Below, in pieces: positions 1 through 64,000 of a stretch of 64,000 nucleotides of DNA. Positions within the stretch are counted from its first letter, which is position 1. Each line of letters opens with the position of its first letter. The position numbers and the translations under genes were made by a program. The stretch covers positions 1 through 64,000 of the forward strand of contig JAOARL010000033.1 of the NCBI GenBank assembly GCA_025210555.1, in the 5' to 3' direction. The stretch is from Clostridia bacterium. Lineage in GTDB: Bacteria; Bacillota; Clostridia; Lachnospirales; JAOARL01. Under the pieces are notes generated by a model. That model did no database searches. It was not told the DNA's origin and saw only the letters and a list, made by a program, of their open reading frames with translations.

Positions 1-39
1 ATTTCTTTTCTCATTCATGTTAATATTAATAAGACACAT
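1..39 (-). CDS. Start of an unidentified protein, running off the left edge
   Basis: Thirteen codons are visible (MCLININMNEKRN). The ATG at 39-37 lies six bases after a GGAGG at 46-50, an ideal spacing. A second in-frame ATG at 18-16 has no ribosome site of its own, so the upstream start is preferred. The product cannot be recognised from 13 residues. The ribosome site and the ATG lie inside the distal arm of a long inverted repeat (31-102), so expression may be controlled at translation. The gene follows acpS on the same strand but is separated from it by the acpS terminator. Confidence 0.45.
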   Translation of the reverse strand, partial: MCLININMNEKRN

Positions 40-102
40 AGTTAACCTCCAATGTTTTAGTTTAGTCGCTTACATTGTATCACAGGTTAAACTATGTGTC
101 TT
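31..102 (-). promoter_or_regulatory. Long leader hairpin covering the ribosome site and start codon
   Basis: The arms 31-48 and 84-102 are reverse complements over 18 bp with a single one-base bulge. An inner 6-bp stem (50-55 with 72-77) nests inside. Read on the minus strand, the distal arm contains the GGAGG and ATG of the gene that leaves the left edge, so folding would hide both. A TATAAA lies just upstream of the proximal arm, so the mRNA could begin almost at the hairpin. On the plus strand the hairpin is followed by a T run, so a plus-strand terminator is the alternative. Function is inferred; the inverted repeat is directly visible. Confidence 0.6.
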
Positions 103-146
103 TTTATATGCCCTTTTGGACACTTAACTATTCTATTTATAACAAA

Positions 147-173
147 AAAACCAAGCATCTACTACTTGGTTTT
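147..173 (-). terminator. Intrinsic terminator after acpS
   Basis: A nine-bp stem (147-155 with 165-173) encloses a nine-base loop. On the minus strand it is followed by an uninterrupted run of seven T residues. It starts seven bases past the acpS stop codon and would end the SLH-protein/acpS transcript. Confidence 0.85.
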
Positions 174-179
174 ATCTTA

Positions 180-551
180 TTACTTTTCACATACTGCATA
201 TGCTATAGCATAATCATCTGTGTGTGATAATGATACTAATATATTCTTAATTTCTAATTCTTCCTTAAGCTCTTTTGCCTTATCATGTACAACTACATAA
301 GGCTTTCCAATCTTATTTCTTAATACTTCTATATCTCTTAGTTCGAAATTTCTTACCCCTGTTCCAAATGCTTTTGATACAGCTTCTTTAGCAGCGAAAT
401 TTGCAGCAATTGTTTCTGGATTTAAGTTTTTACTGTCAAAATAGTCAATTTCTTCAGAAGAAAAATATTTCTTTAAAAAATTAATATTTTTATCTACAGC
501 ATCCTTAATTCTTTCGATCTCTACTAAATCGGCGCCTACTCCAATTATCAT
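180..551 (-). CDS. acpS: Holo-[acyl-carrier-protein] synthase
   Basis: AcpS transfers 4'-phosphopantetheine from CoA to a serine of apo-acyl carrier protein, activating it for fatty acid synthesis in the cytoplasm. The 123-residue length is normal for the family. The N-terminal GVGADLVEI segment carries the magnesium-binding Asp8, and NFAAKEAVSKAFGTG supplies the second conserved acidic residue (Glu56). An AGGAGG eight bases before the ATG supports the start. The gene lies 21 bases after the SLH-protein gene, with no terminator between, so the two are probably co-transcribed. A strong terminator follows. Confidence 0.95.
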   Translation of the reverse strand: MIIGVGADLVEIERIKDAVDKNINFLKKYFSSEEIDYFDSKNLNPETIAANFAAKEAVSKAFGTGVRNFELRDIEVLRNKIGKPYVVVHDKAKELKEELEIKNILVSLSHTDDYAIAYAVCEK

Positions 552-572
552 AATATTTCCTCCTAATATTAA

Positions 573-2366
573 TTATAATTCCGATTTATCTTTTACTATC
601 CAACCTTTTGTTATTCCAAAAATTTTAGATATTACTTTTGCTGTTTCTGCCCTCGTTGCATTTCCTTTAGGTTTAAAAGATTTATCTGGATACCCATTTA
701 TTATACCATACTTTGATATAATGTTAATCTCTTTTTTATATATAATATCTTCACCATCTAAGTAGTTAGTTTTGTGCTCTATATCAGTTGGAAATACACT
801 CATATCCATAACTCTGGCTAAAACATAACCTATTTCTTCTCTACTTATAGGCTCATCCATTTCAAAGAACCTAAAGTCTTTACCATAGTCCTCTTCTCTA
901 ATTAGATTTAACTCTTTAACCTTTTTATAATATCCTTGGTTTACAAACCAATGGTCATCTTCAGCAGTTTCAAGTTCATCTAATTCTAAAATTCTTACAA
1001 CCATTGTTAAAAATTCCGCTCTACTTACATTGTTTTCAGGTCTAAAATTACCATCTTCATATCCTAAAATAATATCTTTTCTTACTAAGTCATTTATGTA
1101 TCTACTTGCCCAATGCGTTTCACTTAAATCATTAAAAATATTTACAAATTCTCTGTTAATTCCACCAAAGTCTATTGATAGTGGGTTACTTGAATATATA
1201 AAACCTTCTGGATTTTTAATAAACAATACAAACTCATACTTTCCTTCGTACTTATTAAGTATTACTTTTACTTTTCCATCTTCTGTCTCTAGCTTAGTAC
1301 TTCCGAAATACGCAAGCATTTTATCTCCTGTAACTGCCGTTTTTATTGGTTCTGGAAAAGTTTTATCGCCCTTAGGATAGCCAACCAAAGTATATTCATA
1401 CTTTCTATCAGCATTTCCTATATCTTTCCACTCTATTGCGTATCTTTTATTCATCTTATCATATTCTTCATCTGTTATATTTTTAAGACCTACTTTATCA
1501 ATTAAATCTTTTTCAATTACAACTTCTTTCTCTATTAATTCCAATTCGAAGTCTTTATCTAATCTTTCAATATAACCAGTAAACCCTGCTAACCCCAGCC
1601 AATATTCGTATAAACCTTCTACATTAGCTGCAATTTCAAGATCTAAGTTTTCTTGAGGATATATATTAAATACATTGTTTGAATACTCTACACTACTAGT
1701 ATTTTTTTCGGCTCTTTTTGAAATATCATCATAACTAGTAGACTTTTTAGCTAAACTACTTCCAAATAACTGAACATAGTCTTCTGCTGCTATTTCCATA
1801 ATATCCCACTTATGAGAATACTCTAATCCGTCTGTGTCTGTAAAATGTCTTACTCTCTCATCGTTTTCTATTCCTCTAATTCTTGCATAGCCTGTTTCTC
1901 TCCATCTATCGAAAAATTTGTTTTCGCCTTTCACTAAGTAATAAGACGTAAAGTGATGTCCATATTCATGAGAAATTTTTCTTGCAATCTGATCTATTTC
2001 TGTGTATACATCTCCATCAAAGATTTCTATGTATCTTTCTTTATTGTATACTATTGTTTGGCTTAAACTATTATATTCAACGCTAGAATGATACATTCCA
2101 GCAACACCTTCTGGCGAATCTGGATACAAATAAAGATAAGAAAGATATCCTAATTCCTCACCGTGAAAGTTTTGTAATAATTCATTATATACTTGTACTA
2201 GCTTTTCGCCTTTCCAATTTTCTGAATAACTAATAATTTCTACGCCTTCTTCTCCTTTAAAAGAATCAATAGGCTCTCCATATCCTTCTCTAGCCTCAGC
2301 AAAAGTTGATATAGAAATAGTTATAAAGAAAATTAAAAAGAAGCCTAACATTTTTATTTTTCTCAT
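573..2366 (-). CDS. Secreted SLH-domain protein with HExxH metalloprotease-like motif
   Basis: The 597-residue protein begins with a signal peptide (about residues 1-25, hydrophobic core LGFFLIFFITISIS). A zinc-protease-like HEYGHHF lies at 133-139, followed by a candidate third ligand in MEIAAEDYVQLFG near 190-202, the layout of gluzincin metalloproteases. The middle (about 310-415) looks like a beta-sandwich. The C-terminal part holds SLH units: clear ones near 420-465 and 545-590, and a weaker one between. SLH domains bind pyruvylated secondary cell-wall polymers, so the protein is probably held on the cell surface. Protease activity is inferred from the motif; the substrate is unknown. 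A perfect TATAAT lies at 2398-2403 (minus strand), but the best -35 is badly spaced. Confidence 0.75.
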   Translation of the reverse strand: MRKIKMLGFFLIFFITISISTFAEAREGYGEPIDSFKGEEGVEIISYSENWKGEKLVQVYNELLQNFHGEELGYLSYLYLYPDSPEGVAGMYHSSVEYNSLSQTIVYNKERYIEIFDGDVYTEIDQIARKISHEYGHHFTSYYLVKGENKFFDRWRETGYARIRGIENDERVRHFTDTDGLEYSHKWDIMEIAAEDYVQLFGSSLAKKSTSYDDISKRAEKNTSSVEYSNNVFNIYPQENLDLEIAANVEGLYEYWLGLAGFTGYIERLDKDFELELIEKEVVIEKDLIDKVGLKNITDEEYDKMNKRYAIEWKDIGNADRKYEYTLVGYPKGDKTFPEPIKTAVTGDKMLAYFGSTKLETEDGKVKVILNKYEGKYEFVLFIKNPEGFIYSSNPLSIDFGGINREFVNIFNDLSETHWASRYINDLVRKDIILGYEDGNFRPENNVSRAEFLTMVVRILELDELETAEDDHWFVNQGYYKKVKELNLIREEDYGKDFRFFEMDEPISREEIGYVLARVMDMSVFPTDIEHKTNYLDGEDIIYKKEINIISKYGIINGYPDKSFKPKGNATRAETAKVISKIFGITKGWIVKDKSEL

Positions 2367-2446
2367 GACACATCCCCTTTTCTCAATCTATTTGTGATTA
2401 TATAGAAGAAATATGTTAAAAGTGTTACAACTTCTTTAAATTAGTC

Positions 2447-3394
2447 TTAATTTTTATTTATTCCAAGCACTGTCCCTATTTCAAATGTATTCCCTCTTAA
2501 ATATTCTTTTGTTTCCATTCTCTTTTTACCTTGCATTTGCATATCTGTTATCATTACATGTCCATTTTTAGTCTTAATAACTATTCCTTCGTTATTATCC
2601 ACATAAACTATTTGTCCAGGAACTACTCCTCTTTTATTATCAAAAGTGTACTCTCTTGCTCCCCAAACTTTGAACATTTTATTATTTAAATATGTATATG
2701 CACTAGGCCATGGTGCAAAACCTCTAACTAAATCCACGATTTCTTTACTATTTTGATCCCAATTAATTAGCCCCATTTTCTTATCAATAATTTTTGCATA
2801 TGTTACTAATTCTTCGTTTTGCTTTTCTGGAATTATTTTATCAAATGATTCTATTGTGCTAACTATTGCATCAGCACCTAGCATAGATAACTTTTCATGT
2901 AAAGTTCCTGCTGTATCTGTACTTAAGATAGCTATACTTCTTTTAAGCAACATATCTCCTGTATCCATACCTTCATCCATAAGCATAGTTGTTACTCCTG
3001 TTTCATCTTTACCATCAACTATTGCCCATTGTATTGGTGCTGCACCTCTATATTCTGGTAATAATGAACCATGAACATTAATACATCCCTTCTTAGGTAT
3101 GTCTAGAATTTCTTTGTTTAATATTTGTCCATATGCTATTACTACAAAAAAATCTAAGTCAAGAGACTTTAAATATTCTATAGTTTCTTCATCTTTTTTT
3201 ATTTTTTCAGGTTGCATAACCTTTATTCCTTCTTCTATTGCATACTCCTTTACAGCAGACATTGCAACTTCTCCACCTCTACCTTTAGGTCTATCAGGTT
3301 GAGTTACAACAACTTCGATGCTGTGTCCTGCCGCAATTAATGCTCTAAGTGATGGAACTGCAAAATCTGGTGTTCCCATAAAAGCTATTTTCAT
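2447..3394 (-). CDS. fmt: Methionyl-tRNA formyltransferase
   Basis: Fmt formylates the methionine on initiator tRNA using 10-formyl-tetrahydrofolate, priming bacterial translation. The 315-residue protein shows the formyltransferase fold from its N-terminus (MKIAFMGTPDFAVPSL). The catalytic triad Asn106, His108 and Asp144 sits in INVHGSLLPEYRGAAPIQ and DEGMDTGDM, at the standard positions. The C-terminal third matches the tRNA-binding domain. GGAGG lies seven bases before the ATG. The start overlaps the yvcK stop by one base (TAATG), indicating translational coupling. Its functional partner def is two genes upstream. Confidence 0.97.
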   Translation of the reverse strand: MKIAFMGTPDFAVPSLRALIAAGHSIEVVVTQPDRPKGRGGEVAMSAVKEYAIEEGIKVMQPEKIKKDEETIEYLKSLDLDFFVVIAYGQILNKEILDIPKKGCINVHGSLLPEYRGAAPIQWAIVDGKDETGVTTMLMDEGMDTGDMLLKRSIAILSTDTAGTLHEKLSMLGADAIVSTIESFDKIIPEKQNEELVTYAKIIDKKMGLINWDQNSKEIVDLVRGFAPWPSAYTYLNNKMFKVWGAREYTFDNKRGVVPGQIVYVDNNEGIVIKTKNGHVMITDMQMQGKKRMETKEYLRGNTFEIGTVLGINKN

Positions 3395-4353
3395 TAAATT
3401 TCCTCCACTACTATTTCTCTTATTTTATCCGATAATTCATCAATATCATGCCATGCTGCATCAATTTTAATGTTTGCTTTTTTCAGCTTATAAATATCAA
3501 CATTTTTAAGTTTTTCTTCATTTATTTCAACTTTAGATGCTCCATTTTTTTGATAAAGCGACAATAAGTGATTTGGTATCTCTCCATCAAAAACAATGCA
3601 CTTACTTATTATATTTTGCCCAACTGTTTCTTCTATGGCATTTACATGATTATAAACATCATATCCTGTTGTTTCCCCTGGCTGAGTAACTGTATTACAG
3701 ATATATATAATTTCAGCACTCGTATCAATTAAAGATTTTGAAACATCCTCAACTAATAAATTGGGTATTATACTAGTATATAAACTACCAGGACCAAGTA
3801 TAATAACATCCGAATTCAATATTGCATCAACAACACCTTCAGCTGGTTTAACATTTTCTTTATCTAAAAACATTCTTTTAATACTTGTTTTATGTTTTAT
3901 TACTCCTTCACCAATAACACTTTCTCCTGCTATAACTTCATTATTCTCAAGCTGCGCATGAAGCACTAAATCTTCAAGTGTCACTGGTAAAACCTTACCT
4001 GATATAGCTAATATCTCACTTGTCTTTGAGATAGCTTCTGAGAAAGAACCTGTTAACTCTGCAAGTCCAGCTATGAAAAGATTCCCAAGACACTGTCCTT
4101 TAAGATCACCGTCTGAAAATCTATGCTGAAAAACTTCTTTCATCAGATTCTCTTCTCTTGAAAGAGCAACTAAACAGTTTCTTATATCTCCTGGCGGAAG
4201 TATTCCCAAATCTTTTCTAAGTTTTCCTGAACTTCCTCCATCGTCTGTAACAGCAACTATAGCCGTAATATGATCATTGTATTTTTTTAGCCCTCTAAGC
4301 AAAGTAGAGAGTCCTGTTCCACCACCAATGACTGTGATTTTCTTATCTTCCAT
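3394..4353 (-). CDS. yvcK: YvcK/CofD-like UDP-GlcNAc-binding protein
   Basis: YvcK proteins bind UDP-N-acetylglucosamine and are needed in Bacillus for growth on gluconeogenic carbon sources and for normal cell shape and wall synthesis. The glycine-rich N-terminus (ITVIGGGTGLSTLLRGLK), the TDDGGSSGKLR segment near residue 37 and LPPGDIRNCLVALS near 52-65 are family signatures. The 319-residue length is typical. The gene overlaps the end of def by 11 bases and the start of fmt by one base, so the three are translationally coupled. Elsewhere yvcK usually sits with rapZ (yvcJ) and whiA, so this location is unusual. Confidence 0.93.
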   Translation of the reverse strand: MEDKKITVIGGGTGLSTLLRGLKKYNDHITAIVAVTDDGGSSGKLRKDLGILPPGDIRNCLVALSREENLMKEVFQHRFSDGDLKGQCLGNLFIAGLAELTGSFSEAISKTSEILAISGKVLPVTLEDLVLHAQLENNEVIAGESVIGEGVIKHKTSIKRMFLDKENVKPAEGVVDAILNSDVIILGPGSLYTSIIPNLLVEDVSKSLIDTSAEIIYICNTVTQPGETTGYDVYNHVNAIEETVGQNIISKCIVFDGEIPNHLLSLYQKNGASKVEINEEKLKNVDIYKLKKANIKIDAAWHDIDELSDKIREIVVEEI

Positions 4354-4840
4354 CTTCTACTTCCTTTTTAAATTCCTCTGGATCATAGAACTTAGTTGCA
4401 ATATCTCTAAATATTTTTCCATCTAAATGGTCATATTCATGCTGAACAGCTCTAGCTAAAAATTCTTCAGCCTCAAGTTCAAACTCGTTTCCTTCTCTAT
4501 CAAAAGCTCTTACAACTATATGGTTAGCTCTTTCTACATCTCCATAAACACCTGGCACACTAAGGCAACCTTCTGGTCCTACTTGACTTCCATCTTTTTC
4601 TATTATTTCTGGATTAATAAATTCAATATATCCAGTTTTATCTTCAGTTACGTCAACTATAAAGATTCTTTTAAGAACTCCTACTTGAACTGCTGCAAGT
4701 CCTACTCCTTTAGTTTCGTACATAGTCTCTTTCATATCGTCTAAAAGAGTTATTATATTATCATTTATCTCTTCAACAACTCTTGATTTCTTTCTTAATA
4801 TTTCATCTTCATCATCTTTTCTTATATTTCTAATAGCCAT
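4343..4840 (-). CDS. def: Peptide deformylase
   Basis: Def removes the N-formyl group from new proteins using a bound ferrous or similar metal ion. All three family motifs are present in the 165 residues: GVGLAAVQ at 45-52, EGCLS at 90-94 with metal-ligand Cys92, and QHEYDHLDG with His134, Glu135 and His138. The AGGAGG ribosome site is well placed. It lies 28 bases after priA and overlaps yvcK, forming a priA-def-yvcK-fmt unit in which def and fmt act at opposite ends of the formyl-methionine cycle. Confidence 0.97.
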   Translation of the reverse strand: MAIRNIRKDDEDEILRKKSRVVEEINDNIITLLDDMKETMYETKGVGLAAVQVGVLKRIFIVDVTEDKTGYIEFINPEIIEKDGSQVGPEGCLSVPGVYGDVERANHIVVRAFDREGNEFELEAEEFLARAVQHEYDHLDGKIFRDIATKFYDPEEFKKEVEDGR

Positions 4841-4868
4841 TTTAATCCTCCTTCATTTCCACATTATA

Positions 4869-7067
4869 TTATAACATATTTATAGGGTTAAAATCCAAAT
4901 CAAGTATACTTTCAATTTTCAATTTTTCATAAAACTCTATTATGTTTTCTTTACTTTTTGATTTAACTAAAATTTTATATCTATATATATTTCTCAGTTT
5001 ATATATTTTAGCTTTTGTAGGTCCAATAATATTTATATTTTCAAACTTATTATCTTTTATAAACTTCTTAATTGTCATAGCATCTTTTACAAGCTGTTTT
5101 TGATCTTCACCTTTTATAGTTATTACTCCTAATTCTATAAATGGTGGGTAATTCATAAAACTTCTATACATTATTTCTTCATTGTAAAAGTCTTCATAGC
5201 TACTTTCCAATACATTTTTAAGCACATAATTATCTGGCTCATATGTTTGTATAATAGCTTTAGCCTCTCCTTCATTTCTTCCAGCTCTACCAATAACTTG
5301 ACTTATAAGTTGATATGCATTTTCTCCTGTTTTAAAGTCATCAAAATTTATTAACATATCCGCTGCAACAACTGCTATAAGACCAACATTTTTAAAATCA
5401 TGTCCTACCGTTATCATTTGTGTTCCAACAAGTGCACTATATTCATCACTCTTAAATTTGTCTATAATTTCTTTATAGCTGTGTTTATTTTTTATTGTGT
5501 CCGAATCCATTCTAAGAGCCTTAACTCCTTTGAAATTTTTAATAAATTCATCATATACTCTTTCAGTACCTACACCAAATGATTTTATATACTTAGAGCC
5601 ACATTCAGGGCAAACCTTTGGATAATCTTCTTCTTTACCACAATAATGGCAACTTACCTTATTACTGTTTCCATGATGAGTGTATGAAATGTCACAATTG
5701 TTACATTTCATTACATATCCACACTCTCTGCATGAAACAAAATTTGAGAATCCTCTTCTATTTAGGAACAAAATAATTTTCTCATTTTTATTAAGAGACT
5801 CTTCAATAGCAGACTTTAACTTCAAGCTAAATATACTCCTATTTCCACTCATCAACTCTTCTCTCATATCAGCAATTTCTATTTTAGGCATTTTATAATT
5901 TAAAACTCTATTTTTCATAGTGTATAAATTATAGATTCCATCCTTTGCTTTTTTGTAAGCTCTTATTGATGGTGTAGCTGATCCTAGTATCAGCGCTGCA
6001 TTTTTAATCTCACAAATTTTTTCAGCCACTTCAATAGCATCATATTTAGGTGTTGTTTCTGACTTGTATGTCTTTTCATGCTCTTCATCTATTACAATTA
6101 TTCCCAAATTGTTAAATGGTGTATATAGAGCCGACCTTGGTCCTATCATAATACTTATTTGTCCATCTTTTGCTTTTTTCCACTGATCATACTTTTCACT
6201 ATTATTTAACCTACTATGTGTAACGGCAACTTTATCCCCAAATCTACCTTTAAATCTCTCTACCATTTGTGGCGTTAAAGAAATCTCTGGAACTAAAAAT
6301 ATTGCAGATTTCCCTTCTGCTATAACATCTTCTATAAGGTGCATATATATTTCAGTTTTACCACTTGCTGTAACACCATGAATTAAATTTTTGCTTAATC
6401 CATCTAGCATTTTTCTTTTTATATCTTCATAAATATATCTTTGTTCCTCATTTAAATTTATTTTTTTATATTCATCGTACTTCACATTTTTAAACGGGTC
6501 TAAGTTTTTTTCTTTCTGTGTTTCTTCAATAAGTCCCTTTTTCAAAAGACTTTTTATAGGACTATCTGTTATATATAAAACATTTTTTATATTCCTTATA
6601 CTATCTTCTTTTTTTTCAATCATGTAACTCATAAGCAAAAACTGTTTCTCAAGTTTAAGGCTCCCTTTACTTTCTTCAATAAACCTATGTGCCTCAACTA
6701 TATTTGTAACCTTAAACCATTTTTCATATTGTAAAAGGTTATCCCTACCTTTTATTCCTGAAGGCATTATAAGTGTTAACGCCCCAACTAAAGGACACCT
6801 ATATTCATTGCTTACAAATTTAGCAACTTTAATCATATCTTCATCAAACACTGGAATATCATCTATGATCCTTATTACTTCTTTTATCTTACTAGGATCA
6901 AATGAAGGCTCATCAATAAAACCTATAACAAATCCTTCTATAGGCTTATTCCCTCTACCAAATGGAACTAACACTCTATGTCCAAGCTTAGTATCTTCAT
7001 TTGCTTTATATGTAAAAATTCTATCCACTTGGTTATTAAATATATCTACTATTATTTCTGCGTACAT
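4869..7067 (-). CDS. priA: Primosomal protein N', replication restart helicase
   Basis: PriA recognises stalled forks and D-loops and reloads the replicative helicase. The 732-residue protein has an N-terminal DNA-binding region, a helicase core with Walker A (GVTASGKTEIY, about 231-241) and a DEEH box. The Cys-rich zinc insertion (four CxxC pairs between CRECGYVMKC and CPECG) is intact. The late helicase motif ends in QVIGRAGR. The ATG at 7067 is chosen because GAGAGGAG lies just before it; a GTG at 7097 would place the start inside the rpoZ terminator. The gene precedes def, a common Firmicute arrangement. Confidence 0.96.
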   Translation of the reverse strand: MYAEIIVDIFNNQVDRIFTYKANEDTKLGHRVLVPFGRGNKPIEGFVIGFIDEPSFDPSKIKEVIRIIDDIPVFDEDMIKVAKFVSNEYRCPLVGALTLIMPSGIKGRDNLLQYEKWFKVTNIVEAHRFIEESKGSLKLEKQFLLMSYMIEKKEDSIRNIKNVLYITDSPIKSLLKKGLIEETQKEKNLDPFKNVKYDEYKKINLNEEQRYIYEDIKRKMLDGLSKNLIHGVTASGKTEIYMHLIEDVIAEGKSAIFLVPEISLTPQMVERFKGRFGDKVAVTHSRLNNSEKYDQWKKAKDGQISIMIGPRSALYTPFNNLGIIVIDEEHEKTYKSETTPKYDAIEVAEKICEIKNAALILGSATPSIRAYKKAKDGIYNLYTMKNRVLNYKMPKIEIADMREELMSGNRSIFSLKLKSAIEESLNKNEKIILFLNRRGFSNFVSCRECGYVMKCNNCDISYTHHGNSNKVSCHYCGKEEDYPKVCPECGSKYIKSFGVGTERVYDEFIKNFKGVKALRMDSDTIKNKHSYKEIIDKFKSDEYSALVGTQMITVGHDFKNVGLIAVVAADMLINFDDFKTGENAYQLISQVIGRAGRNEGEAKAIIQTYEPDNYVLKNVLESSYEDFYNEEIMYRSFMNYPPFIELGVITIKGEDQKQLVKDAMTIKKFIKDNKFENINIIGPTKAKIYKLRNIYRYKILVKSKSKENIIEFYEKLKIESILDLDFNPINML

Positions 7068-7086
7068 TTTTTCTCCTCTCACATAA

Positions 7087-7115
7087 GGAAAAAACACCTT
7101 TAAAGAAAGGTGTTT
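7087..7115 (-). terminator. Terminator overlapping the rpoZ stop codon
   Basis: A perfect 10-bp stem (7092-7101 with 7106-7115) encloses a four-base loop and runs directly into a T tract on the minus strand. The rpoZ TAA lies at the base of the hairpin, so ribosomes finishing rpoZ could interfere with folding. priA begins only 20 bases beyond, so the hairpin may be a partial block rather than an absolute stop. Confidence 0.8.
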
Positions 7116-7329
7116 ACTCTACACTTTTTAATTCAAATTTCTCTTCAAGAATTTTTTCAATAGCAACTGAAACTTCTCTTTCATCTGCTTCTTTTTCAGT
7201 TAATTCTCCTGATTCAACTAATGATCTAGCAAGCTCTGAAACAGCTAATACTAATTCATATCTAGTTGTAATTTTAACTTCTTTCTTGTTTATAAAATCT
7301 CTTAATTCTTCATATGATGGGTGTAACAT
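7114..7329 (-). CDS. rpoZ: RNA polymerase omega subunit
   Basis: Omega helps fold and hold the beta-prime subunit in RNA polymerase. The 71-residue length is normal. The segment ITTRYELVLAVSELARSL (about 20-37) is the core omega signature. The gene is 14 bases downstream of remA. In many Firmicutes gmk separates remA from rpoZ and coaBC separates rpoZ from priA; neither is present here. Confidence 0.92.
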   Translation of the reverse strand: MLHPSYEELRDFINKKEVKITTRYELVLAVSELARSLVESGELTEKEADEREVSVAIEKILEEKFELKSVE

Positions 7330-7343
7330 TCTATCCCTCTTTC

Positions 7344-7589
7344 CTATTTAGTTCCATTTATTCTATTTGCTATAGTTTCAGGCTGAGTAGCTGTAAGTAT
7401 TACGTGATCACTATCTGTAATAACTACTGCTCTTGTTTTTCTTCCATAAGTAGCATCTACTAAGTAGCCTTCTTCTTTAGCTTCATGTATAAGTCTTTTT
7501 ATTGGTGCTGATTCTGGACTTAATACTGTTACTATTTTATTGATTGCTATTATGTTTCCAAATCCAATGTTAATAAATTTCAAATCCAT
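7344..7589 (-). CDS. remA: RemA-family (DUF370) DNA-binding regulator
   Basis: RemA in Bacillus activates extracellular-matrix and osmoprotection genes by binding DNA as a ring-shaped oligomer. The 81-residue protein starts [20 protein letters not shown] and contains [22 protein letters not shown], both hallmarks of DUF370. The ATG at 7589 is preceded six bases away by a perfect AGGAGG. An upstream in-frame extension starting at 7631 lacks such a site and is not conserved in the family. Target genes are unknown. Confidence 0.92.
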
Positions 7590-7634
7590 ACTTAGCCTCC
7601 TAATTATATAATATGTAACATATCTAGTCAATTA

Positions 7635-7991
7635 TTATAAGTCTCTTTTACCAAATAGTTTCTTATATTCTTCTATTTCCAGCTGTATGTTAAGCAAATC
7701 ATTCTTAAGCTTGCTATATTCCTCTTTAAGAGTTTCATTTTCAATTGTTACGCTTTCTAATCTATCTGTAAGTTCCTCCATATTGCTGAAAAGTTTTACG
7801 TAGTCAACTCCAATGTTTACAGAAGCTAAAGTTATTATCATATTTGGATTCATAACTTTTCCATTCAAATTATTAGTTAACTCACTTATCTTCTCATTAA
7901 CATATATTCCTGCTTCTTTAACAATATCTTCTGACTCATTACCTTTTATCTTATAAAACTTCCCTGCTATATTAATATCTATAGATTTCAA
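7635..7991 (-). CDS. zapA: Cell division protein ZapA
   Basis: ZapA bundles FtsZ filaments at the division site. The N-terminal domain (DINIAGKFYKIKGNES...ITLASVNIGVDYVKL) is followed by a coiled coil from about residue 65 to the end, as in other ZapA proteins. The TTG at 7991 is chosen because GAGGTGAG lies four bases before it; a GTG at 8000 lies inside that ribosome site and would add three residues. The gene lies between a ylbF/ymcA-type gene and remA, in the same run of minus-strand genes. Confidence 0.85.
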   Translation of the reverse strand: MKSIDINIAGKFYKIKGNESEDIVKEAGIYVNEKISELTNNLNGKVMNPNMIITLASVNIGVDYVKLFSNMEELTDRLESVTIENETLKEEYSKLKNDLLNIQLEIEEYKKLFGKRDL

Positions 7992-8012
7992 AAAACTCAC
8001 CTCAACTCTTAA

Positions 8013-8426
8013 TTAGTGGCAACATCCACCAGAACATCCACCACAATCTCCATGATCATGACCGTGGTCATGTCCACAACCTTCTTCTAACTCGTCTCCA
8101 CCAATAGTTGCTCTTATTACTGCAAGAACTTGGTTTAATATATCATTAAAATCTGATTCAGCATTAACTAAGTCATTAATAGCTTTGTTCTCTTTTAATT
8201 TTAATCCCATATCTTTAAGTTTTTCTACCTCAGCTTTAAAAGCTTCTTCTTCAAGTTCTCCATTCATCATTCTAGCTTGAATATCCTCTTGAAAGTTTTG
8301 ATAATCATCCATTTCTTTCATAGCTGCTTCATTTGCCATAAAATTATCTTTTGCTTCTCTTAAACTTTTATATTCATTAGATTCAACTAATAATTCTCCA
8401 ACCTCTTTTGCTTTTTCAAATAACAT
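8013..8426 (-). CDS. YlbF/YmcA-family protein with Cys/His-rich tail
   Basis: YlbF, YmcA and YaaT form a Bacillus complex that affects RNase Y activity, competence, sporulation and biofilm formation, and that carries Fe-S clusters. This 137-residue helical protein has the YlbF/YmcA fold signature (helices through about 115). It ends in a short tail holding five cysteines and five histidines, a likely metal- or cluster-binding site. The ATG at 8426 follows AAGGAGTG; a TTG one codon earlier is less likely. It lies 11 bases after miaB, the same neighbour ymcA has in Bacillus. Which of YlbF or YmcA it replaces cannot be told. Confidence 0.85.
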   Translation of the reverse strand: MLFEKAKEVGELLVESNEYKSLREAKDNFMANEAAMKEMDDYQNFQEDIQARMMNGELEEEAFKAEVEKLKDMGLKLKENKAINDLVNAESDFNDILNQVLAVIRATIGGDELEEGCGHDHGHDHGDCGGCSGGCCH

Positions 8427-8437
8427 CAAATCACTCC

Positions 8438-9817
8438 TTATATTTTTTCACCGATTAAATAATACGGTTTTGCTTCTTTAATTTTAACAGATACAACTTT
8501 ACCTATCAAGCTTTTATCACCTTTAAAATGAACTAAATAATTACTATCTGTTCTACCATGAACAGTTGCATCATCACTCTTACTAGCTTGCTCAACTAAA
8601 ACTCTAGTTTCTTTACCAACCATTTCTTTAGCTTTTTTATATACTACTTTATCTAAAACCTCTTTAAGTCTATTAAATCTATCACTTTTTACTTCATCTG
8701 AAATTTGATTTTCCATATTTGCTGCTTTAGTTCCAGTTCTAACAGAGAATATAAAAGTAAATGCTCCATTATATTCTACTTCTTCAACTAATTTAATAGT
8801 ATCTTCAAATTCTTCCTCTGTCTCTCCCGGAAAACCTATTATCATATCTGTACTTATATATAAATCTTTAATTTCTTCTTTAGCTTTCTTTATAGTTTCT
8901 AAATATTTTTCTCTAGTGTAATTTCTATTCATTTCTTTAAGCACTTTATTATTTCCAGCTTGAACTGGTAAATGTAACTGATTACAAACTTTATCACAAT
9001 CTCTAATTGCATAAATAAGTTCTTCTGATATATCTTTAGGATGAGATGTCATAAATCTAATTCTCTCTAATCCTTCAACTTCATTTATCATTCTAAGTAG
9101 TTCTGCAAATGTTGTCTCTTCTTCAAGACCTCTTCCATAAGAGTTAACATTTTGTCCTAAAAGCATTACTTCAACAACACCTTCTGAAACTAGACTCTCT
9201 ATTTCTTTAACTATATCTTCTGGCTTTCTACTTCTCTCTCTACCTCTTACATATGGAACGATGCAATATGTACAGAAGTTATTACATCCATACATAATAT
9301 TTACACACGACTTAAAATCATATTTTCTATGTGATGGTAAGTCTTCTACAATTTCACCATGCTCTTTCCATATATCTATAATTTGCTCATCTGATTCCAT
9401 CCTAGCAATTATTAGTTCTGGAAGTTTATGTATGTTAAAGTTACCAAAAACTATATCTACATGTTTTTGGTTTTTCTTAATTTCTTCTATTGTTATTTCT
9501 CTTTGTGTCATACATCCACAAAGTGCAATAATAAGATTAGGCTTGTTTTTCTTCATAGATTTTAAGTGACCTAATCTACCATATACCTTAAGTTCTGCAC
9601 TTTCTCTTACTGTACATGTATTATATAATACAAAATCTGCTTCTTTTTCATTTTCAGCTTCTGTATATCCAATTTCCTCTAAAACTCCAGCTAATGTTTC
9701 AGATTGCTTTTCATTCATCTGGCATCCAAATGTTTTTATAAAGTATTTAAGACCTTTATCTCCTAAAATCATTTTAGCTTTATTTATATATTCTAATTGT
9801 CTACTTGTTTCATTCAT
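8438..9817 (-). CDS. miaB: tRNA-2-methylthio-N6-dimethylallyladenosine synthase
   Basis: MiaB is a radical-SAM enzyme that adds a methylthio group to i6A37 of tRNAs. The 459-residue protein has the N-terminal UPF0004 domain with three conserved cysteines (in TFGCQMNEKQSE, YNTCTVRE and LCGCMTQ). The radical-SAM CxxxCxxC follows in GCNNFCTYCIVPYVRGRERSR. A C-terminal TRAM domain includes HGRTDSNYLVHF. The ATG at 9817 follows AGAGGTGA at good spacing and is preferred over a GTG three codons upstream. It is the first gene of a minus-strand run and is divergent from the nuclease gene at 9901. Confidence 0.96.
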   Translation of the reverse strand: MNETSRQLEYINKAKMILGDKGLKYFIKTFGCQMNEKQSETLAGVLEEIGYTEAENEKEADFVLYNTCTVRESAELKVYGRLGHLKSMKKNKPNLIIALCGCMTQREITIEEIKKNQKHVDIVFGNFNIHKLPELIIARMESDEQIIDIWKEHGEIVEDLPSHRKYDFKSCVNIMYGCNNFCTYCIVPYVRGRERSRKPEDIVKEIESLVSEGVVEVMLLGQNVNSYGRGLEEETTFAELLRMINEVEGLERIRFMTSHPKDISEELIYAIRDCDKVCNQLHLPVQAGNNKVLKEMNRNYTREKYLETIKKAKEEIKDLYISTDMIIGFPGETEEEFEDTIKLVEEVEYNGAFTFIFSVRTGTKAANMENQISDEVKSDRFNRLKEVLDKVVYKKAKEMVGKETRVLVEQASKSDDATVHGRTDSNYLVHFKGDKSLIGKVVSVKIKEAKPYYLIGEKI

Positions 9818-9841
9818 TATATTCACCTCTCACGCTAGAAC

Positions 9842-9870
9842 ATTTTAACATATTTAAACAAAAAATTAAA
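9842..9870 (-). promoter_or_regulatory. Candidate sigma-A promoter for miaB
   Basis: On the minus strand TTTAAT (9865-9870) and TAAAAT (9842-9847) are separated by exactly 17 bases. The -10 carries the TGn extension. It lies about 25 bases before the miaB start and next to the divergent plus-strand promoter. Confidence 0.5.
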
Positions 9871-9874
9871 GTTA

Positions 9875-9883
9875 TGCTATAAT
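9875..9883 (+). promoter_or_regulatory. Extended -10 promoter for the plus-strand nuclease gene
   Basis: TGCTATAAT is a perfect extended -10 element, 17 bases before the ATG at 9901. The -35 is weak (a TTAAAC with an 18-base spacer), as is common with extended -10 promoters. It is almost back-to-back with the candidate miaB promoter. Confidence 0.6.
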
Positions 9884-9900
9884 ACCCCTAGGTGATAAAT

Positions 9901-10965
9901 ATGAAAATAATTGAAAAACAAATGAATATAGATTTTAAAGTTTCTGATTACATAAAGAACATCAAGAATGAAGATGTTATAATTTTTGATATCGAAACTA
10001 CGGGCTTTGTAGCCAATAGAACTTATCTTTATCTTATAGGTTATATTTTGTGTGAAAATGGCAACTGGGTATTTAAGCAACTATTTGCAGAGAATATAAT
10101 AGATGAAAGTGAAATTCTATACACTTTTTATGATGAATTATTAAAACGAAAAACTCTGATACATTTTAATGGTGATACTTTTGATATACCTTATCTAATT
10201 AAGAAATCTAACCAACTAAATATATCTAATAAATTTAATGACATTAACTCAATCGATATCTATAAAATAGTTAAGCCATTTAAAAAGATATTTAAAATGG
10301 ATTCAATGAAACTAAAGAATATTGAAAAGTTTTTAGGAATATATAGAGAAGATCAATTTACTGGTGGTGATTTAATTTCTCAGTACTATGATTATCTAAC
10401 TACAAAGGATAAATCACTTGAGATTAATCTTCTCCTTCATAATGAAGAGGATTTAATGAATTTACCAAAGGTATTTGAGTTTTTAACTTATATTAATACA
10501 CTTAATAGTCTTAAGTCTGGTAATTTCAAAATAGATGAAATAAATAATATTGATCAAAGTTATGAAGTTGTTTTAAATAAAATATCTCCTTTTAATTTAA
10601 GCTTTGATGGTTTCAATTATAAACTTAAATTTGAAAAAGATAAAAATATAAAATTATATCAAAATATAATCAATACTGAGTTAAAATATTTCTTAGATGA
10701 TCATAAGGATTATTTCTTTATTCCCGATATGAATAAAGCTATACATAAAACTATAGCTTCATCTTTACCAAGTGAAAGAAAGGAAAAAGCAAAAAAATCT
10801 ACTTGCTATATTCCTCATCATTCTAATTTTATAAACGTATTTAATAATAGTATAAACTTAAAAATATTTAAATCAGATTATAAATCCAAAGAACTTTTTG
10901 TTGAATCTAATGCAGAAAATATAGTTGATGTATTTCATAAAAATATCATAGATATACTTAATTAA
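9901..10965 (+). CDS. YprB-like ribonuclease H-fold (DEDD-type) exonuclease domain protein
   Basis: This is the only plus-strand gene recognised in the window. The 354-residue product has exonuclease motifs near its N-terminus: FDIETTG (the D-x-E of Exo I), LIHFNGDTFDIPYLIKK (Exo II) and LLHNEEDLMNLP (Exo III). These resemble the YprB ribonuclease-H-like family, whose substrate is not well established. The C-terminal half (about 200-354) is lysine- and asparagine-rich and unrecognised; YprB proteins often carry TPR-like repeats there instead. The ATG at 9901 follows TAGGTGAT; an in-frame GTG three codons upstream overlaps that site. A bidirectional terminator follows. Confidence 0.8.
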   Translation: MKIIEKQMNIDFKVSDYIKNIKNEDVIIFDIETTGFVANRTYLYLIGYILCENGNWVFKQLFAENIIDESEILYTFYDELLKRKTLIHFNGDTFDIPYLIKKSNQLNISNKFNDINSIDIYKIVKPFKKIFKMDSMKLKNIEKFLGIYREDQFTGGDLISQYYDYLTTKDKSLEINLLLHNEEDLMNLPKVFEFLTYINTLNSLKSGNFKIDEINNIDQSYEVVLNKISPFNLSFDGFNYKLKFEKDKNIKLYQNIINTELKYFLDDHKDYFFIPDMNKAIHKTIASSLPSERKEKAKKSTCYIPHHSNFINVFNNSINLKIFKSDYKSKELFVESNAENIVDVFHKNIIDILN

Positions 10966-10973
10966 TATATAAT

Positions 10974-11007
10974 CAAAAATAACTACTTCAATATGAAGTA
11001 GTTATTT
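10974..11007. terminator. Bidirectional terminator, first copy of a 34-bp repeat
   Basis: A 13-bp perfect stem (10977-10989 with 10995-11007) and five-base loop are flanked by A and T tracts, so it can stop transcription from both sides. It lies between the convergent nuclease gene and MBL gene. The same 34 bases recur exactly at 16732-16765. Confidence 0.9.
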
Positions 11008-11013
11008 TTATTA

Positions 11014-12648
11014 TTAATCTATTACTGCTTTTACAGAATCCATCATCTTTTCAAGATTTTCAAATTTCTTTTGTAAATCTGCAACTTCTTGATCTGTCTT
11101 TTCATTTATAAACTCTTTATCTGCATGTGCTGATAAATAAGCAAGCTCTTCTTGAAGAACATCAAGCTTAGAAAGAAGTTCAAGTCTTGAGAATCTCTTT
11201 TTAAGCTCTGGTTGACCAGTAGTAAATGAAACTTCTCCAGCAGTAAGCTCATATAGATCTCCTCTTTCCGGAATAACTGTGTCAATGTTAAATGTTTCTT
11301 TTATAAGCTTAGAGAATGTCTTTTGAGCTTCAATTTCTCCATGCACAATAAATATTTTCTTAGGCTTAGTTTCAAAGTTTTCAATAAACTCAATTAATCC
11401 ATCTTGCCCTGCATGTCCAGAATAACCTTCTATGCTTTCTATTTCAGCATTAACTGATATATCTTCACCAAGAATTTTTACTTTCTTAGCACCCTCAATA
11501 ATTCTTCTACCAAGTGTACCCTCTGCTTGATAACCTACAAATAGTACAGTTGAATTTTTTCTCCATAAGTTATGCTTAAGGTGATGCTTAATTCTTCCAG
11601 CTTCACACATTCCACTAGCTGAAATAATAATCATTGGCTCATCTTTTTCATTAAGTTCTCTTGATTCATCTGCTGTTCTTGTAAATTTAAGTCCTGGGAA
11701 ATCCAGTGGATTATCTCCATTACTTACATACATTCTAGCTTCTTCATCATAGCAATCAAGATTTTGTCTAAAAATCTCTGTTGCTGATATAGCAAGCGGA
11801 CTATCTACATATACAGGAACTCTACTTAAGAATTCTAAGTCTTCTTTATATTTATCTTTATATTTATGTAATTCATAAATAATCTCTTGCGTTCTTCCTA
11901 CTGCAAACGATGGAATTATTACATTTCCCCCACGTCTTATTGTTCTCTTAATTGTATCTAAAAGTTTTTCAACTTTGTTTTCATTGATTTTATGTAATCT
12001 ATTACCATAAGTAGATTCCATTACCACATAGTCAGCATCAGCTATAAAGTTTGGATCTTTTAATATAGGCATATTTTTATTACCTATATCTCCAGAGAAT
12101 ACAATCTTCGTTTCTTCTTCTCCTTCTTTAACCCATACTTCTACAAATGCAGATCCTAAAATATGTCCAGCATCTCTAAATCTTATAGTAATACCTTCAA
12201 ATAATTCTATCATTGTATCATATCTATATGGCGCTAAATACTCAAGTGATGCTACTGCATCATCATATGTGTATAAAGGCTCAATCGCAGATTTTCCTGC
12301 TCTTGATCTCTTTCTACTTTTCCATTCTGCCTCTGTTTCTTGGATATGCCCACTATCTGGAAGCATGATTCCACAAAGGTCAGCTGTTGCTTTCGTACAT
12401 GCTATTGGACCTGAGAAACCATCCTTAACTAACTTTGGTATTCTTCCACTATGATCTATATGTGCATGTGTAAGAATAACTGCATCTATTTCTGAAACAT
12501 TAAATGGAAATGCTTCAAAGTTTATTTCCTCTTGTCTATCATGCCCTTGAAACATACCACAATCTATTAATATCTTTTTACCAGCTGCTTCAATCATATG
12601 ATTAGAACCAGTTACTGTCTTTGCTGCTCCGTAAAAACCTAAATTCAT
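11014..12648 (-). CDS. MBL-fold/beta-CASP RNase-like metallohydrolase
   Basis: The 544-residue protein starts like CPSF73-type nucleases (MNLGFYGAAKTVTGSNHMIE). It carries the zinc-binding HAHIDHSGR at 61-69, a later metal ligand in FRDAGHILGSAF, and IVFSGDIGN. The beta-CASP region contains VIIPSFAVGRTQE and IIISASGMCEAGRIKHHL, and GYSGHAGQDGL supplies a further histidine. This places it in the RNA-processing MBL/beta-CASP group, although it is not RNase J by architecture. About 70 C-terminal residues form a predicted coiled coil. It lies 11 bases after cheR; the link is probably only positional. Confidence 0.88.
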   Translation of the reverse strand: MNLGFYGAAKTVTGSNHMIEAAGKKILIDCGMFQGHDRQEEINFEAFPFNVSEIDAVILTHAHIDHSGRIPKLVKDGFSGPIACTKATADLCGIMLPDSGHIQETEAEWKSRKRSRAGKSAIEPLYTYDDAVASLEYLAPYRYDTMIELFEGITIRFRDAGHILGSAFVEVWVKEGEEETKIVFSGDIGNKNMPILKDPNFIADADYVVMESTYGNRLHKINENKVEKLLDTIKRTIRRGGNVIIPSFAVGRTQEIIYELHKYKDKYKEDLEFLSRVPVYVDSPLAISATEIFRQNLDCYDEEARMYVSNGDNPLDFPGLKFTRTADESRELNEKDEPMIIISASGMCEAGRIKHHLKHNLWRKNSTVLFVGYQAEGTLGRRIIEGAKKVKILGEDISVNAEIESIEGYSGHAGQDGLIEFIENFETKPKKIFIVHGEIEAQKTFSKLIKETFNIDTVIPERGDLYELTAGEVSFTTGQPELKKRFSRLELLSKLDVLQEELAYLSAHADKEFINEKTDQEVADLQKKFENLEKMMDSVKAVID

Positions 12649-12659
12649 ATATCTTCCCC

Positions 12660-13439
12660 CTAGATACTTAATTTACGATAAAAGAATGTTTTTATTGGTT
12701 CGAAATTAAATTCGCTAGCTGATATTAGCTGCTCTGTATTTCCAACAAATAAAACTCCTTCTTTCTTTAATGATTTATTAAATCTCTTATATATCTCATC
12801 CTTTGCTTCTTCTGTAAAATATATAAGTACATTTCTACAAACAATTATATCCTTATCTTTTGGATATTCATCTTTTAAAAGATCTCCAAGCTTAAATTCT
12901 ACACAATTTTTTATTTCATCTGATATTTGATAAAAATCTCCATTTTTTGTAAAGAATTTATTCAAAAACTCTTTTGGTACATTTTTAACACTCTTCTCTG
13001 AATAAAGTCCTATTTGTGCTTTTTCCAATATTGTCTTATCTATATCTGTAGCCAAAATCTTAATCTTTTTAAGATCAAAATACTTAGAAAGTATCATTAC
13101 TATTGTATATGGTTCATCACCTGTTGAGCAAGCTGCACTCCATATCTTTGGCAATGTACCTTTTTCCTTTATTTCCGCTATTACTTGTTTATCAAATATA
13201 TCCCACTGAAGTGGATTTCTAAAAAACTCTGATACATTTATAGTAAAGTAATTCATAAATTCATTAAATAAATCACCTTTCTCTTTTAACACTTTTACAT
13301 ATTCATCATACGATGAAATGTTATTTCTTACTATAAGCGAATCAATTCTTCTTTTCATTTGTTTCTCTTTGTAAGCATTTAAGTCTACTGTAGTTAGACT
13401 CATTATATCTTTCTTTAATTTCTCGTAATCTCCTAACAT
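12660..13439 (-). CDS. cheR: Chemotaxis protein methyltransferase CheR
   Basis: CheR methylates glutamates of chemoreceptors using S-adenosylmethionine, opposing CheB. The 259-residue protein has the N-terminal all-helical domain (KRRIDSLIVRNNISSYDEYV). The catalytic domain includes FRNPLQWDIF, the SAM-binding WSAACSTGDEPYT, LATDIDKTILEKA and CRNVLIYF. The ATG at 13439 follows AAGGAG at correct spacing. The gene is about 25 kb from the other chemotaxis genes, between a membrane-protein gene and an RNase-like gene. No receptor gene is in the window. Confidence 0.96.
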   Translation of the reverse strand: MLGDYEKLKKDIMSLTTVDLNAYKEKQMKRRIDSLIVRNNISSYDEYVKVLKEKGDLFNEFMNYFTINVSEFFRNPLQWDIFDKQVIAEIKEKGTLPKIWSAACSTGDEPYTIVMILSKYFDLKKIKILATDIDKTILEKAQIGLYSEKSVKNVPKEFLNKFFTKNGDFYQISDEIKNCVEFKLGDLLKDEYPKDKDIIVCRNVLIYFTEEAKDEIYKRFNKSLKKEGVLFVGNTEQLISASEFNFEPIKTFFYRKLSI

Positions 13440-13459
13440 AAATGCTCCTTTCAACTAGC

Positions 13460-14242
13460 TTAACTTATTTTATCATTATTATCTTCTGTATTCAACGACT
13501 TATTCTTTTTTAATCCCTTACCTATAAGTATAAAATATCCAACTATAACTATTAAATTTAATTCACTCATAAGAGGCATTAAAAAATTAAGAATTACCAC
13601 GTTTATTATAGTAAGTATTGTAGGTATAGTTATTATATACGCTGATATTTTAAACAAATATTTAAAATCTACATCAACCTTCATAATTTTAAGCACTATC
13701 ATACCAATTATCCCTACTATTAATACATATATCCACTTAGATATAAGTTGGAATAATAATATTGGTATCATAATAAGTGGAGCGAATGCTTTTGCATTTT
13801 CTAGAAAAGCTGCTACATCTGACTTGTTAAATCCCAAATTCATTTCTTCAAATTTTATTATTCTTGTGTCAAATTGGCTCTTTTTCTGGATTACTTTCTC
13901 TGCATTTATATATATTGCTCTATTGTAATTATCAATAAACGCTTCCTCCAGCTGACTCTTAGTGTCAATTACTACAATACCGTCACCATCTTCAAAAATA
14001 ATCGCTTCATCATTATCTGTAACTGAAAGTTTTCCATCTTCAAATTTAAAATCATTAACCTCTGTTACTACATAATCTTTTGCTTCTGTTATTAATTCTG
14101 TAATACCAACTCCCGCAAAAATACTATATGCTAAAGTTGACAATACTATAAGAAAGAAGATTTGTCTTATTGGATGACCATTCTTTTCCATGAGCTCTCT
14201 ATAAAACTCTATATCATAAAATAATCTAAAGTATTTTTTCAT
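13460..14242 (-). CDS. DUF1189-like multi-pass membrane protein
   Basis: The 260-residue protein has an N-terminal membrane segment (about 27-46). A predicted extracytoplasmic stretch (about 50-160) contains the DGDGIVVIDTKSQ segment. Three or more further membrane segments follow (about 162-181, 187-207, 218-245) before a short lysine-rich tail. This layout matches DUF1189 proteins, whose role is unknown. Its ATG overlaps the preceding gene's stop by one base. It is probably co-transcribed with the similar gene at 14242-14775 and cmk. Confidence 0.65.
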   Translation of the reverse strand: MKKYFRLFYDIEFYRELMEKNGHPIRQIFFLIVLSTLAYSIFAGVGITELITEAKDYVVTEVNDFKFEDGKLSVTDNDEAIIFEDGDGIVVIDTKSQLEEAFIDNYNRAIYINAEKVIQKKSQFDTRIIKFEEMNLGFNKSDVAAFLENAKAFAPLIMIPILLFQLISKWIYVLIVGIIGMIVLKIMKVDVDFKYLFKISAYIITIPTILTIINVVILNFLMPLMSELNLIVIVGYFILIGKGLKKNKSLNTEDNNDKIS

Positions 14243-14775
14243 TATTTTTCACTGTCTCCCTTCATATATGCAATTATAAAGAAGTATATTGCAATTATTG
14301 TAAATATATATTCAATCGCTAATAAGTTATTAGTAAATATTTGTGATATCATTGTTGCTATAAGAGCTGGTGTTAAAACATACATACTCATCTTAAGTAC
14401 TCCTATATAATTAACATCACATTTATGATTAAAATTAAGTATTATATTTCCTAGAACGCTTACTATAAATGCAATTAATACATAAGCAATATAAACACCT
14501 ATAAATATTGGAATATTATACTTAAATATAAAATCCAATATTTCCTTTAATTGCTCTACTCCAATTGATGTCATTTTAGCTGCCTTTTCATTAGTTACAA
14601 GGTTAACTATTGAATTATTAATACTTATATATAGTATTGTTAAATACGTATATACACTAACAAATACTATGCTAAGCGTATACTTGATTGTATCTTTAAT
14701 GCTTTCTTCAGCAAATTCATAGTATTTTCTCGGTCTTAATATTGAATTAACTATCTTTTTAATTATCTTTGCCAT
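14242..14775 (-). CDS. Yip1/DUF1189-like membrane protein
   Basis: The 177-residue protein has a basic N-terminus (KIIKKIVNSILRPRKYYEFA). It then has four or five membrane segments: about 30-52, 88-112, 128-146 and 152-170. The RPRKYYE start followed by a membrane bundle resembles Yip1/DUF1189 families and the neighbour at 13460-14242, suggesting a divergent paralogous pair. It overlaps the end of cmk by 17 bases, with the ribosome site AAAGGATG inside cmk. Function is unknown. Confidence 0.6.
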   Translation of the reverse strand: MAKIIKKIVNSILRPRKYYEFAEESIKDTIKYTLSIVFVSVYTYLTILYISINNSIVNLVTNEKAAKMTSIGVEQLKEILDFIFKYNIPIFIGVYIAYVLIAFIVSVLGNIILNFNHKCDVNYIGVLKMSMYVLTPALIATMISQIFTNNLLAIEYIFTIIAIYFFIIAYMKGDSEK

Positions 14776-15406
14776 ATGCCATCCTTTCTATAAAATCAAC
14801 AACTGATTCTATACTCATATCTGTACTATCTATTTCTATAGCATCATCAGCTTTTTTTAATGGTGATATTTCTCTATGCATATCTTGATAATCTCTTTCA
14901 TTAATTTCATTTAATACATCTTCAAAAGAAACATTTTTAAATTCTTTCAATCTTCTATTTGCTCTTTCCTCTGCTGAAGCTGTTAAGTATATCTTTAAAG
15001 TCGCTTCATCTTTAAGGACATGAATTCCTATGTCTCTTCCATCCATTATTAAAGATTTCCCCTTAGCAAGCTCTCTACATATGTCAGTTATCTTACTTCT
15101 AACTTCCTTATAAGCAGCAACTTTAGGAACCACTATACCAATTTCCTCTGTATGAACTTTAGATTCAACATCTTCTCCGTTTAAATAAACATCCCCATTA
15201 ATAAAATCTATATCTACGTAATCTAAATTTGCTTCAACCATCTCTTCATTTAAATAATCTATTCCATTATTAACACAATAATAAGCTACTGATCTATACA
15301 TAGCTCCTGTATCTATATATTCTATCCCCAAGTTTTCTGCTACTAATTTTGAAATTGTACTTTTCCCTGAACCTGCTGGCCCATCTAATGCTATTACTAT
15401 ACTCAT
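14759..15406 (-). CDS. cmk: Cytidylate kinase
   Basis: Cmk phosphorylates CMP and dCMP with ATP in pyrimidine salvage. The 215-residue protein has the Walker A GPAGSGKST (9-17) and the family signature YIDTGAMYRSVAYY. It also has the MDGRDIGIHVLKDEATLKIYLTA segment and the lid-region RRLKEF. The length is normal. It follows the YtqB/MnmM-type methyltransferase gene after nine bases and overlaps the membrane-protein gene downstream. Confidence 0.96.
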   Translation of the reverse strand: MSIVIALDGPAGSGKSTISKLVAENLGIEYIDTGAMYRSVAYYCVNNGIDYLNEEMVEANLDYVDIDFINGDVYLNGEDVESKVHTEEIGIVVPKVAAYKEVRSKITDICRELAKGKSLIMDGRDIGIHVLKDEATLKIYLTASAEERANRRLKEFKNVSFEDVLNEINERDYQDMHREISPLKKADDAIEIDSTDMSIESVVDFIERMAYGKDN

Positions 15407-15415
15407 AAGTCCCCC

Positions 15416-15955
15416 TTATTTAGTTTTTTCTATTATATAAAGTATTGGTGGATTATTAGGTCTATTAAGCAAAGCATACTTTGCTACTGCAAATTTTTTA
15501 TCATCTAGATTACTTATATGCTCTTCTACTGCATTTTTTTCCTCTAGCCCTCCATCATGTCCATAATAAGCTGATATAAAAATAGCTCCTCCTTTATTAA
15601 GCAAATCCATACTTTTTTCTATTGCAATTATTGTAGTGTCTTTTTTAGTTATAAGATTTTTATCCCCCTTAGGAAGATATCCTAAATTAAAAACCACTAC
15701 ATCAATGCTTTCAGAAACATATTTATCCATATTTTGATGCCCATCAAGAACCAACTTAATATTATCCTTTAATATCTTTTCTTTTGTATTTTCAATAGCT
15801 AACTTCTGTACGTCAAATCCATATACAAATTTACATTTTTCACTAAGATACAATGTATCATTACCATTACCTACTGTTGCATCAATAGCTATAGTATCTT
15901 CTGAAATATAATTATCTAAGAACATATGAACTACTTTTGTAATCTTACTTATCAT
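15416..15955 (-). CDS. YtqB/MnmM-type class I SAM-dependent methyltransferase
   Basis: The 179-residue protein contains the SAM-binding motif AIDATVGNGNDTLYLS (23-38), the acidic strand-2 end GFDVQ and the motif FNLGYLPKGDK. The last is characteristic of the rRNA-methylase-like PF06962 family. Bacillus YtqB (MnmM) methylates nm5s2U in the tRNA wobble position, and this is the likely role. The ATG follows the rluB-family stop by one base with AAAGGAG in the rluB-family coding end. The next gene, cmk, is nine bases on. Confidence 0.85.
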   Translation of the reverse strand: MISKITKVVHMFLDNYISEDTIAIDATVGNGNDTLYLSEKCKFVYGFDVQKLAIENTKEKILKDNIKLVLDGHQNMDKYVSESIDVVVFNLGYLPKGDKNLITKKDTTIIAIEKSMDLLNKGGAIFISAYYGHDGGLEEKNAVEEHISNLDDKKFAVAKYALLNRPNNPPILYIIEKTK

Positions 15956-15956
15956 C

Positions 15957-16661
15957 TTATACTCCTTTTAAATACTCTATTTCTTCATCTGTTAAATGTC
16001 TGAATTTTCCTCTTTCAACACCATCTAAAGTTATATCACCTAATTGAATTCTTTCAAGTTCTAAAACTCTATGTCCTAGTGCTTCACACATTTTTCTAAC
16101 TTGTCTATTTTTACCTTCATGTATTGTTATTTCAACTGTACTTGTATTTGCATTTTCTCTTATAACATCTAGCTTTGCTTCGCTAGTTACATAATCGTCT
16201 ATCTTAAGTCCACTTTCAAATTGTCTTATCTCATCTAGTGTAAAATGTCCTTTAACAAAAGCTTTGTACACTTTACTTAATTCATGTTTTGGGTGTGTTA
16301 CTCTATATGTCAAATCTCCATCATTAGTAAGTATTAATAATCCTTCTGTTGTAAAATCCAATCTTCCCACTGGATAAAGTCTTTCTTTAATTCCATGTAA
16401 AAGATGCATAACTGTTTTTCTTTTCTTTTCATCTTTTACAGTAGTGACATATCCCTTTGGTTTATTTAAAAGAATATATACCTTCTTATCTTCTTGCTCT
16501 ACTATTTTTCCATTATATTCAACAACATCATCTTCACTAACTTTAGTTCCAAGTTCTGTTATTATCTCTCCATTAACTTTAACCTTACCAGCTAATATTA
16601 ATTCTTCTGATTTTCTTCTTGATGCAATCCCTGCTGTTGCTAAAAATTTCTGTAGTCTCAT
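15957..16661 (-). CDS. rluB: RluB-family 23S rRNA pseudouridine synthase
   Basis: The 234-residue enzyme has an N-terminal S4 domain (MRLQKFLATAGIASRRKSEELI). The RsuA/RluB catalytic domain follows, with GRLDFTTEGLLILTNDGDL around the catalytic Asp and EGKNRQVRKMCEALGH near the C-terminus. RluB modifies U2605 of 23S rRNA (E. coli numbering). The ATG at 16661 has AGAGGTGAG just upstream; a start five codons earlier would overlap that site. Substrate assignment within RluB/RluE/RluF/RsuA is by similarity only. Confidence 0.92.
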   Translation of the reverse strand: MRLQKFLATAGIASRRKSEELILAGKVKVNGEIITELGTKVSEDDVVEYNGKIVEQEDKKVYILLNKPKGYVTTVKDEKKRKTVMHLLHGIKERLYPVGRLDFTTEGLLILTNDGDLTYRVTHPKHELSKVYKAFVKGHFTLDEIRQFESGLKIDDYVTSEAKLDVIRENANTSTVEITIHEGKNRQVRKMCEALGHRVLELERIQLGDITLDGVERGKFRHLTDEEIEYLKGV

Positions 16662-16731
16662 CTTCTCACCTCTCATATAATAATAACATATATAAAGCTT
16701 CTTAACACCTAGTTTAGAAAAAGTTTAGAAA

Positions 16732-16765
16732 CAAAAATAACTACTTCAATATGAAGTAGTTATTT
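16732..16765 (-). terminator. Terminator after the 2026-aa protein gene, second copy of a 34-bp repeat
   Basis: This is base-for-base identical to 10974-11007: a 13-bp stem, five-base loop and minus-strand T run. It starts immediately after the stop codon of the large gene. Confidence 0.9.
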
Positions 16766-16767
16766 CT

Positions 16768-19700
16768 TTATTTACTAAGTATTATTAACTTATTCTTACC
16801 TACATTACCTAGTTGATCATACGCCGTTAATGTTATGTTATAGAATCCATTGTTTAGTCCTACTACCTTCTGAATTACACTTTCATTTCCTGCGCTATCT
16901 CCTTTTATTACTCTTGTATTCTCTCCATCTTTACTTATTTCAACTACATATCTTATGTTCTTTGTTACGTTATCTAACATTTCAAGTCTTAAGTTTATCT
17001 CTCCGTTTTGAGCTATATTTATATTGTTAGCTGCACTCACTTTTACTTTTGGTCCTTCCCTATCTAACTTATATAATATTTCCTTAAACTTCTTTCCTTC
17101 TCCAAACTCATTTTTAGACTTAACATATACTGTCTTAAGTTCTGATGGTTCATTATCAAGCGTTACATACTTAACAACTTTATTTCCTGTTACCTTTTCC
17201 CATGGTGACCATCTTACTCCATTTGATGAATATGATATTTCAGTAACATTTTCAACATCTAATTCTAGTTTTACATTTCTTTCTTTTACCAGAATATATC
17301 CTTCAGCTGTTACTATTCCTTCATTTATTGTTCCACCTATATTGGCTCCATCTTGGTCATTTCCACTACTAGTATTCCCATTATTACCTTTATCTATTAT
17401 TACTACATTATTTCCATTTTTCTCTTTACTTACATATCTTATCTCTTTTGAAACATTTCCTACTCCATCATAGACATTTACCTCTATCTTATTTTCCCCA
17501 TCTTTTTCTAGTGGTATTCCTCCATAATATTTAGAGTATTTCCCTATGTGATCTGACTTCCACTTTCCTTCGTCAAAGTCATATCCATATCCATTTCCAT
17601 TTATTATAAACTTAACTCTTAAGTCATTTTTAGATACCATGTTATCTGTTACTACAAGCTTTGCATCAACTTCATCATGAGTTGTTTTTAAATCGCCATA
17701 ATTAACTTCAAATTCATCTATAACTGTTGGCGTATCTTTTTTAATAAAAAGTATTTCATCTATAAGTACTTCTTCTGTCTCTTCAAGATCTAAGTTTCTC
17801 ATCTTATAAGTAACCTTGTAATTAGCCCCTGGTGTAAATCCTTCAAGCTTTACTATTTCTTCATCTGTATAAGTGCTTTCTATCTTATTAGATAAAACAT
17901 CCATATTTTGGGCTATTACCTTAAGCTCTGGTACTGTTTCATTTTTAGAACTTGGCGTTACTCTTATATACATTTCATTCCCAAACACTGAATATATACT
18001 TATATTCTCAGGCTTTTCTGGCATTGTTACAAATTCAAAAGCACTACTATATTCATTTTCATTTAAGTTATTATCTCTCACCTTAACTTTTATGTTATAT
18101 CTTTTGTTAGATAATAAATCTTCAAACTCATGCTCCTGAGTATAAGAACTCTCTATTGCTTTTTCTACATTTAAGAATTTATAATCCTTTACTCCTGACC
18201 CACTATAATTATCTGTCATATATTTATCTGTAGCACTAGCTGATACTATTATGCTTTTAGTATCTTTATCTACTAGGTTAACTGTCCCTTCATTTGCATA
18301 GTCATTATCAAATATAGATGCTACATCTATATGATTAGCTCCGTGCCATACTCCTGCTGATGATGACCCTTCATCATCCAATGAAACTAAATGTATCCAA
18401 GCATAATATGAGTGTTTATTATATACTTCTCCACCATTAGCCTTTACATATAGATCGTTCCATGAAGAATCAATAAAATCTCCACTTCCATCTCTTTTGA
18501 AAATATCAGATGTTCCATCCCAAGCAGCTATTTGTGCTTTAGTAGGGAAAAATCTTAATACATCGCTATCAAATGATAATACATTTCCTAAATTTATAAA
18601 CCTATATCCATATCCATCAAATATGTAAAGTCCATAAGCTTTAGCTCCTGTAACAGTATTCCAGTTAATTCTAACTCTTGTTTTACCAGTGCCTAGCCCT
18701 TTACTAGAATATTCTTCAAGTGTAGTTATAGGTGTTGCCAGCGTATTACCACTTATAGTGCTAGTATATCCTGTATAATTTCCATTGTGTGATTTTGATC
18801 TTATTCTGTAATATTTTACAACTGATGGATTAGGACTTCCCCCTGTATCATCAACTAATCCTGTTTGTGCATATACTTGGTTAGTTCCTGTATAAAGATT
18901 TATCCATCCAGATGTGCCATTATCACTTACCTCAAGTTCATATACTGTTCCTGCTGAATTATAATTATTATTCCAGCTAACATTTATTTTTAAACTTTTA
19001 GCTGTGTTTCCATTAGTTGCCCCAAAGCTAGATGGAACATTTGCATTTGTGTACTGACTTAGGCTTAGACTTCTTACATTAAGTGTATTATCTCTTACTC
19101 TAATATTGTAAGTATACTGAGTATTTGGTGTTAAACTATTAAATGTCTTGCTGTTTCCACTTTGCCATGTAGCTCCACCATCAAAACTATAATCTTTTAT
19201 TCCAGATCCTGTATCACTTGCTGTTACTGTTACAGTTAGGCTTGTGCTAGAATTCACAGTCACTGCTGCACTAGCTACTGGAAGTGAGTCATCAACTGCT
19301 ACTTTAAGTCCTGTATTTCCATATCCATAATTGTTATTAGCATGATCTCTAAAATAATAATAAACACCATTTTCTGGCATCATCTTAAGTCCTTTTAAGG
19401 TAAACTCTGCTTCTTTAATCATGCCTGATTCGTACGTTTCACTTACTCCTGTAAAAGTTGCATATGTACTAGTATCAAACTCTACTATATTAGTTGCATC
19501 ACCTAACCAATTATGATAAGCTCTTACATCTTCTGAACCTGGAAGTTTAATATATGTTCTTATTATTCCAGCTAAATTATCTGCTCCTCTTAATCTTATT
19601 TTAAGTGTTTCGTTTTTCTTTATCCAATATATATTTCCATTTACATATGTAGCTCCACTAATTGAACTTGATATATATGTAGGAAGTGTCTTATCAATTT

Positions 19701-22700
19701 GATATGTTCCACTAGTCATTATCTGAACATTACCCGCATTATCTGTAACTTCAGCTTGAATCTTTCTTAGTCCTTCAGTTTCAAGAGGTATTACGCTATT
19801 TGTATTTCCATTTATATAGCTTCCCCATCCCCTATATGTACTACCATTATCAATACTAGTTCTAAATCTCCATCTATAAACATTAGATCCCCCACTATCA
19901 CTTGGGTTAAACGTAACTGATATATTATTCTTAGTCCATCCGCTACTATTTAGAGTAAAAGTTCCGCTAGGCTTTGTTTTATCTATATTTATTAATCTAT
20001 TTACACTATCACTTATATTCCCAACATTGTCTACTGTTCTTGCAAATATTGTCGTTATTCCTGCTTGACTTATTGTAACTGGGCTAGAATATGTAGTCCA
20101 TGAACCATTGCCTATTTTGTACTCTCTTCTAGCTAATCCTGACAAACTATCACTTCCACCAGTTACAGTAAAGCTAACATTGTTTTTAGTCCATGAACTG
20201 TTTACTGTTATCACTGGACTAGTTGGCTTTGTATTATCCGTTTTAAGATTATACCCTGTATCTTTCCATGTCCTATATGTTCTATTATATGGACTAGTTG
20301 CATCATCCGTTATTGCCATAATGTTGGCTGTTATATTTGAAGCTGTTATAACTTTAAATGTATAAGTAGCCTTAAGTGTACTACCATTATTCACATTGGT
20401 TGTAGATCCTGTAAACCCAACATGTGAATGTGTATTATAATTTGTTCCAGCATTTGTATTGTAATGACCTCTGTAAGGAGAACCAGTTACTCCAGATGTA
20501 TATAAAAACGATCTATACATTCCTGAACCACTATCGACTCCTTGTACCCAAAAACTAAGAGAATCATTTTGTTTAGCCCAGTAATCGCTTCCATTAATAT
20601 ATCTTGCACCTGACACATATCCATATGTCATTACAGGTGGCGTTGTATCTACTCTAAAACTTCTATGGGCAGACCATGGTGATACAGCTCCTTTAGAGTC
20701 CCATGTCATCACCCTAAATTTCCATGCTCCATCAGCTAATAAAGTTGTTGTTTTTGTTTTAGCTGAGCTTGTAACAACGCCTGTATCATATTGTACTGAT
20801 GAAAAATTATTTGTACTACCTTGTACTCTGTATTTAGTTTGAGCATCCCCACTATCTGGATCATTAAAATTCCAATTAATTGCCACTGTATTTACTTTTG
20901 TTTTAGCACCTTCTGCTGGTGCCGTTACTGTTGGTGCCGTTGGTGGCTGATTACTTAAAAGTATTACTCTCTTTGTAGAGTAAAAATTTCCATTCTTATA
21001 AGTATAATAATCCGACAATCCTGAAGTAGCTGCATAAATGTCAGGATGAGTATCACTTACACGCTTAAAACTATCACGTGGAAATGAACCTCCACCAGTT
21101 ATACTACTTCCATTAGAATAATATTTCAATTTATCTGCTAAACTATCTCCACCATAATTCCAAGGCGGATCACTAGTAGTAAATATACTGCTATATGTAC
21201 TATTATACGTTTCACTTAAATGTATATGACCAGCTCTAGTAAATAATATTCTTGTTCGTGTATGCCCTGCACCAGTACTATTAAACATCATTTTTGCACC
21301 TGTGCTAACTGGATACATGCGTTCATTTAACCATATAAATCTAACATAATTACCATATGCACGGTATTCTACACCTCTTACATAACAACCTTTCTGTCCA
21401 TCCCAAAAAGTTCCTGATCCATCATAGTAGTGAAAACCACCACCACCAACTTCATCATCTCTATATTCCCAAGGAGTTCCACTTACGTAAAAGTTAGTTC
21501 CATTCCATCTTATATCAAAAAATACTGTCATATTTGGGTCTGCTGTATCTCCACTATCATATATTTCAAAATATGTATATCTTGTATTATCAGGACTAGC
21601 CCATAATATCTTACTAGTGTCTGAGTAATCATACCAAGTACTGTTTTTATGCTCTATTGTAAAACCATATGATCTTTTATAATTACCATTACTGTCATAT
21701 ACTTCCATCTTGCTTGGATGCACATAATTATCATAATTTTTCTCATATAGAGTTCCATTTATATATTTATGTATTTCTCCATTTGGAGCTAAGAAAAACT
21801 GCTCATTAGACCCCGCTAGAAGTGTTTTATAATTTTTCCCCCCTAAAGATTTTTTAACTTTAACTTTAGTTGGTGTTACATACGAAATACCATAAGGATT
21901 ATAATATATATCTCCTTTATTATCTAGCATAGTAAGTCCTATGTTAAGCATATAAACTTTTTCTATACCTGATGGTGCATTTGTGTGCTCCTGAAACACT
22001 GTGCTAACATTACTACCAGAAGAATACAGTTTATTATCTGTTTTCCATATAACAACTCCACCATGATTCTTACTACTAAACATTCCTTTTACATTAGTTG
22101 CTATTTGCGTAAATGTATTAATTGCAGTTTTATTTCCTGTTCCAAACTCTCCATTTCTATTTTTTCCCTTAGCCCAAAGAGTTCCATCTGCTTTAAGTGC
22201 CAGTATATATTCATAAGTGTTGTAATCATGATGAACTACTGATTCTACGCCACTTATTCCTGATATTTTTTTGAACACATTTGAGTTTCCTACATACGCG
22301 TTTTTACCTGTATGCCACAATGTTCCATCAGTCTTCACTACAACCACACTATTATCTGCAATAGACACTGATTTTACATTACTATTTATCTTAATATAAT
22401 TAGATGTATTTTTATAATCAATGCCTAAGCCAAACTCTCCACTGCTTGAATATCCAATAGCCCATAAAGTATTATCATTCTTATGTAAAAGAGTATATCT
22501 TCTTGCTGAATAAAGTTTTTTCACTCCACTTATACGAGTGTCTAGTTTCATTTTCTTACTTGGATCATCATAGGTACTCCAAACTTTACCGTTTTCATAT
22601 GCAATGACTGTACCAAACGAAGTTTTTGATGCATCTATTGCTTTATCCGTTTTACTTCCCAAATCATCTATTTCTGTAAACTCATCTTTTAATCCATGTT

Positions 22701-22848
22701 TAAAACCATAAATACTTCCATTGTCATCTATAGCATACTGTTCTTCATCATATTTAAACAAAGACCCTGTTACGCTTGTTATTTTTGCATAACTTTTCAT
22801 ATTTAATACTAAAAACATCATTAGTAATCCAACAACTATCTTCTTCAT
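16768..22848 (-). CDS. Giant secreted modular protein: RCC1-like propeller plus FnIII/OmpL47-like modules
   Basis: The 2026-residue protein has a signal peptide (about 1-21). Residues about 30-330 carry RCC1-like repeats (for example ILALKADGTLWAKGKNRNGE), suggesting a beta-propeller. Residues 380-635 are aromatic-rich and unrecognised. From 638 a FnIII-like module (WNFNDPDSGD) is followed by TYGYVSGARY-type and OmpL47-like modules (SWTKNNVSFTVTGG..ARREYKIG, about 876). A FnIII-like YIFDG module lies near 1386. The last 320 residues closely match the end of the 2146-aa neighbour. No LPXTG, SLH or other wall anchor is visible. Adhesion or matrix roles are only inferred. It is monocistronic, with its own promoter and terminator. 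Confidence 0.72.
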   Translation of the reverse strand: MKKIVVGLLMMFLVLNMKSYAKITSVTGSLFKYDEEQYAIDDNGSIYGFKHGLKDEFTEIDDLGSKTDKAIDASKTSFGTVIAYENGKVWSTYDDPSKKMKLDTRISGVKKLYSARRYTLLHKNDNTLWAIGYSSSGEFGLGIDYKNTSNYIKINSNVKSVSIADNSVVVVKTDGTLWHTGKNAYVGNSNVFKKISGISGVESVVHHDYNTYEYILALKADGTLWAKGKNRNGEFGTGNKTAINTFTQIATNVKGMFSSKNHGGVVIWKTDNKLYSSGSNVSTVFQEHTNAPSGIEKVYMLNIGLTMLDNKGDIYYNPYGISYVTPTKVKVKKSLGGKNYKTLLAGSNEQFFLAPNGEIHKYINGTLYEKNYDNYVHPSKMEVYDSNGNYKRSYGFTIEHKNSTWYDYSDTSKILWASPDNTRYTYFEIYDSGDTADPNMTVFFDIRWNGTNFYVSGTPWEYRDDEVGGGGFHYYDGSGTFWDGQKGCYVRGVEYRAYGNYVRFIWLNERMYPVSTGAKMMFNSTGAGHTRTRILFTRAGHIHLSETYNSTYSSIFTTSDPPWNYGGDSLADKLKYYSNGSSITGGGSFPRDSFKRVSDTHPDIYAATSGLSDYYTYKNGNFYSTKRVILLSNQPPTAPTVTAPAEGAKTKVNTVAINWNFNDPDSGDAQTKYRVQGSTNNFSSVQYDTGVVTSSAKTKTTTLLADGAWKFRVMTWDSKGAVSPWSAHRSFRVDTTPPVMTYGYVSGARYINGSDYWAKQNDSLSFWVQGVDSGSGMYRSFLYTSGVTGSPYRGHYNTNAGTNYNTHSHVGFTGSTTNVNNGSTLKATYTFKVITASNITANIMAITDDATSPYNRTYRTWKDTGYNLKTDNTKPTSPVITVNSSWTKNNVSFTVTGGSDSLSGLARREYKIGNGSWTTYSSPVTISQAGITTIFARTVDNVGNISDSVNRLINIDKTKPSGTFTLNSSGWTKNNISVTFNPSDSGGSNVYRWRFRTSIDNGSTYRGWGSYINGNTNSVIPLETEGLRKIQAEVTDNAGNVQIMTSGTYQIDKTLPTYISSSISGATYVNGNIYWIKKNETLKIRLRGADNLAGIIRTYIKLPGSEDVRAYHNWLGDATNIVEFDTSTYATFTGVSETYESGMIKEAEFTLKGLKMMPENGVYYYFRDHANNNYGYGNTGLKVAVDDSLPVASAAVTVNSSTSLTVTVTASDTGSGIKDYSFDGGATWQSGNSKTFNSLTPNTQYTYNIRVRDNTLNVRSLSLSQYTNANVPSSFGATNGNTAKSLKINVSWNNNYNSAGTVYELEVSDNGTSGWINLYTGTNQVYAQTGLVDDTGGSPNPSVVKYYRIRSKSHNGNYTGYTSTISGNTLATPITTLEEYSSKGLGTGKTRVRINWNTVTGAKAYGLYIFDGYGYRFINLGNVLSFDSDVLRFFPTKAQIAAWDGTSDIFKRDGSGDFIDSSWNDLYVKANGGEVYNKHSYYAWIHLVSLDDEGSSSAGVWHGANHIDVASIFDNDYANEGTVNLVDKDTKSIIVSASATDKYMTDNYSGSGVKDYKFLNVEKAIESSYTQEHEFEDLLSNKRYNIKVKVRDNNLNENEYSSAFEFVTMPEKPENISIYSVFGNEMYIRVTPSSKNETVPELKVIAQNMDVLSNKIESTYTDEEIVKLEGFTPGANYKVTYKMRNLDLEETEEVLIDEILFIKKDTPTVIDEFEVNYGDLKTTHDEVDAKLVVTDNMVSKNDLRVKFIINGNGYGYDFDEGKWKSDHIGKYSKYYGGIPLEKDGENKIEVNVYDGVGNVSKEIRYVSKEKNGNNVVIIDKGNNGNTSSGNDQDGANIGGTINEGIVTAEGYILVKERNVKLELDVENVTEISYSSNGVRWSPWEKVTGNKVVKYVTLDNEPSELKTVYVKSKNEFGEGKKFKEILYKLDREGPKVKVSAANNINIAQNGEINLRLEMLDNVTKNIRYVVEISKDGENTRVIKGDSAGNESVIQKVVGLNNGFYNITLTAYDQLGNVGKNKLIILSK
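20620..20950 (-). repeat. FnIII-like module shared by the three large proteins (copy 1)
   Basis: This encodes about 105 residues beginning near PPTAPTVTAPAEG, with core WNFNDPDSGD, KYRVQGSTNNF and a WKFRVMTWD strand, and ending VDTTPP. Clear homologues lie at 27905-28225 and 31915-32220. Confidence 0.8.
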
Positions 22849-22883
22849 ATATCCACTCCTTATTTAATTCTCAATATATTCTC

Positions 22884-22912
22884 ATTTTACTCCTTAAAAT
22901 ACATATTGTCTA
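22884..22912 (-). promoter_or_regulatory. Candidate sigma-A promoter for the 2026-aa protein gene
   Basis: On the minus strand TAGACA (22907-22912) and TAAAAT (22884-22889) are separated by exactly 17 bases, about 35 bases before the start codon and after the terminator of the preceding gene. Confidence 0.5.
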
Positions 22913-22956
22913 CTATATTAGGAGTAAATCAAATTATTAAATTTTTCTAAAGTCAC

Positions 22957-22984
22957 AAAAAAAGAATGCCTATATAGGCATTCT
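22957..22984 (-). terminator. Terminator after the 2146-aa protein gene
   Basis: A perfect eight-bp stem (22963-22970 with 22977-22984) encloses a six-base loop. It is followed on the minus strand by seven T residues, six bases after the stop codon. Confidence 0.9.
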
Positions 22985-22990
22985 CTTAGT

Positions 22991-25900
22991 TTACTTACTC
23001 CAAAGATTCATACTAGCTTTCCCTTCATTTCCAAGCTGGTCTTTTACAACTACTTCTACGCTATAACTTCCAGCTGAGAGTCCACTTATTGGCTCTAAGA
23101 TACTAGTTAACCCTTTTGTTTTTCCTTCTATAACTTTCTCACTACTTTCAGACTTAACTGTTATCTTATATGAAAGGTCTTTACTTACATTATCCTTTGC
23201 TTCAAGTTTTAATGTCACCTTTCCATCTTTTGCTATTCTTATATTATTACTTGTTGTTATATTTACCTCTGGCCCTTCTCTATCTAGTAGGTAGTATATT
23301 ACTTTTATGTCTCCTTCAGCTTTCGCTTCATCTCTTACTCTTACGTACACTGTCTTTACTATTCCTACCTTTTCATCAAGTTCTACATACTTAAGTATTG
23401 TAGAATCTTTTACTTTTTCCCATGGTGACCATACTACTGAGTCTTTTGATACTGCAAACTCATCTCCTGATGAGCTATACTCTATCTTAACTAGTCTTTC
23501 TCTTGTTAAGATTCTTCCATCCTCATCATATAATATATCACTTACTTCTGATCCTGTATCAATAGGTTTCTCTACTATAACAGGCTTACTAGTATTTGTT
23601 TGATATGTTACTAGCTTTGTAAGTCTTGCCTTATTACTTCCCTCATCTACTATAGTTGCAGTTATTCTGTTTTCACCTATTCCATCTAGCTTAAATCCTC
23701 CATAGTATGTTTGGTAGTCCCCAAAGTGGTTTTCTTTCCATACACTTCCATCACTATCATATCCATACTTTCTTCCATTTATATCAAACTGCACTTTAAG
23801 ATCTTTTTCAAATGTTTTATCATCTGATGCTACTAGCTTCATATCTATTTCACTTTGAGTTGTTGTAGCATTACCATAGTTTATTTCAAAGCTATGTATT
23901 ACTGGGTCATTATCATTACTTGTAAACATTATATTATCAAGTACATTCTTTCTCTCTTCATGACCAGCTATATTCTTAACTACTGCATCTACCTTATAAT
24001 TAACAGCTGGCGTTAAGCCTTCTACTGTTATTATCTCTTTATCTGTAAATGCCATTTCTACAGTATCAGATGAATCAGCCTTATTTATACATATTATCTT
24101 AACTTCTGGTCTCACGTTATTTCTATCATCTGTATAAACTCTTACTGCTACCTTATTATCTTCTGTATCTATTACATCTATTTGTGGCACTACTGCATAT
24201 GTTGTTATATTTCTTGTAAGTGAATGAATATTATCTACATTATCTCTTACATATGCTTTTAGTGTATATCTTTTATTAGATTTAAGATCTGCAAAGTTTT
24301 TACTTGTATCACTTCCATAACTTCCTATATCACTTCCAAGATCTACTCTATAATCTTTTACTCCAGATAATGTATCTATAGCGCTTATATCTGCTCTTAT
24401 ATAATCATATCCTTGCTCTGTGCTATCTATACTTAAAACTGGATTTGTCTTATCTATTAGATATACTCCACTTCTTATGATATTTTCATTTCCTGATTTA
24501 TCTACTAGCTTTATCTCTATCATTCTCTTACCATCACTTGGTGATAATGATCCATTATATAATGGAACTGTGAGTCCTGACCAGCTAGTCCATGTACTTC
24601 CCTCATCTAGGCTATGTCTTATCTGGCAGTTAGCTCCTTCTAATCCTGCTGGGCCATTATCAGATGAATCTACCCTAAAGGCTACGTCTACTTTACCCCA
24701 TGTGCCTTGTGAGTTTGGCGTAAAGCTTCCTATAGGTTTTGTTTTGTCTACTACAATGTTACTTGTGTAAGTAACATCATCACTTCCTCCCATCTGGTCA
24801 TCTACTGATACTTTAAATCCTGTATATGTTCCTTCAAGAAGTTCACTTGTATTCCAGCTAAGAGTATAAGCTCCTGCTCCTACTCTTGTAGTAGTTTTCT
24901 CTACTCCTCCTATAGTTCCTTTTATTATCATGTTATCGCTATCTGCATCCACTATAGTACCTGTTATATTAAGTGTTTCATTATCCTTTTTATATACTAA
25001 TGAATCACTAACTGTTATATCTGGTACTATATTATATTTTACCTTCATAAGCTTATCAGCGTATCCTTCTCCACCGTTTGAATCTCTAACTATAAGTCTT
25101 AAGTTTACATCTGTAAGTTCTTCACTATCTCTTCCTCCAAGATAATCTTTTATAGTATCAAGATATGCCTTATCATAATCTATTCTAGCATCAAAGTAAC
25201 CTTCCTGACCTGTACTTACAAATCCTTTTATAAATCTTTCTGCTGTCTTTTTAGTGTTATCTAGTGGTGAGTAGAAGAAGTACTTTCCTATAAGTGTTTC
25301 TCCACTATCATCTATAACTTTTCCACTTATGTCCATATGTGTAAATGGCTTAAGTTTACTAAGTGGCGTATCTTGAGTAACTACTGGCTTATTATTATAT
25401 ACCTTTATAGTTACTGCCTTATTTACTAGACCACCTTTATGGTCTGTAACACTTAAATCTATCTGTACATCTTTTTCATATCTAGTTCCGTTCCATACAA
25501 ACTCATTTATATCAAACTTAGATGTATCTATATCTATTGCTACGCTTCCTTTTCCTACTCCAGATGTTCTGCCCAGCATCACCGCATATACTCCAGCTGA
25601 TAAGCTGTAATCTATAGTGTCAGCTACGTCAACGTCACTTATATTTATATTTAGTTTTCCGGTTTCCCCTTTAAGGTAAGCTGCCTTATCTGTTGACATA
25701 GTTACTACTGGCTCTGAGTTTACATAAGGAGTTAATCCTCCTGCAAAATGTAAGTTACCTGCATTATCAAATATATATACATCTGTATGATAAGCTCCAC
25801 GAATGTTTCCATGATCTGATATATCTACTCTAAATCTATATGTCCCAGATCCCATGTCAGTTCCACGAATTGTTACATTATTATGCCAGTCTGTTGCTAA

Positions 25901-28900
25901 ATCATCTTGTCCACCTGCTGCTGACCATGTAGGGAACTGTACTCTATTTACTCCAGATATAGAATCTAGTGCTCCTTTTACTTCTACCTCATATCCGTTC
26001 ATATCTACTGCTATAATATCTACACTTATACTTGTAGGTATACTCTTATCAACTCTAACAGTTTTTGTTTCTTCATCACTTATATTTCCTGCTGTATCTA
26101 TTGTTCTAGCCAGCACTGTAGTTACCCCTTCATTACTTACTGTTACGCTACTAGAATATGTAGTCCAGTCTACAGTAGTTGCTCCTGATAATTTATATTC
26201 TGTTCTTAAAAGTCCTGATAATCCTGAGTTACCATGAACTATAGCAAAGCTTACATCTTCTTTAGACCAGCTTTCATCCACTGTTATAGTAGGACTAGTT
26301 GCTTTTGTCTTATCTATATTTATAACTCTGCTTACTTCTGCACTTATGTTTCCTACATTGTCTACTGTTCTTGCATATACTGTTGTAGTTCCTTCAGCTG
26401 AGATAGTAACAGCTGAACTATAAGTTTGCCAGCTTCCACTTTCTATCTTATATTCTCTTCTAGCTACTCCTGATCCTGTGTCACTTCCACCTGTTATAGT
26501 GAAGTTAACATCTGTATTTTGCCAGCTAGAATCCACATTTATAGTTGGCACTGTTGGATTTGTATTATCTGTTTTTACTCTATATGATGTATCTATCCAA
26601 GTTCCACCAGTTCTATTATAAGGACTAGCTAAATCATCGGTTATAACCTCGATACCACCTATTACATCCTCTGTTGTATCTAATAAAATATCAAATGTAG
26701 CTTTAAGTGTATTACCATTATTTACATTATCAACTGAATCTGTAATCTTAAACTTATTGTGAATATTTTCATTTGCCTCTGTTCCATTAAATGCATGCAT
26801 TCTGTATGGATTTTCCGCTTCATATCTAACACGAACATATACTCTTCTCATTCCAGCATCATTATCAATACCTTGAACCCAAAATTTAATGGCATCTCCA
26901 TTTTTAATCCAGTAATCTACTCCATCTACGTATCTTGCTCCAGATGCATATCCATAAGTCATAGTTGGCACGGTTTTATCTATATAATAATCTCCAGAAT
27001 AAACTGTATTAGAGTTTCCTGCATTATCTTCTATATATATTTTTATTTTTCTATGTCCTTCAGCGCTTAAAGTTGACGATGATACTCCAGTTTCTTCTGC
27101 ATACCATCCCCCATAAGTACTTCCACCATTTGTTGAATATGCTTCTTTATATACCTTAACTCCTGATAAATTATCACTTGGTGTGTATGTTACTCCAACA
27201 TTACTGTTTGTCCAACCACTTGTGTTATTAGGTGAAAAACTAGCTGTTGGCTTTGTCTTATCTATCTTAACTTGCTTACTTACCTGAGCACTTACATTTC
27301 CTACATTATCTACTGTTCTTGCATATACTGTTGTTATCCCTTCAGTACTTACTGTTACTGCAGAGCTATATGTAGTCCATGCTCCACTTCCTATCTTATA
27401 TTCTCTTCTAGCTACCCCTGACAAACTATCTGTACCACCTGTAACAGTAAAGTTGACATTGGTATTTTGCCAGCTAGAATCTACATTTATAGTTGGCGCT
27501 GTTGGAATTACATTGTCTATTTTTAGTCTTAATCCATTTGCATCTGACCAGCCACTTCTATTACGTGTATCAGCTAAGTCATCAGCTATAGATTTTATCT
27601 CTGCTGTTAAGTTTTCAGATGTATTAATTAACACATCAAATGTTGCTTTAAGTACTCCACCACCATTTGTATTTGATACTGAATCCGTTATTTTAATTTT
27701 ATCATGCGTACCTGCATTAGTTTCTGTACCACTTGAATAATGTGCTCTATATGGGTTATTTGATCCATGATCCGCTATTAAATAAACCCTTTTCACTCCA
27801 GCACCGTTATCTACACCTTGAACATAAAACTTTACGGTATCTCCATTTTTTGCCCAATAATTTTTTCCACTTACATATCTTGCTCCTGACACATAACCAT
27901 AAGTAAGCGTTGGCGGCGTTGTATCCACCATAAAGCTTCTATGCGATGACCATGGTGAAGCTTCTCCAGCTGCATCCCATGTCATTATTCTAAACTTCCA
28001 ATTTCCATCTGCTAATGCAGTAGTTGTTCTAGTTTTAGCTGAGCTACTTATAGTACCTGACTCATAATGAATAGTTGAAAAGTTATTTGTGCTCCCTTGA
28101 ACTCTATATTTACTTTGAGTATCTCCACTATCTGGGTCATTAAAATTCCAGTTAACTGTTACTGTGTTATCACTTGTTTTTAGTCCATTAGTTGGTGCTG
28201 TTATAGTTGGCGCTGTCGGTGCTGCATTAAATGTGTATTTAACTATTCTTTCTGTTGCTCCTCCTGATATACTATCTCCATATAAAACAAATAATGCTCC
28301 ATTATTAAACACCATTGACCATGTATGCTTACCACCCTCATTTAATATCTCTTTAAGTTCCAAAGTAGTAGCATCAACTATTGCAACTTCCGCTGAAGAA
28401 GCAAGGATCATTAAATCATTCTTATACTTTGCCACTTTCCCTAAATTAGTAGTTCTATGATAACTTAGAGTTCTTGACATTGTTAATGTTTTACCACTTA
28501 CTTTTGATCCTGAAGTGCTAAATTTATCTATATAAACTTTACCACGCTCAGTAGTTACTGCGCATGCATAGCTAGAATCATCATAATATCCTACTCCATA
28601 TGAGTTACCTACTCCTGTATATGGGTTAGTAGTAGAACCATTGGTCTTTCCAATTCTAGCCCTCCATCTTGAACCATTGCTCCTACTTTTACTAGCTGAT
28701 AATACACTATTAGGAACTCTTGAAGACGTATAGTATCTCATACTACTATACGTTATATTACTAGCTCCCAATGATCCAGTTCCATTCTGTAATTTACCTG
28801 TCAAGTCTGCATCGACAGTAAAATGTTGATAATCATTTATGTCCCAAGGTCTATCAAAGTAATTTCTCCAAGGTGCTTCCTCATCTCTATCAAAATCTCC

Positions 28901-29431
28901 AACATAACCTTTTAATTTATAAACATTCCCCACTTTAAATATTCTTCTAAAATAAGCCCTATGTCTGTACTTACCGGCTGCATCTATTCCAGTTGGTGGA
29001 ATTACTCTTCCTGGATTAGATCCACCTACGTTAAGAGGATCTATTACAACTGCAAAAGCTCCACCAGCTTGATCATCACCACGTCTTGGTTTTTTACTTG
29101 CAGTTCCAACTACAAGATATTTACCATTATCAAGTTTTACAATATCTTTTACTGAAACCTGATGGTTATACCCCGCTGCTGAAGTTAAATTTCTTTCCCA
29201 AACTTTGCTAAGATTTGTATTATACTTAATTATTCTAGTATAATACCCATGTTCTGAGTTACTAACTTCTACAGTATAAAATAAACCTCCATCAATTTTA
29301 TCGTCTATAATATTTCCTACTTCTGCTTGATTACCTAAACTTATAGTTTTACTTTTTGTTAAGGCATGTGAATTAAAATTTATAGTGATAAACAAACTTG
29401 TTATAATAGTTAAAAGTAATATTCTTTTCAT
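22991..29431 (-). CDS. Giant secreted modular protein with FnIII, OmpL47-like and GBS_Bsp-like modules
   Basis: The 2146-residue protein has a signal peptide (about 1-23). An N-terminal region (25-400) with recurring short strand units looks propeller-like but was not identified. A FnIII-like module lies at about 404-503. TYGYVSGARY/TYGYASGARY modules lie near 503 and 822, and OmpL47-like modules with SWQNT..ARREYKIG cores near 643 and 960, with others near 727 and 1047. A GBS_Bsp-like unit (VQFPTW..GQDDL) lies near 1150-1230, then Ig-like domains. The final 320 residues parallel the 2026-aa paralogue. No anchor motif is seen. The modules suggest extracellular binding; no partner can be named. 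It has its own terminator and a candidate promoter. Confidence 0.72.
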   Translation of the reverse strand: MKRILLLTIITSLFITINFNSHALTKSKTISLGNQAEVGNIIDDKIDGGLFYTVEVSNSEHGYYTRIIKYNTNLSKVWERNLTSAAGYNHQVSVKDIVKLDNGKYLVVGTASKKPRRGDDQAGGAFAVVIDPLNVGGSNPGRVIPPTGIDAAGKYRHRAYFRRIFKVGNVYKLKGYVGDFDRDEEAPWRNYFDRPWDINDYQHFTVDADLTGKLQNGTGSLGASNITYSSMRYYTSSRVPNSVLSASKSRSNGSRWRARIGKTNGSTTNPYTGVGNSYGVGYYDDSSYACAVTTERGKVYIDKFSTSGSKVSGKTLTMSRTLSYHRTTNLGKVAKYKNDLMILASSAEVAIVDATTLELKEILNEGGKHTWSMVFNNGALFVLYGDSISGGATERIVKYTFNAAPTAPTITAPTNGLKTSDNTVTVNWNFNDPDSGDTQSKYRVQGSTNNFSTIHYESGTISSSAKTRTTTALADGNWKFRIMTWDAAGEASPWSSHRSFMVDTTPPTLTYGYVSGARYVSGKNYWAKNGDTVKFYVQGVDNGAGVKRVYLIADHGSNNPYRAHYSSGTETNAGTHDKIKITDSVSNTNGGGVLKATFDVLINTSENLTAEIKSIADDLADTRNRSGWSDANGLRLKIDNVIPTAPTINVDSSWQNTNVNFTVTGGTDSLSGVARREYKIGSGAWTTYSSAVTVSTEGITTVYARTVDNVGNVSAQVSKQVKIDKTKPTASFSPNNTSGWTNSNVGVTYTPSDNLSGVKVYKEAYSTNGGSTYGGWYAEETGVSSSTLSAEGHRKIKIYIEDNAGNSNTVYSGDYYIDKTVPTMTYGYASGARYVDGVDYWIKNGDAIKFWVQGIDNDAGMRRVYVRVRYEAENPYRMHAFNGTEANENIHNKFKITDSVDNVNNGNTLKATFDILLDTTEDVIGGIEVITDDLASPYNRTGGTWIDTSYRVKTDNTNPTVPTINVDSSWQNTDVNFTITGGSDTGSGVARREYKIESGSWQTYSSAVTISAEGTTTVYARTVDNVGNISAEVSRVINIDKTKATSPTITVDESWSKEDVSFAIVHGNSGLSGLLRTEYKLSGATTVDWTTYSSSVTVSNEGVTTVLARTIDTAGNISDEETKTVRVDKSIPTSISVDIIAVDMNGYEVEVKGALDSISGVNRVQFPTWSAAGGQDDLATDWHNNVTIRGTDMGSGTYRFRVDISDHGNIRGAYHTDVYIFDNAGNLHFAGGLTPYVNSEPVVTMSTDKAAYLKGETGKLNINISDVDVADTIDYSLSAGVYAVMLGRTSGVGKGSVAIDIDTSKFDINEFVWNGTRYEKDVQIDLSVTDHKGGLVNKAVTIKVYNNKPVVTQDTPLSKLKPFTHMDISGKVIDDSGETLIGKYFFYSPLDNTKKTAERFIKGFVSTGQEGYFDARIDYDKAYLDTIKDYLGGRDSEELTDVNLRLIVRDSNGGEGYADKLMKVKYNIVPDITVSDSLVYKKDNETLNITGTIVDADSDNMIIKGTIGGVEKTTTRVGAGAYTLSWNTSELLEGTYTGFKVSVDDQMGGSDDVTYTSNIVVDKTKPIGSFTPNSQGTWGKVDVAFRVDSSDNGPAGLEGANCQIRHSLDEGSTWTSWSGLTVPLYNGSLSPSDGKRMIEIKLVDKSGNENIIRSGVYLIDKTNPVLSIDSTEQGYDYIRADISAIDTLSGVKDYRVDLGSDIGSYGSDTSKNFADLKSNKRYTLKAYVRDNVDNIHSLTRNITTYAVVPQIDVIDTEDNKVAVRVYTDDRNNVRPEVKIICINKADSSDTVEMAFTDKEIITVEGLTPAVNYKVDAVVKNIAGHEERKNVLDNIMFTSNDNDPVIHSFEINYGNATTTQSEIDMKLVASDDKTFEKDLKVQFDINGRKYGYDSDGSVWKENHFGDYQTYYGGFKLDGIGENRITATIVDEGSNKARLTKLVTYQTNTSKPVIVEKPIDTGSEVSDILYDEDGRILTRERLVKIEYSSSGDEFAVSKDSVVWSPWEKVKDSTILKYVELDEKVGIVKTVYVRVRDEAKAEGDIKVIYYLLDREGPEVNITTSNNIRIAKDGKVTLKLEAKDNVSKDLSYKITVKSESSEKVIEGKTKGLTSILEPISGLSAGSYSVEVVVKDQLGNEGKASMNLWSK
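25740..25985 (-). other. GBS_Bsp-like repeat encoded within the 2146-aa protein
   Basis: The encoded segment has VQFPTWSAAGGQDDL followed by GTYRFRVDISDHGN and AYHTDVYIFDNAGN. This is the pattern of GBS_Bsp-like units found in streptococcal Bsp and other wall-associated Gram-positive proteins. One unit only was seen. Confidence 0.65.
27905..28225 (-). repeat. FnIII-like module shared by the three large proteins (copy 2)
   Basis: It begins APTAPTITAPTNG, shares WNFNDPDSGD and RVQGSTNNFS with copy 1, and ends VDTTPP. It is the most similar pair member of copy 1. Confidence 0.8.
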
Positions 29432-29468
29432 ATTTTTCTCCTATCAGAATTATTTTTTTATTAATTAA

Positions 29469-29477
29469 ATTTTATCA
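29469..29477 (-). promoter_or_regulatory. Extended -10 element for the 2146-aa protein gene
   Basis: TGATAAAAT on the minus strand is a TGn-extended -10, 37 bases before the start codon. No good -35 is visible. Closely related elements precede the 1225-aa protein gene and miaB. Confidence 0.4.
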
Positions 29478-29505
29478 TAACAATACTCTATTTAATATAC
29501 TTAAC

Positions 29506-29540
29506 AAAAAAATAATGATCCATTTTAAAATGAATCATTA
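29506..29540 (-). terminator. Terminator after the 1225-aa protein gene
   Basis: A 14-bp near-perfect palindrome (29513-29526 with 29527-29540, one G-U pair) is followed on the minus strand by seven T residues. It begins six bases past the stop codon. Confidence 0.85.
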
Positions 29541-29546
29541 CTTTTA

Positions 29547-32500
29547 TTAATAACTATTACTTATCTCTATATTTATATCCTTTGTAGATGTGTTATTACC
29601 TTCATCAGTTGCTTCTATTCTCATTACTACTGTATTCCCTACTACAAAGTTAGAATTTATACTTGCTGCCATCAGTATTTTACCTGTATCTACTTCTGTT
29701 ACTCCAGATCCTGTACTTATACTTATAGCTCCTGTATCCAGTCCTCCAAATAAAAGTTTAACTTTTATATTTTGAACTCTTGTTGTGTCTTCTACTTTTA
29801 TCTTCTCATGTACATATGAATTAGGTGCAAGTTTAATATTATTCCCTGATGTTTTTATTACTGGCAATACCTTATCTATCTTAGTTACGCTAACTACTTC
29901 TACTCTTTCATTTCCTACATTATCTCTTGCATATATAGTTATATCTTTATTCTCTCCAACTATTATATTTCCTCCTGAAAGAGCATTACCTACTGTTCCA
30001 TTTACAAAGTCTCCTACTACTTTATTTCCTTCTTGCCAAAGAACAGTGTTTAAACCACTTTCTGTCTCAGTTGTAGTTACTGATAATGTTACATCAGTAT
30101 TTACATATGATGCTGGATTACCTGTTACAGATATAATTGGAGCATCTACATCTGTTCTATCAGGTAATGATATATAATAAAGATTTGCATAACTATAAGT
30201 TCTTATAGTTCCTTGCTTTGCTCTTACTCTTATTGCATATGATTTATTTGAATTATAAGCCGTTCCAGTAGAACTTCTATATAAACTTCTTGGATCATCA
30301 CTAAGATCTAATCCGCTTTTATCATGTTTAAATATATCATCATTTCTTGTATTATCTGCATATCCACTTATTACTGCTTCAGTTGGATAAACATGTTCTA
30401 ATCTACTATCAAAGACTAAATTATTTCCAACATTAAATATACGGTACTTATTTCCGTCATATATAAGAACTTCATATTCATTAGCTCCTTCTACAGCTGG
30501 CCATGTTAATTTTATATATCCTCTTCCTTCTCTGCTCCAATTAAGTGGTCCATAGCTTCCTGTAATATTAGGAACTCCTGACATATGCTTATAATCACTA
30601 TAAGCTGTTTCTACTAAATCTCCATTTCTAGCATTTACTCTATAATAATATGTTGTATATTTACTTGGAACTACTACATCTTCTGTAAGACTAGTAGACC
30701 AATCTCTTATTACCTCTAGATTTTCATTAAATGTGTCATTCGTTGCTCTTTCTATTCTATATTCTGTATTTGCTGGATTTCCTTCAGCATTAATTGTAAT
30801 TTTGTGTATTACACCTTCTTTATTACTTAAATCTCCACTTGATGCATCTGCTACTGTTATACTAGGTTCTTTAGCAAATGTATATTTAGCATTCAAATTC
30901 TTTTCTCTTATATTTCCTACATTATCAATTACTCTTGTTTTTAATATATACTGAGTATTTGGATTTAATCCTGCTATATCTTTAACGTCACTTGATTCAT
31001 AAGTACTCCAGCTACTTCCGTTATAATAACTATATCTATTTACTGGAAGTCCTGATAATAAATCATTAGTAGCACCTACGTTAATTCTCATACTATTAGT
31101 GCCCGTCGTTGTAAGATTAACTGTATAATCTTCTGGTAAATCTGCATCTGTTCTATTAGGTAGAGTTGGCATATATGGTGTTGAATAAACCGATTCTCCA
31201 ACGGTATTGTATGCTGAAACTCTAAACCAATAATTTTTTTTATTATTATGTGCTGCATATGATGATTTAAGATATAATCTACTTGGATTATCCCTTAAAT
31301 CTAAACCTGTCTTGCTATGATTAAATATATCTATTGTTCTAGTATCATCAGCATCTTGATTAATTCTTGCTTCTGTTGGATAAACTTTCCATACACTTGA
31401 GTCCCACGTTGTTGTATTCCCAGCATCCCAGGCTCTATAAGTACTTCCATCATATATATGCACTTTATACCCTGTTGCTCCTGTTTGAGCTTGCCAGTTA
31501 AGTATTACTTTCCCTCTTCCTTCTGTTTTATGCCATAAAACACCTGCTGTGCTACCTGTTGGAGTGGGTGGCGTGCTTGGCACTGTCCATCTATCCTTCC
31601 ATGAGTAATTGCCATAATTTCCTGCATTATCTCTATATCTTATAGTAAATCTATATTTGTTACCCGGTAATAATCCATTGAATACATGACTTGTTTTATT
31701 TGTTTCATTATAAGACTTCCCTGCTTCTGGAGTACCATCATTATCTATGTCTACAGTATCTTCCCAATCGCTACCATTCCACCTTTTAGCATATATTCTA
31801 ACACTATGATATCCTGAACTTGGACTACTATCTGCAAACGCTTTCCAATTCATTGTAATAGAAGTATCAGTTGTGTTTGTATATGTTCCTGTTGATAAAT
31901 TTGGATTATCTGGCAAAGTCGTATCCACTAATACATTAGTAAGTTCACCCCAGCTTGATGCTCCACCATTATTGTCCCATACTTTTACTCTGAATTTCCA
32001 TATTCCATCAGCTAAAGCTGTTGTTGTTTTAGTTTTAGCACTGCTTGTTACAACTCCTGAATTATAATGATTGGTAGTAAAATTATCTGTACTCCCAATT
32101 AATTGATATTTTCCCTGTGTATCTCCACTATCAGGATCACTAAAGTTCCAGTTAACAGTTACTGTGTTATCTTTAGTTTTAATTCCCGTAGCCGGTGCTG
32201 TTATAGTCGGTTTATTAGGGTTTTGATTATATATTCTTACATACCAATAACCATCTGAATGTTTTCCGTTATTTGGATAAGCTCCAGCTGGAGCAATAAT
32301 ATTACTCTGAACTAAACTTCCTTTTGCATTACTCACTACAGTATATTTATCATATCTTGCTTCTGTATATGATACGCCTGACTTATCAGGTGGAAGATAC
32401 ACCCAATAATCTAACAATGTAAATGTTGCCGTATCACTATATTTATCCATTGGTATTTTTATAGTTTTTTTATATGGACCATTTATTATATGTTCATACA

Positions 32501-33224
32501 TACAATATCTCATAGATGAATTTACCTTATAATAAACCTTTGTGTAGAAAACATACTTTTCTCCACTTGGAACGTCTATTTTCACATCTACATTTCTAGT
32601 GCCATGATATGATTCAGTAGCTCCAATGGCATTCATTTCATCTTCTTTTATATTATACCAACCTCTGTTGCTATGGTATGGATTTTTACCATATAATCCC
32701 TTGTTCATTACATTATAGTTATATTTATCAAGTACAAATTCTCCTTCGTCCCAATCTCCATTTGATACAAACTCTTGCTCTGTTGTAAGTCTAACATCTA
32801 CATAACCATCGAATGGACCTTCAATATACCAAACACCCACCTCTTCATGCCACTCATCACTTCCTGACATGCTACTTTTATATAATGATAACCCACTAAC
32901 TTCCTGAGCATCTTTATTATCTATAAGTTTTCCTCTTGAGGTAACATTAAATCTTCTATCTGCACCAAACACTCTTGCCTGTGCTCTATATAGATGTGCT
33001 TCACCTGCTGGAACTGTAATTCCAACTTGTCTGGTTACAGTCTGATCTCCTTTTTTATCACTAGCATCTATTCTTACTCTATTATATCTAGTAAAATTGG
33101 ACGTTGAAGTATACCCCCCTATTATTACTCCGCTTTTACCAAAAATTTCATTAAAACTTGTATATGCTGATACATTTAATGCAAAACCTATTATCATTAG
33201 AAAAATTAATATAATTTTCTTCAT
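29547..33224 (-). CDS. Large secreted fibronectin-III-rich protein
   Basis: The 1225-residue protein has a signal peptide (about 1-20) and an unrecognised, aromatic-rich N-terminal region (20-335). FnIII-like domains follow: the module shared with both larger neighbours (about 336-435), another near 436-545, and two copies of a distinctive module near 550-680 and 885-1015. That module has KVHIYDG or EVLIYDG, DSxxxxxYPTEA and DIFxHxKSGLDL or DIFxHDKSGLDL. Ig-like domains near 1028 and 1118 end the protein. No SLH, LPXTG or membrane anchor is present. GGAGG precedes the ATG at good spacing. It is monocistronic, set apart by terminators on both sides. Confidence 0.72.
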   Translation of the reverse strand: MKKIILIFLMIIGFALNVSAYTSFNEIFGKSGVIIGGYTSTSNFTRYNRVRIDASDKKGDQTVTRQVGITVPAGEAHLYRAQARVFGADRRFNVTSRGKLIDNKDAQEVSGLSLYKSSMSGSDEWHEEVGVWYIEGPFDGYVDVRLTTEQEFVSNGDWDEGEFVLDKYNYNVMNKGLYGKNPYHSNRGWYNIKEDEMNAIGATESYHGTRNVDVKIDVPSGEKYVFYTKVYYKVNSSMRYCMYEHIINGPYKKTIKIPMDKYSDTATFTLLDYWVYLPPDKSGVSYTEARYDKYTVVSNAKGSLVQSNIIAPAGAYPNNGKHSDGYWYVRIYNQNPNKPTITAPATGIKTKDNTVTVNWNFSDPDSGDTQGKYQLIGSTDNFTTNHYNSGVVTSSAKTKTTTALADGIWKFRVKVWDNNGGASSWGELTNVLVDTTLPDNPNLSTGTYTNTTDTSITMNWKAFADSSPSSGYHSVRIYAKRWNGSDWEDTVDIDNDGTPEAGKSYNETNKTSHVFNGLLPGNKYRFTIRYRDNAGNYGNYSWKDRWTVPSTPPTPTGSTAGVLWHKTEGRGKVILNWQAQTGATGYKVHIYDGSTYRAWDAGNTTTWDSSVWKVYPTEARINQDADDTRTIDIFNHSKTGLDLRDNPSRLYLKSSYAAHNNKKNYWFRVSAYNTVGESVYSTPYMPTLPNRTDADLPEDYTVNLTTTGTNSMRINVGATNDLLSGLPVNRYSYYNGSSWSTYESSDVKDIAGLNPNTQYILKTRVIDNVGNIREKNLNAKYTFAKEPSITVADASSGDLSNKEGVIHKITINAEGNPANTEYRIERATNDTFNENLEVIRDWSTSLTEDVVVPSKYTTYYYRVNARNGDLVETAYSDYKHMSGVPNITGSYGPLNWSREGRGYIKLTWPAVEGANEYEVLIYDGNKYRIFNVGNNLVFDSRLEHVYPTEAVISGYADNTRNDDIFKHDKSGLDLSDDPRSLYRSSTGTAYNSNKSYAIRVRAKQGTIRTYSYANLYYISLPDRTDVDAPIISVTGNPASYVNTDVTLSVTTTETESGLNTVLWQEGNKVVGDFVNGTVGNALSGGNIIVGENKDITIYARDNVGNERVEVVSVTKIDKVLPVIKTSGNNIKLAPNSYVHEKIKVEDTTRVQNIKVKLLFGGLDTGAISISTGSGVTEVDTGKILMAASINSNFVVGNTVVMRIEATDEGNNTSTKDINIEISNSY
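31915..32220 (-). repeat. FnIII-like module shared by the three large proteins (copy 3)
   Basis: It begins NKPTITAPATGIKTKDNTV, shares WNFSDPDSGD and the WKFRVKVWD strand with copies 1 and 2, and ends VDTTLP. Confidence 0.78.
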
Positions 33225-33255
33225 CCTTAACCTCCAACAAATATTTATTAACTAA

Positions 33256-33264
33256 ATTTTAACA
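33256..33264 (-). promoter_or_regulatory. Extended -10 element for the 1225-aa protein gene
   Basis: TGTTAAAAT on the minus strand lies about 31 bases before the start codon and directly downstream of the preceding gene's terminator. No convincing -35 is visible. Confidence 0.45.
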
Positions 33265-33295
33265 TACAACCTTACATTTAGATATATTTTTGCAA

Positions 33296-33321
33296 TAAAA
33301 AAAGCATAACATCTGTCATGC
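33296..33321 (-). terminator. Terminator at the end of the motility supercluster
   Basis: An eight-bp stem (33304-33311 with 33314-33321, one G-U pair) is followed by eight T residues on the minus strand. It begins seven bases after the MltG-like gene and separates motility transcription from the giant surface-protein genes. Confidence 0.85.
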
Positions 33322-33327
33322 ATTTTC

Positions 33328-33906
33328 TTAATATAATAAAGCTGATAATACTTTACTGTATGTACTATTTGTTGGAACTTTGAATGTTCCTGCTCTAAGT
33401 TTTCTAGCCTTTCCTTGGCTTTGAATATATTTATTAAACTTATCTGCATTATCTACTAATCCAGCATTATATATAATCTTAGCAACTTTTTCTGAGCTTG
33501 ATCCGCTAGGAATAGTCACTCTTCTATAACTTGTAGTTGCCGAACTACTACTGCTGCTAGTTGAAGATACTTTTTTAGCATCTGCTAACTTCTTTTCATA
33601 AGATTTTTTAGTTTCTTCTAAGTTTAACTTTAACTCTTTGTTAGCATTAATTTGCTCTACATTCTCTGTTTCTAATTTCTTTACCTTATTATTAAGTTCA
33701 GAAATTAAATTGTCTTTTACATTATTTTCATCTACTGGAACTAATCCTAGTCCAGTTGCTTTTTCAATAATTTGTTCATCTGTTAATTCTACTTGTTCTT
33801 TTACAGTTTTAACTCCACTTTTACCATATGATATAACTGAAAAAAGTGAAACTACCATTAATCCTACTCCTAAACCAAGTAGAAATGATCTTTTTGAAAA
33901 ATACAT
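33328..33906 (-). CDS. Small membrane-anchored protein with MltG (YceG) N-terminal-like domain
   Basis: The 192-residue protein has one N-terminal membrane segment (about 8-27), a coiled coil (65-110) and a serine-rich linker. Its C-terminal domain (about 128-192: GSSSEKVAKIIYNAGLVDN..KLRAGTFKVPTNSTYSKVLSAL) resembles the LysM-like substrate-binding part of MltG endolytic transglycosylases. The catalytic part of MltG is absent, so it is probably a peptidoglycan-binding accessory and not an enzyme. The ATG follows AAGAGGTGATTAA. It is last in the sigma-28/FapA gene string. Confidence 0.68.
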   Translation of the reverse strand: MYFSKRSFLLGLGVGLMVVSLFSVISYGKSGVKTVKEQVELTDEQIIEKATGLGLVPVDENNVKDNLISELNNKVKKLETENVEQINANKELKLNLEETKKSYEKKLADAKKVSSTSSSSSSATTSYRRVTIPSGSSSEKVAKIIYNAGLVDNADKFNKYIQSQGKARKLRAGTFKVPTNSTYSKVLSALLY

Positions 33907-33910
33907 TTAA

Positions 33911-34423
33911 TCACCTCTTTTGTGTTAATTCTAATAATAATTTTACTTCACCTTTACCAATATTTAATTCTTTTGCAATTTCATCAACACTCTTACCATC
34001 TTCGTGTAAAGAATAAATATCAGAGTAACCTCCAGATTGAGTTTTCTTTTCTGGTTTAGCTACAGGTTCTTCAACTTTTTCAATTTCTACGTTTTTCTTT
34101 TGTACTTCTTCATCTCTAGCATTAACTTTATAAGTAGGTACACTTGTTGCTGAATCATACTTTTCATCAATCATTTGATATAAAAATAATAATTCTTTAT
34201 GCTTTTGCGATAATTCATCATTAACATGATTTGCAAACTTATTAAGTTCTTCCATCATCTTATCAATTTCATCAAGTTTCTCTTTAAGCTTCTTCTCTGC
34301 ATTTAATATCTTATTTTGATTAAGTGGATTATTAATAATATCTATGTCTTTCATATAAAAAACTGATACTACTGTCATTATTAATCCTGCTAAAAATAAT
34401 AAAATATACATAGTATAAACCAT
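33911..34423 (-). CDS. DUF6115-like protein: membrane segment, coiled coil and small helix-turn-helix-like tail
   Basis: The 170-residue protein has an N-terminal membrane segment (about 5-23) and a coiled coil (about 38-85). A charged linker follows. The C-terminal motif (DIYSLHEDGKSVDEIAKELNIGKGEVKLLLELTQK) looks like a small helix-turn-helix. This architecture occurs in Firmicute motility clusters downstream of the FapA-type gene. Its role is unknown. AAGGAGG lies eight bases before the ATG. Confidence 0.62.
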   Translation of the reverse strand: MVYTMYILLFLAGLIMTVVSVFYMKDIDIINNPLNQNKILNAEKKLKEKLDEIDKMMEELNKFANHVNDELSQKHKELLFLYQMIDEKYDSATSVPTYKVNARDEEVQKKNVEIEKVEEPVAKPEKKTQSGGYSDIYSLHEDGKSVDEIAKELNIGKGEVKLLLELTQKR

Positions 34424-34437
34424 TTTATTCCTCCTTA

Positions 34438-34770
34438 TTATATCCTTATGTCAATATGACTATCCTCAGCTGTATTTACACCAATCTTGCCTTTGTCACT
34501 TAACTTTAGCTCATCATCTTCTGCTTCATCTTTATCTTTCTTTTTACCATTTTGTGAGCCATCATTTTCATCGTCTTTTTTTCTAAAATAAACCTTTTCA
34601 GTTTCTTCAGTATCTGTTACACGATGACTGTCATCATTATACTTTTTTTCTAGCTCTTTTGCAAAGATATTTTCATTTTCTGATAAAACTTTTAACTCAT
34701 GTTGCTTTAGCTGTGAAATTTCTTGATTTTGCTGCATTGAAATCTGCAAATCAATTGGTCTTACTGACAT
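34438..34770 (-). CDS. Conserved-position hypothetical protein, highly charged
   Basis: The 110-residue product starts MSVRPIDLQISMQQNQEISQLKQHE, has a charged low-complexity middle (about 55-90), and ends with VNTAEDSHIDIRI. No domain is recognised. The ATG at 34770 follows AGAGGTGA; an in-frame GTG three codons earlier lies within that ribosome site. It is 11 bases after the FapA-type gene and 14 before the DUF6115-like gene, so co-transcription is very likely. The N-terminus hints at a short recruitment helix, but this is speculation. Confidence 0.6.
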   Translation of the reverse strand: MSVRPIDLQISMQQNQEISQLKQHELKVLSENENIFAKELEKKYNDDSHRVTDTEETEKVYFRKKDDENDGSQNGKKKDKDEAEDDELKLSDKGKIGVNTAEDSHIDIRI

Positions 34771-34781
34771 TCTAATCACCT

Positions 34782-36191
34782 CTATGGTCTATATTGACTA
34801 ACCTTTATATCTGCACCTTCTCTTTGGAACGTACAGTATTTATTTTCCTCATTATTATGTAAAAATGCTTTTCCAATAGTTATTTGCACTCCTGGATATA
34901 TAACATTTTGTACATTTATTCTAGCATCTATCTTTTGATTTAATTTTTCTCTTAGATCTTCTGATTCTGCTTGTGATTCTGCTATCTTACTTGTATAACT
35001 ATTTCTCTGCTCTACAAGTTGCATAAGAAGTGGTTTTTTACTATCTGAAAGTCTACCAACTTCAGCCATTTTTTTAAATCCTGTTATAGCAGTATCCATC
35101 TTTTGTACTTCTTTTTTATACATAAGAATCTGATCATTGAGTGCATTAAATGCATCTATTAATTTGTGATCAAATCCTACTTTTATTTCTGTAAGAGTCC
35201 CAAGCGATGCACCAATAGTTTTAGCGCTAATCATTTTTCTAGCTTCAAAAGTTCCTCCTGATATAAGTCCTTTTTTCCCAAGAACTAATATATCTGAATT
35301 ACTTATAACATTGCTGTGAAGTATTGATCCAACTTCTAAATTTCCTTCACAGTGGATGTCTGCATTTTCAATAAACTTAGCAACTATTTTACCACCAGAT
35401 TTAAGAATGCCTTTCTTTACTCCTTGCATTCCCTTATCTAATATAATATCTCCGTCAGCTATTATTTCAGCTCCTTCTACTATCCCATACACTTCTACAC
35501 TTCCACCAGCTTCTACTTTAAATCCAGTTTGAACATTCCCTTTTATAACAACATTTCCTACAAACTTTATATTTCCAGTTGAATGATCAACATTTCCACT
35601 TATTTCATGTGTTTCATTAACCGTTATTTTATCTCCTACTAAAAGAACTTGTCCTTCTATATTAGAAATAATATGTAGTCCATCTTCTGTTAAAGTTGTA
35701 TTTTTACCCGCTGCTGGTTTAATTTCTTTTCCTTTTTGTGCAATTATTGTATTATTCTTTACATCTATTCCATTAACACCATCAGTTGCCTTAGTTATTT
35801 TAGCTAATTCATCACCTGGTGCAACATTCTCAATTAACTCAAGATTATGATAATCAACCGTTCCATCTTCAAGCATCTTAGGAGTTAACTCCTTTTCAAC
35901 ACTAAAAAGATATTCAATTTCTCCATCATCACCTTTTACTGGTTTGGTTCCTTCTGCAACCAAATATTTAATATTAAATTCTTTTTGGCCAAACGCCTTT
36001 TCTATATCACTACTTCTCAGCCCATATATAATTTCAGCTTCTCTAAGCTTTTGATTTATATATTCTAGTGTTATACTGTCTATTCCTTTTTCATGTCTTA
36101 CAAACTTAATGTATGCCTTCATGGCACTTTCTTCGATTATTACTTCTACGTCTTCAAATAGATCAGGGCTTGTGTTCTCAAATGTCTCCAT
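34782..36191 (-). CDS. FapA/DUF342-family polymer-forming protein
   Basis: The 469-residue protein has the DUF342 layout. An N-terminal alpha/beta region (1-90) is followed by a long right-handed beta-helix with repeated turns (GNVDHSTGNIKFVGNVVIKGNV, GGSVEVYGIVEGAEI, ADGDIILDKGMQGVKKG). A C-terminal coiled coil (about 355-425) and a final strand region complete it. FapA-type proteins sit in motility clusters of many bacteria, and their exact function is unsettled. It follows sigma-28 after 11 bases. Confidence 0.85.
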   Translation of the reverse strand: METFENTSPDLFEDVEVIIEESAMKAYIKFVRHEKGIDSITLEYINQKLREAEIIYGLRSSDIEKAFGQKEFNIKYLVAEGTKPVKGDDGEIEYLFSVEKELTPKMLEDGTVDYHNLELIENVAPGDELAKITKATDGVNGIDVKNNTIIAQKGKEIKPAAGKNTTLTEDGLHIISNIEGQVLLVGDKITVNETHEISGNVDHSTGNIKFVGNVVIKGNVQTGFKVEAGGSVEVYGIVEGAEIIADGDIILDKGMQGVKKGILKSGGKIVAKFIENADIHCEGNLEVGSILHSNVISNSDILVLGKKGLISGGTFEARKMISAKTIGASLGTLTEIKVGFDHKLIDAFNALNDQILMYKKEVQKMDTAITGFKKMAEVGRLSDSKKPLLMQLVEQRNSYTSKIAESQAESEDLREKLNQKIDARINVQNVIYPGVQITIGKAFLHNNEENKYCTFQREGADIKVSQYRP

Positions 36192-36202
36192 TATAACTCC
36201 CC

Positions 36203-36970
36203 CTATACTCCTAGTAAAACATCCTTATGTTTTCCTAGTTTTCCTTTAAGTCTCATCATAGCTTTACTATGAAGCTGCGAAATTCTTGATTCTGATACTT
36301 CTAATATCTTACTTATTTCTTTAAGTGTTAATTGTTCATAGTAGTATAAATAAACTACTTTCTGTTCTTTTTCTGGCAAATTCTTTATTGTATCTACTAG
36401 AACTTCTTTAATAGCATTTTGAGTTGCAACATCTTCTGGCGTCTCTGTTGATGCCTTTGCAAAACCATTCATATTTTTTTCATAATTTTGATCAACAAAA
36501 TCTTCAAGTGATGTAAGAGTTAAAATATTAGTATCTTTAACTAATGTATCAAACTCAGCTACTGTAATATTAAGTTCTTTTGCCATTTCTTCATCTGTTG
36601 CAGCTCTACCTAATTTTTCTTCAAGTTTTTGATAAGCTGCTTCTAAATCTTTGTGTTTTTGCCTTAAACTTCTAGGTACCCAGTCGTTTTTACGAATACT
36701 GTCTAATATTGAACCTCTTATTCTAAGAGATGCATACGTTTCAAACTTAACCTTTTTATTAAGTTCAAATTTATCTATTGCATCCATTAGACCAAAAGCT
36801 CCATATCCTATCAAATCATCAAGCTCTACATTATTTCCAAGATACATCTTAAGTCTTCCTGCGACAACCTTAATAAGAGGTGCATACTCTGTTATGAGCT
36901 GATCCCTTATTTGTTTACTTTTAGTTTTCGCATATTCTTCCCATAATTTATCAAAATTCTTTTCAGGCAT
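36203..36970 (-). CDS. fliA: Flagellar RNA polymerase sigma-28 factor
   Basis: Sigma-28 (SigD/WhiG/FliA) directs transcription of late flagellar, stator and chemotaxis genes. The 255-residue protein has region 2 (ELDDLIGYGAFGLMDAIDKFE and YASLRIRGSILDSIRKNDWVPRSLR, a strong FliA signature), region 3, and region 4 with the helix-turn-helix LTLKEISKILEVSESRISQLH. The length is typical. Its place at the end of the fla/che cluster matches Bacillus sigD. No anti-sigma gene flgM is in the window. Confidence 0.95.
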   Translation of the reverse strand: MPEKNFDKLWEEYAKTKSKQIRDQLITEYAPLIKVVAGRLKMYLGNNVELDDLIGYGAFGLMDAIDKFELNKKVKFETYASLRIRGSILDSIRKNDWVPRSLRQKHKDLEAAYQKLEEKLGRAATDEEMAKELNITVAEFDTLVKDTNILTLTSLEDFVDQNYEKNMNGFAKASTETPEDVATQNAIKEVLVDTIKNLPEKEQKVVYLYYYEQLTLKEISKILEVSESRISQLHSKAMMRLKGKLGKHKDVLLGV

Positions 36971-36987
36971 GCTTTACCTCCAAACCA

Positions 36988-37197
36988 CTATTTTTTCTTA
37001 TGGCGTTTTATATATTTACCCTTTGTTATTATTCTAAATGTCTTTGCTTCTAAATAACTACCGAGAATATATGTAAGCACTGCTACAAAAATCAGCTTAA
37101 GATATATATAATTTATTGAATCTCCCTGGTAGAAATATGAATATAAACCTACTGCTATCATAGCTAGTATAGTCATCATAAATTTAAATTTCTTCAT
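36988..37197 (-). CDS. Small membrane protein of the fla/che cluster
   Basis: The 69-residue product has two membrane segments (about 7-25 and 31-50) and a strongly basic tail (KGKYIKRHKKK), predicted to be cytoplasmic. No family is recognised. It lies 11 bases after cheD and 17 before fliA, in the same orientation, with a plausible ribosome site. Coding is supported by spacing and by the coherent two-helix hairpin layout. Confidence 0.6.
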   Translation of the reverse strand: MKKFKFMMTILAMIAVGLYSYFYQGDSINYIYLKLIFVAVLTYILGSYLEAKTFRIITKGKYIKRHKKK

Positions 37198-37208
37198 AAT
37201 TCACATCC

Positions 37209-37703
37209 TTATAATTCAATTGTACCTTTACCTATAGTTTTTACAATTAATTTACCATCTTCAGCAAAAAGCTGAATTGTTCGTCCATAATCTTTTCCTG
37301 TATCTTCTGCTATAATCTTTATTCCTGCTTTTTTTAATGCTTCTTTAGAGGCTATTACATTCCTCTCTCCAACTTTCATTATATCACTGTCATTTGCAAA
37401 AGAAAACATCTGAGCTCCTCCTGCAAGCTTTGCTGTTATCCTTGATTTACTAGCTCCAAGTTCAATCATTTTGTCAATTAAAATTACTGTTGCTGTATCT
37501 GCGAATTTAAATTTATTATCATTATTTTTAATTTGCGTGCTATCTGGAAGCATTATGTGAGCCATTCCTGCAACTTTTGTAAGCGGATCATATAAAGAAA
37601 TACCTACACATGAACCTAATCCTAAAGTTGTTATCATTCCCTCACCTTTTATTAAATTTAAATCTGCCATCCCTACTTTTACTACTTGTAGAGTATCCAG
37701 CAT
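37209..37703 (-). CDS. cheD: Chemoreceptor glutamine deamidase CheD
   Basis: CheD deamidates glutamines of chemoreceptors and stimulates CheC. The 164-residue protein contains the catalytic Cys in TTLGLGSCVGISLYD, the catalytic His in AGMAHIMLPDS, and the family segment AKLAGGAQMF. Its ATG overlaps the cheC stop by one base (TAATG), so the two partners are translationally coupled, as in Bacillus and Thermotoga. Confidence 0.96.
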   Translation of the reverse strand: MLDTLQVVKVGMADLNLIKGEGMITTLGLGSCVGISLYDPLTKVAGMAHIMLPDSTQIKNNDNKFKFADTATVILIDKMIELGASKSRITAKLAGGAQMFSFANDSDIMKVGERNVIASKEALKKAGIKIIAEDTGKDYGRTIQLFAEDGKLIVKTIGKGTIEL

Positions 37704-38305
37704 TAAGCTACTCCTAATGACATAAGTAATGTCTTAAAAGAACCTATTTCAGGTATTAATATATAGTATCCAGATATACTGTCATCACCTTGATTAAACA
37801 TTGTTTCTATAAATAGTACTTTGTCTCCAACTTTTCCAAACTCTATTGCTGGAACTGATAAAATAGCTCCTGCCATGTCAACAGCTAAATGAGGTACAGA
37901 AGGTACTACACTTAAGTTTGTTAATGACGAAAGTGATGTTAAATATGAACCTGTTAAAATATTCCCAATCTCTTTCATAGCAGATGTTTCTATTTCTCCA
38001 AATTCTTCAACTTTCATACCCATTAGAAGTTCTACTAATTTTTTTGATGATTCATGTTCTAAAACAAACATCATCATTCCCTTAATATCCCCTTCTAAAC
38101 TCAATAAAATTCCTGTTACAGTTTCTTCTTCTCCACCTATTAAAGTAGCTACATCTGAAAACTCTAATACTCTTACTTTTGGAACATCCATATCAATAGG
38201 TCTGTTGAGCATTTTAGACAATGCCGTAGTGGCATTGCCTGCTCCTATATTTCCTACTTCTTTAAGTACGTCTATATGTACATCATTTAAACTATCTACA
38301 TTCAT
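37703..38305 (-). CDS. cheC: CheY-P phosphatase CheC
   Basis: CheC dephosphorylates CheY-P and binds CheD. The 200-residue protein has both conserved phosphatase helices, EVGNIGAGNATTALS near 16-30 and EIGNILTGSYLTSLS near 112-126, each with the Glu and Asn pair. The ATG at 38305 follows the cheW stop by one base and uses GGTGAG in the cheW coding end. A nine-codon upstream extension would overlap cheW and is rejected. Confidence 0.95.
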   Translation of the reverse strand: MNVDSLNDVHIDVLKEVGNIGAGNATTALSKMLNRPIDMDVPKVRVLEFSDVATLIGGEEETVTGILLSLEGDIKGMMMFVLEHESSKKLVELLMGMKVEEFGEIETSAMKEIGNILTGSYLTSLSSLTNLSVVPSVPHLAVDMAGAILSVPAIEFGKVGDKVLFIETMFNQGDDSISGYYILIPEIGSFKTLLMSLGVA

Positions 38306-38306
38306 T

Positions 38307-38768
38307 CTACTCACCATCTTCTTCAAGATCAAATGAAGACTTAATCAATGTTTCTAAATTAAGTAAAGTTATAATTTCTTCGCCTACTTTTCCAACTCCT
38401 GAAATATATTCATCATCAATCTCTGATTCTTTAATATCTTGTGCATTTTCTATTGAATCTGCATCTAAAGATAAAACTTCTTTAACTTCATCAACTATTA
38501 GACCTATAGGACTCTCTAATATATCGATAATAATGATTCTTGTTTGATTGTCAAATTCCTTAATTTCAAATCCAAATCTGTTTCTTAAACTCATTACTGG
38601 AATTATTTCCCCTCTTAAGTTTATAACTCCATTAACGTACTCTGGTGCCTTTGGCACTCTTGCAAAACTCATAGTTTTTTCTATCGTCTTTATCTTTTGA
38701 ATATCTATACCGTAGTTTTCACCACTTAGTCTAAATATAATAAATTGTTTAACTTCATTATTTGTCAT
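38307..38768 (-). CDS. cheW: Chemotaxis coupling protein CheW
   Basis: CheW links receptors to CheA in chemosensory arrays. The 153-residue protein shows the SH3-like CheW fold: FRLSGENYGIDIQKIKTIE, the strongly conserved APEYVNGVINLRGEIIPVMSLRNRFG, and LIVDEVKEVLSL. It is 12 bases downstream of cheA and directly precedes cheC. Confidence 0.97.
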   Translation of the reverse strand: MTNNEVKQFIIFRLSGENYGIDIQKIKTIEKTMSFARVPKAPEYVNGVINLRGEIIPVMSLRNRFGFEIKEFDNQTRIIIIDILESPIGLIVDEVKEVLSLDADSIENAQDIKESEIDDEYISGVGKVGEEIITLLNLETLIKSSFDLEEDGE

Positions 38769-38780
38769 TTTAATTTCCTC

Positions 38781-40802
38781 CTACTTAACAAGTGTATTTA
38801 CATCTAGTATTAAAGCAACTTCCCCGTCACCTAAGATTGTAGCTCCTGCTATCATCTTAATTTGACTTAAGTACTTTCCTAGTGATTTGATAACGATTTC
38901 TTGTTGTCCTATTAATGAATCAACAATAAATCCTGCTTCTTTTTCACCTTTTTTAACTATAACAACTGTTACGTATTCATCTCTTGCTTCTTCTCTAGCA
39001 ACATCTAAAATACCATCTAAGTGTACAATTGGAATAACTTTATCTCTAAGCAAGATAACTTCTTGTTTTTGTACATACTTAATTTCATCTAGTTTAATAT
39101 CTTCAATTGTCTCTATTGTATTAAGTGGAATAGCATATTGCTCATTTCCAAGCTTAACCATTAGAGATTGAATAATTGCTAAAGTAAGAGGTAATCTAAT
39201 AATAAATTTACTTCCTTTTCCTTCAACCGTTCTTACTTCTATATGTCCACCTAAAGCTTCAATTTTACTCTTAACAACATCAAGTCCTACTCCTCTACCT
39301 GAAAGATCAGTAACTTGCTTTGCCATACTAAAGCTTGGTCTGAATAACAATTCAATAATATCATTATCTGACATATTATCAGCTATATCTTGAGTAACAA
39401 CTCCTTTTTCAATAGCTTTTGCTTTAATTGTTTCAACATTTATTCCTGCACCATCATCTTCAACTTCAATAACAACGTTATTTCCATCTTGATATGCTCT
39501 TAAGAATATAGATGCTTTTTCATCTTTCCCTGCTGCTGCTCTTTCTTCTTTACTTTCAATTCCATGATCTGCAGCATTTCTTAATAAGTGAATTAATGGA
39601 TCTCCAATCTCATCAATAACTGTTCTATCAAGTTCTGTTTCTTCCCCTGACATATATAATTCAAAATTCTTATCTAATTTTCTAGCTAAGTCTCTTATTA
39701 ATCTTGGGAATCTATTAAATACTCTTTCAACTGGAACCATTCGAACCTTCATAACCGCATCATGCAGATTAGTTGTAATTCTTTCTAAGTATTCAATTGC
39801 TTCATTATAATTCTGTGCACTCTTACTAGCTTTAGTAGCACCAATTCCTTCAAGTCTAGTTTTAATAATTATAAGCTCAGATACTAAGTTCATAAGATTA
39901 TCTAATCTATTAATATCTACTCTTACTGTTTTTCCAGCTTTTGGCTTAGATTTCTCTTCTTTTTTAACTTCCTCAACCTTTTGCTCTTCTTTTACTTCTC
40001 CAGTATTTTGAGCATTTACTGTTTGCATTGCTGATAAACTATCTGCATCTACTTCATTAGCTTCAACAGATTCAACCTCTGAAACGTTTGAAATTTTTTC
40101 TTTAACTAAATCTTTTTCCTCTTTAGTAAGTAGAACAACTTTAAATTCAAAATCAAACTTTTCTTCTTCTATATCATCTGTCTTAGGCATAGTTTTTATA
40201 GTTTCACCTAAATCTTCTAATGCCTTAAATACCAAAAATGCTCTAGCTGATTTTAATACACATTTTTCGCTTAACCTCACTGTTATCTCTAAAGCTTTCA
40301 TATCTTCAGAAACAGCTTCTTTAATAGCTAATATTTCAGTTGCTGAGTATTCTATTTCACTTTCTACTACAGTTTCATTTGTAGACACTTCTTCTTTTGA
40401 ATCCGTCGTATTATCTTCTTTACCTTCTAAAATATTATTTAATGCTTCTACTATTTCATCATATGCATTATCTCCTTCAGAACCTGAATTAGTAATTTTT
40501 TCAACATATGATTCTAGTGCGTCTAAGCACTTAAATAGTACATCTAACATCTTTGCACTAACACTAATATTCCCGTTTCTAATTTCTGATAATACATTTT
40601 CCATATCATGTGTTAACTTTTGCATCTTTGTGTAACCCATTGTTCCTGCCATACCCTTTAATGTATGTGCAACTCTAAATATTTCATTTAATATATCAGA
40701 GTTATTTGGATTTTTTTCAAGCTCCAATAAGCTTTCATTTAAATTTTGTAAATGATCATTTGATTCATCAATAAAAATTTCTAAATATTGATTCATATCC
40801 AT
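38781..40802 (-). CDS. cheA: Chemotaxis histidine kinase CheA
   Basis: The 673-residue kinase has an N-terminal HPt domain with phospho-acceptor His46 in FRVAHTLKGMAGTMGY. A P2-like CheY-binding region lies at about 155-250, then a linker. The dimerisation domain starts near TVRVDINRLDNLMNLVSELIIIKTRL. The ATP domain has HLLRNAADHGIE, DDGAGI and GRGVGLDVVKSKIE. The C-terminal CheW-like domain starts near residue 540. All kinase boxes are intact. It phosphorylates CheY and CheB in response to receptors. Confidence 0.97.
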   Translation of the reverse strand: MDMNQYLEIFIDESNDHLQNLNESLLELEKNPNNSDILNEIFRVAHTLKGMAGTMGYTKMQKLTHDMENVLSEIRNGNISVSAKMLDVLFKCLDALESYVEKITNSGSEGDNAYDEIVEALNNILEGKEDNTTDSKEEVSTNETVVESEIEYSATEILAIKEAVSEDMKALEITVRLSEKCVLKSARAFLVFKALEDLGETIKTMPKTDDIEEEKFDFEFKVVLLTKEEKDLVKEKISNVSEVESVEANEVDADSLSAMQTVNAQNTGEVKEEQKVEEVKKEEKSKPKAGKTVRVDINRLDNLMNLVSELIIIKTRLEGIGATKASKSAQNYNEAIEYLERITTNLHDAVMKVRMVPVERVFNRFPRLIRDLARKLDKNFELYMSGEETELDRTVIDEIGDPLIHLLRNAADHGIESKEERAAAGKDEKASIFLRAYQDGNNVVIEVEDDGAGINVETIKAKAIEKGVVTQDIADNMSDNDIIELLFRPSFSMAKQVTDLSGRGVGLDVVKSKIEALGGHIEVRTVEGKGSKFIIRLPLTLAIIQSLMVKLGNEQYAIPLNTIETIEDIKLDEIKYVQKQEVILLRDKVIPIVHLDGILDVAREEARDEYVTVVIVKKGEKEAGFIVDSLIGQQEIVIKSLGKYLSQIKMIAGATILGDGEVALILDVNTLVK

Positions 40803-40804
40803 TT

Positions 40805-41848
40805 TTAAAGCACCCCCACAATTGTTGTTATTGTTTCTGTCATTTGATCTAGAGGAACTACCTTGTCGATAATTCCAGCTTCGGCTGCTGCCCTTGGCAT
40901 CCCATAAACAATACTTGTATCTTTATCTTGCCCAATTATATAAGCATTGTTTTTTTCCTTTATCATTTTTAACCCCTTTGTTCCGTCTGAACCCATTCCA
41001 GTCATCACAACACCTACTATATCTTGTGTGTTAATTTTTGAAATTGATTCATACATGATATCTGCCGCTGGTCTTAAGCCTGTAATTGGTGGTTTCTTGT
41101 TTAATACAATTTTATAGTCTGTACCAAACTTTTCAACCTCCATGTGATAACCTCCAGGTGCTATATAAACAACACCTTTGGTAATAACATCGCCTTCTTC
41201 TGCCTCTTTTACTTTTATTTCACTAAGTGCATCTAACCTTTCAGCTAAAGACTTAGTAAATCCAGCTGGCATATGTTGAACTATCAAAAACGCCGCTGGT
41301 ATATCAGGGTCTAACTTAGGAATAACTTCTTGTAAACTCCTAGGTCCTCCCGTAGATATCGCTATTGCTACTATTTTCTTGAGTCTTTCTTTTTTATTAA
41401 AATTATGTTCATTATGAACTATATTATATTTTTTAATTTTAGTTAAATCGGTTTTTGCTGCAATTCTTATTTTTGATTCTAATATTTCCTTAAATTCACC
41501 TGCACCTAATTCAAATACCTTTTCAGGTTTAGCGATAAAATCAACAGCTCCAGCTTCTAAAGCTTTTATAGTTGTATCTTCGCCTTCCTTTGTATAAGCA
41601 CTAACAATTATAACTGGTTTAGGACTCCGCTTCATTATCTCCTTTATCATACCAATACCATCTAGCTTTGGCATAACTTGATCAGATAATACTACATCTG
41701 GATTATACTTTTTTATATACTCTAATCCTTCCATACCATCTTTAGCAATGTCGCAAACTTCAAAGCCTTCAATTGATGAAACTACACCTCTCATCAACTT
41801 TGCCATAAATAGAGAATCTTCTACTATTAAAATTTTTATCTTTTTCAT
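40805..41848 (-). CDS. cheB: Chemotaxis response regulator methylesterase CheB
   Basis: CheB removes receptor methyl groups when phosphorylated by CheA. The 347-residue protein has a receiver domain (DS pair at 11-12, phospho-acceptor Asp56 in VLSDQVMPKLDG). The methylesterase domain follows after a linker, with the catalytic Ser in AISTGGPRS, His in VQHMPAGFTKS and Asp in GMGSDGTKG. The stop is two bases before the cheA start, suggesting coupling. It is downstream of flhG. Confidence 0.97.
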   Translation of the reverse strand: MKKIKILIVEDSLFMAKLMRGVVSSIEGFEVCDIAKDGMEGLEYIKKYNPDVVLSDQVMPKLDGIGMIKEIMKRSPKPVIIVSAYTKEGEDTTIKALEAGAVDFIAKPEKVFELGAGEFKEILESKIRIAAKTDLTKIKKYNIVHNEHNFNKKERLKKIVAIAISTGGPRSLQEVIPKLDPDIPAAFLIVQHMPAGFTKSLAERLDALSEIKVKEAEEGDVITKGVVYIAPGGYHMEVEKFGTDYKIVLNKKPPITGLRPAADIMYESISKINTQDIVGVVMTGMGSDGTKGLKMIKEKNNAYIIGQDKDTSIVYGMPRAAAEAGIIDKVVPLDQMTETITTIVGVL

Positions 41849-41863
41849 TTTACCGCCCTTCTT

Positions 41864-42850
41864 CTAGTTAGACATCTTAAATATAAATTTCTTTATGAAC
41901 GACGCTATTCCAGTATATGACTTGTCTTCATCTTCTTTAACAAAATGCTTAGATATTTCAGCTACTGCTTTTGAAGAAGAACTTTTAGGATAAGCAATTG
42001 AAACCGGTTGTTGCATTTTAACTGCTTTTTGTAACATTTCATCATGTGGAATGTAACCTATAACTTCTAAATCAAGTTCCAAAAATTTTTCTGAAACATT
42101 CTTTAACTTATCAGCTATTTCTTCTCCCTCTTCTTTATTTCTAATATTATTAACAACCAATTTCAGGTCATTTCTAATCGGTTTTATCTCTTCTTGATCA
42201 GTTTTTTCATCCTCTGATTTTTCTCCATCTTTTACCTTATCTGTGTCATCTTCGTTTTTATTTTTTTCTTTTTTTACTTCTTCATCATGCTTGCTTTTAA
42301 GTATTTTTATAAGCGCATATGCATCAGTAACAGATGTTGGATCTGGTGTTGCTATAAGAACAACTTCGTCTGCAGTTTTAACAAAAGTTAGGACTGTGTC
42401 TGAAACACCCGCTCCTGTATCTATAAGTATTACATCAGCCATCTTATCAAGTAAACTTAAATTTTGTATAAAATAATTTAATTGTTTTTCATTAAGTCTA
42501 GTAAGTTCTTGTATACCAGACCCTCCTGAAATGAACTTGATTCCATTTGGACCATCTATAAGTATATCGGTAATTATCTTACTACCATTAATAACATCTA
42601 GCAAAGTATATTTAGGTACTATTCCAAATAACACTTCTATATTTGCAAGACCAAAATCTGCATCAAGTATTACAACTTTTTTTCCCTCATTTGCTAGTTG
42701 CACGGCTAAGTTAATAGTAAAGTTAGTTTTTCCAACCCCACCCTTTCCACTAGTTACTGTTATAACTTGTGCATTAGGTCTAACTATTTTTTTCTCTTCT
42801 TTTTTCACTACTTTTTTAACTATTTTTCTTAGCTTAGTTGCTTGATCCAT
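41864..42850 (-). CDS. flhG: Flagellar number regulator FlhG (MinD-like ATPase)
   Basis: FlhG (YlxH) controls flagellar number or placement and regulates the FlhF GTPase. The 328-residue protein has a basic N-terminal helix (about 5-25) with the FlhF-activating position. The deviant Walker A GKGGVGKT lies at 35-42, and VVILDADFGLANIEVLFG and LIDTGAGVSDTVL follow. An unusual strongly acidic and lysine-rich insertion of about 35 residues lies near 185-220, between LKSKHDEEV and RNDLKLVVNN. The start overlaps the flhF stop by one base. Confidence 0.94.
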   Translation of the reverse strand: MDQATKLRKIVKKVVKKEEKKIVRPNAQVITVTSGKGGVGKTNFTINLAVQLANEGKKVVILDADFGLANIEVLFGIVPKYTLLDVINGSKIITDILIDGPNGIKFISGGSGIQELTRLNEKQLNYFIQNLSLLDKMADVILIDTGAGVSDTVLTFVKTADEVVLIATPDPTSVTDAYALIKILKSKHDEEVKKEKNKNEDDTDKVKDGEKSEDEKTDQEEIKPIRNDLKLVVNNIRNKEEGEEIADKLKNVSEKFLELDLEVIGYIPHDEMLQKAVKMQQPVSIAYPKSSSSKAVAEISKHFVKEDEDKSYTGIASFIKKFIFKMSN

Positions 42851-44136
42851 TATTTATCAAAGCTCCCTAATAATAACTTTGCAATTTTTTCGGGTTGAAT
42901 AACTTCGATGTCGTCTGGAACGTTTTGTCCAAATGTTATATAAGATAATTTCTTACTTGTTAAATATCTAATATTTAATATACTTCCAAGTGTTAATGTT
43001 TCATCTTGTTTCGTGAATATTATTTTGTAATCCCCTAATTCTGAATATGTCTCAACTATATTTACCATATCTCTATACTTAGTTGCTAAGCTTAATACTA
43101 AATATATATCTTTGTTATCAATCTTAGCTAATAAATCTTTAAGCTCATCAAATCTTTTTTCGTTTTTATGAGATCTTCCTGCTGTATCTATAAATACACT
43201 GTCATAAGCTTTAAATAAATCAAACTTTTCATCAAACTCATTTGTTGAATATAAAACCTCAACACTTATTCCAAGTATTTCAGCATATGTCTTAAGTTGC
43301 TCAACAGCAGCTATTCTATATGTATCAGCTGTCATTAATCCAATCTTTTTCTTTTCATTTAGTGTGAAAAGAGCTGTTACTTTAGCTATTGTAGTTGTTT
43401 TACCTACCCCTGTAGGCCCTATAAATACTATTGTCTTAGGAAACTCTTGCCCTTCTTCTCTATCAATATTTATAGGTGTTGGTTTCCCAATAAAGCTTAT
43501 TATTCTATCGTAAACTATACTTACTAATTGATTTATACTCGTACCTTCGTTAACAACCTTATCATCTAAACCATCAAGTAACTTTTCAGCTATTTCTGGA
43601 AGAACTTCATTATTAACTAAATTATCATAGAACAATTGTAATATTGTGCTCTTATATTTTCTCTTAGTTTCAGTCTCAATTAATTGCTGAGAAGTTGTTA
43701 TTTGTCCCATTACTTTTGTAAGTAACCCTTCTAAGTTATCAAGTTTACTCTCTAAACTTTTTATAACTTTATCTTTTTCCTCAACTGTATTTTTAACATC
43801 CATAACTTCTGTATTACATGCCTCTAGTTTTTCTTCTGCTTTTTTAGGTTCTTCTTTCACCTCTGAAAGCTTTTCTTCCACTTTAGGCTCTTCTTTAACT
43901 ACTGTGGGAACCACTTTAGGTTCCTCTACTTTTTTAATCTCTTGAACTGGCTCTTTTTTAATTGCTTTCTTAACCGCTGTTAATTCCACTTCTGGTTTTT
44001 TGAAAAATTTCATAATACCATCTGGTTTAATTTTTCTAATAGTTAATATGTATGCATCTTCACCTAATTCATTTTTTGCTTTAGTCATTACTTCGTGTTC
44101 TGTCTTACCACGATACGTATATGTTTTAATTTTCAT
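42850..44136 (-). CDS. flhF: Flagellar biosynthesis SRP-like GTPase FlhF
   Basis: FlhF helps place flagella and is controlled by FlhG. The 428-residue protein begins MKIKTYTYRGKTEHEVMTKAKNELG (B domain) and has a charged lysine/glutamate-rich linker (about 55-120). The SRP-type G domain contains GPTGVGKTTTIAKV, DTAGRSHKN and TKQDE. The start overlaps the flhA stop by 11 bases, and the flhG ATG overlaps its stop, giving a tightly coupled flhA-flhF-flhG unit. Confidence 0.96.
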   Translation of the reverse strand: MKIKTYTYRGKTEHEVMTKAKNELGEDAYILTIRKIKPDGIMKFFKKPEVELTAVKKAIKKEPVQEIKKVEEPKVVPTVVKEEPKVEEKLSEVKEEPKKAEEKLEACNTEVMDVKNTVEEKDKVIKSLESKLDNLEGLLTKVMGQITTSQQLIETETKRKYKSTILQLFYDNLVNNEVLPEIAEKLLDGLDDKVVNEGTSINQLVSIVYDRIISFIGKPTPINIDREEGQEFPKTIVFIGPTGVGKTTTIAKVTALFTLNEKKKIGLMTADTYRIAAVEQLKTYAEILGISVEVLYSTNEFDEKFDLFKAYDSVFIDTAGRSHKNEKRFDELKDLLAKIDNKDIYLVLSLATKYRDMVNIVETYSELGDYKIIFTKQDETLTLGSILNIRYLTSKKLSYITFGQNVPDDIEVIQPEKIAKLLLGSFDK

Positions 44137-46162
44137 CTATACTCACCATCCCAATTGATTGTATTTCTATCGAAGGTTCTACTTCGCTATATGATAAAAC
44201 AACTAAATTCTTATAATATGCTTCTGTCATCTTTTTAAAATGAGTTCTAACAACAGGACTCGCTAATATTATTGGATTCTTTCCATACGCTAAAAACTTT
44301 GCTGTTTCTCTTCCAACGCTCTCAAGCATTTTTTGGACTATATTTTGATCTATTGCTACATATGTTCCATGCTCTGTGCTTTGAATATTTTTAAATATAA
44401 GCTGCTCTAAATTAGCATCTATCGTTACTACTTTATTTACTCCGTCTTCAAAATACTTACGAGATATTGGTCTTGAAAGACCTTGTCTTACATACTCTGT
44501 AAGCATATCTGGATCTTTCGTTATTGTTGCATAATCAGCAAGTGTTTCAAATACTGTTATTAAATCCCTTATTGATATTCCTTCATTTAAAAGATTAGCA
44601 AGCACTTTTTGTATTTCTCCTAAATTCATGAGTTTTGGAACAAGTTCCTCAATAAGTGCTGGTGCTGACTCTTTAACTTTATTAACAAGTAATTGTATAT
44701 CTTGTCTTGTTAAAAGTTCTCCTAAATGGTTTTTTATTACTTCTGTTAGGTGTGTAGCCATAAGTGATGGTGCATCTACAACCATATATCCTTTTGCCTC
44801 TGCCTCTTCCCTTTGATCTTCTGTTATCCAAAGTGCTGGAAGATTAAATGCTGGCTCAACTGTTTCAATTCCTGAAATTTCCGAATCAACAAATCCCTGA
44901 TTTATTGCTAAATAATGCCCATGCATTATAGTTCCTTTTGCAACATCAGTTCCCTTAATTTTAACTATATACTCATTTGGACCAAGTTGTATATTATCTC
45001 TAAGTCTTACTATTGGAACAACTGCCCCAAGTTCTGTTGCTATTTGTCTTCTTATCATTACTACTCTATCAAGTAAATCTCCACCTTGTTTAATATCTGC
45101 AAGTGGTATGATACCATATCCAAATTCTAATTCTATTTGATCTACTTGTAGAAGTTCCATTACATTTTCTGGTTTTCTTATTTCTTCTACATCTTCGTCT
45201 TCTTCTGTTATTTCAGATTCAATTTCTTCAATTTTTTCTTTTCTATCTATTGAACTACCTATATACATAAGTATAGCTCCAAATGTTGCAAGTACGAAGA
45301 ATGGAAGCGGTGTAAATATTCCTAGGAATATAAGTACTCCTCCTGCCATATATAAAACTTTTGAAAGTCTAAATAACTGACCTCCTAAGTTAACACTCAT
45401 ATCTCCTCTTTGACTTCCTTTAGTAACTATAATTGCTGTCGCCACTGATATAAGAAATGCTGGTATCTGACTTACAAGTCCATCTCCAATAGTAAGTTTA
45501 GTATAGAGCTCTGCTGCTTCTCCTATACCCTTACCTTGCATTGTACCAACAATGATACCACCTATTATATTTACAAAAGTTATAAGTATCCCTATTATGG
45601 CATCTCCTTTAACGAACTTTGTTGCCCCGTCCATTGATCCATAAAAGCTTGCTTCATCTTGAATTTTTTGTCTTCTTTCTTTAGCTTGCGTTTCATCTAT
45701 AAGTCCTGAATTAAGATCTGCATCAATAGCCATCTGTTTACCAGGCATTGCATCAAGTGTGAATCTTGCTGATACCTCAGCAACCCTTTCAGCACCTTTT
45801 GTAATTACTATAAACTGTACTAATACAATTATTATAAATAATATTATCCCTACTACCAGATTACCACTGGTAACGAAACTACTAAATACTTCTATTATTT
45901 TTCCTGCATTACCGGACCCAATAATAAGTCTTGTAGATGATACATTCAGCGATACTCTATAAAGAGTTGTAAGCACCAGCAAAGCTGGAAAAAGCGACAT
46001 ATCAAGTGGTTCTTGTGCAAACAGTGCACCAAAAAGTATAAGCAGCGCTGCCGATATACTTATTGTAAGTAATATATCTAAAACTCCTGTTGGCATAGGT
46101 ATAATAAATATTATAACTGCCGATACAAAAGCAATACCTAAAACAATATCACCAATCTTCAT
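44126..46162 (-). CDS. flhA: Flagellar type III export gate protein FlhA
   Basis: FlhA forms the nonameric export gate with a large cytoplasmic chaperone-docking ring. The 678-residue protein has about eight N-terminal membrane segments (10-310), the FHIPEP signature (RFTLDAMPGKQMAIDADLNSG) near 145-165, an acidic linker (about 300-330) and the cytoplasmic domain. The ATG follows GGGGG-rich sequence at 46168-46174. It opens a new transcription segment: a terminator and a well-formed candidate promoter lie in the 236 bases upstream. Confidence 0.97.
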   Translation of the reverse strand: MKIGDIVLGIAFVSAVIIFIIPMPTGVLDILLTISISAALLILFGALFAQEPLDMSLFPALLVLTTLYRVSLNVSSTRLIIGSGNAGKIIEVFSSFVTSGNLVVGIILFIIIVLVQFIVITKGAERVAEVSARFTLDAMPGKQMAIDADLNSGLIDETQAKERRQKIQDEASFYGSMDGATKFVKGDAIIGILITFVNIIGGIIVGTMQGKGIGEAAELYTKLTIGDGLVSQIPAFLISVATAIIVTKGSQRGDMSVNLGGQLFRLSKVLYMAGGVLIFLGIFTPLPFFVLATFGAILMYIGSSIDRKEKIEEIESEITEEDEDVEEIRKPENVMELLQVDQIELEFGYGIIPLADIKQGGDLLDRVVMIRRQIATELGAVVPIVRLRDNIQLGPNEYIVKIKGTDVAKGTIMHGHYLAINQGFVDSEISGIETVEPAFNLPALWITEDQREEAEAKGYMVVDAPSLMATHLTEVIKNHLGELLTRQDIQLLVNKVKESAPALIEELVPKLMNLGEIQKVLANLLNEGISIRDLITVFETLADYATITKDPDMLTEYVRQGLSRPISRKYFEDGVNKVVTIDANLEQLIFKNIQSTEHGTYVAIDQNIVQKMLESVGRETAKFLAYGKNPIILASPVVRTHFKKMTEAYYKNLVVLSYSEVEPSIEIQSIGMVSIDEN

Positions 46163-46199
46163 TTTGGCCCCCTTATTTATAGTCTTTCCATCATATTAA

Positions 46200-46228
46200 A
46201 TTATACATTACTTCGTTATATTTTTAAA
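46200..46228 (-). promoter_or_regulatory. Candidate sigma-A promoter for flhA and the downstream che genes
   Basis: On the minus strand TTTAAA (46223-46228) and a perfect TATAAT (46200-46205) are separated by exactly 17 bases, 37 bases before the flhA ATG. It lies just past the terminator of the 46399-47094 gene. Confidence 0.6.
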
Positions 46229-46344
46229 CATATTTTCACCTTTTTTTGCTAATATTACAAAGTTTAAATTTTCTAATAATAATCACTATATTTTTTTGTC
46301 TTTTTAGTAACAATTCCAACTCTTTTCTTATTATTTTATCCAAA

Positions 46345-46394
46345 ACAAAAAAGAAGAAACCTTCATTCTTATATTAAAGTTGAAAGTTCTTCTT
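46345..46394 (-). terminator. Terminator after the membrane-protein gene
   Basis: Arms 46351-46365 and 46381-46394 pair with one bulge and a G-U pair, and a T-rich tract follows on the minus strand. It begins four bases past the stop codon and splits the flagellar cluster upstream of flhA. Confidence 0.65.
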
Positions 46395-46398
46395 AAAA

Positions 46399-47094
46399 TT
46401 ACAGATTAATTTTTTTATATTCTTGATAAATTTTATTTTTATTCATCAAATGCCCGCATACTATCAATATATAGCTTCCCATTATATAAACATAATTTAT
46501 CACATCTAAAATTTTATAATTACCACCAATTCTTATATATCTTTGTAAAAAACTAAGTACATAAACAATTATTAATATAGCTATAAACTCTTTAATCATT
46601 CTAATTGAAATCTCTTTATATTTATTTTCTACTATTTTTTTATTAATTTCTAATGCTTTTTTATACGTAACACTTTTTTCCATAATTATATATAGTACAA
46701 AACATCTATATCTAACATTATGCAAAATCATCAATATCCCAAATATAAAAAAGCCTATAAATGAAGCTATTAAAGGATTTTTAACATTTAAGATAATTAA
46801 CGCAACTAATGGAGACGCTATGACATAAGTTATGCTAAAAGCAACTGCAACTACAAAAAAAGATATTATTTGATCAATTCCAAACATAAAAAGAACTTTA
46901 AATTTATCTCTTATATTACTATCTTCATTTCCTATTATTTTAAACAACAAATATATTGGTAATATCACCATTGTTACCATATTAGTAATAGGTATTAATT
47001 TTGAATTATTTCTCATAAAACTTTGCGCAATTGCAACTAAAACTATTACTAAAAACGCACTCATTACTCCCTTTTTCACCTTACTCATTTCCAT
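46399..47094 (-). CDS. Unrecognised multi-pass membrane protein between flhB and flhA
   Basis: The 231-residue protein has about six or seven membrane segments (near 9-25, 34-52, 68-100 as two, 105-126, 165-183 and 193-213). A central lysine-rich cytoplasmic stretch (about 138-160) lies between them. No family is recognised. It follows the HAD-like gene after 18 bases and ends at a terminator, so it was probably acquired or added as a pair with that gene. AGGAG lies about ten bases before the ATG; an ATG two codons later is also possible. Confidence 0.55.
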   Translation of the reverse strand: MEMSKVKKGVMSAFLVIVLVAIAQSFMRNNSKLIPITNMVTMVILPIYLLFKIIGNEDSNIRDKFKVLFMFGIDQIISFFVVAVAFSITYVIASPLVALIILNVKNPLIASFIGFFIFGILMILHNVRYRCFVLYIIMEKSVTYKKALEINKKIVENKYKEISIRMIKEFIAILIIVYVLSFLQRYIRIGGNYKILDVINYVYIMGSYILIVCGHLMNKNKIYQEYKKINL

Positions 47095-47112
47095 ACCATT
47101 TTCTCTCCTATT

Positions 47113-47802
47113 CTAACTACTAATTTCAAAATTAGATTCTTCTAAAGATTCCCTCGAACCCTGCATTTCTTCAAAATGTATATCAGATGTTAATCCTGCA
47201 TTTTCAACATCTTTATAAAACCAATATTTATGATTTTTAACGCTCTCTACTACTTCTAAAAATCCAGCTTCAATCCCCTTATCCATTATATTTTTAGCAT
47301 CTTCAACATTTTGCTCAGTTATCCCTTTAGAAGGATCAACTTTAACCAAATGACTAGCTATATATTCTTCACCTATCATATTTGTCCAATCATCTAATGC
47401 AACAAAACTTTTAACTTTTATATTTGATAAAATATCTACACATTCTATTCCTCTATTTTCTTCTATATCTTCTCTAATGTTTTTAGTAAACCCATTAACT
47501 GGAATACCATAAAACTCTAAAATATTTAATAAATCAACTTCTTCTTGCCCTTTAAATCTCCATGTAGAGATTTCAATAACTAAGGTATTACTCTTATAAG
47601 AAACAATCTCTGCTAGTCGGTTTAAAGTGTCATAACAAATTCTTTTTGCTAATTCCGATTTAACTTCTGGAAAACCTTCCTGATTCATTATAGCTCTTAT
47701 TGTTTCCTCAGGATGCAATTCTGCATCATCTTTAACTAATGGTCCATCTACATCAAACAAAACTACATTGTATCCTTCATCATTAGTAAACATAGTACTC
47801 AC
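47113..47802 (-). CDS. HAD-fold protein (HAD_2-like) in the flagellar cluster
   Basis: The 229-residue protein opens with a HAD motif I, VVLFDVDGPLVKDD (about 13-26), with both catalytic-type aspartates. A central LVIEISTWRFKG segment follows, and FVALDDW near 133-139 supplies the later acidic site. This is the pattern of HAD_2-type domains described in RNA-repair and related proteins; substrate unknown. The C-terminal part (about 165-229) is acidic and unrecognised. AGAGGTGAG precedes the ATG, and the gene lies 21 bases after flhB, so it should be transcribed by read-through from the flagellar operon. Confidence 0.6.
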   Translation of the reverse strand: MSTMFTNDEGYNVVLFDVDGPLVKDDAELHPEETIRAIMNQEGFPEVKSELAKRICYDTLNRLAEIVSYKSNTLVIEISTWRFKGQEEVDLLNILEFYGIPVNGFTKNIREDIEENRGIECVDILSNIKVKSFVALDDWTNMIGEEYIASHLVKVDPSKGITEQNVEDAKNIMDKGIEAGFLEVVESVKNHKYWFYKDVENAGLTSDIHFEEMQGSRESLEESNFEISS

Positions 47803-47823
47803 CTCTTAATTAATTATATCACA

Positions 47824-48933
47824 TTAATTTTTAAGTTTATATACAAATGCTAAAACCTCTGCGACTGCTTCATACATATCTGGCGGTATATCATCACCTA
47901 TTTCACAAGATGCATACAACCCTCTTGCTAGAGGTTTATTCTCAATTATTTCAATATCATTTTCTCTTGCAATATCTTTTATTCTTTTAGCCATATAATC
48001 TGCACCTTTCCCAACTACAATAGGAGCAAGTGATGCAGAGTGATCATACTTTACAGCTACTGCAAAATGTGTCGGGTTGGTAATTACTACATCGGCTTTT
48101 GGTATATCTTGCATCATTCTTCTCATTGATGCTTCTCTCATCTTTTGTCTTATCTTACCCTTTATCTCAGGATTACCTTCTGTTTGCTTATATTCTTGTT
48201 TAACTTCATATTTGGTCATCTTAAGATTTTCTTCATGTTCTCTTCTTTGAAAGAAGTAATCAATAGCAGCTACTGCTATAAAAAACATTCCAGTTTTCAT
48301 ACCCAGTCCAGTAACTGTTCTTCCAACTTCTTCAGCTATATCTATTGGAGTCATATTTATAAATTTATATATCTTTGTCTGCTCACTTTTTAACAGCACA
48401 TATATAATAGTTGCAAGTATTGATATTTTCATTATTATTTTAAAAAACTCTGTAAGCATTTTCTTTGAAAATGTCTTTTTAAAGCCCTCTATAGGATTCA
48501 ATTTTGAAAACTTTGGTTTAAGCGGCTTAAGAGTTGGAAACCATCCTGTTTGAATAATATTTCCAACAATTGAAATTATTAGACTAGTTGCAAGTATTGG
48601 AAGTATTATTATAAGTATGTTACCAAAAAGCATTCCAAGCGCTTTCATTATATACGTATTATTATTAAGATTATCTACATTACCTATATTATTATATACA
48701 GTTCTAAAGACTTCATTCATTTTATTTAACATGTATCCACCTGAGCTTTGAAGCATAAAAAACATTGCAATAAAAAGAAGAGCTGCACTAACCTCTTGGC
48801 TTTTTGCAACTTGACCCTCTTCTCTAGCTTCTCTTCGTTTCTTAGGCGTAGGCTTCTCAGTCTTTTCTCCACCTTGTCCATCTGCAAAGAGTTGTAGATT
48901 TAATTTAATTTTAAATTCATATTCATAAATCAT
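47824..48933 (-). CDS. flhB: Flagellar export switch protein FlhB
   Basis: FlhB switches export specificity from hook to filament after self-cleavage. The 369-residue protein has the basic N-terminus (GGEKTEKPTPKKRREAREEGQVAKS), four membrane segments (about 48-65, 100-128, 165-182, 205-226) and the self-cleaving NPTH at 286-289. The cleaved C-terminal domain follows. Its ATG overlaps the fliR stop (ATGA). Unusually, flhA is not next: two foreign-looking genes intervene. Confidence 0.96.
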   Translation of the reverse strand: MIYEYEFKIKLNLQLFADGQGGEKTEKPTPKKRREAREEGQVAKSQEVSAALLFIAMFFMLQSSGGYMLNKMNEVFRTVYNNIGNVDNLNNNTYIMKALGMLFGNILIIILPILATSLIISIVGNIIQTGWFPTLKPLKPKFSKLNPIEGFKKTFSKKMLTEFFKIIMKISILATIIYVLLKSEQTKIYKFINMTPIDIAEEVGRTVTGLGMKTGMFFIAVAAIDYFFQRREHEENLKMTKYEVKQEYKQTEGNPEIKGKIRQKMREASMRRMMQDIPKADVVITNPTHFAVAVKYDHSASLAPIVVGKGADYMAKRIKDIARENDIEIIENKPLARGLYASCEIGDDIPPDMYEAVAEVLAFVYKLKN

Positions 48934-49718
48934 GGGCTAACATCCTTTATAAATCTAAATACACTTTTTTGCATTTCTACTTCAATCATTCTATAACTCT
49001 GCGGAACCACTTGCATTATAGCAAACAATATAAATAATCCTATTATTACTTTAAGCGGCATACCTACAACAAATATATTAAATTGAGGCGCTGTTTTTTG
49101 AAGTATTCCCATCGCTACATTTACGACCATTATTACAGCCATAACTGGTGCAGCTACTTTTATAGCTATAATAAACATAGTTTGCATGAGCATGACTATA
49201 TTCATTGCCGCATTTTGAGTCATTATCGATTCTCCAACTGGTATTACCCTATAGCTATATACAATTGTCCTAATGAGCATATGATGACCATTAGTTATAA
49301 GCATTGTCATAAGTATTAAAAAATAATATAAATTCTCTGTTATTGTAGCTTGTGACTCACTTAAAGGATCAAACATACTGGCCATTGTAAAACCAATATT
49401 AAAGTCAATTAAGTATCCTGCAAGTAATACAATAGAAAACAGAAGATATACTAAATATCCTATTATCATACCTATAAGAATTTCTTTAACTCCATAATAC
49501 CCATATGCCATTATATTAAGTTCTCCAAATTTATCTGTTACAGGTATTGTAGACATAATTATCATGCTAATTATAAAAGAAGCTCCTATTTTGGCATATA
49601 CCGGCATATTTCTACCACCAAATACAGGAACTGTAATAAAAAATCCTATTATTCTTAAAAAAACCATTATCAGCAGATCAACTTGGCTAAATACATTTAT
49701 TAATAAGTATTCCATCAT
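48930..49718 (-). CDS. fliR: Flagellar export protein FliR
   Basis: FliR is a component of the helical FliPQR export pore. The 262-residue, highly hydrophobic protein has about six membrane segments. It shows family features such as FLRIIGFFITVPVFGGRNMPVYAKIG near the N-terminus and GEILIGM-like VKEILIGMIIGYLVYLLF. GAGGTAGA precedes the ATG pair at 49718/49715. It lies three bases after fliQ and overlaps flhB. Confidence 0.95.
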   Translation of the reverse strand: MMEYLLINVFSQVDLLIMVFLRIIGFFITVPVFGGRNMPVYAKIGASFIISMIIMSTIPVTDKFGELNIMAYGYYGVKEILIGMIIGYLVYLLFSIVLLAGYLIDFNIGFTMASMFDPLSESQATITENLYYFLILMTMLITNGHHMLIRTIVYSYRVIPVGESIMTQNAAMNIVMLMQTMFIIAIKVAAPVMAVIMVVNVAMGILQKTAPQFNIFVVGMPLKVIIGLFILFAIMQVVPQSYRMIEVEMQKSVFRFIKDVSP

Positions 49719-49721
49719 TAT

Positions 49722-49991
49722 CTACCTCAAATACACATTTATATTTGTCAATAAATTTGTTGTAAAATTTGATATTTTAGTAAGCATCCATGGACCAAAA
49801 ATTATTAGCGCAAAGAATACAGCAACAATTTTAGGCGCAAAGGCTAAAGTTGGTTCCTGTATTGATGTAGTCGCTTGAAATATACTAACAATAAGCCCTA
49901 CTGTAAGAGCAAAAATAAGTGTTGGCATAGAAAGCTCTATTATCAGCCATATAGCTGAACTTGCAACATCTAAAAGTATACCCTGATCCAT
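49722..49991 (-). CDS. fliQ: Flagellar export protein FliQ
   Basis: FliQ is a small pore component with two helices. The 89-residue protein shows the expected two membrane segments (about 15-40 and 50-75) and the core GLIVSIFQATTSIQEPTLAFAPKI. It sits in the canonical fliP-fliQ-fliR order with 14 and three bases between genes. Confidence 0.96.
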   Translation of the reverse strand: MDQGILLDVASSAIWLIIELSMPTLIFALTVGLIVSIFQATTSIQEPTLAFAPKIVAVFFALIIFGPWMLTKISNFTTNLLTNINVYLR

Positions 49992-50005
49992 AAATCTTCT
50001 CCTAT

Positions 50006-50770
50006 CTATCTGAAACTAGCCACTATTTGGCCTATTATAAGGTTCCAACCATCTACTACTACAAATAAAAGTAGTTTGAACGGCATTGATATCATACTAG
50101 GTGGAAGCATCATCATCCCCATCGCCATAAGCGTTGATGCTACTACCATGTCTATTATTATAAACGGAATATATATTAAGAACCCTATCATAAATCCTTT
50201 TTTAAGTTCACTTATTACAAATGCTGGAATTACAACATTCATAGGGATACTTTCTATATTTCCTTTTTCTATTTCTTCTTTTGAAATTTCCACAAATAAT
50301 TTAAGATCTTTTTCATACGTTTGTTTAAGCATAAAATCCTTAAGCGGTCTTTCAGCTCTAGTAAATGCTACTTCTTGACTTATTTGTCCATTTACATAAG
50401 GTTCAACTGCCGTTTCATTAATTGTTGTTATTGTCGGTGCCATTATGAAAAATGTTAAAAACAGCGAAAGTCCTATAATAACTTGATTAGGCGGTGTTTG
50501 TTGAGTTCCTAATGCTGATCTTAAAAAATGCATTACTATTACTATTCTTGTAAATGATGTCATCATTATAAGAATCGATGGTGCTAAAGATATTATTGTT
50601 AATAAAAATAATATCTGAACACTTGTAGCAACTTCCGCCGGATTATCTGTCTGTTCTATATTAAGTCCAATCTTTGGAATTGGTAATGTTTCAGCGTATC
50701 CTGATATATTAAGAACAAAAAATACTGCGATAACCGCCATTATTAAATACTTAAATTTATTTTTCACCAT
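50006..50770 (-). CDS. fliP: Flagellar export protein FliP
   Basis: FliP forms the core of the export pore. The 254-residue protein has a cleavable-type N-terminal signal (KYLIMAVIAVFFVLNISGYAE) and four membrane segments. The family signature FTRIVIVMHFLRSALGTQQTPPNQV precedes the third. The ATG at 50770 is preferred because AAGGTGAT precedes it; an ATG at 50788 is possible but has a poorly spaced site and a longer overlap with fliO. The 5' end overlaps fliO by 14 bases. Confidence 0.94.
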   Translation of the reverse strand: MVKNKFKYLIMAVIAVFFVLNISGYAETLPIPKIGLNIEQTDNPAEVATSVQILFLLTIISLAPSILIMMTSFTRIVIVMHFLRSALGTQQTPPNQVIIGLSLFLTFFIMAPTITTINETAVEPYVNGQISQEVAFTRAERPLKDFMLKQTYEKDLKLFVEISKEEIEKGNIESIPMNVVIPAFVISELKKGFMIGFLIYIPFIIIDMVVASTLMAMGMMMLPPSMISMPFKLLLFVVVDGWNLIIGQIVASFR

Positions 50771-51059
50771 TATCACCTTCGTATCCATTTTCCTTTAAAT
50801 ATTCATTAAATGTTTTGACATCACCATTGTCTACTTCTTTTATAAATCTAACATCATCTTTAGTTACAGCTATTATAAAATAACTATTACCTATTTTTAC
50901 AAGCTGAAGAAACTTTCCCACAGATACTGGCAAAGTTTCAATTAATTTCATATTATAGTTTTTAAATTTTTTATGTTGCAATTCACCTATATACTTACTA
51001 GCAAAATAAGCTCCATAAAGCACTGCTATAAATAATATTAGTAATAGCACTGTTTCCAT
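50757..51059 (-). CDS. fliO: Flagellar biosynthesis protein FliO/FliZ
   Basis: FliO is a membrane scaffold for FliP assembly. The 100-residue protein has a single N-terminal membrane segment (about 3-20). The FliO cytoplasmic domain follows (MKLIETLPVSVGKFLQLVKIGNSYFIIAVTKDDVRFIKEV). It is short compared with Bacillus FliZ but complete for Clostridia. AGGAGG precedes the ATG, and it lies between cheY and fliP. Confidence 0.9.
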   Translation of the reverse strand: METVLLLILFIAVLYGAYFASKYIGELQHKKFKNYNMKLIETLPVSVGKFLQLVKIGNSYFIIAVTKDDVRFIKEVDNGDVKTFNEYLKENGYEGDNGEK

Positions 51060-51072
51060 TTTATTCCTCCAA

Positions 51073-51432
51073 TTAAGCTAAAGCTTTTTGAATCGCTTCT
51101 AAAACTCTATCCTGTTGGAAAGGTTTAACGATAAAATCTTTTGCTCCTGCTTGAATTGCCTCAATAACCATTGCTTGTTGCCCCATTGCAGAACACATTA
51201 CAACAGTTGATCCTGCATTAATCTTTTTAATCTCTTTAACAGCTTGAATACCGTCAACCTCTGGCATTGTTATATCCATTGTTACTAAATCTGGTGTTAA
51301 CTCTTTGTACATTTCAATTGCTTGTGCACCGTTTTCAGCCTCTCCTACTATTTCGTAACCTGCTTTAGATAAAATATCCTTAAGCATCATTCGCATAAAT
51401 GCTGCGTCATCAACGATTAAAATTTTTGCCAT
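51073..51432 (-). CDS. cheY: Chemotaxis response regulator CheY
   Basis: CheY carries the signal from CheA to the flagellar switch. The 119-residue single receiver domain has the acidic pair Asp8-Asp9, phospho-acceptor Asp53 in VTMDITMPEVDG, a Thr/Ser switch position in VVMCSAMGQQ, and the conserved Lys in FIVKPFQ. The ATG at 51432 is the true start; a 19-codon upstream extension overlaps fliY and is not part of the family. It sits between fliY and fliO as in Bacillus. Confidence 0.96.
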   Translation of the reverse strand: MAKILIVDDAAFMRMMLKDILSKAGYEIVGEAENGAQAIEMYKELTPDLVTMDITMPEVDGIQAVKEIKKINAGSTVVMCSAMGQQAMVIEAIQAGAKDFIVKPFQQDRVLEAIQKALA

Positions 51433-51463
51433 TTTCCCATCAGCCTTTCTTTTTGTAATATTT

Positions 51464-52543
51464 TTATAGTCTGTTCTCTGGTTTTTCAATTTCAGTTATT
51501 CTGATCGCAAAGTTTTCGTCTACAACTACAACTTCCCCTTTTGCTATTTGCTTTCCATTAACTAAAATATCGATAGGTTCTCCAGAAACCTTATCTAACT
51601 CAATTATTGTTCCTATTCCAAAGTTTAGTATTTCCTTTATACTTTTCTTTGTTTTGCCTAGTTCTACTGTCACCTCTAAGTTAACATCTTTGATTATGTC
51701 TATACTACTCTTAGCTCCTGTTTGTGCTCCTTGAGCACCAAAACTTTCAAAAGCTATAGGCTTTGCACTAACATTTTGAACTGGCTTTTGCTCTTCCCGC
51801 ACTTGGGGTTGAGCTGCAGCTGGCACCGCCATTTCTGGAACAGCTTCGTTAACTGTACTCTCTGGTGTTGCTGGTGCTTCTTGTTCTGCTGGTTGCATTG
51901 CAGCTACTAATTCTTTTGCAAAACTAATTGGTAGTATTTGCATTATTTCACTATCAATTAACTCTCCAACTTGCATCTTGAAGCAAACTTCAACTAACTC
52001 TTCAGTATCAAATTTTAATATTTCTTTTATATCACCATTTGCAAGATCCATTTTCTGTGCATTTGGTGGATTTATATCTATTTTTCTATCTAACATAGAT
52101 GACATAGATGTACATGATGATCCAATCATTTGATTCATAGCTTCTGATATAGCACTTAAGTGTAAATCTGTAAGCTCATCATCTAAATTGGTACCATCTC
52201 CACCTGTCATTAGATTAGCAATAATTTTAACATCATTTTCCTTTAGTACTAAAAAATTTGCTCCTTTAAGTCCATCTTTGTACTCAATAGCTATTGCTAC
52301 GTATTTTTCATCTTTATAATTTTCTGCTAAAGCATCTATTTTCATGTCTTTAACAACTGGAGTTGTTATAACAACTTTATTATTAAGTAATGATGATAAT
52401 GTAGTAGCAGCTGTACCCATACTAATATTACCAATTTCACCTAATACATCTTTATCGCTATCAGTTAATGCCGCTGCAGCTCCGTCTGAGCCACCGCCAC
52501 CTAATAACGCATCTATTTCCTCTTGTGATAATAAATCAGCCAT
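51464..52543 (-). CDS. fliY: Flagellar switch phosphatase FliY (CheC-like plus FliN)
   Basis: FliY replaces FliN in Gram-positive switches and removes phosphate from CheY-P. The 359-residue protein begins with a CheY-binding peptide (MADLLSQEEIDALL) like that of FliM. It has two CheC-type phosphatase helices (EIGNISMGTAATTL and EAMNQMIGSSCTSM), a Pro/Ala/Gln-rich linker (about 210-275) and a C-terminal FliN domain (VTVELGKTKKSIKEIL..GEPIDILVNGK). It starts two bases after fliM. Confidence 0.97.
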   Translation of the reverse strand: MADLLSQEEIDALLGGGGSDGAAAALTDSDKDVLGEIGNISMGTAATTLSSLLNNKVVITTPVVKDMKIDALAENYKDEKYVAIAIEYKDGLKGANFLVLKENDVKIIANLMTGGDGTNLDDELTDLHLSAISEAMNQMIGSSCTSMSSMLDRKIDINPPNAQKMDLANGDIKEILKFDTEELVEVCFKMQVGELIDSEIMQILPISFAKELVAAMQPAEQEAPATPESTVNEAVPEMAVPAAAQPQVREEQKPVQNVSAKPIAFESFGAQGAQTGAKSSIDIIKDVNLEVTVELGKTKKSIKEILNFGIGTIIELDKVSGEPIDILVNGKQIAKGEVVVVDENFAIRITEIEKPENRL

Positions 52544-52545
52544 TT

Positions 52546-53538
52546 CTATTCATCCCCTTCCACTATAGAAGTTATTTTTACTGCACTTAATTTTTTATGT
52601 TTACCAGGTTTTGCATAGAATTTGACTTCATCTTCTACCATAACCTCTAAATTATCTTCAACTTTAGATTTTAATTTTATTACATCCCCCACTTGAAGTT
52701 CCGTAAATTCTGAAACTGTTATGGATGTTCTACCTAATATTGCTTTCATAGCCACATCTGCTGTTTCTAATTGTTTTCCAAGTGAAACTTGGAAACTTTC
52801 GTTTCTATCATCTTTACTCTGTTCATTCATTATAAACCAATATTTTGTACTAAGCTTATCAAGTGCTGGTTCAATAGTACTGTATGGTATACAAATATTC
52901 ATCATACCTTCAGTATCTCCAACCTTAATATTTAATGTTACTAATGCAACCATTTCACTTGGAGATATAACTTGAGCAAACTGTGAATTTGTTTCTATTT
53001 TCTCAAGTTTAGGATCTATCTCTGTAACTGTTTCAAATGGTTCTTTAAGCATCCTTAAAAATTGATGTATAACTCTTGATATTAAAGATTTCTCTACTTC
53101 TGTAAATTCTCTTATTGTAGGGTTATCTGTTCCAGGTCCCCCAAGAACTCTTTCTACAATAGCATATCCTATATTAGGTGATAATTCAAGTATTATAGAG
53201 CCCTTAAGTGGTCTAAAATCTACTATACCTAGTATTACAGGATTAGAAAGCGAGTTACTAAATTCATAATATGTTATAGCCTCTGAATTAAGTACATTTA
53301 CTGTAACATTCGTTCTTAAATTACCTGATAAATACGTCGTAATAACTCTTGAATAATTTTCAAAAATATTTTCAAGAGTCTTAAGTTGATCCTTTGCAAA
53401 TTTTGACGGTCTAGCAAAATCATAGTCTTTAACTTTTTTACCAGATAAGTCATCACTCATATCATCAACGTCTAATTCACCTTCATTCAATGCTTTCAGT
53501 AAATCATCTATTTCATTTTGACTTAATATATCTCCCAT
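52546..53538 (-). CDS. fliM: Flagellar motor switch protein FliM
   Basis: FliM links FliG and FliN/FliY in the C-ring and receives CheY-P. The 330-residue protein has the N-terminal CheY-binding peptide (MGDILSQNEIDDLLKAL). The middle domain (DFARPSKFAKDQLKTLENIFENYSR, LELSPNIGYAIVERVLGGPG) and a C-terminal FliN-like domain follow. Length and order are typical. It follows fliL after 11 bases. Confidence 0.97.
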   Translation of the reverse strand: MGDILSQNEIDDLLKALNEGELDVDDMSDDLSGKKVKDYDFARPSKFAKDQLKTLENIFENYSRVITTYLSGNLRTNVTVNVLNSEAITYYEFSNSLSNPVILGIVDFRPLKGSIILELSPNIGYAIVERVLGGPGTDNPTIREFTEVEKSLISRVIHQFLRMLKEPFETVTEIDPKLEKIETNSQFAQVISPSEMVALVTLNIKVGDTEGMMNICIPYSTIEPALDKLSTKYWFIMNEQSKDDRNESFQVSLGKQLETADVAMKAILGRTSITVSEFTELQVGDVIKLKSKVEDNLEVMVEDEVKFYAKPGKHKKLSAVKITSIVEGDE

Positions 53539-53549
53539 TAACTCACCAC

Positions 53550-54086
53550 CTATTGTGTTACAAATTGAGTAAAGTAAACCTCTGCTATTGAGCTTGTTTC
53601 AAACTTCTCATTTAAAGCGTTTCTTATCTCTTCTTTAAGTAAATCTTTTGCTCCTACAATTTGAAGCTCATCATATGTTTTTTTAGATGCAACATCTAAA
53701 AGTGTATCTGTAATTATTTGAGGTTTCTCTGTAAGTATTGTAACCATTGTATCATAATCTGAAGCTGTTTTATTTAATCCTAAATTTATTTCTGCTTTTA
53801 TTATATGACTAGATACATCTATTTCAGATAATGTTAAAGTAGTTGTAATTGTCCCAACTGGCTTTATATCAAGTTCGTTGAAACTTGGCTTTTCAACAAC
53901 TTCAACTTCTACCTCTTCTCCATTTTCATTTATAACTTTCTCTGTAGCTTTTTCTTCTTCTTTAAGTTCACTTATTGCTTCTTTAAAATCATTTCCCATG
54001 CTTGATACCTTTGATAGTGTAAACATTGAAACACCTAATACTATAACTAAAACAACGCTTATAGCTATCATTACTTTCTTATCCAT
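53550..54086 (-). CDS. fliL: Flagellar basal body-associated protein FliL
   Basis: FliL surrounds stator units and supports torque generation. The 178-residue protein has one N-terminal membrane segment (about 5-25). An acidic coiled linker (about 32-70) and a periplasm-side stomatin-like FliL domain (TTLTLSEIDVSSHIIKAEINLGL and LLKEEIRNALNEKFETSSIAEVYFTQFVTQ) follow. It lies ten bases after motB. Confidence 0.92.
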   Translation of the reverse strand: MDKKVMIAISVVLVIVLGVSMFTLSKVSSMGNDFKEAISELKEEEKATEKVINENGEEVEVEVVEKPSFNELDIKPVGTITTTLTLSEIDVSSHIIKAEINLGLNKTASDYDTMVTILTEKPQIITDTLLDVASKKTYDELQIVGAKDLLKEEIRNALNEKFETSSIAEVYFTQFVTQ

Positions 54087-54096
54087 ATAATCCCCC

Positions 54097-54867
54097 TTAT
54101 TTTGTTTGATCTATTGCATATTTACTTATAATTTTTATTTCAACACGTCTGTTTTTAGCCCTTCCATCTACCGTAGCATTTGTAGCTATTGGTCTATATT
54201 CTCCAAAACCTTCTGCTGAAAATCTAGAAGGATCCATTTTTTTCGCATTTATAAAATATCTTGCTACTTCTATTGCTCTTATTGATGAAAGTTCCCAGTT
54301 ACTTGGAAATTTTGACGTATGTATTGGTCTATTATCAGTATGACCTTCTATTTTAATCATATTTTCATTATTTTTTATTAATTCTTCTGCCACTCCAAAT
54401 AGTATCTTTTTAGCATCAGATTTAACGTCTGCTTTACCAGAATCAAACAAAACATTATCGACAAAACTTAGTTTAACATAATTCTCATCTAAGTCAATTT
54501 TCACTTTGCTTAACATTTTTCTTTTTCTTAAATTTTCTTCTATTTCTTTTTTTAACGTCTCAAGTTCTTCTTTTTTTTGCTTCTTTATATATTCAGGCGT
54601 CTTATTTACAAAATCAGACAAGTTTTCAAGTTGATTAATTCCTCCACCAACTTGAATCCCTGAAGGTATCATTGAAGCTCCTCCACTAAGTACTGATGCC
54701 GAACCATCAAATGAAGCTATTACAGCTTTAAACTTAGCAACATCAACTGATGACATAGAAAAAAGCAATATGAAAAACGTTAAAAGAAGTGTAACCATAT
54801 CACCGTAAGTACTCATCCATTCCGGTGAACCTTTTTTAGCTTCTTCGGCCTTCTTTTTAGCTGCCAT
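54097..54867 (-). CDS. motB: Flagellar stator protein MotB
   Basis: MotB anchors the ion-driven stator to peptidoglycan. The 256-residue protein has a single membrane segment with the ion-binding Asp in STYGDMVTLLLTFFILLFSMS (about 18-38). A plug/linker region and a C-terminal OmpA-like peptidoglycan-binding domain (IKIEGHTDNRPIHTSKFPSN, ELSSIRAIEVARYF) follow. H+ versus Na+ use cannot be decided with certainty. It is 13 bases after motA. Confidence 0.96.
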   Translation of the reverse strand: MAAKKKAEEAKKGSPEWMSTYGDMVTLLLTFFILLFSMSSVDVAKFKAVIASFDGSASVLSGGASMIPSGIQVGGGINQLENLSDFVNKTPEYIKKQKKEELETLKKEIEENLRKRKMLSKVKIDLDENYVKLSFVDNVLFDSGKADVKSDAKKILFGVAEELIKNNENMIKIEGHTDNRPIHTSKFPSNWELSSIRAIEVARYFINAKKMDPSRFSAEGFGEYRPIATNATVDGRAKNRRVEIKIISKYAIDQTK

Positions 54868-54880
54868 TTTCTACCCCCTC

Positions 54881-55678
54881 TTATGCTTCAGCTGTTTCTG
54901 CTGCTCCATCTTTTTCATTTCCCTGAGCTTTTCTAAGCGCTGGCGCTAAGAATGCCTTTAATTTTTCTTCTATTATTCTTGGGTTTTCTCCAGCTTGTAT
55001 TGATAAAAGCCCTTCTATCATTACATCTTTAACTAAAACCTCTTCATTACTTCTTATTTTAAGTTTATTTGCTATTGGTGTTGCAATAAAGTTTGCAAGC
55101 ATTGATCCATACATCGTAGTTATAAGCGCAACTGACATACTCGGTCCAATCGCACTAGGATCATCAAGTTTCTTAAGCATGTTTATAAGTCCAATAAGCG
55201 TTCCTATCATTCCCCATGCTGGCCCTAAACTCGCTACTGTTTCCCAGAAAGTTTGAGCTTCTTTATGTCTTTCGTCTAAGAAAGACAACTCTGTTTCAAG
55301 TATATTTCTAACAAGTTCTGGATCCGTACCATCAACAATTAACAGTACTCCTTTTTTAAGAAAATCATCATCTATATCTTTAGCCGCTTCTTCAAGTGCT
55401 AAAAGACCTTCTTTTCTTGCTGTATTAGCAAGCGTAATTATTTTTTGTATTATTATCTCAGGGTGAAGTTCTTTCACCGAGAATATATGCTTAGCACTTT
55501 TAAACGATCCAATAAATGCTTGTATTGGGTACGATATAAGTGTAGCTGAAAATGTCCCCCCAATTGTTATATACACTGATGACATATCTATAAACGTTCC
55601 TAACTCCCCATTTGCCGTTATTGACGACACTATAAATGCAATTCCTGCTATAAATCCAATAATTGATGCTATATCCAC
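54881..55678 (-). CDS. motA: Flagellar stator protein MotA
   Basis: MotA forms the stator ring that pushes on FliG. The 265-residue protein has four membrane segments (about 5-20, 32-50, 150-170, 183-205). The family segments are GGTFSATLISYPIQAF, ETVASLGPAWGMIGTLIGLINML with the conserved proline, and GPSMSVALITTMYGSMLAN. The gene follows flbD after 13 bases and precedes motB, an arrangement found in many Clostridia inside the fla operon. Confidence 0.96.
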   Translation of the reverse strand: MDIASIIGFIAGIAFIVSSITANGELGTFIDMSSVYITIGGTFSATLISYPIQAFIGSFKSAKHIFSVKELHPEIIIQKIITLANTARKEGLLALEEAAKDIDDDFLKKGVLLIVDGTDPELVRNILETELSFLDERHKEAQTFWETVASLGPAWGMIGTLIGLINMLKKLDDPSAIGPSMSVALITTMYGSMLANFIATPIANKLKIRSNEEVLVKDVMIEGLLSIQAGENPRIIEEKLKAFLAPALRKAQGNEKDGAAETAEA

Positions 55679-55691
55679 TTAGTTCACCTCA

Positions 55692-55877
55692 TTAAATACT
55701 AGTTATTTTTCTTTTATATTTTATCACTAAATCTACCACTTCTTCAACCATTTCTTTAACTATTATTTTCTTTCCTGTAGTAGTTGTGATTATTGTATTT
55801 GGTGTTGCCTCTATTGTTTCAACTAGCTCTGCATTTATAATAAGTGTTTTATCATTTAATCTTGTTACTTCTATCAT
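55692..55877 (-). CDS. flbD: FlbD/SwrD flagellar protein
   Basis: FlbD-family (SwrD) proteins raise flagellar power for swarming in Bacillus. The 61-residue protein matches the family throughout: MIEVTRLNDKTLIINAELVETIEATPNTIITTTTGKKIIVKEM. AAAGGAGG precedes the ATG closely, and the ribosome site follows the T tract of the hairpin at 55901-55920. Confidence 0.92.
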   Translation of the reverse strand: MIEVTRLNDKTLIINAELVETIEATPNTIITTTTGKKIIVKEMVEEVVDLVIKYKRKITSI

Positions 55878-55891
55878 AATAAGCCTCCTTT

Positions 55892-55920
55892 AAAAAATTA
55901 ACCCACTTTTTCAAGTGGGT
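55892..55920 (-). terminator. Hairpin with T tract between flgE and flbD
   Basis: A perfect eight-bp stem (55901-55908 with 55913-55920) and four-base loop are followed on the minus strand by TTAATTTTTT. It lies in the middle of the flagellar operon and would reduce transcription from flgE into the stator and switch genes. Confidence 0.75.
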
Positions 55921-55934
55921 CTAATGTTTAAGCA

Positions 55935-57263
55935 TTATCTTTTTAAGTTTACTAACTCTTGTAAGATTTCATCTGATGCTGTTATTATTCTTGAATTCGC
56001 TTGGAATCCTCTTTGTGTTGTAATCATTTCTGTAAATTCTTTTGAAAGGTCTACGTTTGACATCTCAAGTACCCCTGAGTTAATTCCTGAACCACCAGTT
56101 CCTGGCTCAACTCCAACCCCATTAAATGCTCCTGAGTTTGCTGTTTCAATAAACATGTTATTTCCTACTTTAGCTAAACCTGCCGGGTTTTTAAATTGTG
56201 CTAAAGAAATTTGTCCTAATAGTTTTGATTGTCCATTACTATATCTACCTGTAATTTTACCATCTCCACCAACACTAAATCCTGTAATTGATCCTGATTT
56301 TCTACCATCTACCGTAGTAGCATTAGTACTTGTCTTCTTTTGATATTGTGTAACATTATCAAAGTTGATGTTAATACTATCTGAATCCCCTACTGTTGAT
56401 TTAACTCCTTGGAATGGTAAAACTCCACTAAAGTCCATATCATAAGATGTAGTTCCTGTTACAGCTCCTGTAGCATCGAACTCTAATTCCATTTCTGTAC
56501 CAAATGTCATTGGAGCAACTGCTGCACCTCCACTAGCTATTACATCTTCACCTTTTTCATCTTTAAGTGTATCTAATCCTTTTATTTTCCATTTACTATC
56601 AGTTGTATCAAATCTCGCTGTCATTTGTCCTGTATATTTATATCCTAAACTATCATAAAAACTTACTATAATTGGAATTCCACCTGTACCTGCAGCGTAA
56701 TCTCCACCATCTTTTAAGTCCCAGTTACCTTCAATTGCAAGCTTCGTAGTCTTCTCAGGCTCTACTTGAGCATATTCAGGTTTTAATATTGCAAGCGGCT
56801 TAACCGGTGCTTTTATTATATCAGTATTATCTGAGTTCGCTTCCCATCCACAAACCTTAAGTCCACTAGATGTAACTAAGTTACCGGCAGAATCAATTCT
56901 AAATGCTCCTGCTCTAGTATATTTTAATCCTGATTCATCTTGAACAACGAAGAATCCGTCTCCTTCAATTTTAAGGTCAAGTGGATTATCAGTTCTTTTA
57001 GCGGCACCTTCTGCCATATTAATATCAATACTTGATAAGTTAACCCCTAGTCCAACTTGTTGAGGGTTAGATCCCCCTTTTCCACCTTCGTATGAAGATG
57101 GCCCTGTAGCACCTTTAACAGTCTGGCTAAATACCTCTGAAAAAGTTACTGTACTTCCTTTATATGCTGTTGTATTTACGTTTGCAATGTTATTACCAAT
57201 AACGTCCATCTTAGCTTGGTGAACGTTTAACCCTGATACCCCAGAGTACATTGATCTCATCAT
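55935..57263 (-). CDS. flgE: Flagellar hook protein FlgE
   Basis: FlgE polymerises into the hook. The 442-residue protein has the N-terminal rod/hook signature (MYSGVSGLNVHQAKMDVIGNNIANVNTTAYKGS), the D1/D2 shell region and EGDGFFVVQDESGLKYTRAGAF. The C-terminal rod-like helix ends GFQANSRIITASDEILQELVNLKR. AGGAGG precedes the ATG pair. It follows flgD, its hook cap, and its end is set off by a hairpin. Confidence 0.96.
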   Translation of the reverse strand: MMRSMYSGVSGLNVHQAKMDVIGNNIANVNTTAYKGSTVTFSEVFSQTVKGATGPSSYEGGKGGSNPQQVGLGVNLSSIDINMAEGAAKRTDNPLDLKIEGDGFFVVQDESGLKYTRAGAFRIDSAGNLVTSSGLKVCGWEANSDNTDIIKAPVKPLAILKPEYAQVEPEKTTKLAIEGNWDLKDGGDYAAGTGGIPIIVSFYDSLGYKYTGQMTARFDTTDSKWKIKGLDTLKDEKGEDVIASGGAAVAPMTFGTEMELEFDATGAVTGTTSYDMDFSGVLPFQGVKSTVGDSDSININFDNVTQYQKKTSTNATTVDGRKSGSITGFSVGGDGKITGRYSNGQSKLLGQISLAQFKNPAGLAKVGNNMFIETANSGAFNGVGVEPGTGGSGINSGVLEMSNVDLSKEFTEMITTQRGFQANSRIITASDEILQELVNLKR

Positions 57264-57305
57264 AATTAATTTCCTCCTAAAACCTGATTAATTTTCTTAC
57301 TTAAT

Positions 57306-57332
57306 ATTTCGGTAATTTTTCCTATATACTTA
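57306..57332 (-). promoter_or_regulatory. Weak sigma-28-like promoter candidate before flgE
   Basis: On the minus strand TAAG (57329-57332) and ACCGAAAT (57306-57313) are separated by 15 bases. This matches the spacing, and part of the sequence, of TAAA-N15-GCCGATAT. It is 43 bases before the flgE start, in the 94-base flgD-flgE gap. Three mismatches make this tentative. Confidence 0.25.
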
Positions 57333-57357
57333 ACACTTTTTATGATATTTTTTATAT

Positions 57358-58149
57358 TTATTCTGATTCTACTTTATCTTCTGTTTCTTTTTCCTCATTA
57401 TTTTCCTCATTACCACCCTCACTTGTTTCTTCAGCAGTAATTTTATTTCTAATAGCTTGTATATTTTGAGCATTAAGAACATCTATAGATTCTTCAAGTT
57501 TATTATGATATCCCTTAACTATATCAATAGAAACATGATTAACTAATTCATTTTCATCCTTAACAATTAAATAAACTTTATTATCTTTAATATTAATCTC
57601 TTCTGCTACTCCTGCAAGCTCTTCTGTATCTCCAGTATCACTATCGTATTTATCCCATTTAATAGTTTTACCAAGCATTCCAGAAGCACTCATTACATCC
57701 TTGATAAGTTCATCTCTTCTACTTGATGAATCATCAACTATAGAAACTTTTTCTATTGGAACATCTTTTCCTTCTACACTAAGGAATACATTCCCACTTT
57801 TGATTTTGACACCATCAACTACTCCTATTACTTGTCTAGTTTCTTTTGTTATATCATCCATATAAGTAGCTGAGACATTTTTACCTATTAAATCATACCC
57901 TTGCGTTATACTTGCTGTTTTACTCAAGTTTTCCATCTGCTCTAGCGAAGTAAATTGCGCCATTTGAGCTAAGAATTCTTTATCTTCAGTTGGATTCATT
58001 GGATCCTGATACTTCATTTGAGTAACAAGTAAATTTAGAAATGCATTTTTATCTAGGTTATCCCCTGACTTAGCTGGAGCACCTTTTGCATTATCATATT
58101 TAATTGTTGGATCCAATCCATCATATGCATTAGTAACTGCATCTGCCAT
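57358..58149 (-). CDS. flgD: Flagellar hook capping protein FlgD
   Basis: FlgD caps the growing hook. The 263-residue protein has the conserved N-terminal export and cap segment (LDKNAFLNLLVTQMKYQDPMNPTEDKEFLAQMAQFTSLEQMENL). A variable Tudor/FnIII-like core (about 90-215) and an acidic, glutamate-rich tail (about 240-263) follow. It lies 15 bases after fliK and upstream of flgE, the normal order. Confidence 0.94.
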   Translation of the reverse strand: MADAVTNAYDGLDPTIKYDNAKGAPAKSGDNLDKNAFLNLLVTQMKYQDPMNPTEDKEFLAQMAQFTSLEQMENLSKTASITQGYDLIGKNVSATYMDDITKETRQVIGVVDGVKIKSGNVFLSVEGKDVPIEKVSIVDDSSSRRDELIKDVMSASGMLGKTIKWDKYDSDTGDTEELAGVAEEINIKDNKVYLIVKDENELVNHVSIDIVKGYHNKLEESIDVLNAQNIQAIRNKITAEETSEGGNEENNEEKETEDKVESE

Positions 58150-58164
58150 TTTAATTCCTCCTCA

Positions 58165-59523
58165 TTAAGCTGAATAATCAACTCTATTATCTGATCCTAC
58201 AGATATATTATTGCTTGATACCTCATATTCTTCTACATCCACATTTTCATCAATCTCTTCTATTTTATTTATACCTTTTCTTTTGCCTTTAGATTGATTT
58301 TCTCTATTAAACCTTCTCATATCATCATTTTGTTCTGTATTAGTTTGAACTGAAACTTCAATATCATTAACCTTAATACCTTGCGATTCAAGATTTTCTT
58401 TAAATTTTATTATGTTTGCTTCTATTATATTTTTAGCCTCTGTTGTTTCAACTGTCATTTTAGCACTCATATTTCCACTTTCAGATATAAGCTTAACCAT
58501 AACTTTCCCTAAACTTTCAGGTCTAAGCTGCATATTCATTTCAGTCTTACCCTCACTAACTGCAATTTTCATATTGTCAATTATTTGAGTTACAACCTTC
58601 TCTTTTATAACTGGTTGTGATGAATCCACTTTATCTACGTTTAGCTTTATGTTTTCAAATTTATTATTAACAACCGAAATGTTTGCATTGTTGGCTGTTT
58701 TAATAATTTTATTTTCCTTACCTTGTTCTTTATCGCTAAACATACTATCTTTAGTTTCACCTGAATTACTTGTATCATCCTTAATTGTTTCTTGATTAGA
58801 CTCTACTGTTTCCTCATTGCTAACTCTAACAATTTTAGCTTTACCCTTTTCATTTAAAGTAATTTCATCATTTCCTGTCATACTTCTAAGCACTGCCTCT
58901 TTTCCAGCATTAGCATCTTTTTCAACAGTCATCTTTTCATTTATTACTTCAAATAATTTTTCTTTAAACCCTGTACTTTCTGTTGCGACCTCTTTAACAT
59001 CACTTAATACTTCTTTTAACTCTTTAAACTCTTCTACTAATTTAATATCACTTAAAACTTCAATTTCATTATTTACACCTTTCAGTGTCTTAAATAAATC
59101 CATCTCTGTTGCATTATCATTTTCCTTCAGTAGTTCTTGTAGTTTATTAACAACTTCTTCCGTATTCATCCCCAACTTGTTAGCAATTTCTTCAACCATT
59201 GTTAATAATTCTCCTGATAGCATTTCAATTTTTACATTTTCATCACTAACTTTAATTTCTTCTTTTACTTCCACTTCTTTTTCTGTTGTTACGTTCTCGT
59301 TATCTACTTTTTTGTCTTCTACTTTAACTTCTTCTTTTACTTTTACACTTTCTTTCTTATTAATTTCATTTTTAGTTTCTTTTGTCTCTGAATTATTTGT
59401 TTCTAGCTTTTTTGATTCTGCATTTAACATATTTTCAAATTTATTGTCTGTAGCCTTTTGGCTTTTCACTTCTTTTTTAGGTTCTACATTTAAATTTAAA
59501 TTCATTATATTTGCTGTTACCAT
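58165..59523 (-). CDS. fliK: Flagellar hook-length control protein FliK
   Basis: FliK measures hook length and triggers the FlhB switch. The 452-residue protein has a long, low-complexity, Lys/Glu/Asn-rich N-terminal part. The conserved C-terminal domain (about 315-400) includes KTEMNMQLRPESLGKVMVKLISESGNM and IKFKENLESQGIKVNDIEVSV. The ATG at 59523 has AGGAGG five bases upstream; the ATG one codon earlier is closer than normal. It lies between the MotE-like gene and flgD, where fliK belongs. Confidence 0.9.
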   Translation of the reverse strand: MVTANIMNLNLNVEPKKEVKSQKATDNKFENMLNAESKKLETNNSETKETKNEINKKESVKVKEEVKVEDKKVDNENVTTEKEVEVKEEIKVSDENVKIEMLSGELLTMVEEIANKLGMNTEEVVNKLQELLKENDNATEMDLFKTLKGVNNEIEVLSDIKLVEEFKELKEVLSDVKEVATESTGFKEKLFEVINEKMTVEKDANAGKEAVLRSMTGNDEITLNEKGKAKIVRVSNEETVESNQETIKDDTSNSGETKDSMFSDKEQGKENKIIKTANNANISVVNNKFENIKLNVDKVDSSQPVIKEKVVTQIIDNMKIAVSEGKTEMNMQLRPESLGKVMVKLISESGNMSAKMTVETTEAKNIIEANIIKFKENLESQGIKVNDIEVSVQTNTEQNDDMRRFNRENQSKGKRKGINKIEEIDENVDVEEYEVSSNNISVGSDNRVDYSA

Positions 59524-59532
59524 CATAACCTC

Positions 59533-60216
59533 CTATGGTGCCATTCTCTTGGCAATTTTTGATGCATTCTTAACACTCATATTTGCTAATATATCTGCTC
59601 TTTTTTCTGAGTCAATTATTTTAAGTACATTTGCTACTAACTCTGAATCTGTAGTCATCATACTCTCAAGTATTTTAGCTGCACTACTTGATTCCATATC
59701 ACTATAAGTTGTAGCGTATTTTTTGATTTGATCATCATAAACTTCTTTTGTAGCTATCTCTTTGTAAATCCTCTCTGCATTTTCAGGATAAACTTCTTTA
59801 AAGAACTTTGAAAAATCTTCTCTATCAACATCAATTACAGCTTCATCAAATTCTTTTTTAGTTGCTGCAAATTGTTCTTGTTGCTTTTCATAAACTTTAA
59901 GTATTGCAATCTCTTCTTTTTGCTTCTTATTTTCTTCTGCTATATTTTTATTATTAGTTTCAAGAGCTAACACTTTAGCTTCTAAACTTTCTATTTCTGC
60001 AACAAATTCATGATTTGAGTAATAATTATATTTTTCTTCAATAGGTGGTGGTGGTAATATATTTTTTACTACTGGAATTCCTGATAGTGGTTCTCTAAAA
60101 TATAATTCAGTCATATTTCCAACATTAAATCTTACTACACTTCCAAACCCTATAACTAAAGCTAAAAATATTACTATCCATAATATACCGCCTGATTTCT
60201 TTTTTTCTTCTGCCAT
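59533..60216 (-). CDS. MotE/YlxF-like flagellar protein with MgtE-N-like C-terminus
   Basis: The 227-residue protein has one N-terminal membrane segment (about 10-29). A short proline-rich stretch (ILPPPPIEEKY), a coiled coil (about 70-115) and a C-terminal helical domain (about 130-227, SAAKILESM..VLKIIDSEKRADILANM) resembling the MgtE N-terminal domain follow. MotE-type proteins chaperone or assist stator and basal-body function. It sits between fliJ and fliK like Bacillus ylxF. Confidence 0.82.
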   Translation of the reverse strand: MAEEKKKSGGILWIVIFLALVIGFGSVVRFNVGNMTELYFREPLSGIPVVKNILPPPPIEEKYNYYSNHEFVAEIESLEAKVLALETNNKNIAEENKKQKEEIAILKVYEKQQEQFAATKKEFDEAVIDVDREDFSKFFKEVYPENAERIYKEIATKEVYDDQIKKYATTYSDMESSSAAKILESMMTTDSELVANVLKIIDSEKRADILANMSVKNASKIAKRMAP

Positions 60217-60225
60217 ACTTTCCTC

Positions 60226-60660
60226 CTATTTACTGTACTTATAACTATTAATTTCATCTACTTTTGATTGTTCCTCTTTTAAAAGTTCTTTTTTGTGTTC
60301 TTCAAAAGCTTTCTCTTTAAGCTTTTCTATTGTCTTTCTTTCCTTAACAGCTACAACAAGTTCTTCCCTTTTTATATCGACATTTTTCTCTTCTTCATTA
60401 ATACTTTTTTGGATTTCTTTTATTTTGTTATTCAAAAAAGTGGTATAGTTTTGAAACTCTACCATTTCCTTTACACTCAAAGATCCTGAAGATCTTTTAT
60501 TAGCATTTTCCATATTCATTTTTCGCTCTTTTTCTTTTTCAATTTTAACGTTTTTAAGCTCTTCAAGAATTTGAAGAGCTTTACCATATTCTGCTTTCTT
60601 TTGATCCTCTAACTGAATTTTAACTTTCAGCAAACTTTCAAATTTAAATTTAAACTTCAT
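60226..60660 (-). CDS. fliJ: Flagellar export chaperone/ATPase stalk protein FliJ
   Basis: FliJ binds FliI and FlhA in the export ATPase. The 144-residue protein is almost entirely a coiled coil and begins MKFKFKFESLLKVKIQLEDQ, the family signature. It starts five bases after fliI and ends before the MotE-like gene. The short end is typical. Confidence 0.9.
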   Translation of the reverse strand: MKFKFKFESLLKVKIQLEDQKKAEYGKALQILEELKNVKIEKEKERKMNMENANKRSSGSLSVKEMVEFQNYTTFLNNKIKEIQKSINEEEKNVDIKREELVVAVKERKTIEKLKEKAFEEHKKELLKEEQSKVDEINSYKYSK

Positions 60661-60665
60661 TTACA

Positions 60666-61976
60666 TCACTCATTTTGTAATATATTTTGCATCTTTTCCA
60701 TGATTTCTTCAAATCCAAAAAACTCATGCGTCTTTTGTTGAAGTAATTCTTTTACCAGTCCAATTTTTTCTATTGCATAATCAATTTCAGGATTACTACC
60801 TTTTGAATAGGCTCCTATATTTATTAGGTCCTCTGCATCATTATATACCGCTAAAACCTTTTTAACTTCAAATGACATATCTTTATGTTCTTGCGTTACA
60901 ACATCCCCCATAACTCTTGATACACTTTCAAGAACAGATATTGCCGGATAATGGTTTTTATTTGCAAGTTTTCTTGATAAAACTATATGTCCATCAAGTA
61001 TCCCTCTTGCTGTATCTGTTACTGGTTCAGATAAATCATCCCCTTCAACAAGAACAGTATATAATCCTGTTATAGACCCTTTATGTGAAGTTCCTGCTCT
61101 TTCTAATAGTTTCGGCATAACTGCAAAAACCGAAGGAGTATAACCCTTTGAAACTGGTGGTTCTCCAATTGCAAGTCCAATTTCTCTTTGTGCCATTGAA
61201 TATCTAGTTAATGAATCCATCATTAAAAGAACATCTTTACCTTGATCTCTGAAATATTCTGCCACTGCTGTAGCCGTTTCTGCAGCTTTCTTTCTAATAA
61301 GTGCTGGTTTATCTGAAGTAGCCACGATAAGAACAGATCTTTTAAGACCTTCTTCGCCTAAATCTTTTTCAATAAATTCTCTTACCTCTCTACCACGCTC
61401 TCCTATAAGTGCTATTACATTTATATCAGCAAGTGTATTTCTTGCAATCATACCTAAGAGCGTACTCTTTCCTACACCTGATCCTGCAAATATACCAACT
61501 CTTTGCCCTTTTCCAATTGTAAGCATACTATCTATAGCTTTAACACCTAGAAGAAGTTTTTCAGAAATTCTAGCCCTTGTTAATGGATCCGGAGATTCGT
61601 TAGTAACACTGTATTTAGCTTTATAATCAAAATCGCCCTTACCATCTATTGGATTTCCAAGTCCGTCTATAACTCTTCCAAGAAGTCCTTCACCAACCTT
61701 AATTTTAAGATCATCTCTAGTTGCTTCTACAACACTACCTGATGATATTCCTTCCATAGTTCCATATGGCATTAAAAGTATTTTACCTTCTTTAAATCCA
61801 ACTACTTCTGCCTTAATAACATTATTATTTATGGCAGCTTTTACATCACAAATTTCCCCAATACTTGAGGCTGGTCCATCTGATTCTATTGTAAGTCCTA
61901 CTACCTTTGAAACCTTTCCGTAATGCTTTGAAAGGTCACTATTTATAACTTCTTTATACTTACTTAAATTTAGCAT
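60666..61976 (-). CDS. fliI: Flagellum-specific ATPase FliI
   Basis: FliI is the hexameric ATPase that helps feed export substrates. The 436-residue protein has the N-terminal domain and the Walker A in GIFAGSGVGKSTLLGMIARN. ALIGERGREVREFIE, a Walker B-type VLLMMDSLTRYSMAQREIG and SVFAVMPKLLERAG follow, all FliI signatures. The ATG at 61976 has GGAAG upstream; a TTG five codons earlier is not used. A separate promoter and a terminator lie just upstream. Confidence 0.97.
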   Translation of the reverse strand: MLNLSKYKEVINSDLSKHYGKVSKVVGLTIESDGPASSIGEICDVKAAINNNVIKAEVVGFKEGKILLMPYGTMEGISSGSVVEATRDDLKIKVGEGLLGRVIDGLGNPIDGKGDFDYKAKYSVTNESPDPLTRARISEKLLLGVKAIDSMLTIGKGQRVGIFAGSGVGKSTLLGMIARNTLADINVIALIGERGREVREFIEKDLGEEGLKRSVLIVATSDKPALIRKKAAETATAVAEYFRDQGKDVLLMMDSLTRYSMAQREIGLAIGEPPVSKGYTPSVFAVMPKLLERAGTSHKGSITGLYTVLVEGDDLSEPVTDTARGILDGHIVLSRKLANKNHYPAISVLESVSRVMGDVVTQEHKDMSFEVKKVLAVYNDAEDLINIGAYSKGSNPEIDYAIEKIGLVKELLQQKTHEFFGFEEIMEKMQNILQNE

Positions 61977-62012
61977 TATATTATCTTCCAATCCTATATT
62001 TTCTTTTACTAT

Positions 62013-62041
62013 ATTATAAACTTTATCATAAATTTATACAA
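62013..62041 (-). promoter_or_regulatory. Candidate sigma-A promoter for fliI
   Basis: On the minus strand TTGTAT (62036-62041) and a perfect TATAAT (62013-62018) are separated by exactly 17 bases, 36 bases before the fliI start. It follows directly the fliH terminator. Confidence 0.65.
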
Positions 62042-62043
62042 AC

Positions 62044-62068
62044 AAAAAAGTGCTATATAAGCACTTTT
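62044..62068 (-). terminator. Terminator between fliH and fliI
   Basis: A nine-bp perfect stem (62046-62054 with 62060-62068) and five-base loop run into a T tract on the minus strand, three bases after the fliH stop. It is followed at once by a promoter, so fliF-fliG-fliH and fliI onward may be separate units. Confidence 0.85.
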
Positions 62069-62071
62069 AAA

Positions 62072-62707
62072 TTAATTTTTTATTGTTTCACTATCCATTT
62101 TTTGATATAGCGTTTCAAGTTGAGATTTAATGCTATAATCCATGCTTCCAAATTCAGTATCTATAATACAACTTTCATCTGCTAAACTCGGATCTTTAAC
62201 TAGCTCAAAATCAACTCCTATAAGTTCCTCTTTCAATACATTTAGATTTTCAGCTAAAATCCCATAATCTTTATCCGAAACCCTTACTTTTATGTTTTTC
62301 TTTCCTATCATATTAGATAAAGAACATTTAGTTAATGCAATTATTTTTTCATCATAGTTCATAACTTCACTACCTAATAAATTAGAGCAAACATTTTTTA
62401 TAAGATCAACAACTTCTAATTCCGTTTCTATTAGAATTTGTTTCTTTTCTTCTAAAACTGTATCTAATTCATTTTGAGCTTGAAGCATATATCCCTCAGC
62501 TTTAAGTCTAAGCTTCTCAGCTTCTATTTCTCCCTTTGCATAACCTTCTTCATAGGCTCTTTTTCTTATCTCTTCTGCTTCTTTATGAGCTGCATCGACA
62601 ACCATCTCATCTTTTGTCATTATCACTTCTTCTACTCTCTCGGCAGATAAATCCAATGCATCTTCATTATCAACACTTACATACGTACATTTAATAACAC
62701 TAGACAA
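62072..62707 (-). CDS. fliH: Flagellar export ATPase regulator FliH
   Basis: FliH connects FliI to the C-ring. The 211-residue protein has a long N-terminal alpha-helical region with a GxxxG-like EEGYAKGEIEAEK segment. The C-terminal V-ATPase-E-like domain (KVRVSDKDYGILAENLNVLKEEL...DESCIIDTEFGSMDYSIKSQLETL) follows. Its 5' end overlaps fliG by eight bases. Sequence is divergent, as usual for FliH, but context and fold agree. Confidence 0.88.
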   Translation of the reverse strand: MSSVIKCTYVSVDNEDALDLSAERVEEVIMTKDEMVVDAAHKEAEEIRKRAYEEGYAKGEIEAEKLRLKAEGYMLQAQNELDTVLEEKKQILIETELEVVDLIKNVCSNLLGSEVMNYDEKIIALTKCSLSNMIGKKNIKVRVSDKDYGILAENLNVLKEELIGVDFELVKDPSLADESCIIDTEFGSMDYSIKSQLETLYQKMDSETIKN

Positions 62708-63713
62708 CTAACTCATCTCCTCCACCTCTAGAGATAATAATTTCTCCAGAATCTTCAAGTTTTCTTATAATATTAACAATCTTTTGTTGTGCATCTTCAA
62801 CTTCTTTAAGTCTAATAGGTCCCATGAATTCCATATCTTCTTTAATCATGTCCGCAAGTCTTGATGAAATATTCTTGAATAATAAATCTTTTACATCATC
62901 ATTTGCACCTTTAAGGGCAATTGCAAGATCTTTATTATCAACTTCTCTAAGAATTCTTTGAATTGAATGATCATCAAGCGTAAGAATATCCTCAAATACA
63001 AACATTTTCTTTCTAATCTCTTCTGCAAGCTCTGTATCATCAATTTCAAGAGCCTCCATAATATTTTTCTCTGTACCTCTATCAACTGTATTTAAAATAT
63101 CTACTATCGCATCTACTCCTCCAATAGAAGTATAATCATCTGTAGCAATAGATGATATCTTTTTTTCAAGTACTTTTTCAACATCTTTGACAATCTCTGG
63201 CGACGTTCTATCCATAAGCGCAATTCTTCTTGCTACATCTGACTGTTGCTCAGCTGAAAGCTCTGATAAAACTGCTGCAGCTTGATCTCTCTTCAAATAA
63301 GAAAGAACCAACGCTATTGTTTGCGGATGTTCATTTTGTATAAAGTTTAAAAGTTGTGATGGATCTGTTTTTCTTGCAAAATCAAATGGTCTAACTTGAA
63401 GAGATGACATAAGTCTAGTTATTATAGACTCTGCTTCTTCTGCACCAAGTGCTTTTTCTAAAAGTTCCTGTGCGTAGTTAATACCACCTTCTGCAATATA
63501 CTGTTGAGCTAAACAAATCTCATGAAACTCTTCTAAAACTTCTTCTTTCTTTGCCGGATTAACAGTTTGAGTATTTGCAATCTCAAGTGTTATTTGCTCT
63601 ATTTCTTCTTCTTTTAAATATTTAAAAACTTCTGAGCTTCGCTCTGGTCCCAGTGTTATTAGGAGCATAGCTGCTTTTTGCTTACCATTAATGCGTTCTT
63701 CTCTTCCAGCCAT
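62700..63713 (-). CDS. fliG: Flagellar motor switch protein FliG
   Basis: FliG couples stator force to the rotor. The 337-residue protein has three domains. The N-terminal part begins GKQKAAMLLITLGPERSSEVFKYLKEEEIEQIT, the middle part has the conserved NEHPQTIALVLSYLKRDQAAAVL (EHPQ motif), and the C-terminal torque helix includes DDHSIQRILREVDNKDLAIALKGA. It lies five bases after fliF and overlaps fliH. Confidence 0.97.
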   Translation of the reverse strand: MAGREERINGKQKAAMLLITLGPERSSEVFKYLKEEEIEQITLEIANTQTVNPAKKEEVLEEFHEICLAQQYIAEGGINYAQELLEKALGAEEAESIITRLMSSLQVRPFDFARKTDPSQLLNFIQNEHPQTIALVLSYLKRDQAAAVLSELSAEQQSDVARRIALMDRTSPEIVKDVEKVLEKKISSIATDDYTSIGGVDAIVDILNTVDRGTEKNIMEALEIDDTELAEEIRKKMFVFEDILTLDDHSIQRILREVDNKDLAIALKGANDDVKDLLFKNISSRLADMIKEDMEFMGPIRLKEVEDAQQKIVNIIRKLEDSGEIIISRGGGDELVV

Positions 63714-63718
63714 CTATA

Positions 63719-64000
63719 TCACTCCCACTCATCACTTAGCCAATTTTTAAGTAGCTGCGCTACAGCTTCTGGTTTTTCATCTACAAATTTTTCTACCTGT
63801 CTTTTTACTCTAGAATCTTTAACTTCTATAGCTTCTACTTCTTCATTTTCTGCAACCTGATTAATAGTTCCACCTGTAACTTGTCTTTCTCTTGTACTTA
63901 AAAGAGAATCTACAGCTATTATTTCATCAGGCTCTGACTTTTTAATTAAGGCATATACAAAAACCGTAACTAATATAAACATAATTCCCAAGAATATATA
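63719..64000 (-). CDS. fliF: Flagellar MS-ring protein FliF, C-terminal part
   Basis: The reading frame enters from the right edge and ends at 63719, so only about 93 C-terminal residues are seen. They comprise the last membrane segment (IFLGIMFILVTVFVYALIK) and the cytoplasmic FliG-binding tail (PEAVAQLLKNWLSDEWE), which matches FliF ends. The first part of the gene lies outside the window. It is immediately before fliG. Confidence 0.9.
   Translation of the reverse strand, partial: YIFLGIMFILVTVFVYALIKKSEPDEIIAVDSLLSTRERQVTGGTINQVAENEEVEAIEVKDSRVKRQVEKFVDEKPEAVAQLLKNWLSDEWE

Follow-up and report, generated by a model that had tools for sequence, protein, structure and literature searches.

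Large secreted proteins with an N-terminal head and a long stalk of Ig-like repeats have been described as fibrillar adhesins in Firmicutes and Actinobacteria, where a surface anchor is recognised in only about half of the positives (PMC9210967). A related design is found in phage receptor-binding 'tentaclins', in which DUF6273, reported to resemble the C-type-lectin fold, is carried on Ig stalks (PMC10743442). Among the type IV filaments, PilC/PilY1 are large, modular, Sec-secreted non-pilin tips of type IVa pili, some with a propeller head (PMC10191384), and PilC has been described as a late-stage component of the outer membrane that monoderms lack (PMC6916266). The Tad pilus offers an example of one filament with several alternative variable tips, KilLMN, which are minor pilins with prepilin leaders (PMC12075869). 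Here we describe three giant proteins of a Clostridia bacterium that share some properties with each of these systems.

Architecture of the three giant proteins

The window (the whole stretch that was analysed, 64,000 nucleotides of contig JAOARL010000033.1) contains three giant genes, all on the minus strand. Their products and the parts recognised in them are as follows.

16768..22848, minus strand: protein A, a giant secreted protein of 2026 aa, made up of a signal peptide, a propeller head of RCC1 type, a unique region, Ig_Rha78A_N, repeats of OmpL47 type and the shared tail at the C-terminus
22003..22563, minus strand: RCC1-like (WD40_RLD) head of protein A, aa 96–282 (partial Pfam match, E=2.4e-13)
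20650..20916, minus strand: Ig_Rha78A_N of protein A, aa 645–733, the first domain common to A, B and C (Pfam)
16771..18129, minus strand: C-terminal part of protein A that forms the shared tail, about 453 aa, LSK at the end (sequence comparison)
22991..29431, minus strand: protein B, a giant secreted protein of 2146 aa, made up of a signal peptide, a head for which no relative is known, Ig_Rha78A_N, five stretches of OmpL47 type, a GBS_Bsp-like domain and the shared tail
28232..29362, minus strand: head of protein B, aa 24–400 (homology and PDB searches negative)
25739..26005, minus strand: GBS_Bsp-like domain of protein B, aa 1143–1231 (Pfam, E=3.8e-12)
22994..24298, minus strand: shared C-terminal tail of protein B, WSK at the end (sequence comparison)
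29547..33224, minus strand: protein C, a giant secreted protein of 1225 aa, made up of a signal peptide, a unique head, the connector motif YPNNGKHSDGYWYV, an Ig/FnIII stalk and a different C-terminus that recurs in the contig C28 copy
32232..33164, minus strand: head of protein C, aa 21–331 (homology and PDB searches)
29592..31148, minus strand: C-terminal half of protein C, with 79% identity to the contig C28 paralogue (sequence comparison)

The three products add up to 5397 aa, and at the N-terminus of each is a signal peptide of the Sec type (MKKIVVGLLMMFLVLNMKSYA, MKRILLLTIITSLFITINFNSHA and MKKIILIFLMIIGFALNVSA), in agreement with an earlier note on this DNA, which counted three signal-peptide proteins totalling about 5400 residues. 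The same note saw no LPXTG, SLH, choline-binding or membrane anchor, and this holds: Pfam searches of A, B and C gave no match to SLH, CWB2, choline-binding or LysM domains, the last 60 residues of each are free of sortase motifs, and no hydrophobic segment follows the signal peptide (19-aa Kyte-Doolittle maximum 1.08–1.40). No sortase gene was found in the genome, and no structured RNA in the 14–38 kb part of the window.

The proteins are similar to one another far above chance (BLASTP E=2e-153 and 7e-31), and Ig_Rha78A_N is matched in all three, in protein C below the curated Pfam cut-off. The proposal that they have FnIII-like, Ig-like and OmpL47-like modules in common stands for the Ig/FnIII part, but OmpL47-type domains occur in three stretches of A (E=8e-27) and five of B (E=3e-54) and are not matched in C, whose fn3 match also lies below the curated cut-off. 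These domains are what the giants have in common with proteins of the OmpL47 domain type (NCBIfam NF047446). The name-giving OmpL47 is found on the outer surface of Leptospira, and its equivalog model scores far below cut-off in the giants (58 and 128 versus 250 bits).

The heads, which the note had called different, are unrelated to one another. In PDB sequence searches with the heads and the tail, the sole match was that of the protein A head to RCC1 propellers (best phmmer E=1e-4 against solved structures). The head of B has no homologue in 196 genomes of the order; that of C was matched outside G000 only at its connector end (in G138), the connector motif being all that the heads of B and C share with other sequences of the order. 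An AF2 model of the protein B head, made from a two-sequence input, was discarded (pLDDT 28).

Like fibrillar adhesins (PMC9210967), the giants are large secreted proteins with an N-terminal head and a repeated Ig-like stalk. They carry no sortase motif, SLH domain or transmembrane segment, which lowers but does not exclude their membership, because anchors are found in about half of that set. They appear to differ in having no known adhesive domain in A, B or C (RCC1 in A, heads without known relatives in B and C; LamG_3 in the paralogue on contig C29 and DUF6273 in paralogues C29, C2b and C25a), in a common C-terminal tail that takes the place of LPXTG or another anchor, and in heads that are probably swapped within one genome.

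A dispersed family with a common tail and mosaic DNA

Proteins A, B and C are three of at least 11 members of a family dispersed through this 1.56-Mb genome. Matches to the family form 22 stretches on ten contigs, corresponding to at least 11 genes, and at least eight further members lie among housekeeping genes on other contigs. Their heads are RCC1 propellers, DUF6273, LamG-like or without known relatives. Two tail-bearing paralogues, C2b and C29, resemble tentaclins (PMC10743442) in carrying DUF6273 heads on Ig/FnIII chains and a conserved C-terminal Ig domain. The giants differ from tentaclins in being host chromosomal and 1100–2300 aa long, with no diversity-generating retroelement (DGR) reverse transcriptase found, and the N-terminal DUF6273 (C-lec) head is absent from A, B and C. 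DGR diversification was rejected; the two reverse transcriptases above cut-off in the genome have QGAPTSP, NAxxH and VTG motifs and were read as retron-type. A phage origin was likewise rejected: the one weak phage match involved the GBS_Bsp-like domain only, and no viral contig carried the tail.

A tail of ~455 aa ending in '(W/L)SK' forms the C-terminus of six complete members; protein C and its contig C28 paralogue lack it. The final S-K is invariant in an alignment of 10 tail sequences. The AF2 model of the tail (pLDDT 80) is all-beta, with predicted tandem Ig/FnIII domains, and its Foldseek matches are chains of FnIII/Ig domains in tandem, among them fibronectin, SiiE and GhpA. The tail is present in 3 of 392 genomes of the order, and profile matches outside the order also terminate at the protein C-terminus. 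One tail gene, in G043, begins 103 bases from a contig end.

Stalks and tails are mosaic at the DNA level, blocks of 96–100% identity adjoining blocks of 56–70% (in the four main pairs, p about 0.001 by permutation), and the last 221 aa of the protein B tail recur on contigs C2 and C20 at 97% and 94% identity. This pattern suggests recombination between copies, which would exchange heads and homogenise stalks and tails, so that the cell would keep one display system with many specificities. We consider it fairly probable that the giants belong to a genome-wide repertoire of secreted, modular, head-swapping recognition proteins, which can be called fibrillar adhesins if the term is taken broadly. 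Every N-terminal head would be borne on a flexible stalk of Ig, FnIII and OmpL47 beads, closed in most members by the common tail. The 'undescribed function' of the earlier note still applies to the exact ligands.

Gene order around the giants

Signals between the genes, and an interval that bears on the contiguity of the locus, are listed below.

16735..16765, minus strand: terminator hairpin 3' of protein A (inspection, class comparison with shuffles)
22963..22984, minus strand: terminator hairpin 3' of protein B (inspection, class comparison with shuffles)
29505..29540, minus strand: terminator hairpin and T run 3' of protein C (inspection)
33304..33321, minus strand: terminator hairpin after a YceG-like gene, closing the flagellar/chemotaxis cluster and parting it from protein C (inspection, class comparison with shuffles)
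22884..22912, minus strand: promoter-like TAGACA-17-TAAAAT upstream of protein A (sequence)
23656..24687, minus strand: interval of protein B between sister-copy break points (contig C5 stops at nt 4745 in the gene; contigs C2 and C20 start at nt 5776)

The earlier note gave each gene its own terminator and candidate promoter. By inspection, a hairpin with a T run follows each giant gene, but neither class of signal exceeds shuffled sequence (5 hairpin-plus-T-run terminators observed versus 4.9; 94 promoter-like sites versus 87.7). A sequence like that upstream of protein A also precedes the paralogues on contigs C5, C28 and C30.

The neighbourhood itself might be a product of assembly or rearrangement, recombination (real or in silico) of near-identical copies having brought the flagellar end and the rluB end together via the giants. 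In at least nine relatives scpB and rluB are about 1.3 kb or less apart; here scpB is followed by the giant on C5, whose sequence is near-identical to protein B where it runs off the contig, and it is protein A that precedes rluB. Contig ends of sister copies flank the listed interval of protein B on both sides, and the flagellar–rpsB junction of the relatives is also broken in this genome. Against this, the contig is continuous, each of the three heads consists of unique sequence, and assemblers usually break rather than misjoin. We regard such an origin as unlikely, though one to be reckoned with; the join inside protein B depends on the assembly because the sister copies end their contigs in near-identical repeats (about 23.66–24.69 kb).

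Pili, wall and flagellum as possible partners

Outside the order, Tad-pilus genes were found near all nine tail loci fetched (weakly in G505), compared with none in 155 kb of control stretches. Within the order, a giant gene in G006 lies directly 3' of a PilX-like/SLH pair, and the same pair ends the pilB-pilC-pilin-pilN/O operon of the present genome (type IV pilus cluster, contig C7). Unlike those in G006 and in Tad clusters elsewhere, the family copies of this genome were not seen to be encoded with minor pilins, and in the approximately half of the genome that was read neither the type IV pilus cluster (C7) nor the Tad cluster (C22) was found to hold a giant gene. The end of C7, 162 bases past the PilX-SLH pair, was considered as the site of a missing giant gene and rejected as a separate repeat, which also occurs at the ends of C15, C17, C18 and C20.

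Synteny in other genomes ties the family to a type IV filament (Tad or type IV pilus) and not to the flagellum. The genes for tail homologues elsewhere lie within or close to pilus clusters, and for this reason it is possible, if still doubtful, that the tail is a docking end attaching the protein to such a filament or to envelope components made alongside; with no sortase in the genome and no SLH domain in the giants, a docking tail would fill a gap. The tail domains are generic Ig/FnIII sandwiches, and such domains may equally stay unattached or bind to the cell wall. The likeness to PilC/PilY1 (PMC10191384), namely large modular Sec-secreted non-pilins, some with a propeller, and a giant gene adjoining minor-pilin genes in G006, is one of general design and not of demonstrated sequence relationship. 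The propeller is N-terminal in the giants, whereas that of PilY1 is C-terminal, and no PilY1/Neisseria_PilC Pfam match was found in A, B or C. As with KilLMN (PMC12075869), one filament could carry alternative variable tips, and Tad genes lie near tail homologues, but the giants have ordinary Sec signal peptides instead of prepilin leaders. Tentatively, then, one or two type IV filament machines of a Gram-positive-type bacterium might be served by a dozen dispersed, recombining giant non-pilins, most with a common docking tail, a single filament wearing alternative heads as PilY1-like exchangeable tips in a lineage group said to miss non-pilin tips.

The giants could also be freely released or loosely wall-associated matrix proteins, their stalk and tail purely structural, associated with a biofilm or S-layer and with no dedicated docking partner. 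They have no anchor of any known kind, the tail is ordinary tandem Ig/FnIII, and the many SLH proteins of the genome imply an S-layer-type surface available for binding. A passive matrix role does not, however, predict a C-terminus conserved to the stop codon across several families, nor the linkage of tail genes to pilus clusters, and we judge it rather improbable. That the giants are polysaccharide-degrading or other enzymes with Ig/FnIII linkers is very unlikely: rhamnosidases carry Ig_Rha78A_N domains, to go by the Pfam name, but searches of Pfam, NCBIfam and PDB sequences gave no catalytic domain for any of the three proteins.

The earlier note had suggested that the place of the genes at the end of a sigma-28 string may be meaningful, and had advised a check of co-occurrence with motility genes; the link to motility did not withstand comparison. 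A SigD promoter (TAAA-N15-GCCGATA) has no strict match upstream of the giants, and loose matches are not above shuffles. In 15 relatives the conserved flagellar end, fliA-FapA-DUF6115-YceG, is never followed by a giant gene and in 8 of them runs straight into rpsB-tsf, and in the present genome no giant lies upstream of rpsB, the usual neighbour of that end. A strong fliA match is present in 20 of 25 relatives, as against the rarity of the tail in the order. Although the flagellar cluster directly adjoins the giants on the same strand, and tail genes of G777 are also near flgC-like and fliF-like genes, a flagella- or chemotaxis-linked role under sigma-28 control is very unlikely, given the intervening terminators, the absent SigD promoter, the dispersed paralogues and the relatives. 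That the giants lie next to the flagellar cluster is, on this reading, incidental; of the adhesion or matrix system proposed earlier, the secreted, modular, adhesin-like and anchorless character is retained, but not the island tied to motility.

The giants are therefore probably exchangeable recognition proteins, and perhaps worn by pili. Even without the pilus step, what looked like an island beside motility genes belongs to a genome-wide repertoire, and such families can distort assemblies and local gene order, which calls for caution. If the proposed scheme is true, a small 1.56-Mb genome would vary its surface through recombination of dispersed head-and-tail genes and not through DGRs.

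Secreted giants in the window and across the genome

The genome of Clostridia bacterium GCA_025210555.1 (1,560,156 bases in 38 contigs, 99.6% complete) encodes three giant secreted proteins within the window (bases 1-64000 of contig C21), each an open reading frame with a Sec-type signal peptide.

Giant proteins encoded in the window
16768-22848, minus strand: protein A, 2026 aa
22991-29431, minus strand: protein B, 2146 aa
29547-33224, minus strand: protein C, 1225 aa

Coordinates, strand, signal peptides and mutual identity bear out, at the sequence level, the earlier description of three related ORFs. A and B are 44% identical across 695 aa and 37% over the final 477 aa, and the Ig_Rha78A_N module of C is 61–64% identical to those of A and B. 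The modules previously said to be shared are only partly so: Ig_Rha78A_N is common to all three proteins, whereas OmpL47-type domains (three in A, five in B) are absent from C. A carries an RCC1-like N-terminal region (head); for those of B and C, neither Pfam nor PDB sequences gave a match. Searches of A, B and C revealed no transmembrane segment, no sortase motif and no domain for wall binding, in agreement with the earlier note, which had seen no LPXTG, SLH, choline-binding or membrane anchor. The genome encodes no sortase and about ten SLH proteins. Each gene had also been credited with its own terminator and candidate promoter; a hairpin with a T run does directly follow each of the three genes, and another closes the flagellar cluster, but terminators and promoters as a class show no excess over shuffled expectation.

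A connector motif, (A)xxGxYPxNGxHxDGYWYV, lies at head-stalk junctions (window 32238-32297 and stretch L020) and recurs as two copies in a large secreted protein encoded immediately 3' of a Tad cluster in another genome, G138 (L124 5103-9749).

The genome holds 22 stretches, spread over ten contigs, that match protein B. Further secreted giants (below; head domains assigned by Pfam) are dispersed beside housekeeping genes identified by eye (such as scpB, TlyA-like, triosephosphate isomerase and metG-like). On this sequence evidence the trio, previously described as an island, is part of a repertoire.

Dispersed members, named by contig
C5: at least 1767 aa, runs off its contig; RCC1 head
C2b: 1570 aa; DUF6273 head
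C36: 1499 aa
C25a/C25b: 1120 aa with DUF6273 (C25a), plus 659 aa, mostly tail (C25b)
C29: 2275 aa; DUF6273 and LamG_3
C28: 1142 aa, at contig end
C30b/C30a: 365 aa plus at least 738 aa, at contig end
C10: 2032 aa, more distant member
Detached tails (two): starts of contigs C2 and C20

An arrangement resembling a split between head and stalk/tail was seen in L021 (5965-11318) and L024 (1-3324), where a secreted ORF ending in ...SFY lies directly 5' of another gene of the family, which in L021 bears the tail. Also encoded in the genome are two reverse transcriptases of retron type, each about 340 aa long (L147 on C35, L148 on C15); the gene before each has a phosphoribosyltransferase-like motif.

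Mosaic copies and the flagellar neighbourhood

In paralogous pairs the heads are unrelated, and the DNA downstream of them alternates between stretches of very high and of low identity. Identity climbs towards the 3' end from 66–80% to 93–100% between C36 and A, and from 66–77% to 92–100% between C28 and C, while 56–67% and 93–100% are mixed between C5 and B. In the four main pairs, identical runs (the longest 52–128 bases) and window variance exceed chance (p 0.001–0.002 against column shuffles). Recombination or gene conversion among dispersed copies is the simplest explanation of the mosaic, and the same pattern suggests that heads have been exchanged. Five contig ends fall inside the family (C5, C28, C30, C2 and C20). 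A 138-base repeat, 99–100% identical and perhaps a ribosomal or insertion element, is found at the ends of C7, C15, C17, C18 and C20 (L162, L148, L170, L171 and L019).

The string fliA-FapA-(small ORF)-DUF6115-YceG is conserved in relatives: of 15, 8 have rpsB-tsf directly after it and none has a giant gene there. Here rpsB lies on contig C38 with no giant upstream. In at least nine relatives, no more than about 1.3 kb separates scpB from rluB; in this genome scpB lies before giant C5 and rluB after A, and the flagellar, scpB and rluB ends all adjoin giants. Contigs are broken by copies of B to both sides of 23656-24687. The layout is due either to a chromosomal rearrangement through recombination between giants or to an assembly in which wrong copies were joined inside B. 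A SigD-type promoter was looked for in the window and not found. The suggestion that the position after the sigma-28 string may be meaningful is not supported, and the flagellar neighbourhood of A, B and C is incidental.

A conserved tail and its pilus neighbours

The same C-terminal tail of ∼455 residues ends six complete members (A, B, C36, C25b, C29 and C2b) and the two detached pieces, finishing at the stop codon with (I/L)(W/L)SK; C and C28 have a different C-terminus, common to those two. An AF2 model of the tail (10-sequence alignment) gave pLDDT 80 but pTM 0.40, so that domains are well predicted and their mutual placement is not. The Foldseek matches to the model are chains of FnIII/Ig domains in tandem (fibronectin, gp130, SiiE, GhpA); differences in how the chains bend keep the TM-scores low. 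The tail is therefore predicted to consist of Ig/FnIII-type beads without a barrel or membrane element.

Within the order Lachnospirales the tail is present in 3 of 392 genomes: this one; G006, whose 2005-aa protein combines DUF6273 and an RCC1 head of seven stretches with the tail, ending IWSNKK; and G043, with a 1773-aa protein that ends ILWSK and has, by eye, RCC1-like repeats. Across the phylum, a further 18 genomes have matches at E≤1e-8, many of them partial; ten have the C-terminal tail, and most tail proteins read from these have beta-propeller-like N-termini (by eye). In nine neighbourhoods examined outside the order the alignment extends to the protein's last few residues. No paper on the tail family was found in an open-access collection that omits most subscription journals.

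Tad genes lie near eight of these nine loci (G758, G489, G562, G663, G717, G506, G667 and, about 7 kb away, G777); the nine span seven families, three loci belonging to one. They include RcpC/CpaB (SAF), CpaF (T2SSE), TadB/TadC, prepilin peptidase (Peptidase_A24) and TadE or Tad-like genes. G505 is a weaker case, with a TadG-like piece 1 kb off and a CpaF-like gene about 18 kb off. As a crude control from other genomes, the same queries had no match in 15 stretches downstream of fliA, 155 kb in total. A second secreted protein of ∼700–750 aa, ending ..WFVVLQGR.., is conserved beside tail genes in Tad clusters; the one tested contains Ig_Rha78A_N.

Proteins ending ..WFVVLQGR..
L149 13251-15458
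L150 10281-12398
L151 10419-12551
L155 13796-16036
L157 4277-6433
L196 6232-8480

In G006 a PilX-like gene and an SLH gene directly precede the giant. The window's genome encodes a relative of this PilX (30% identical across 456 aa, E=1e-58); with an SLH gene behind it, it ends a pilB-pilC-pilins-pilN/O operon on contig C7, and a Tad-like cluster is present on C22. Within the roughly half of the genome read, no giant was found in either. The link is thus one of the tail family with type IV filaments across lineages, and would extend to A, B and C by homology. The C22 cluster itself comprises a CpaF-like ATPase, two platform-like proteins and small pilin-like proteins (L173 13424-20000, L178 1-16000). 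Its flanks encode SLH proteins and four secreted ORFs (1004, 1315, 1640 and 1139 aa) that show no relationship to the tail family.

The giants would be exported by Sec, judging from the signal peptide alone, and would display the head on a flexible chain of beads, as the predicted structure suggests. The tail, conserved up to the stop codon and syntenic with pilus clusters, may be the docking end, and heads would be exchanged by recombination across the shared stalk and tail. Parts of this scheme have precedents: PilC/PilY1 sits at the tips of type IVa pili (PMC10191384), Myxococcus has Tad tips that are interchangeable (PMC12075869), tentaclins carry DUF6273 heads on chains of Ig domains (PMC10743442), and there are fibrillar adhesins whose anchors are unrecognised (PMC9210967). 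In a review of type IV pili in monoderms, the outer-membrane late-stage components are described as missing, and the component responsible for binding is left open (PMC6916266). Docking to pili is a possible, testable reading; the giants themselves are best read as a variant of modular adhesins, a known kind.
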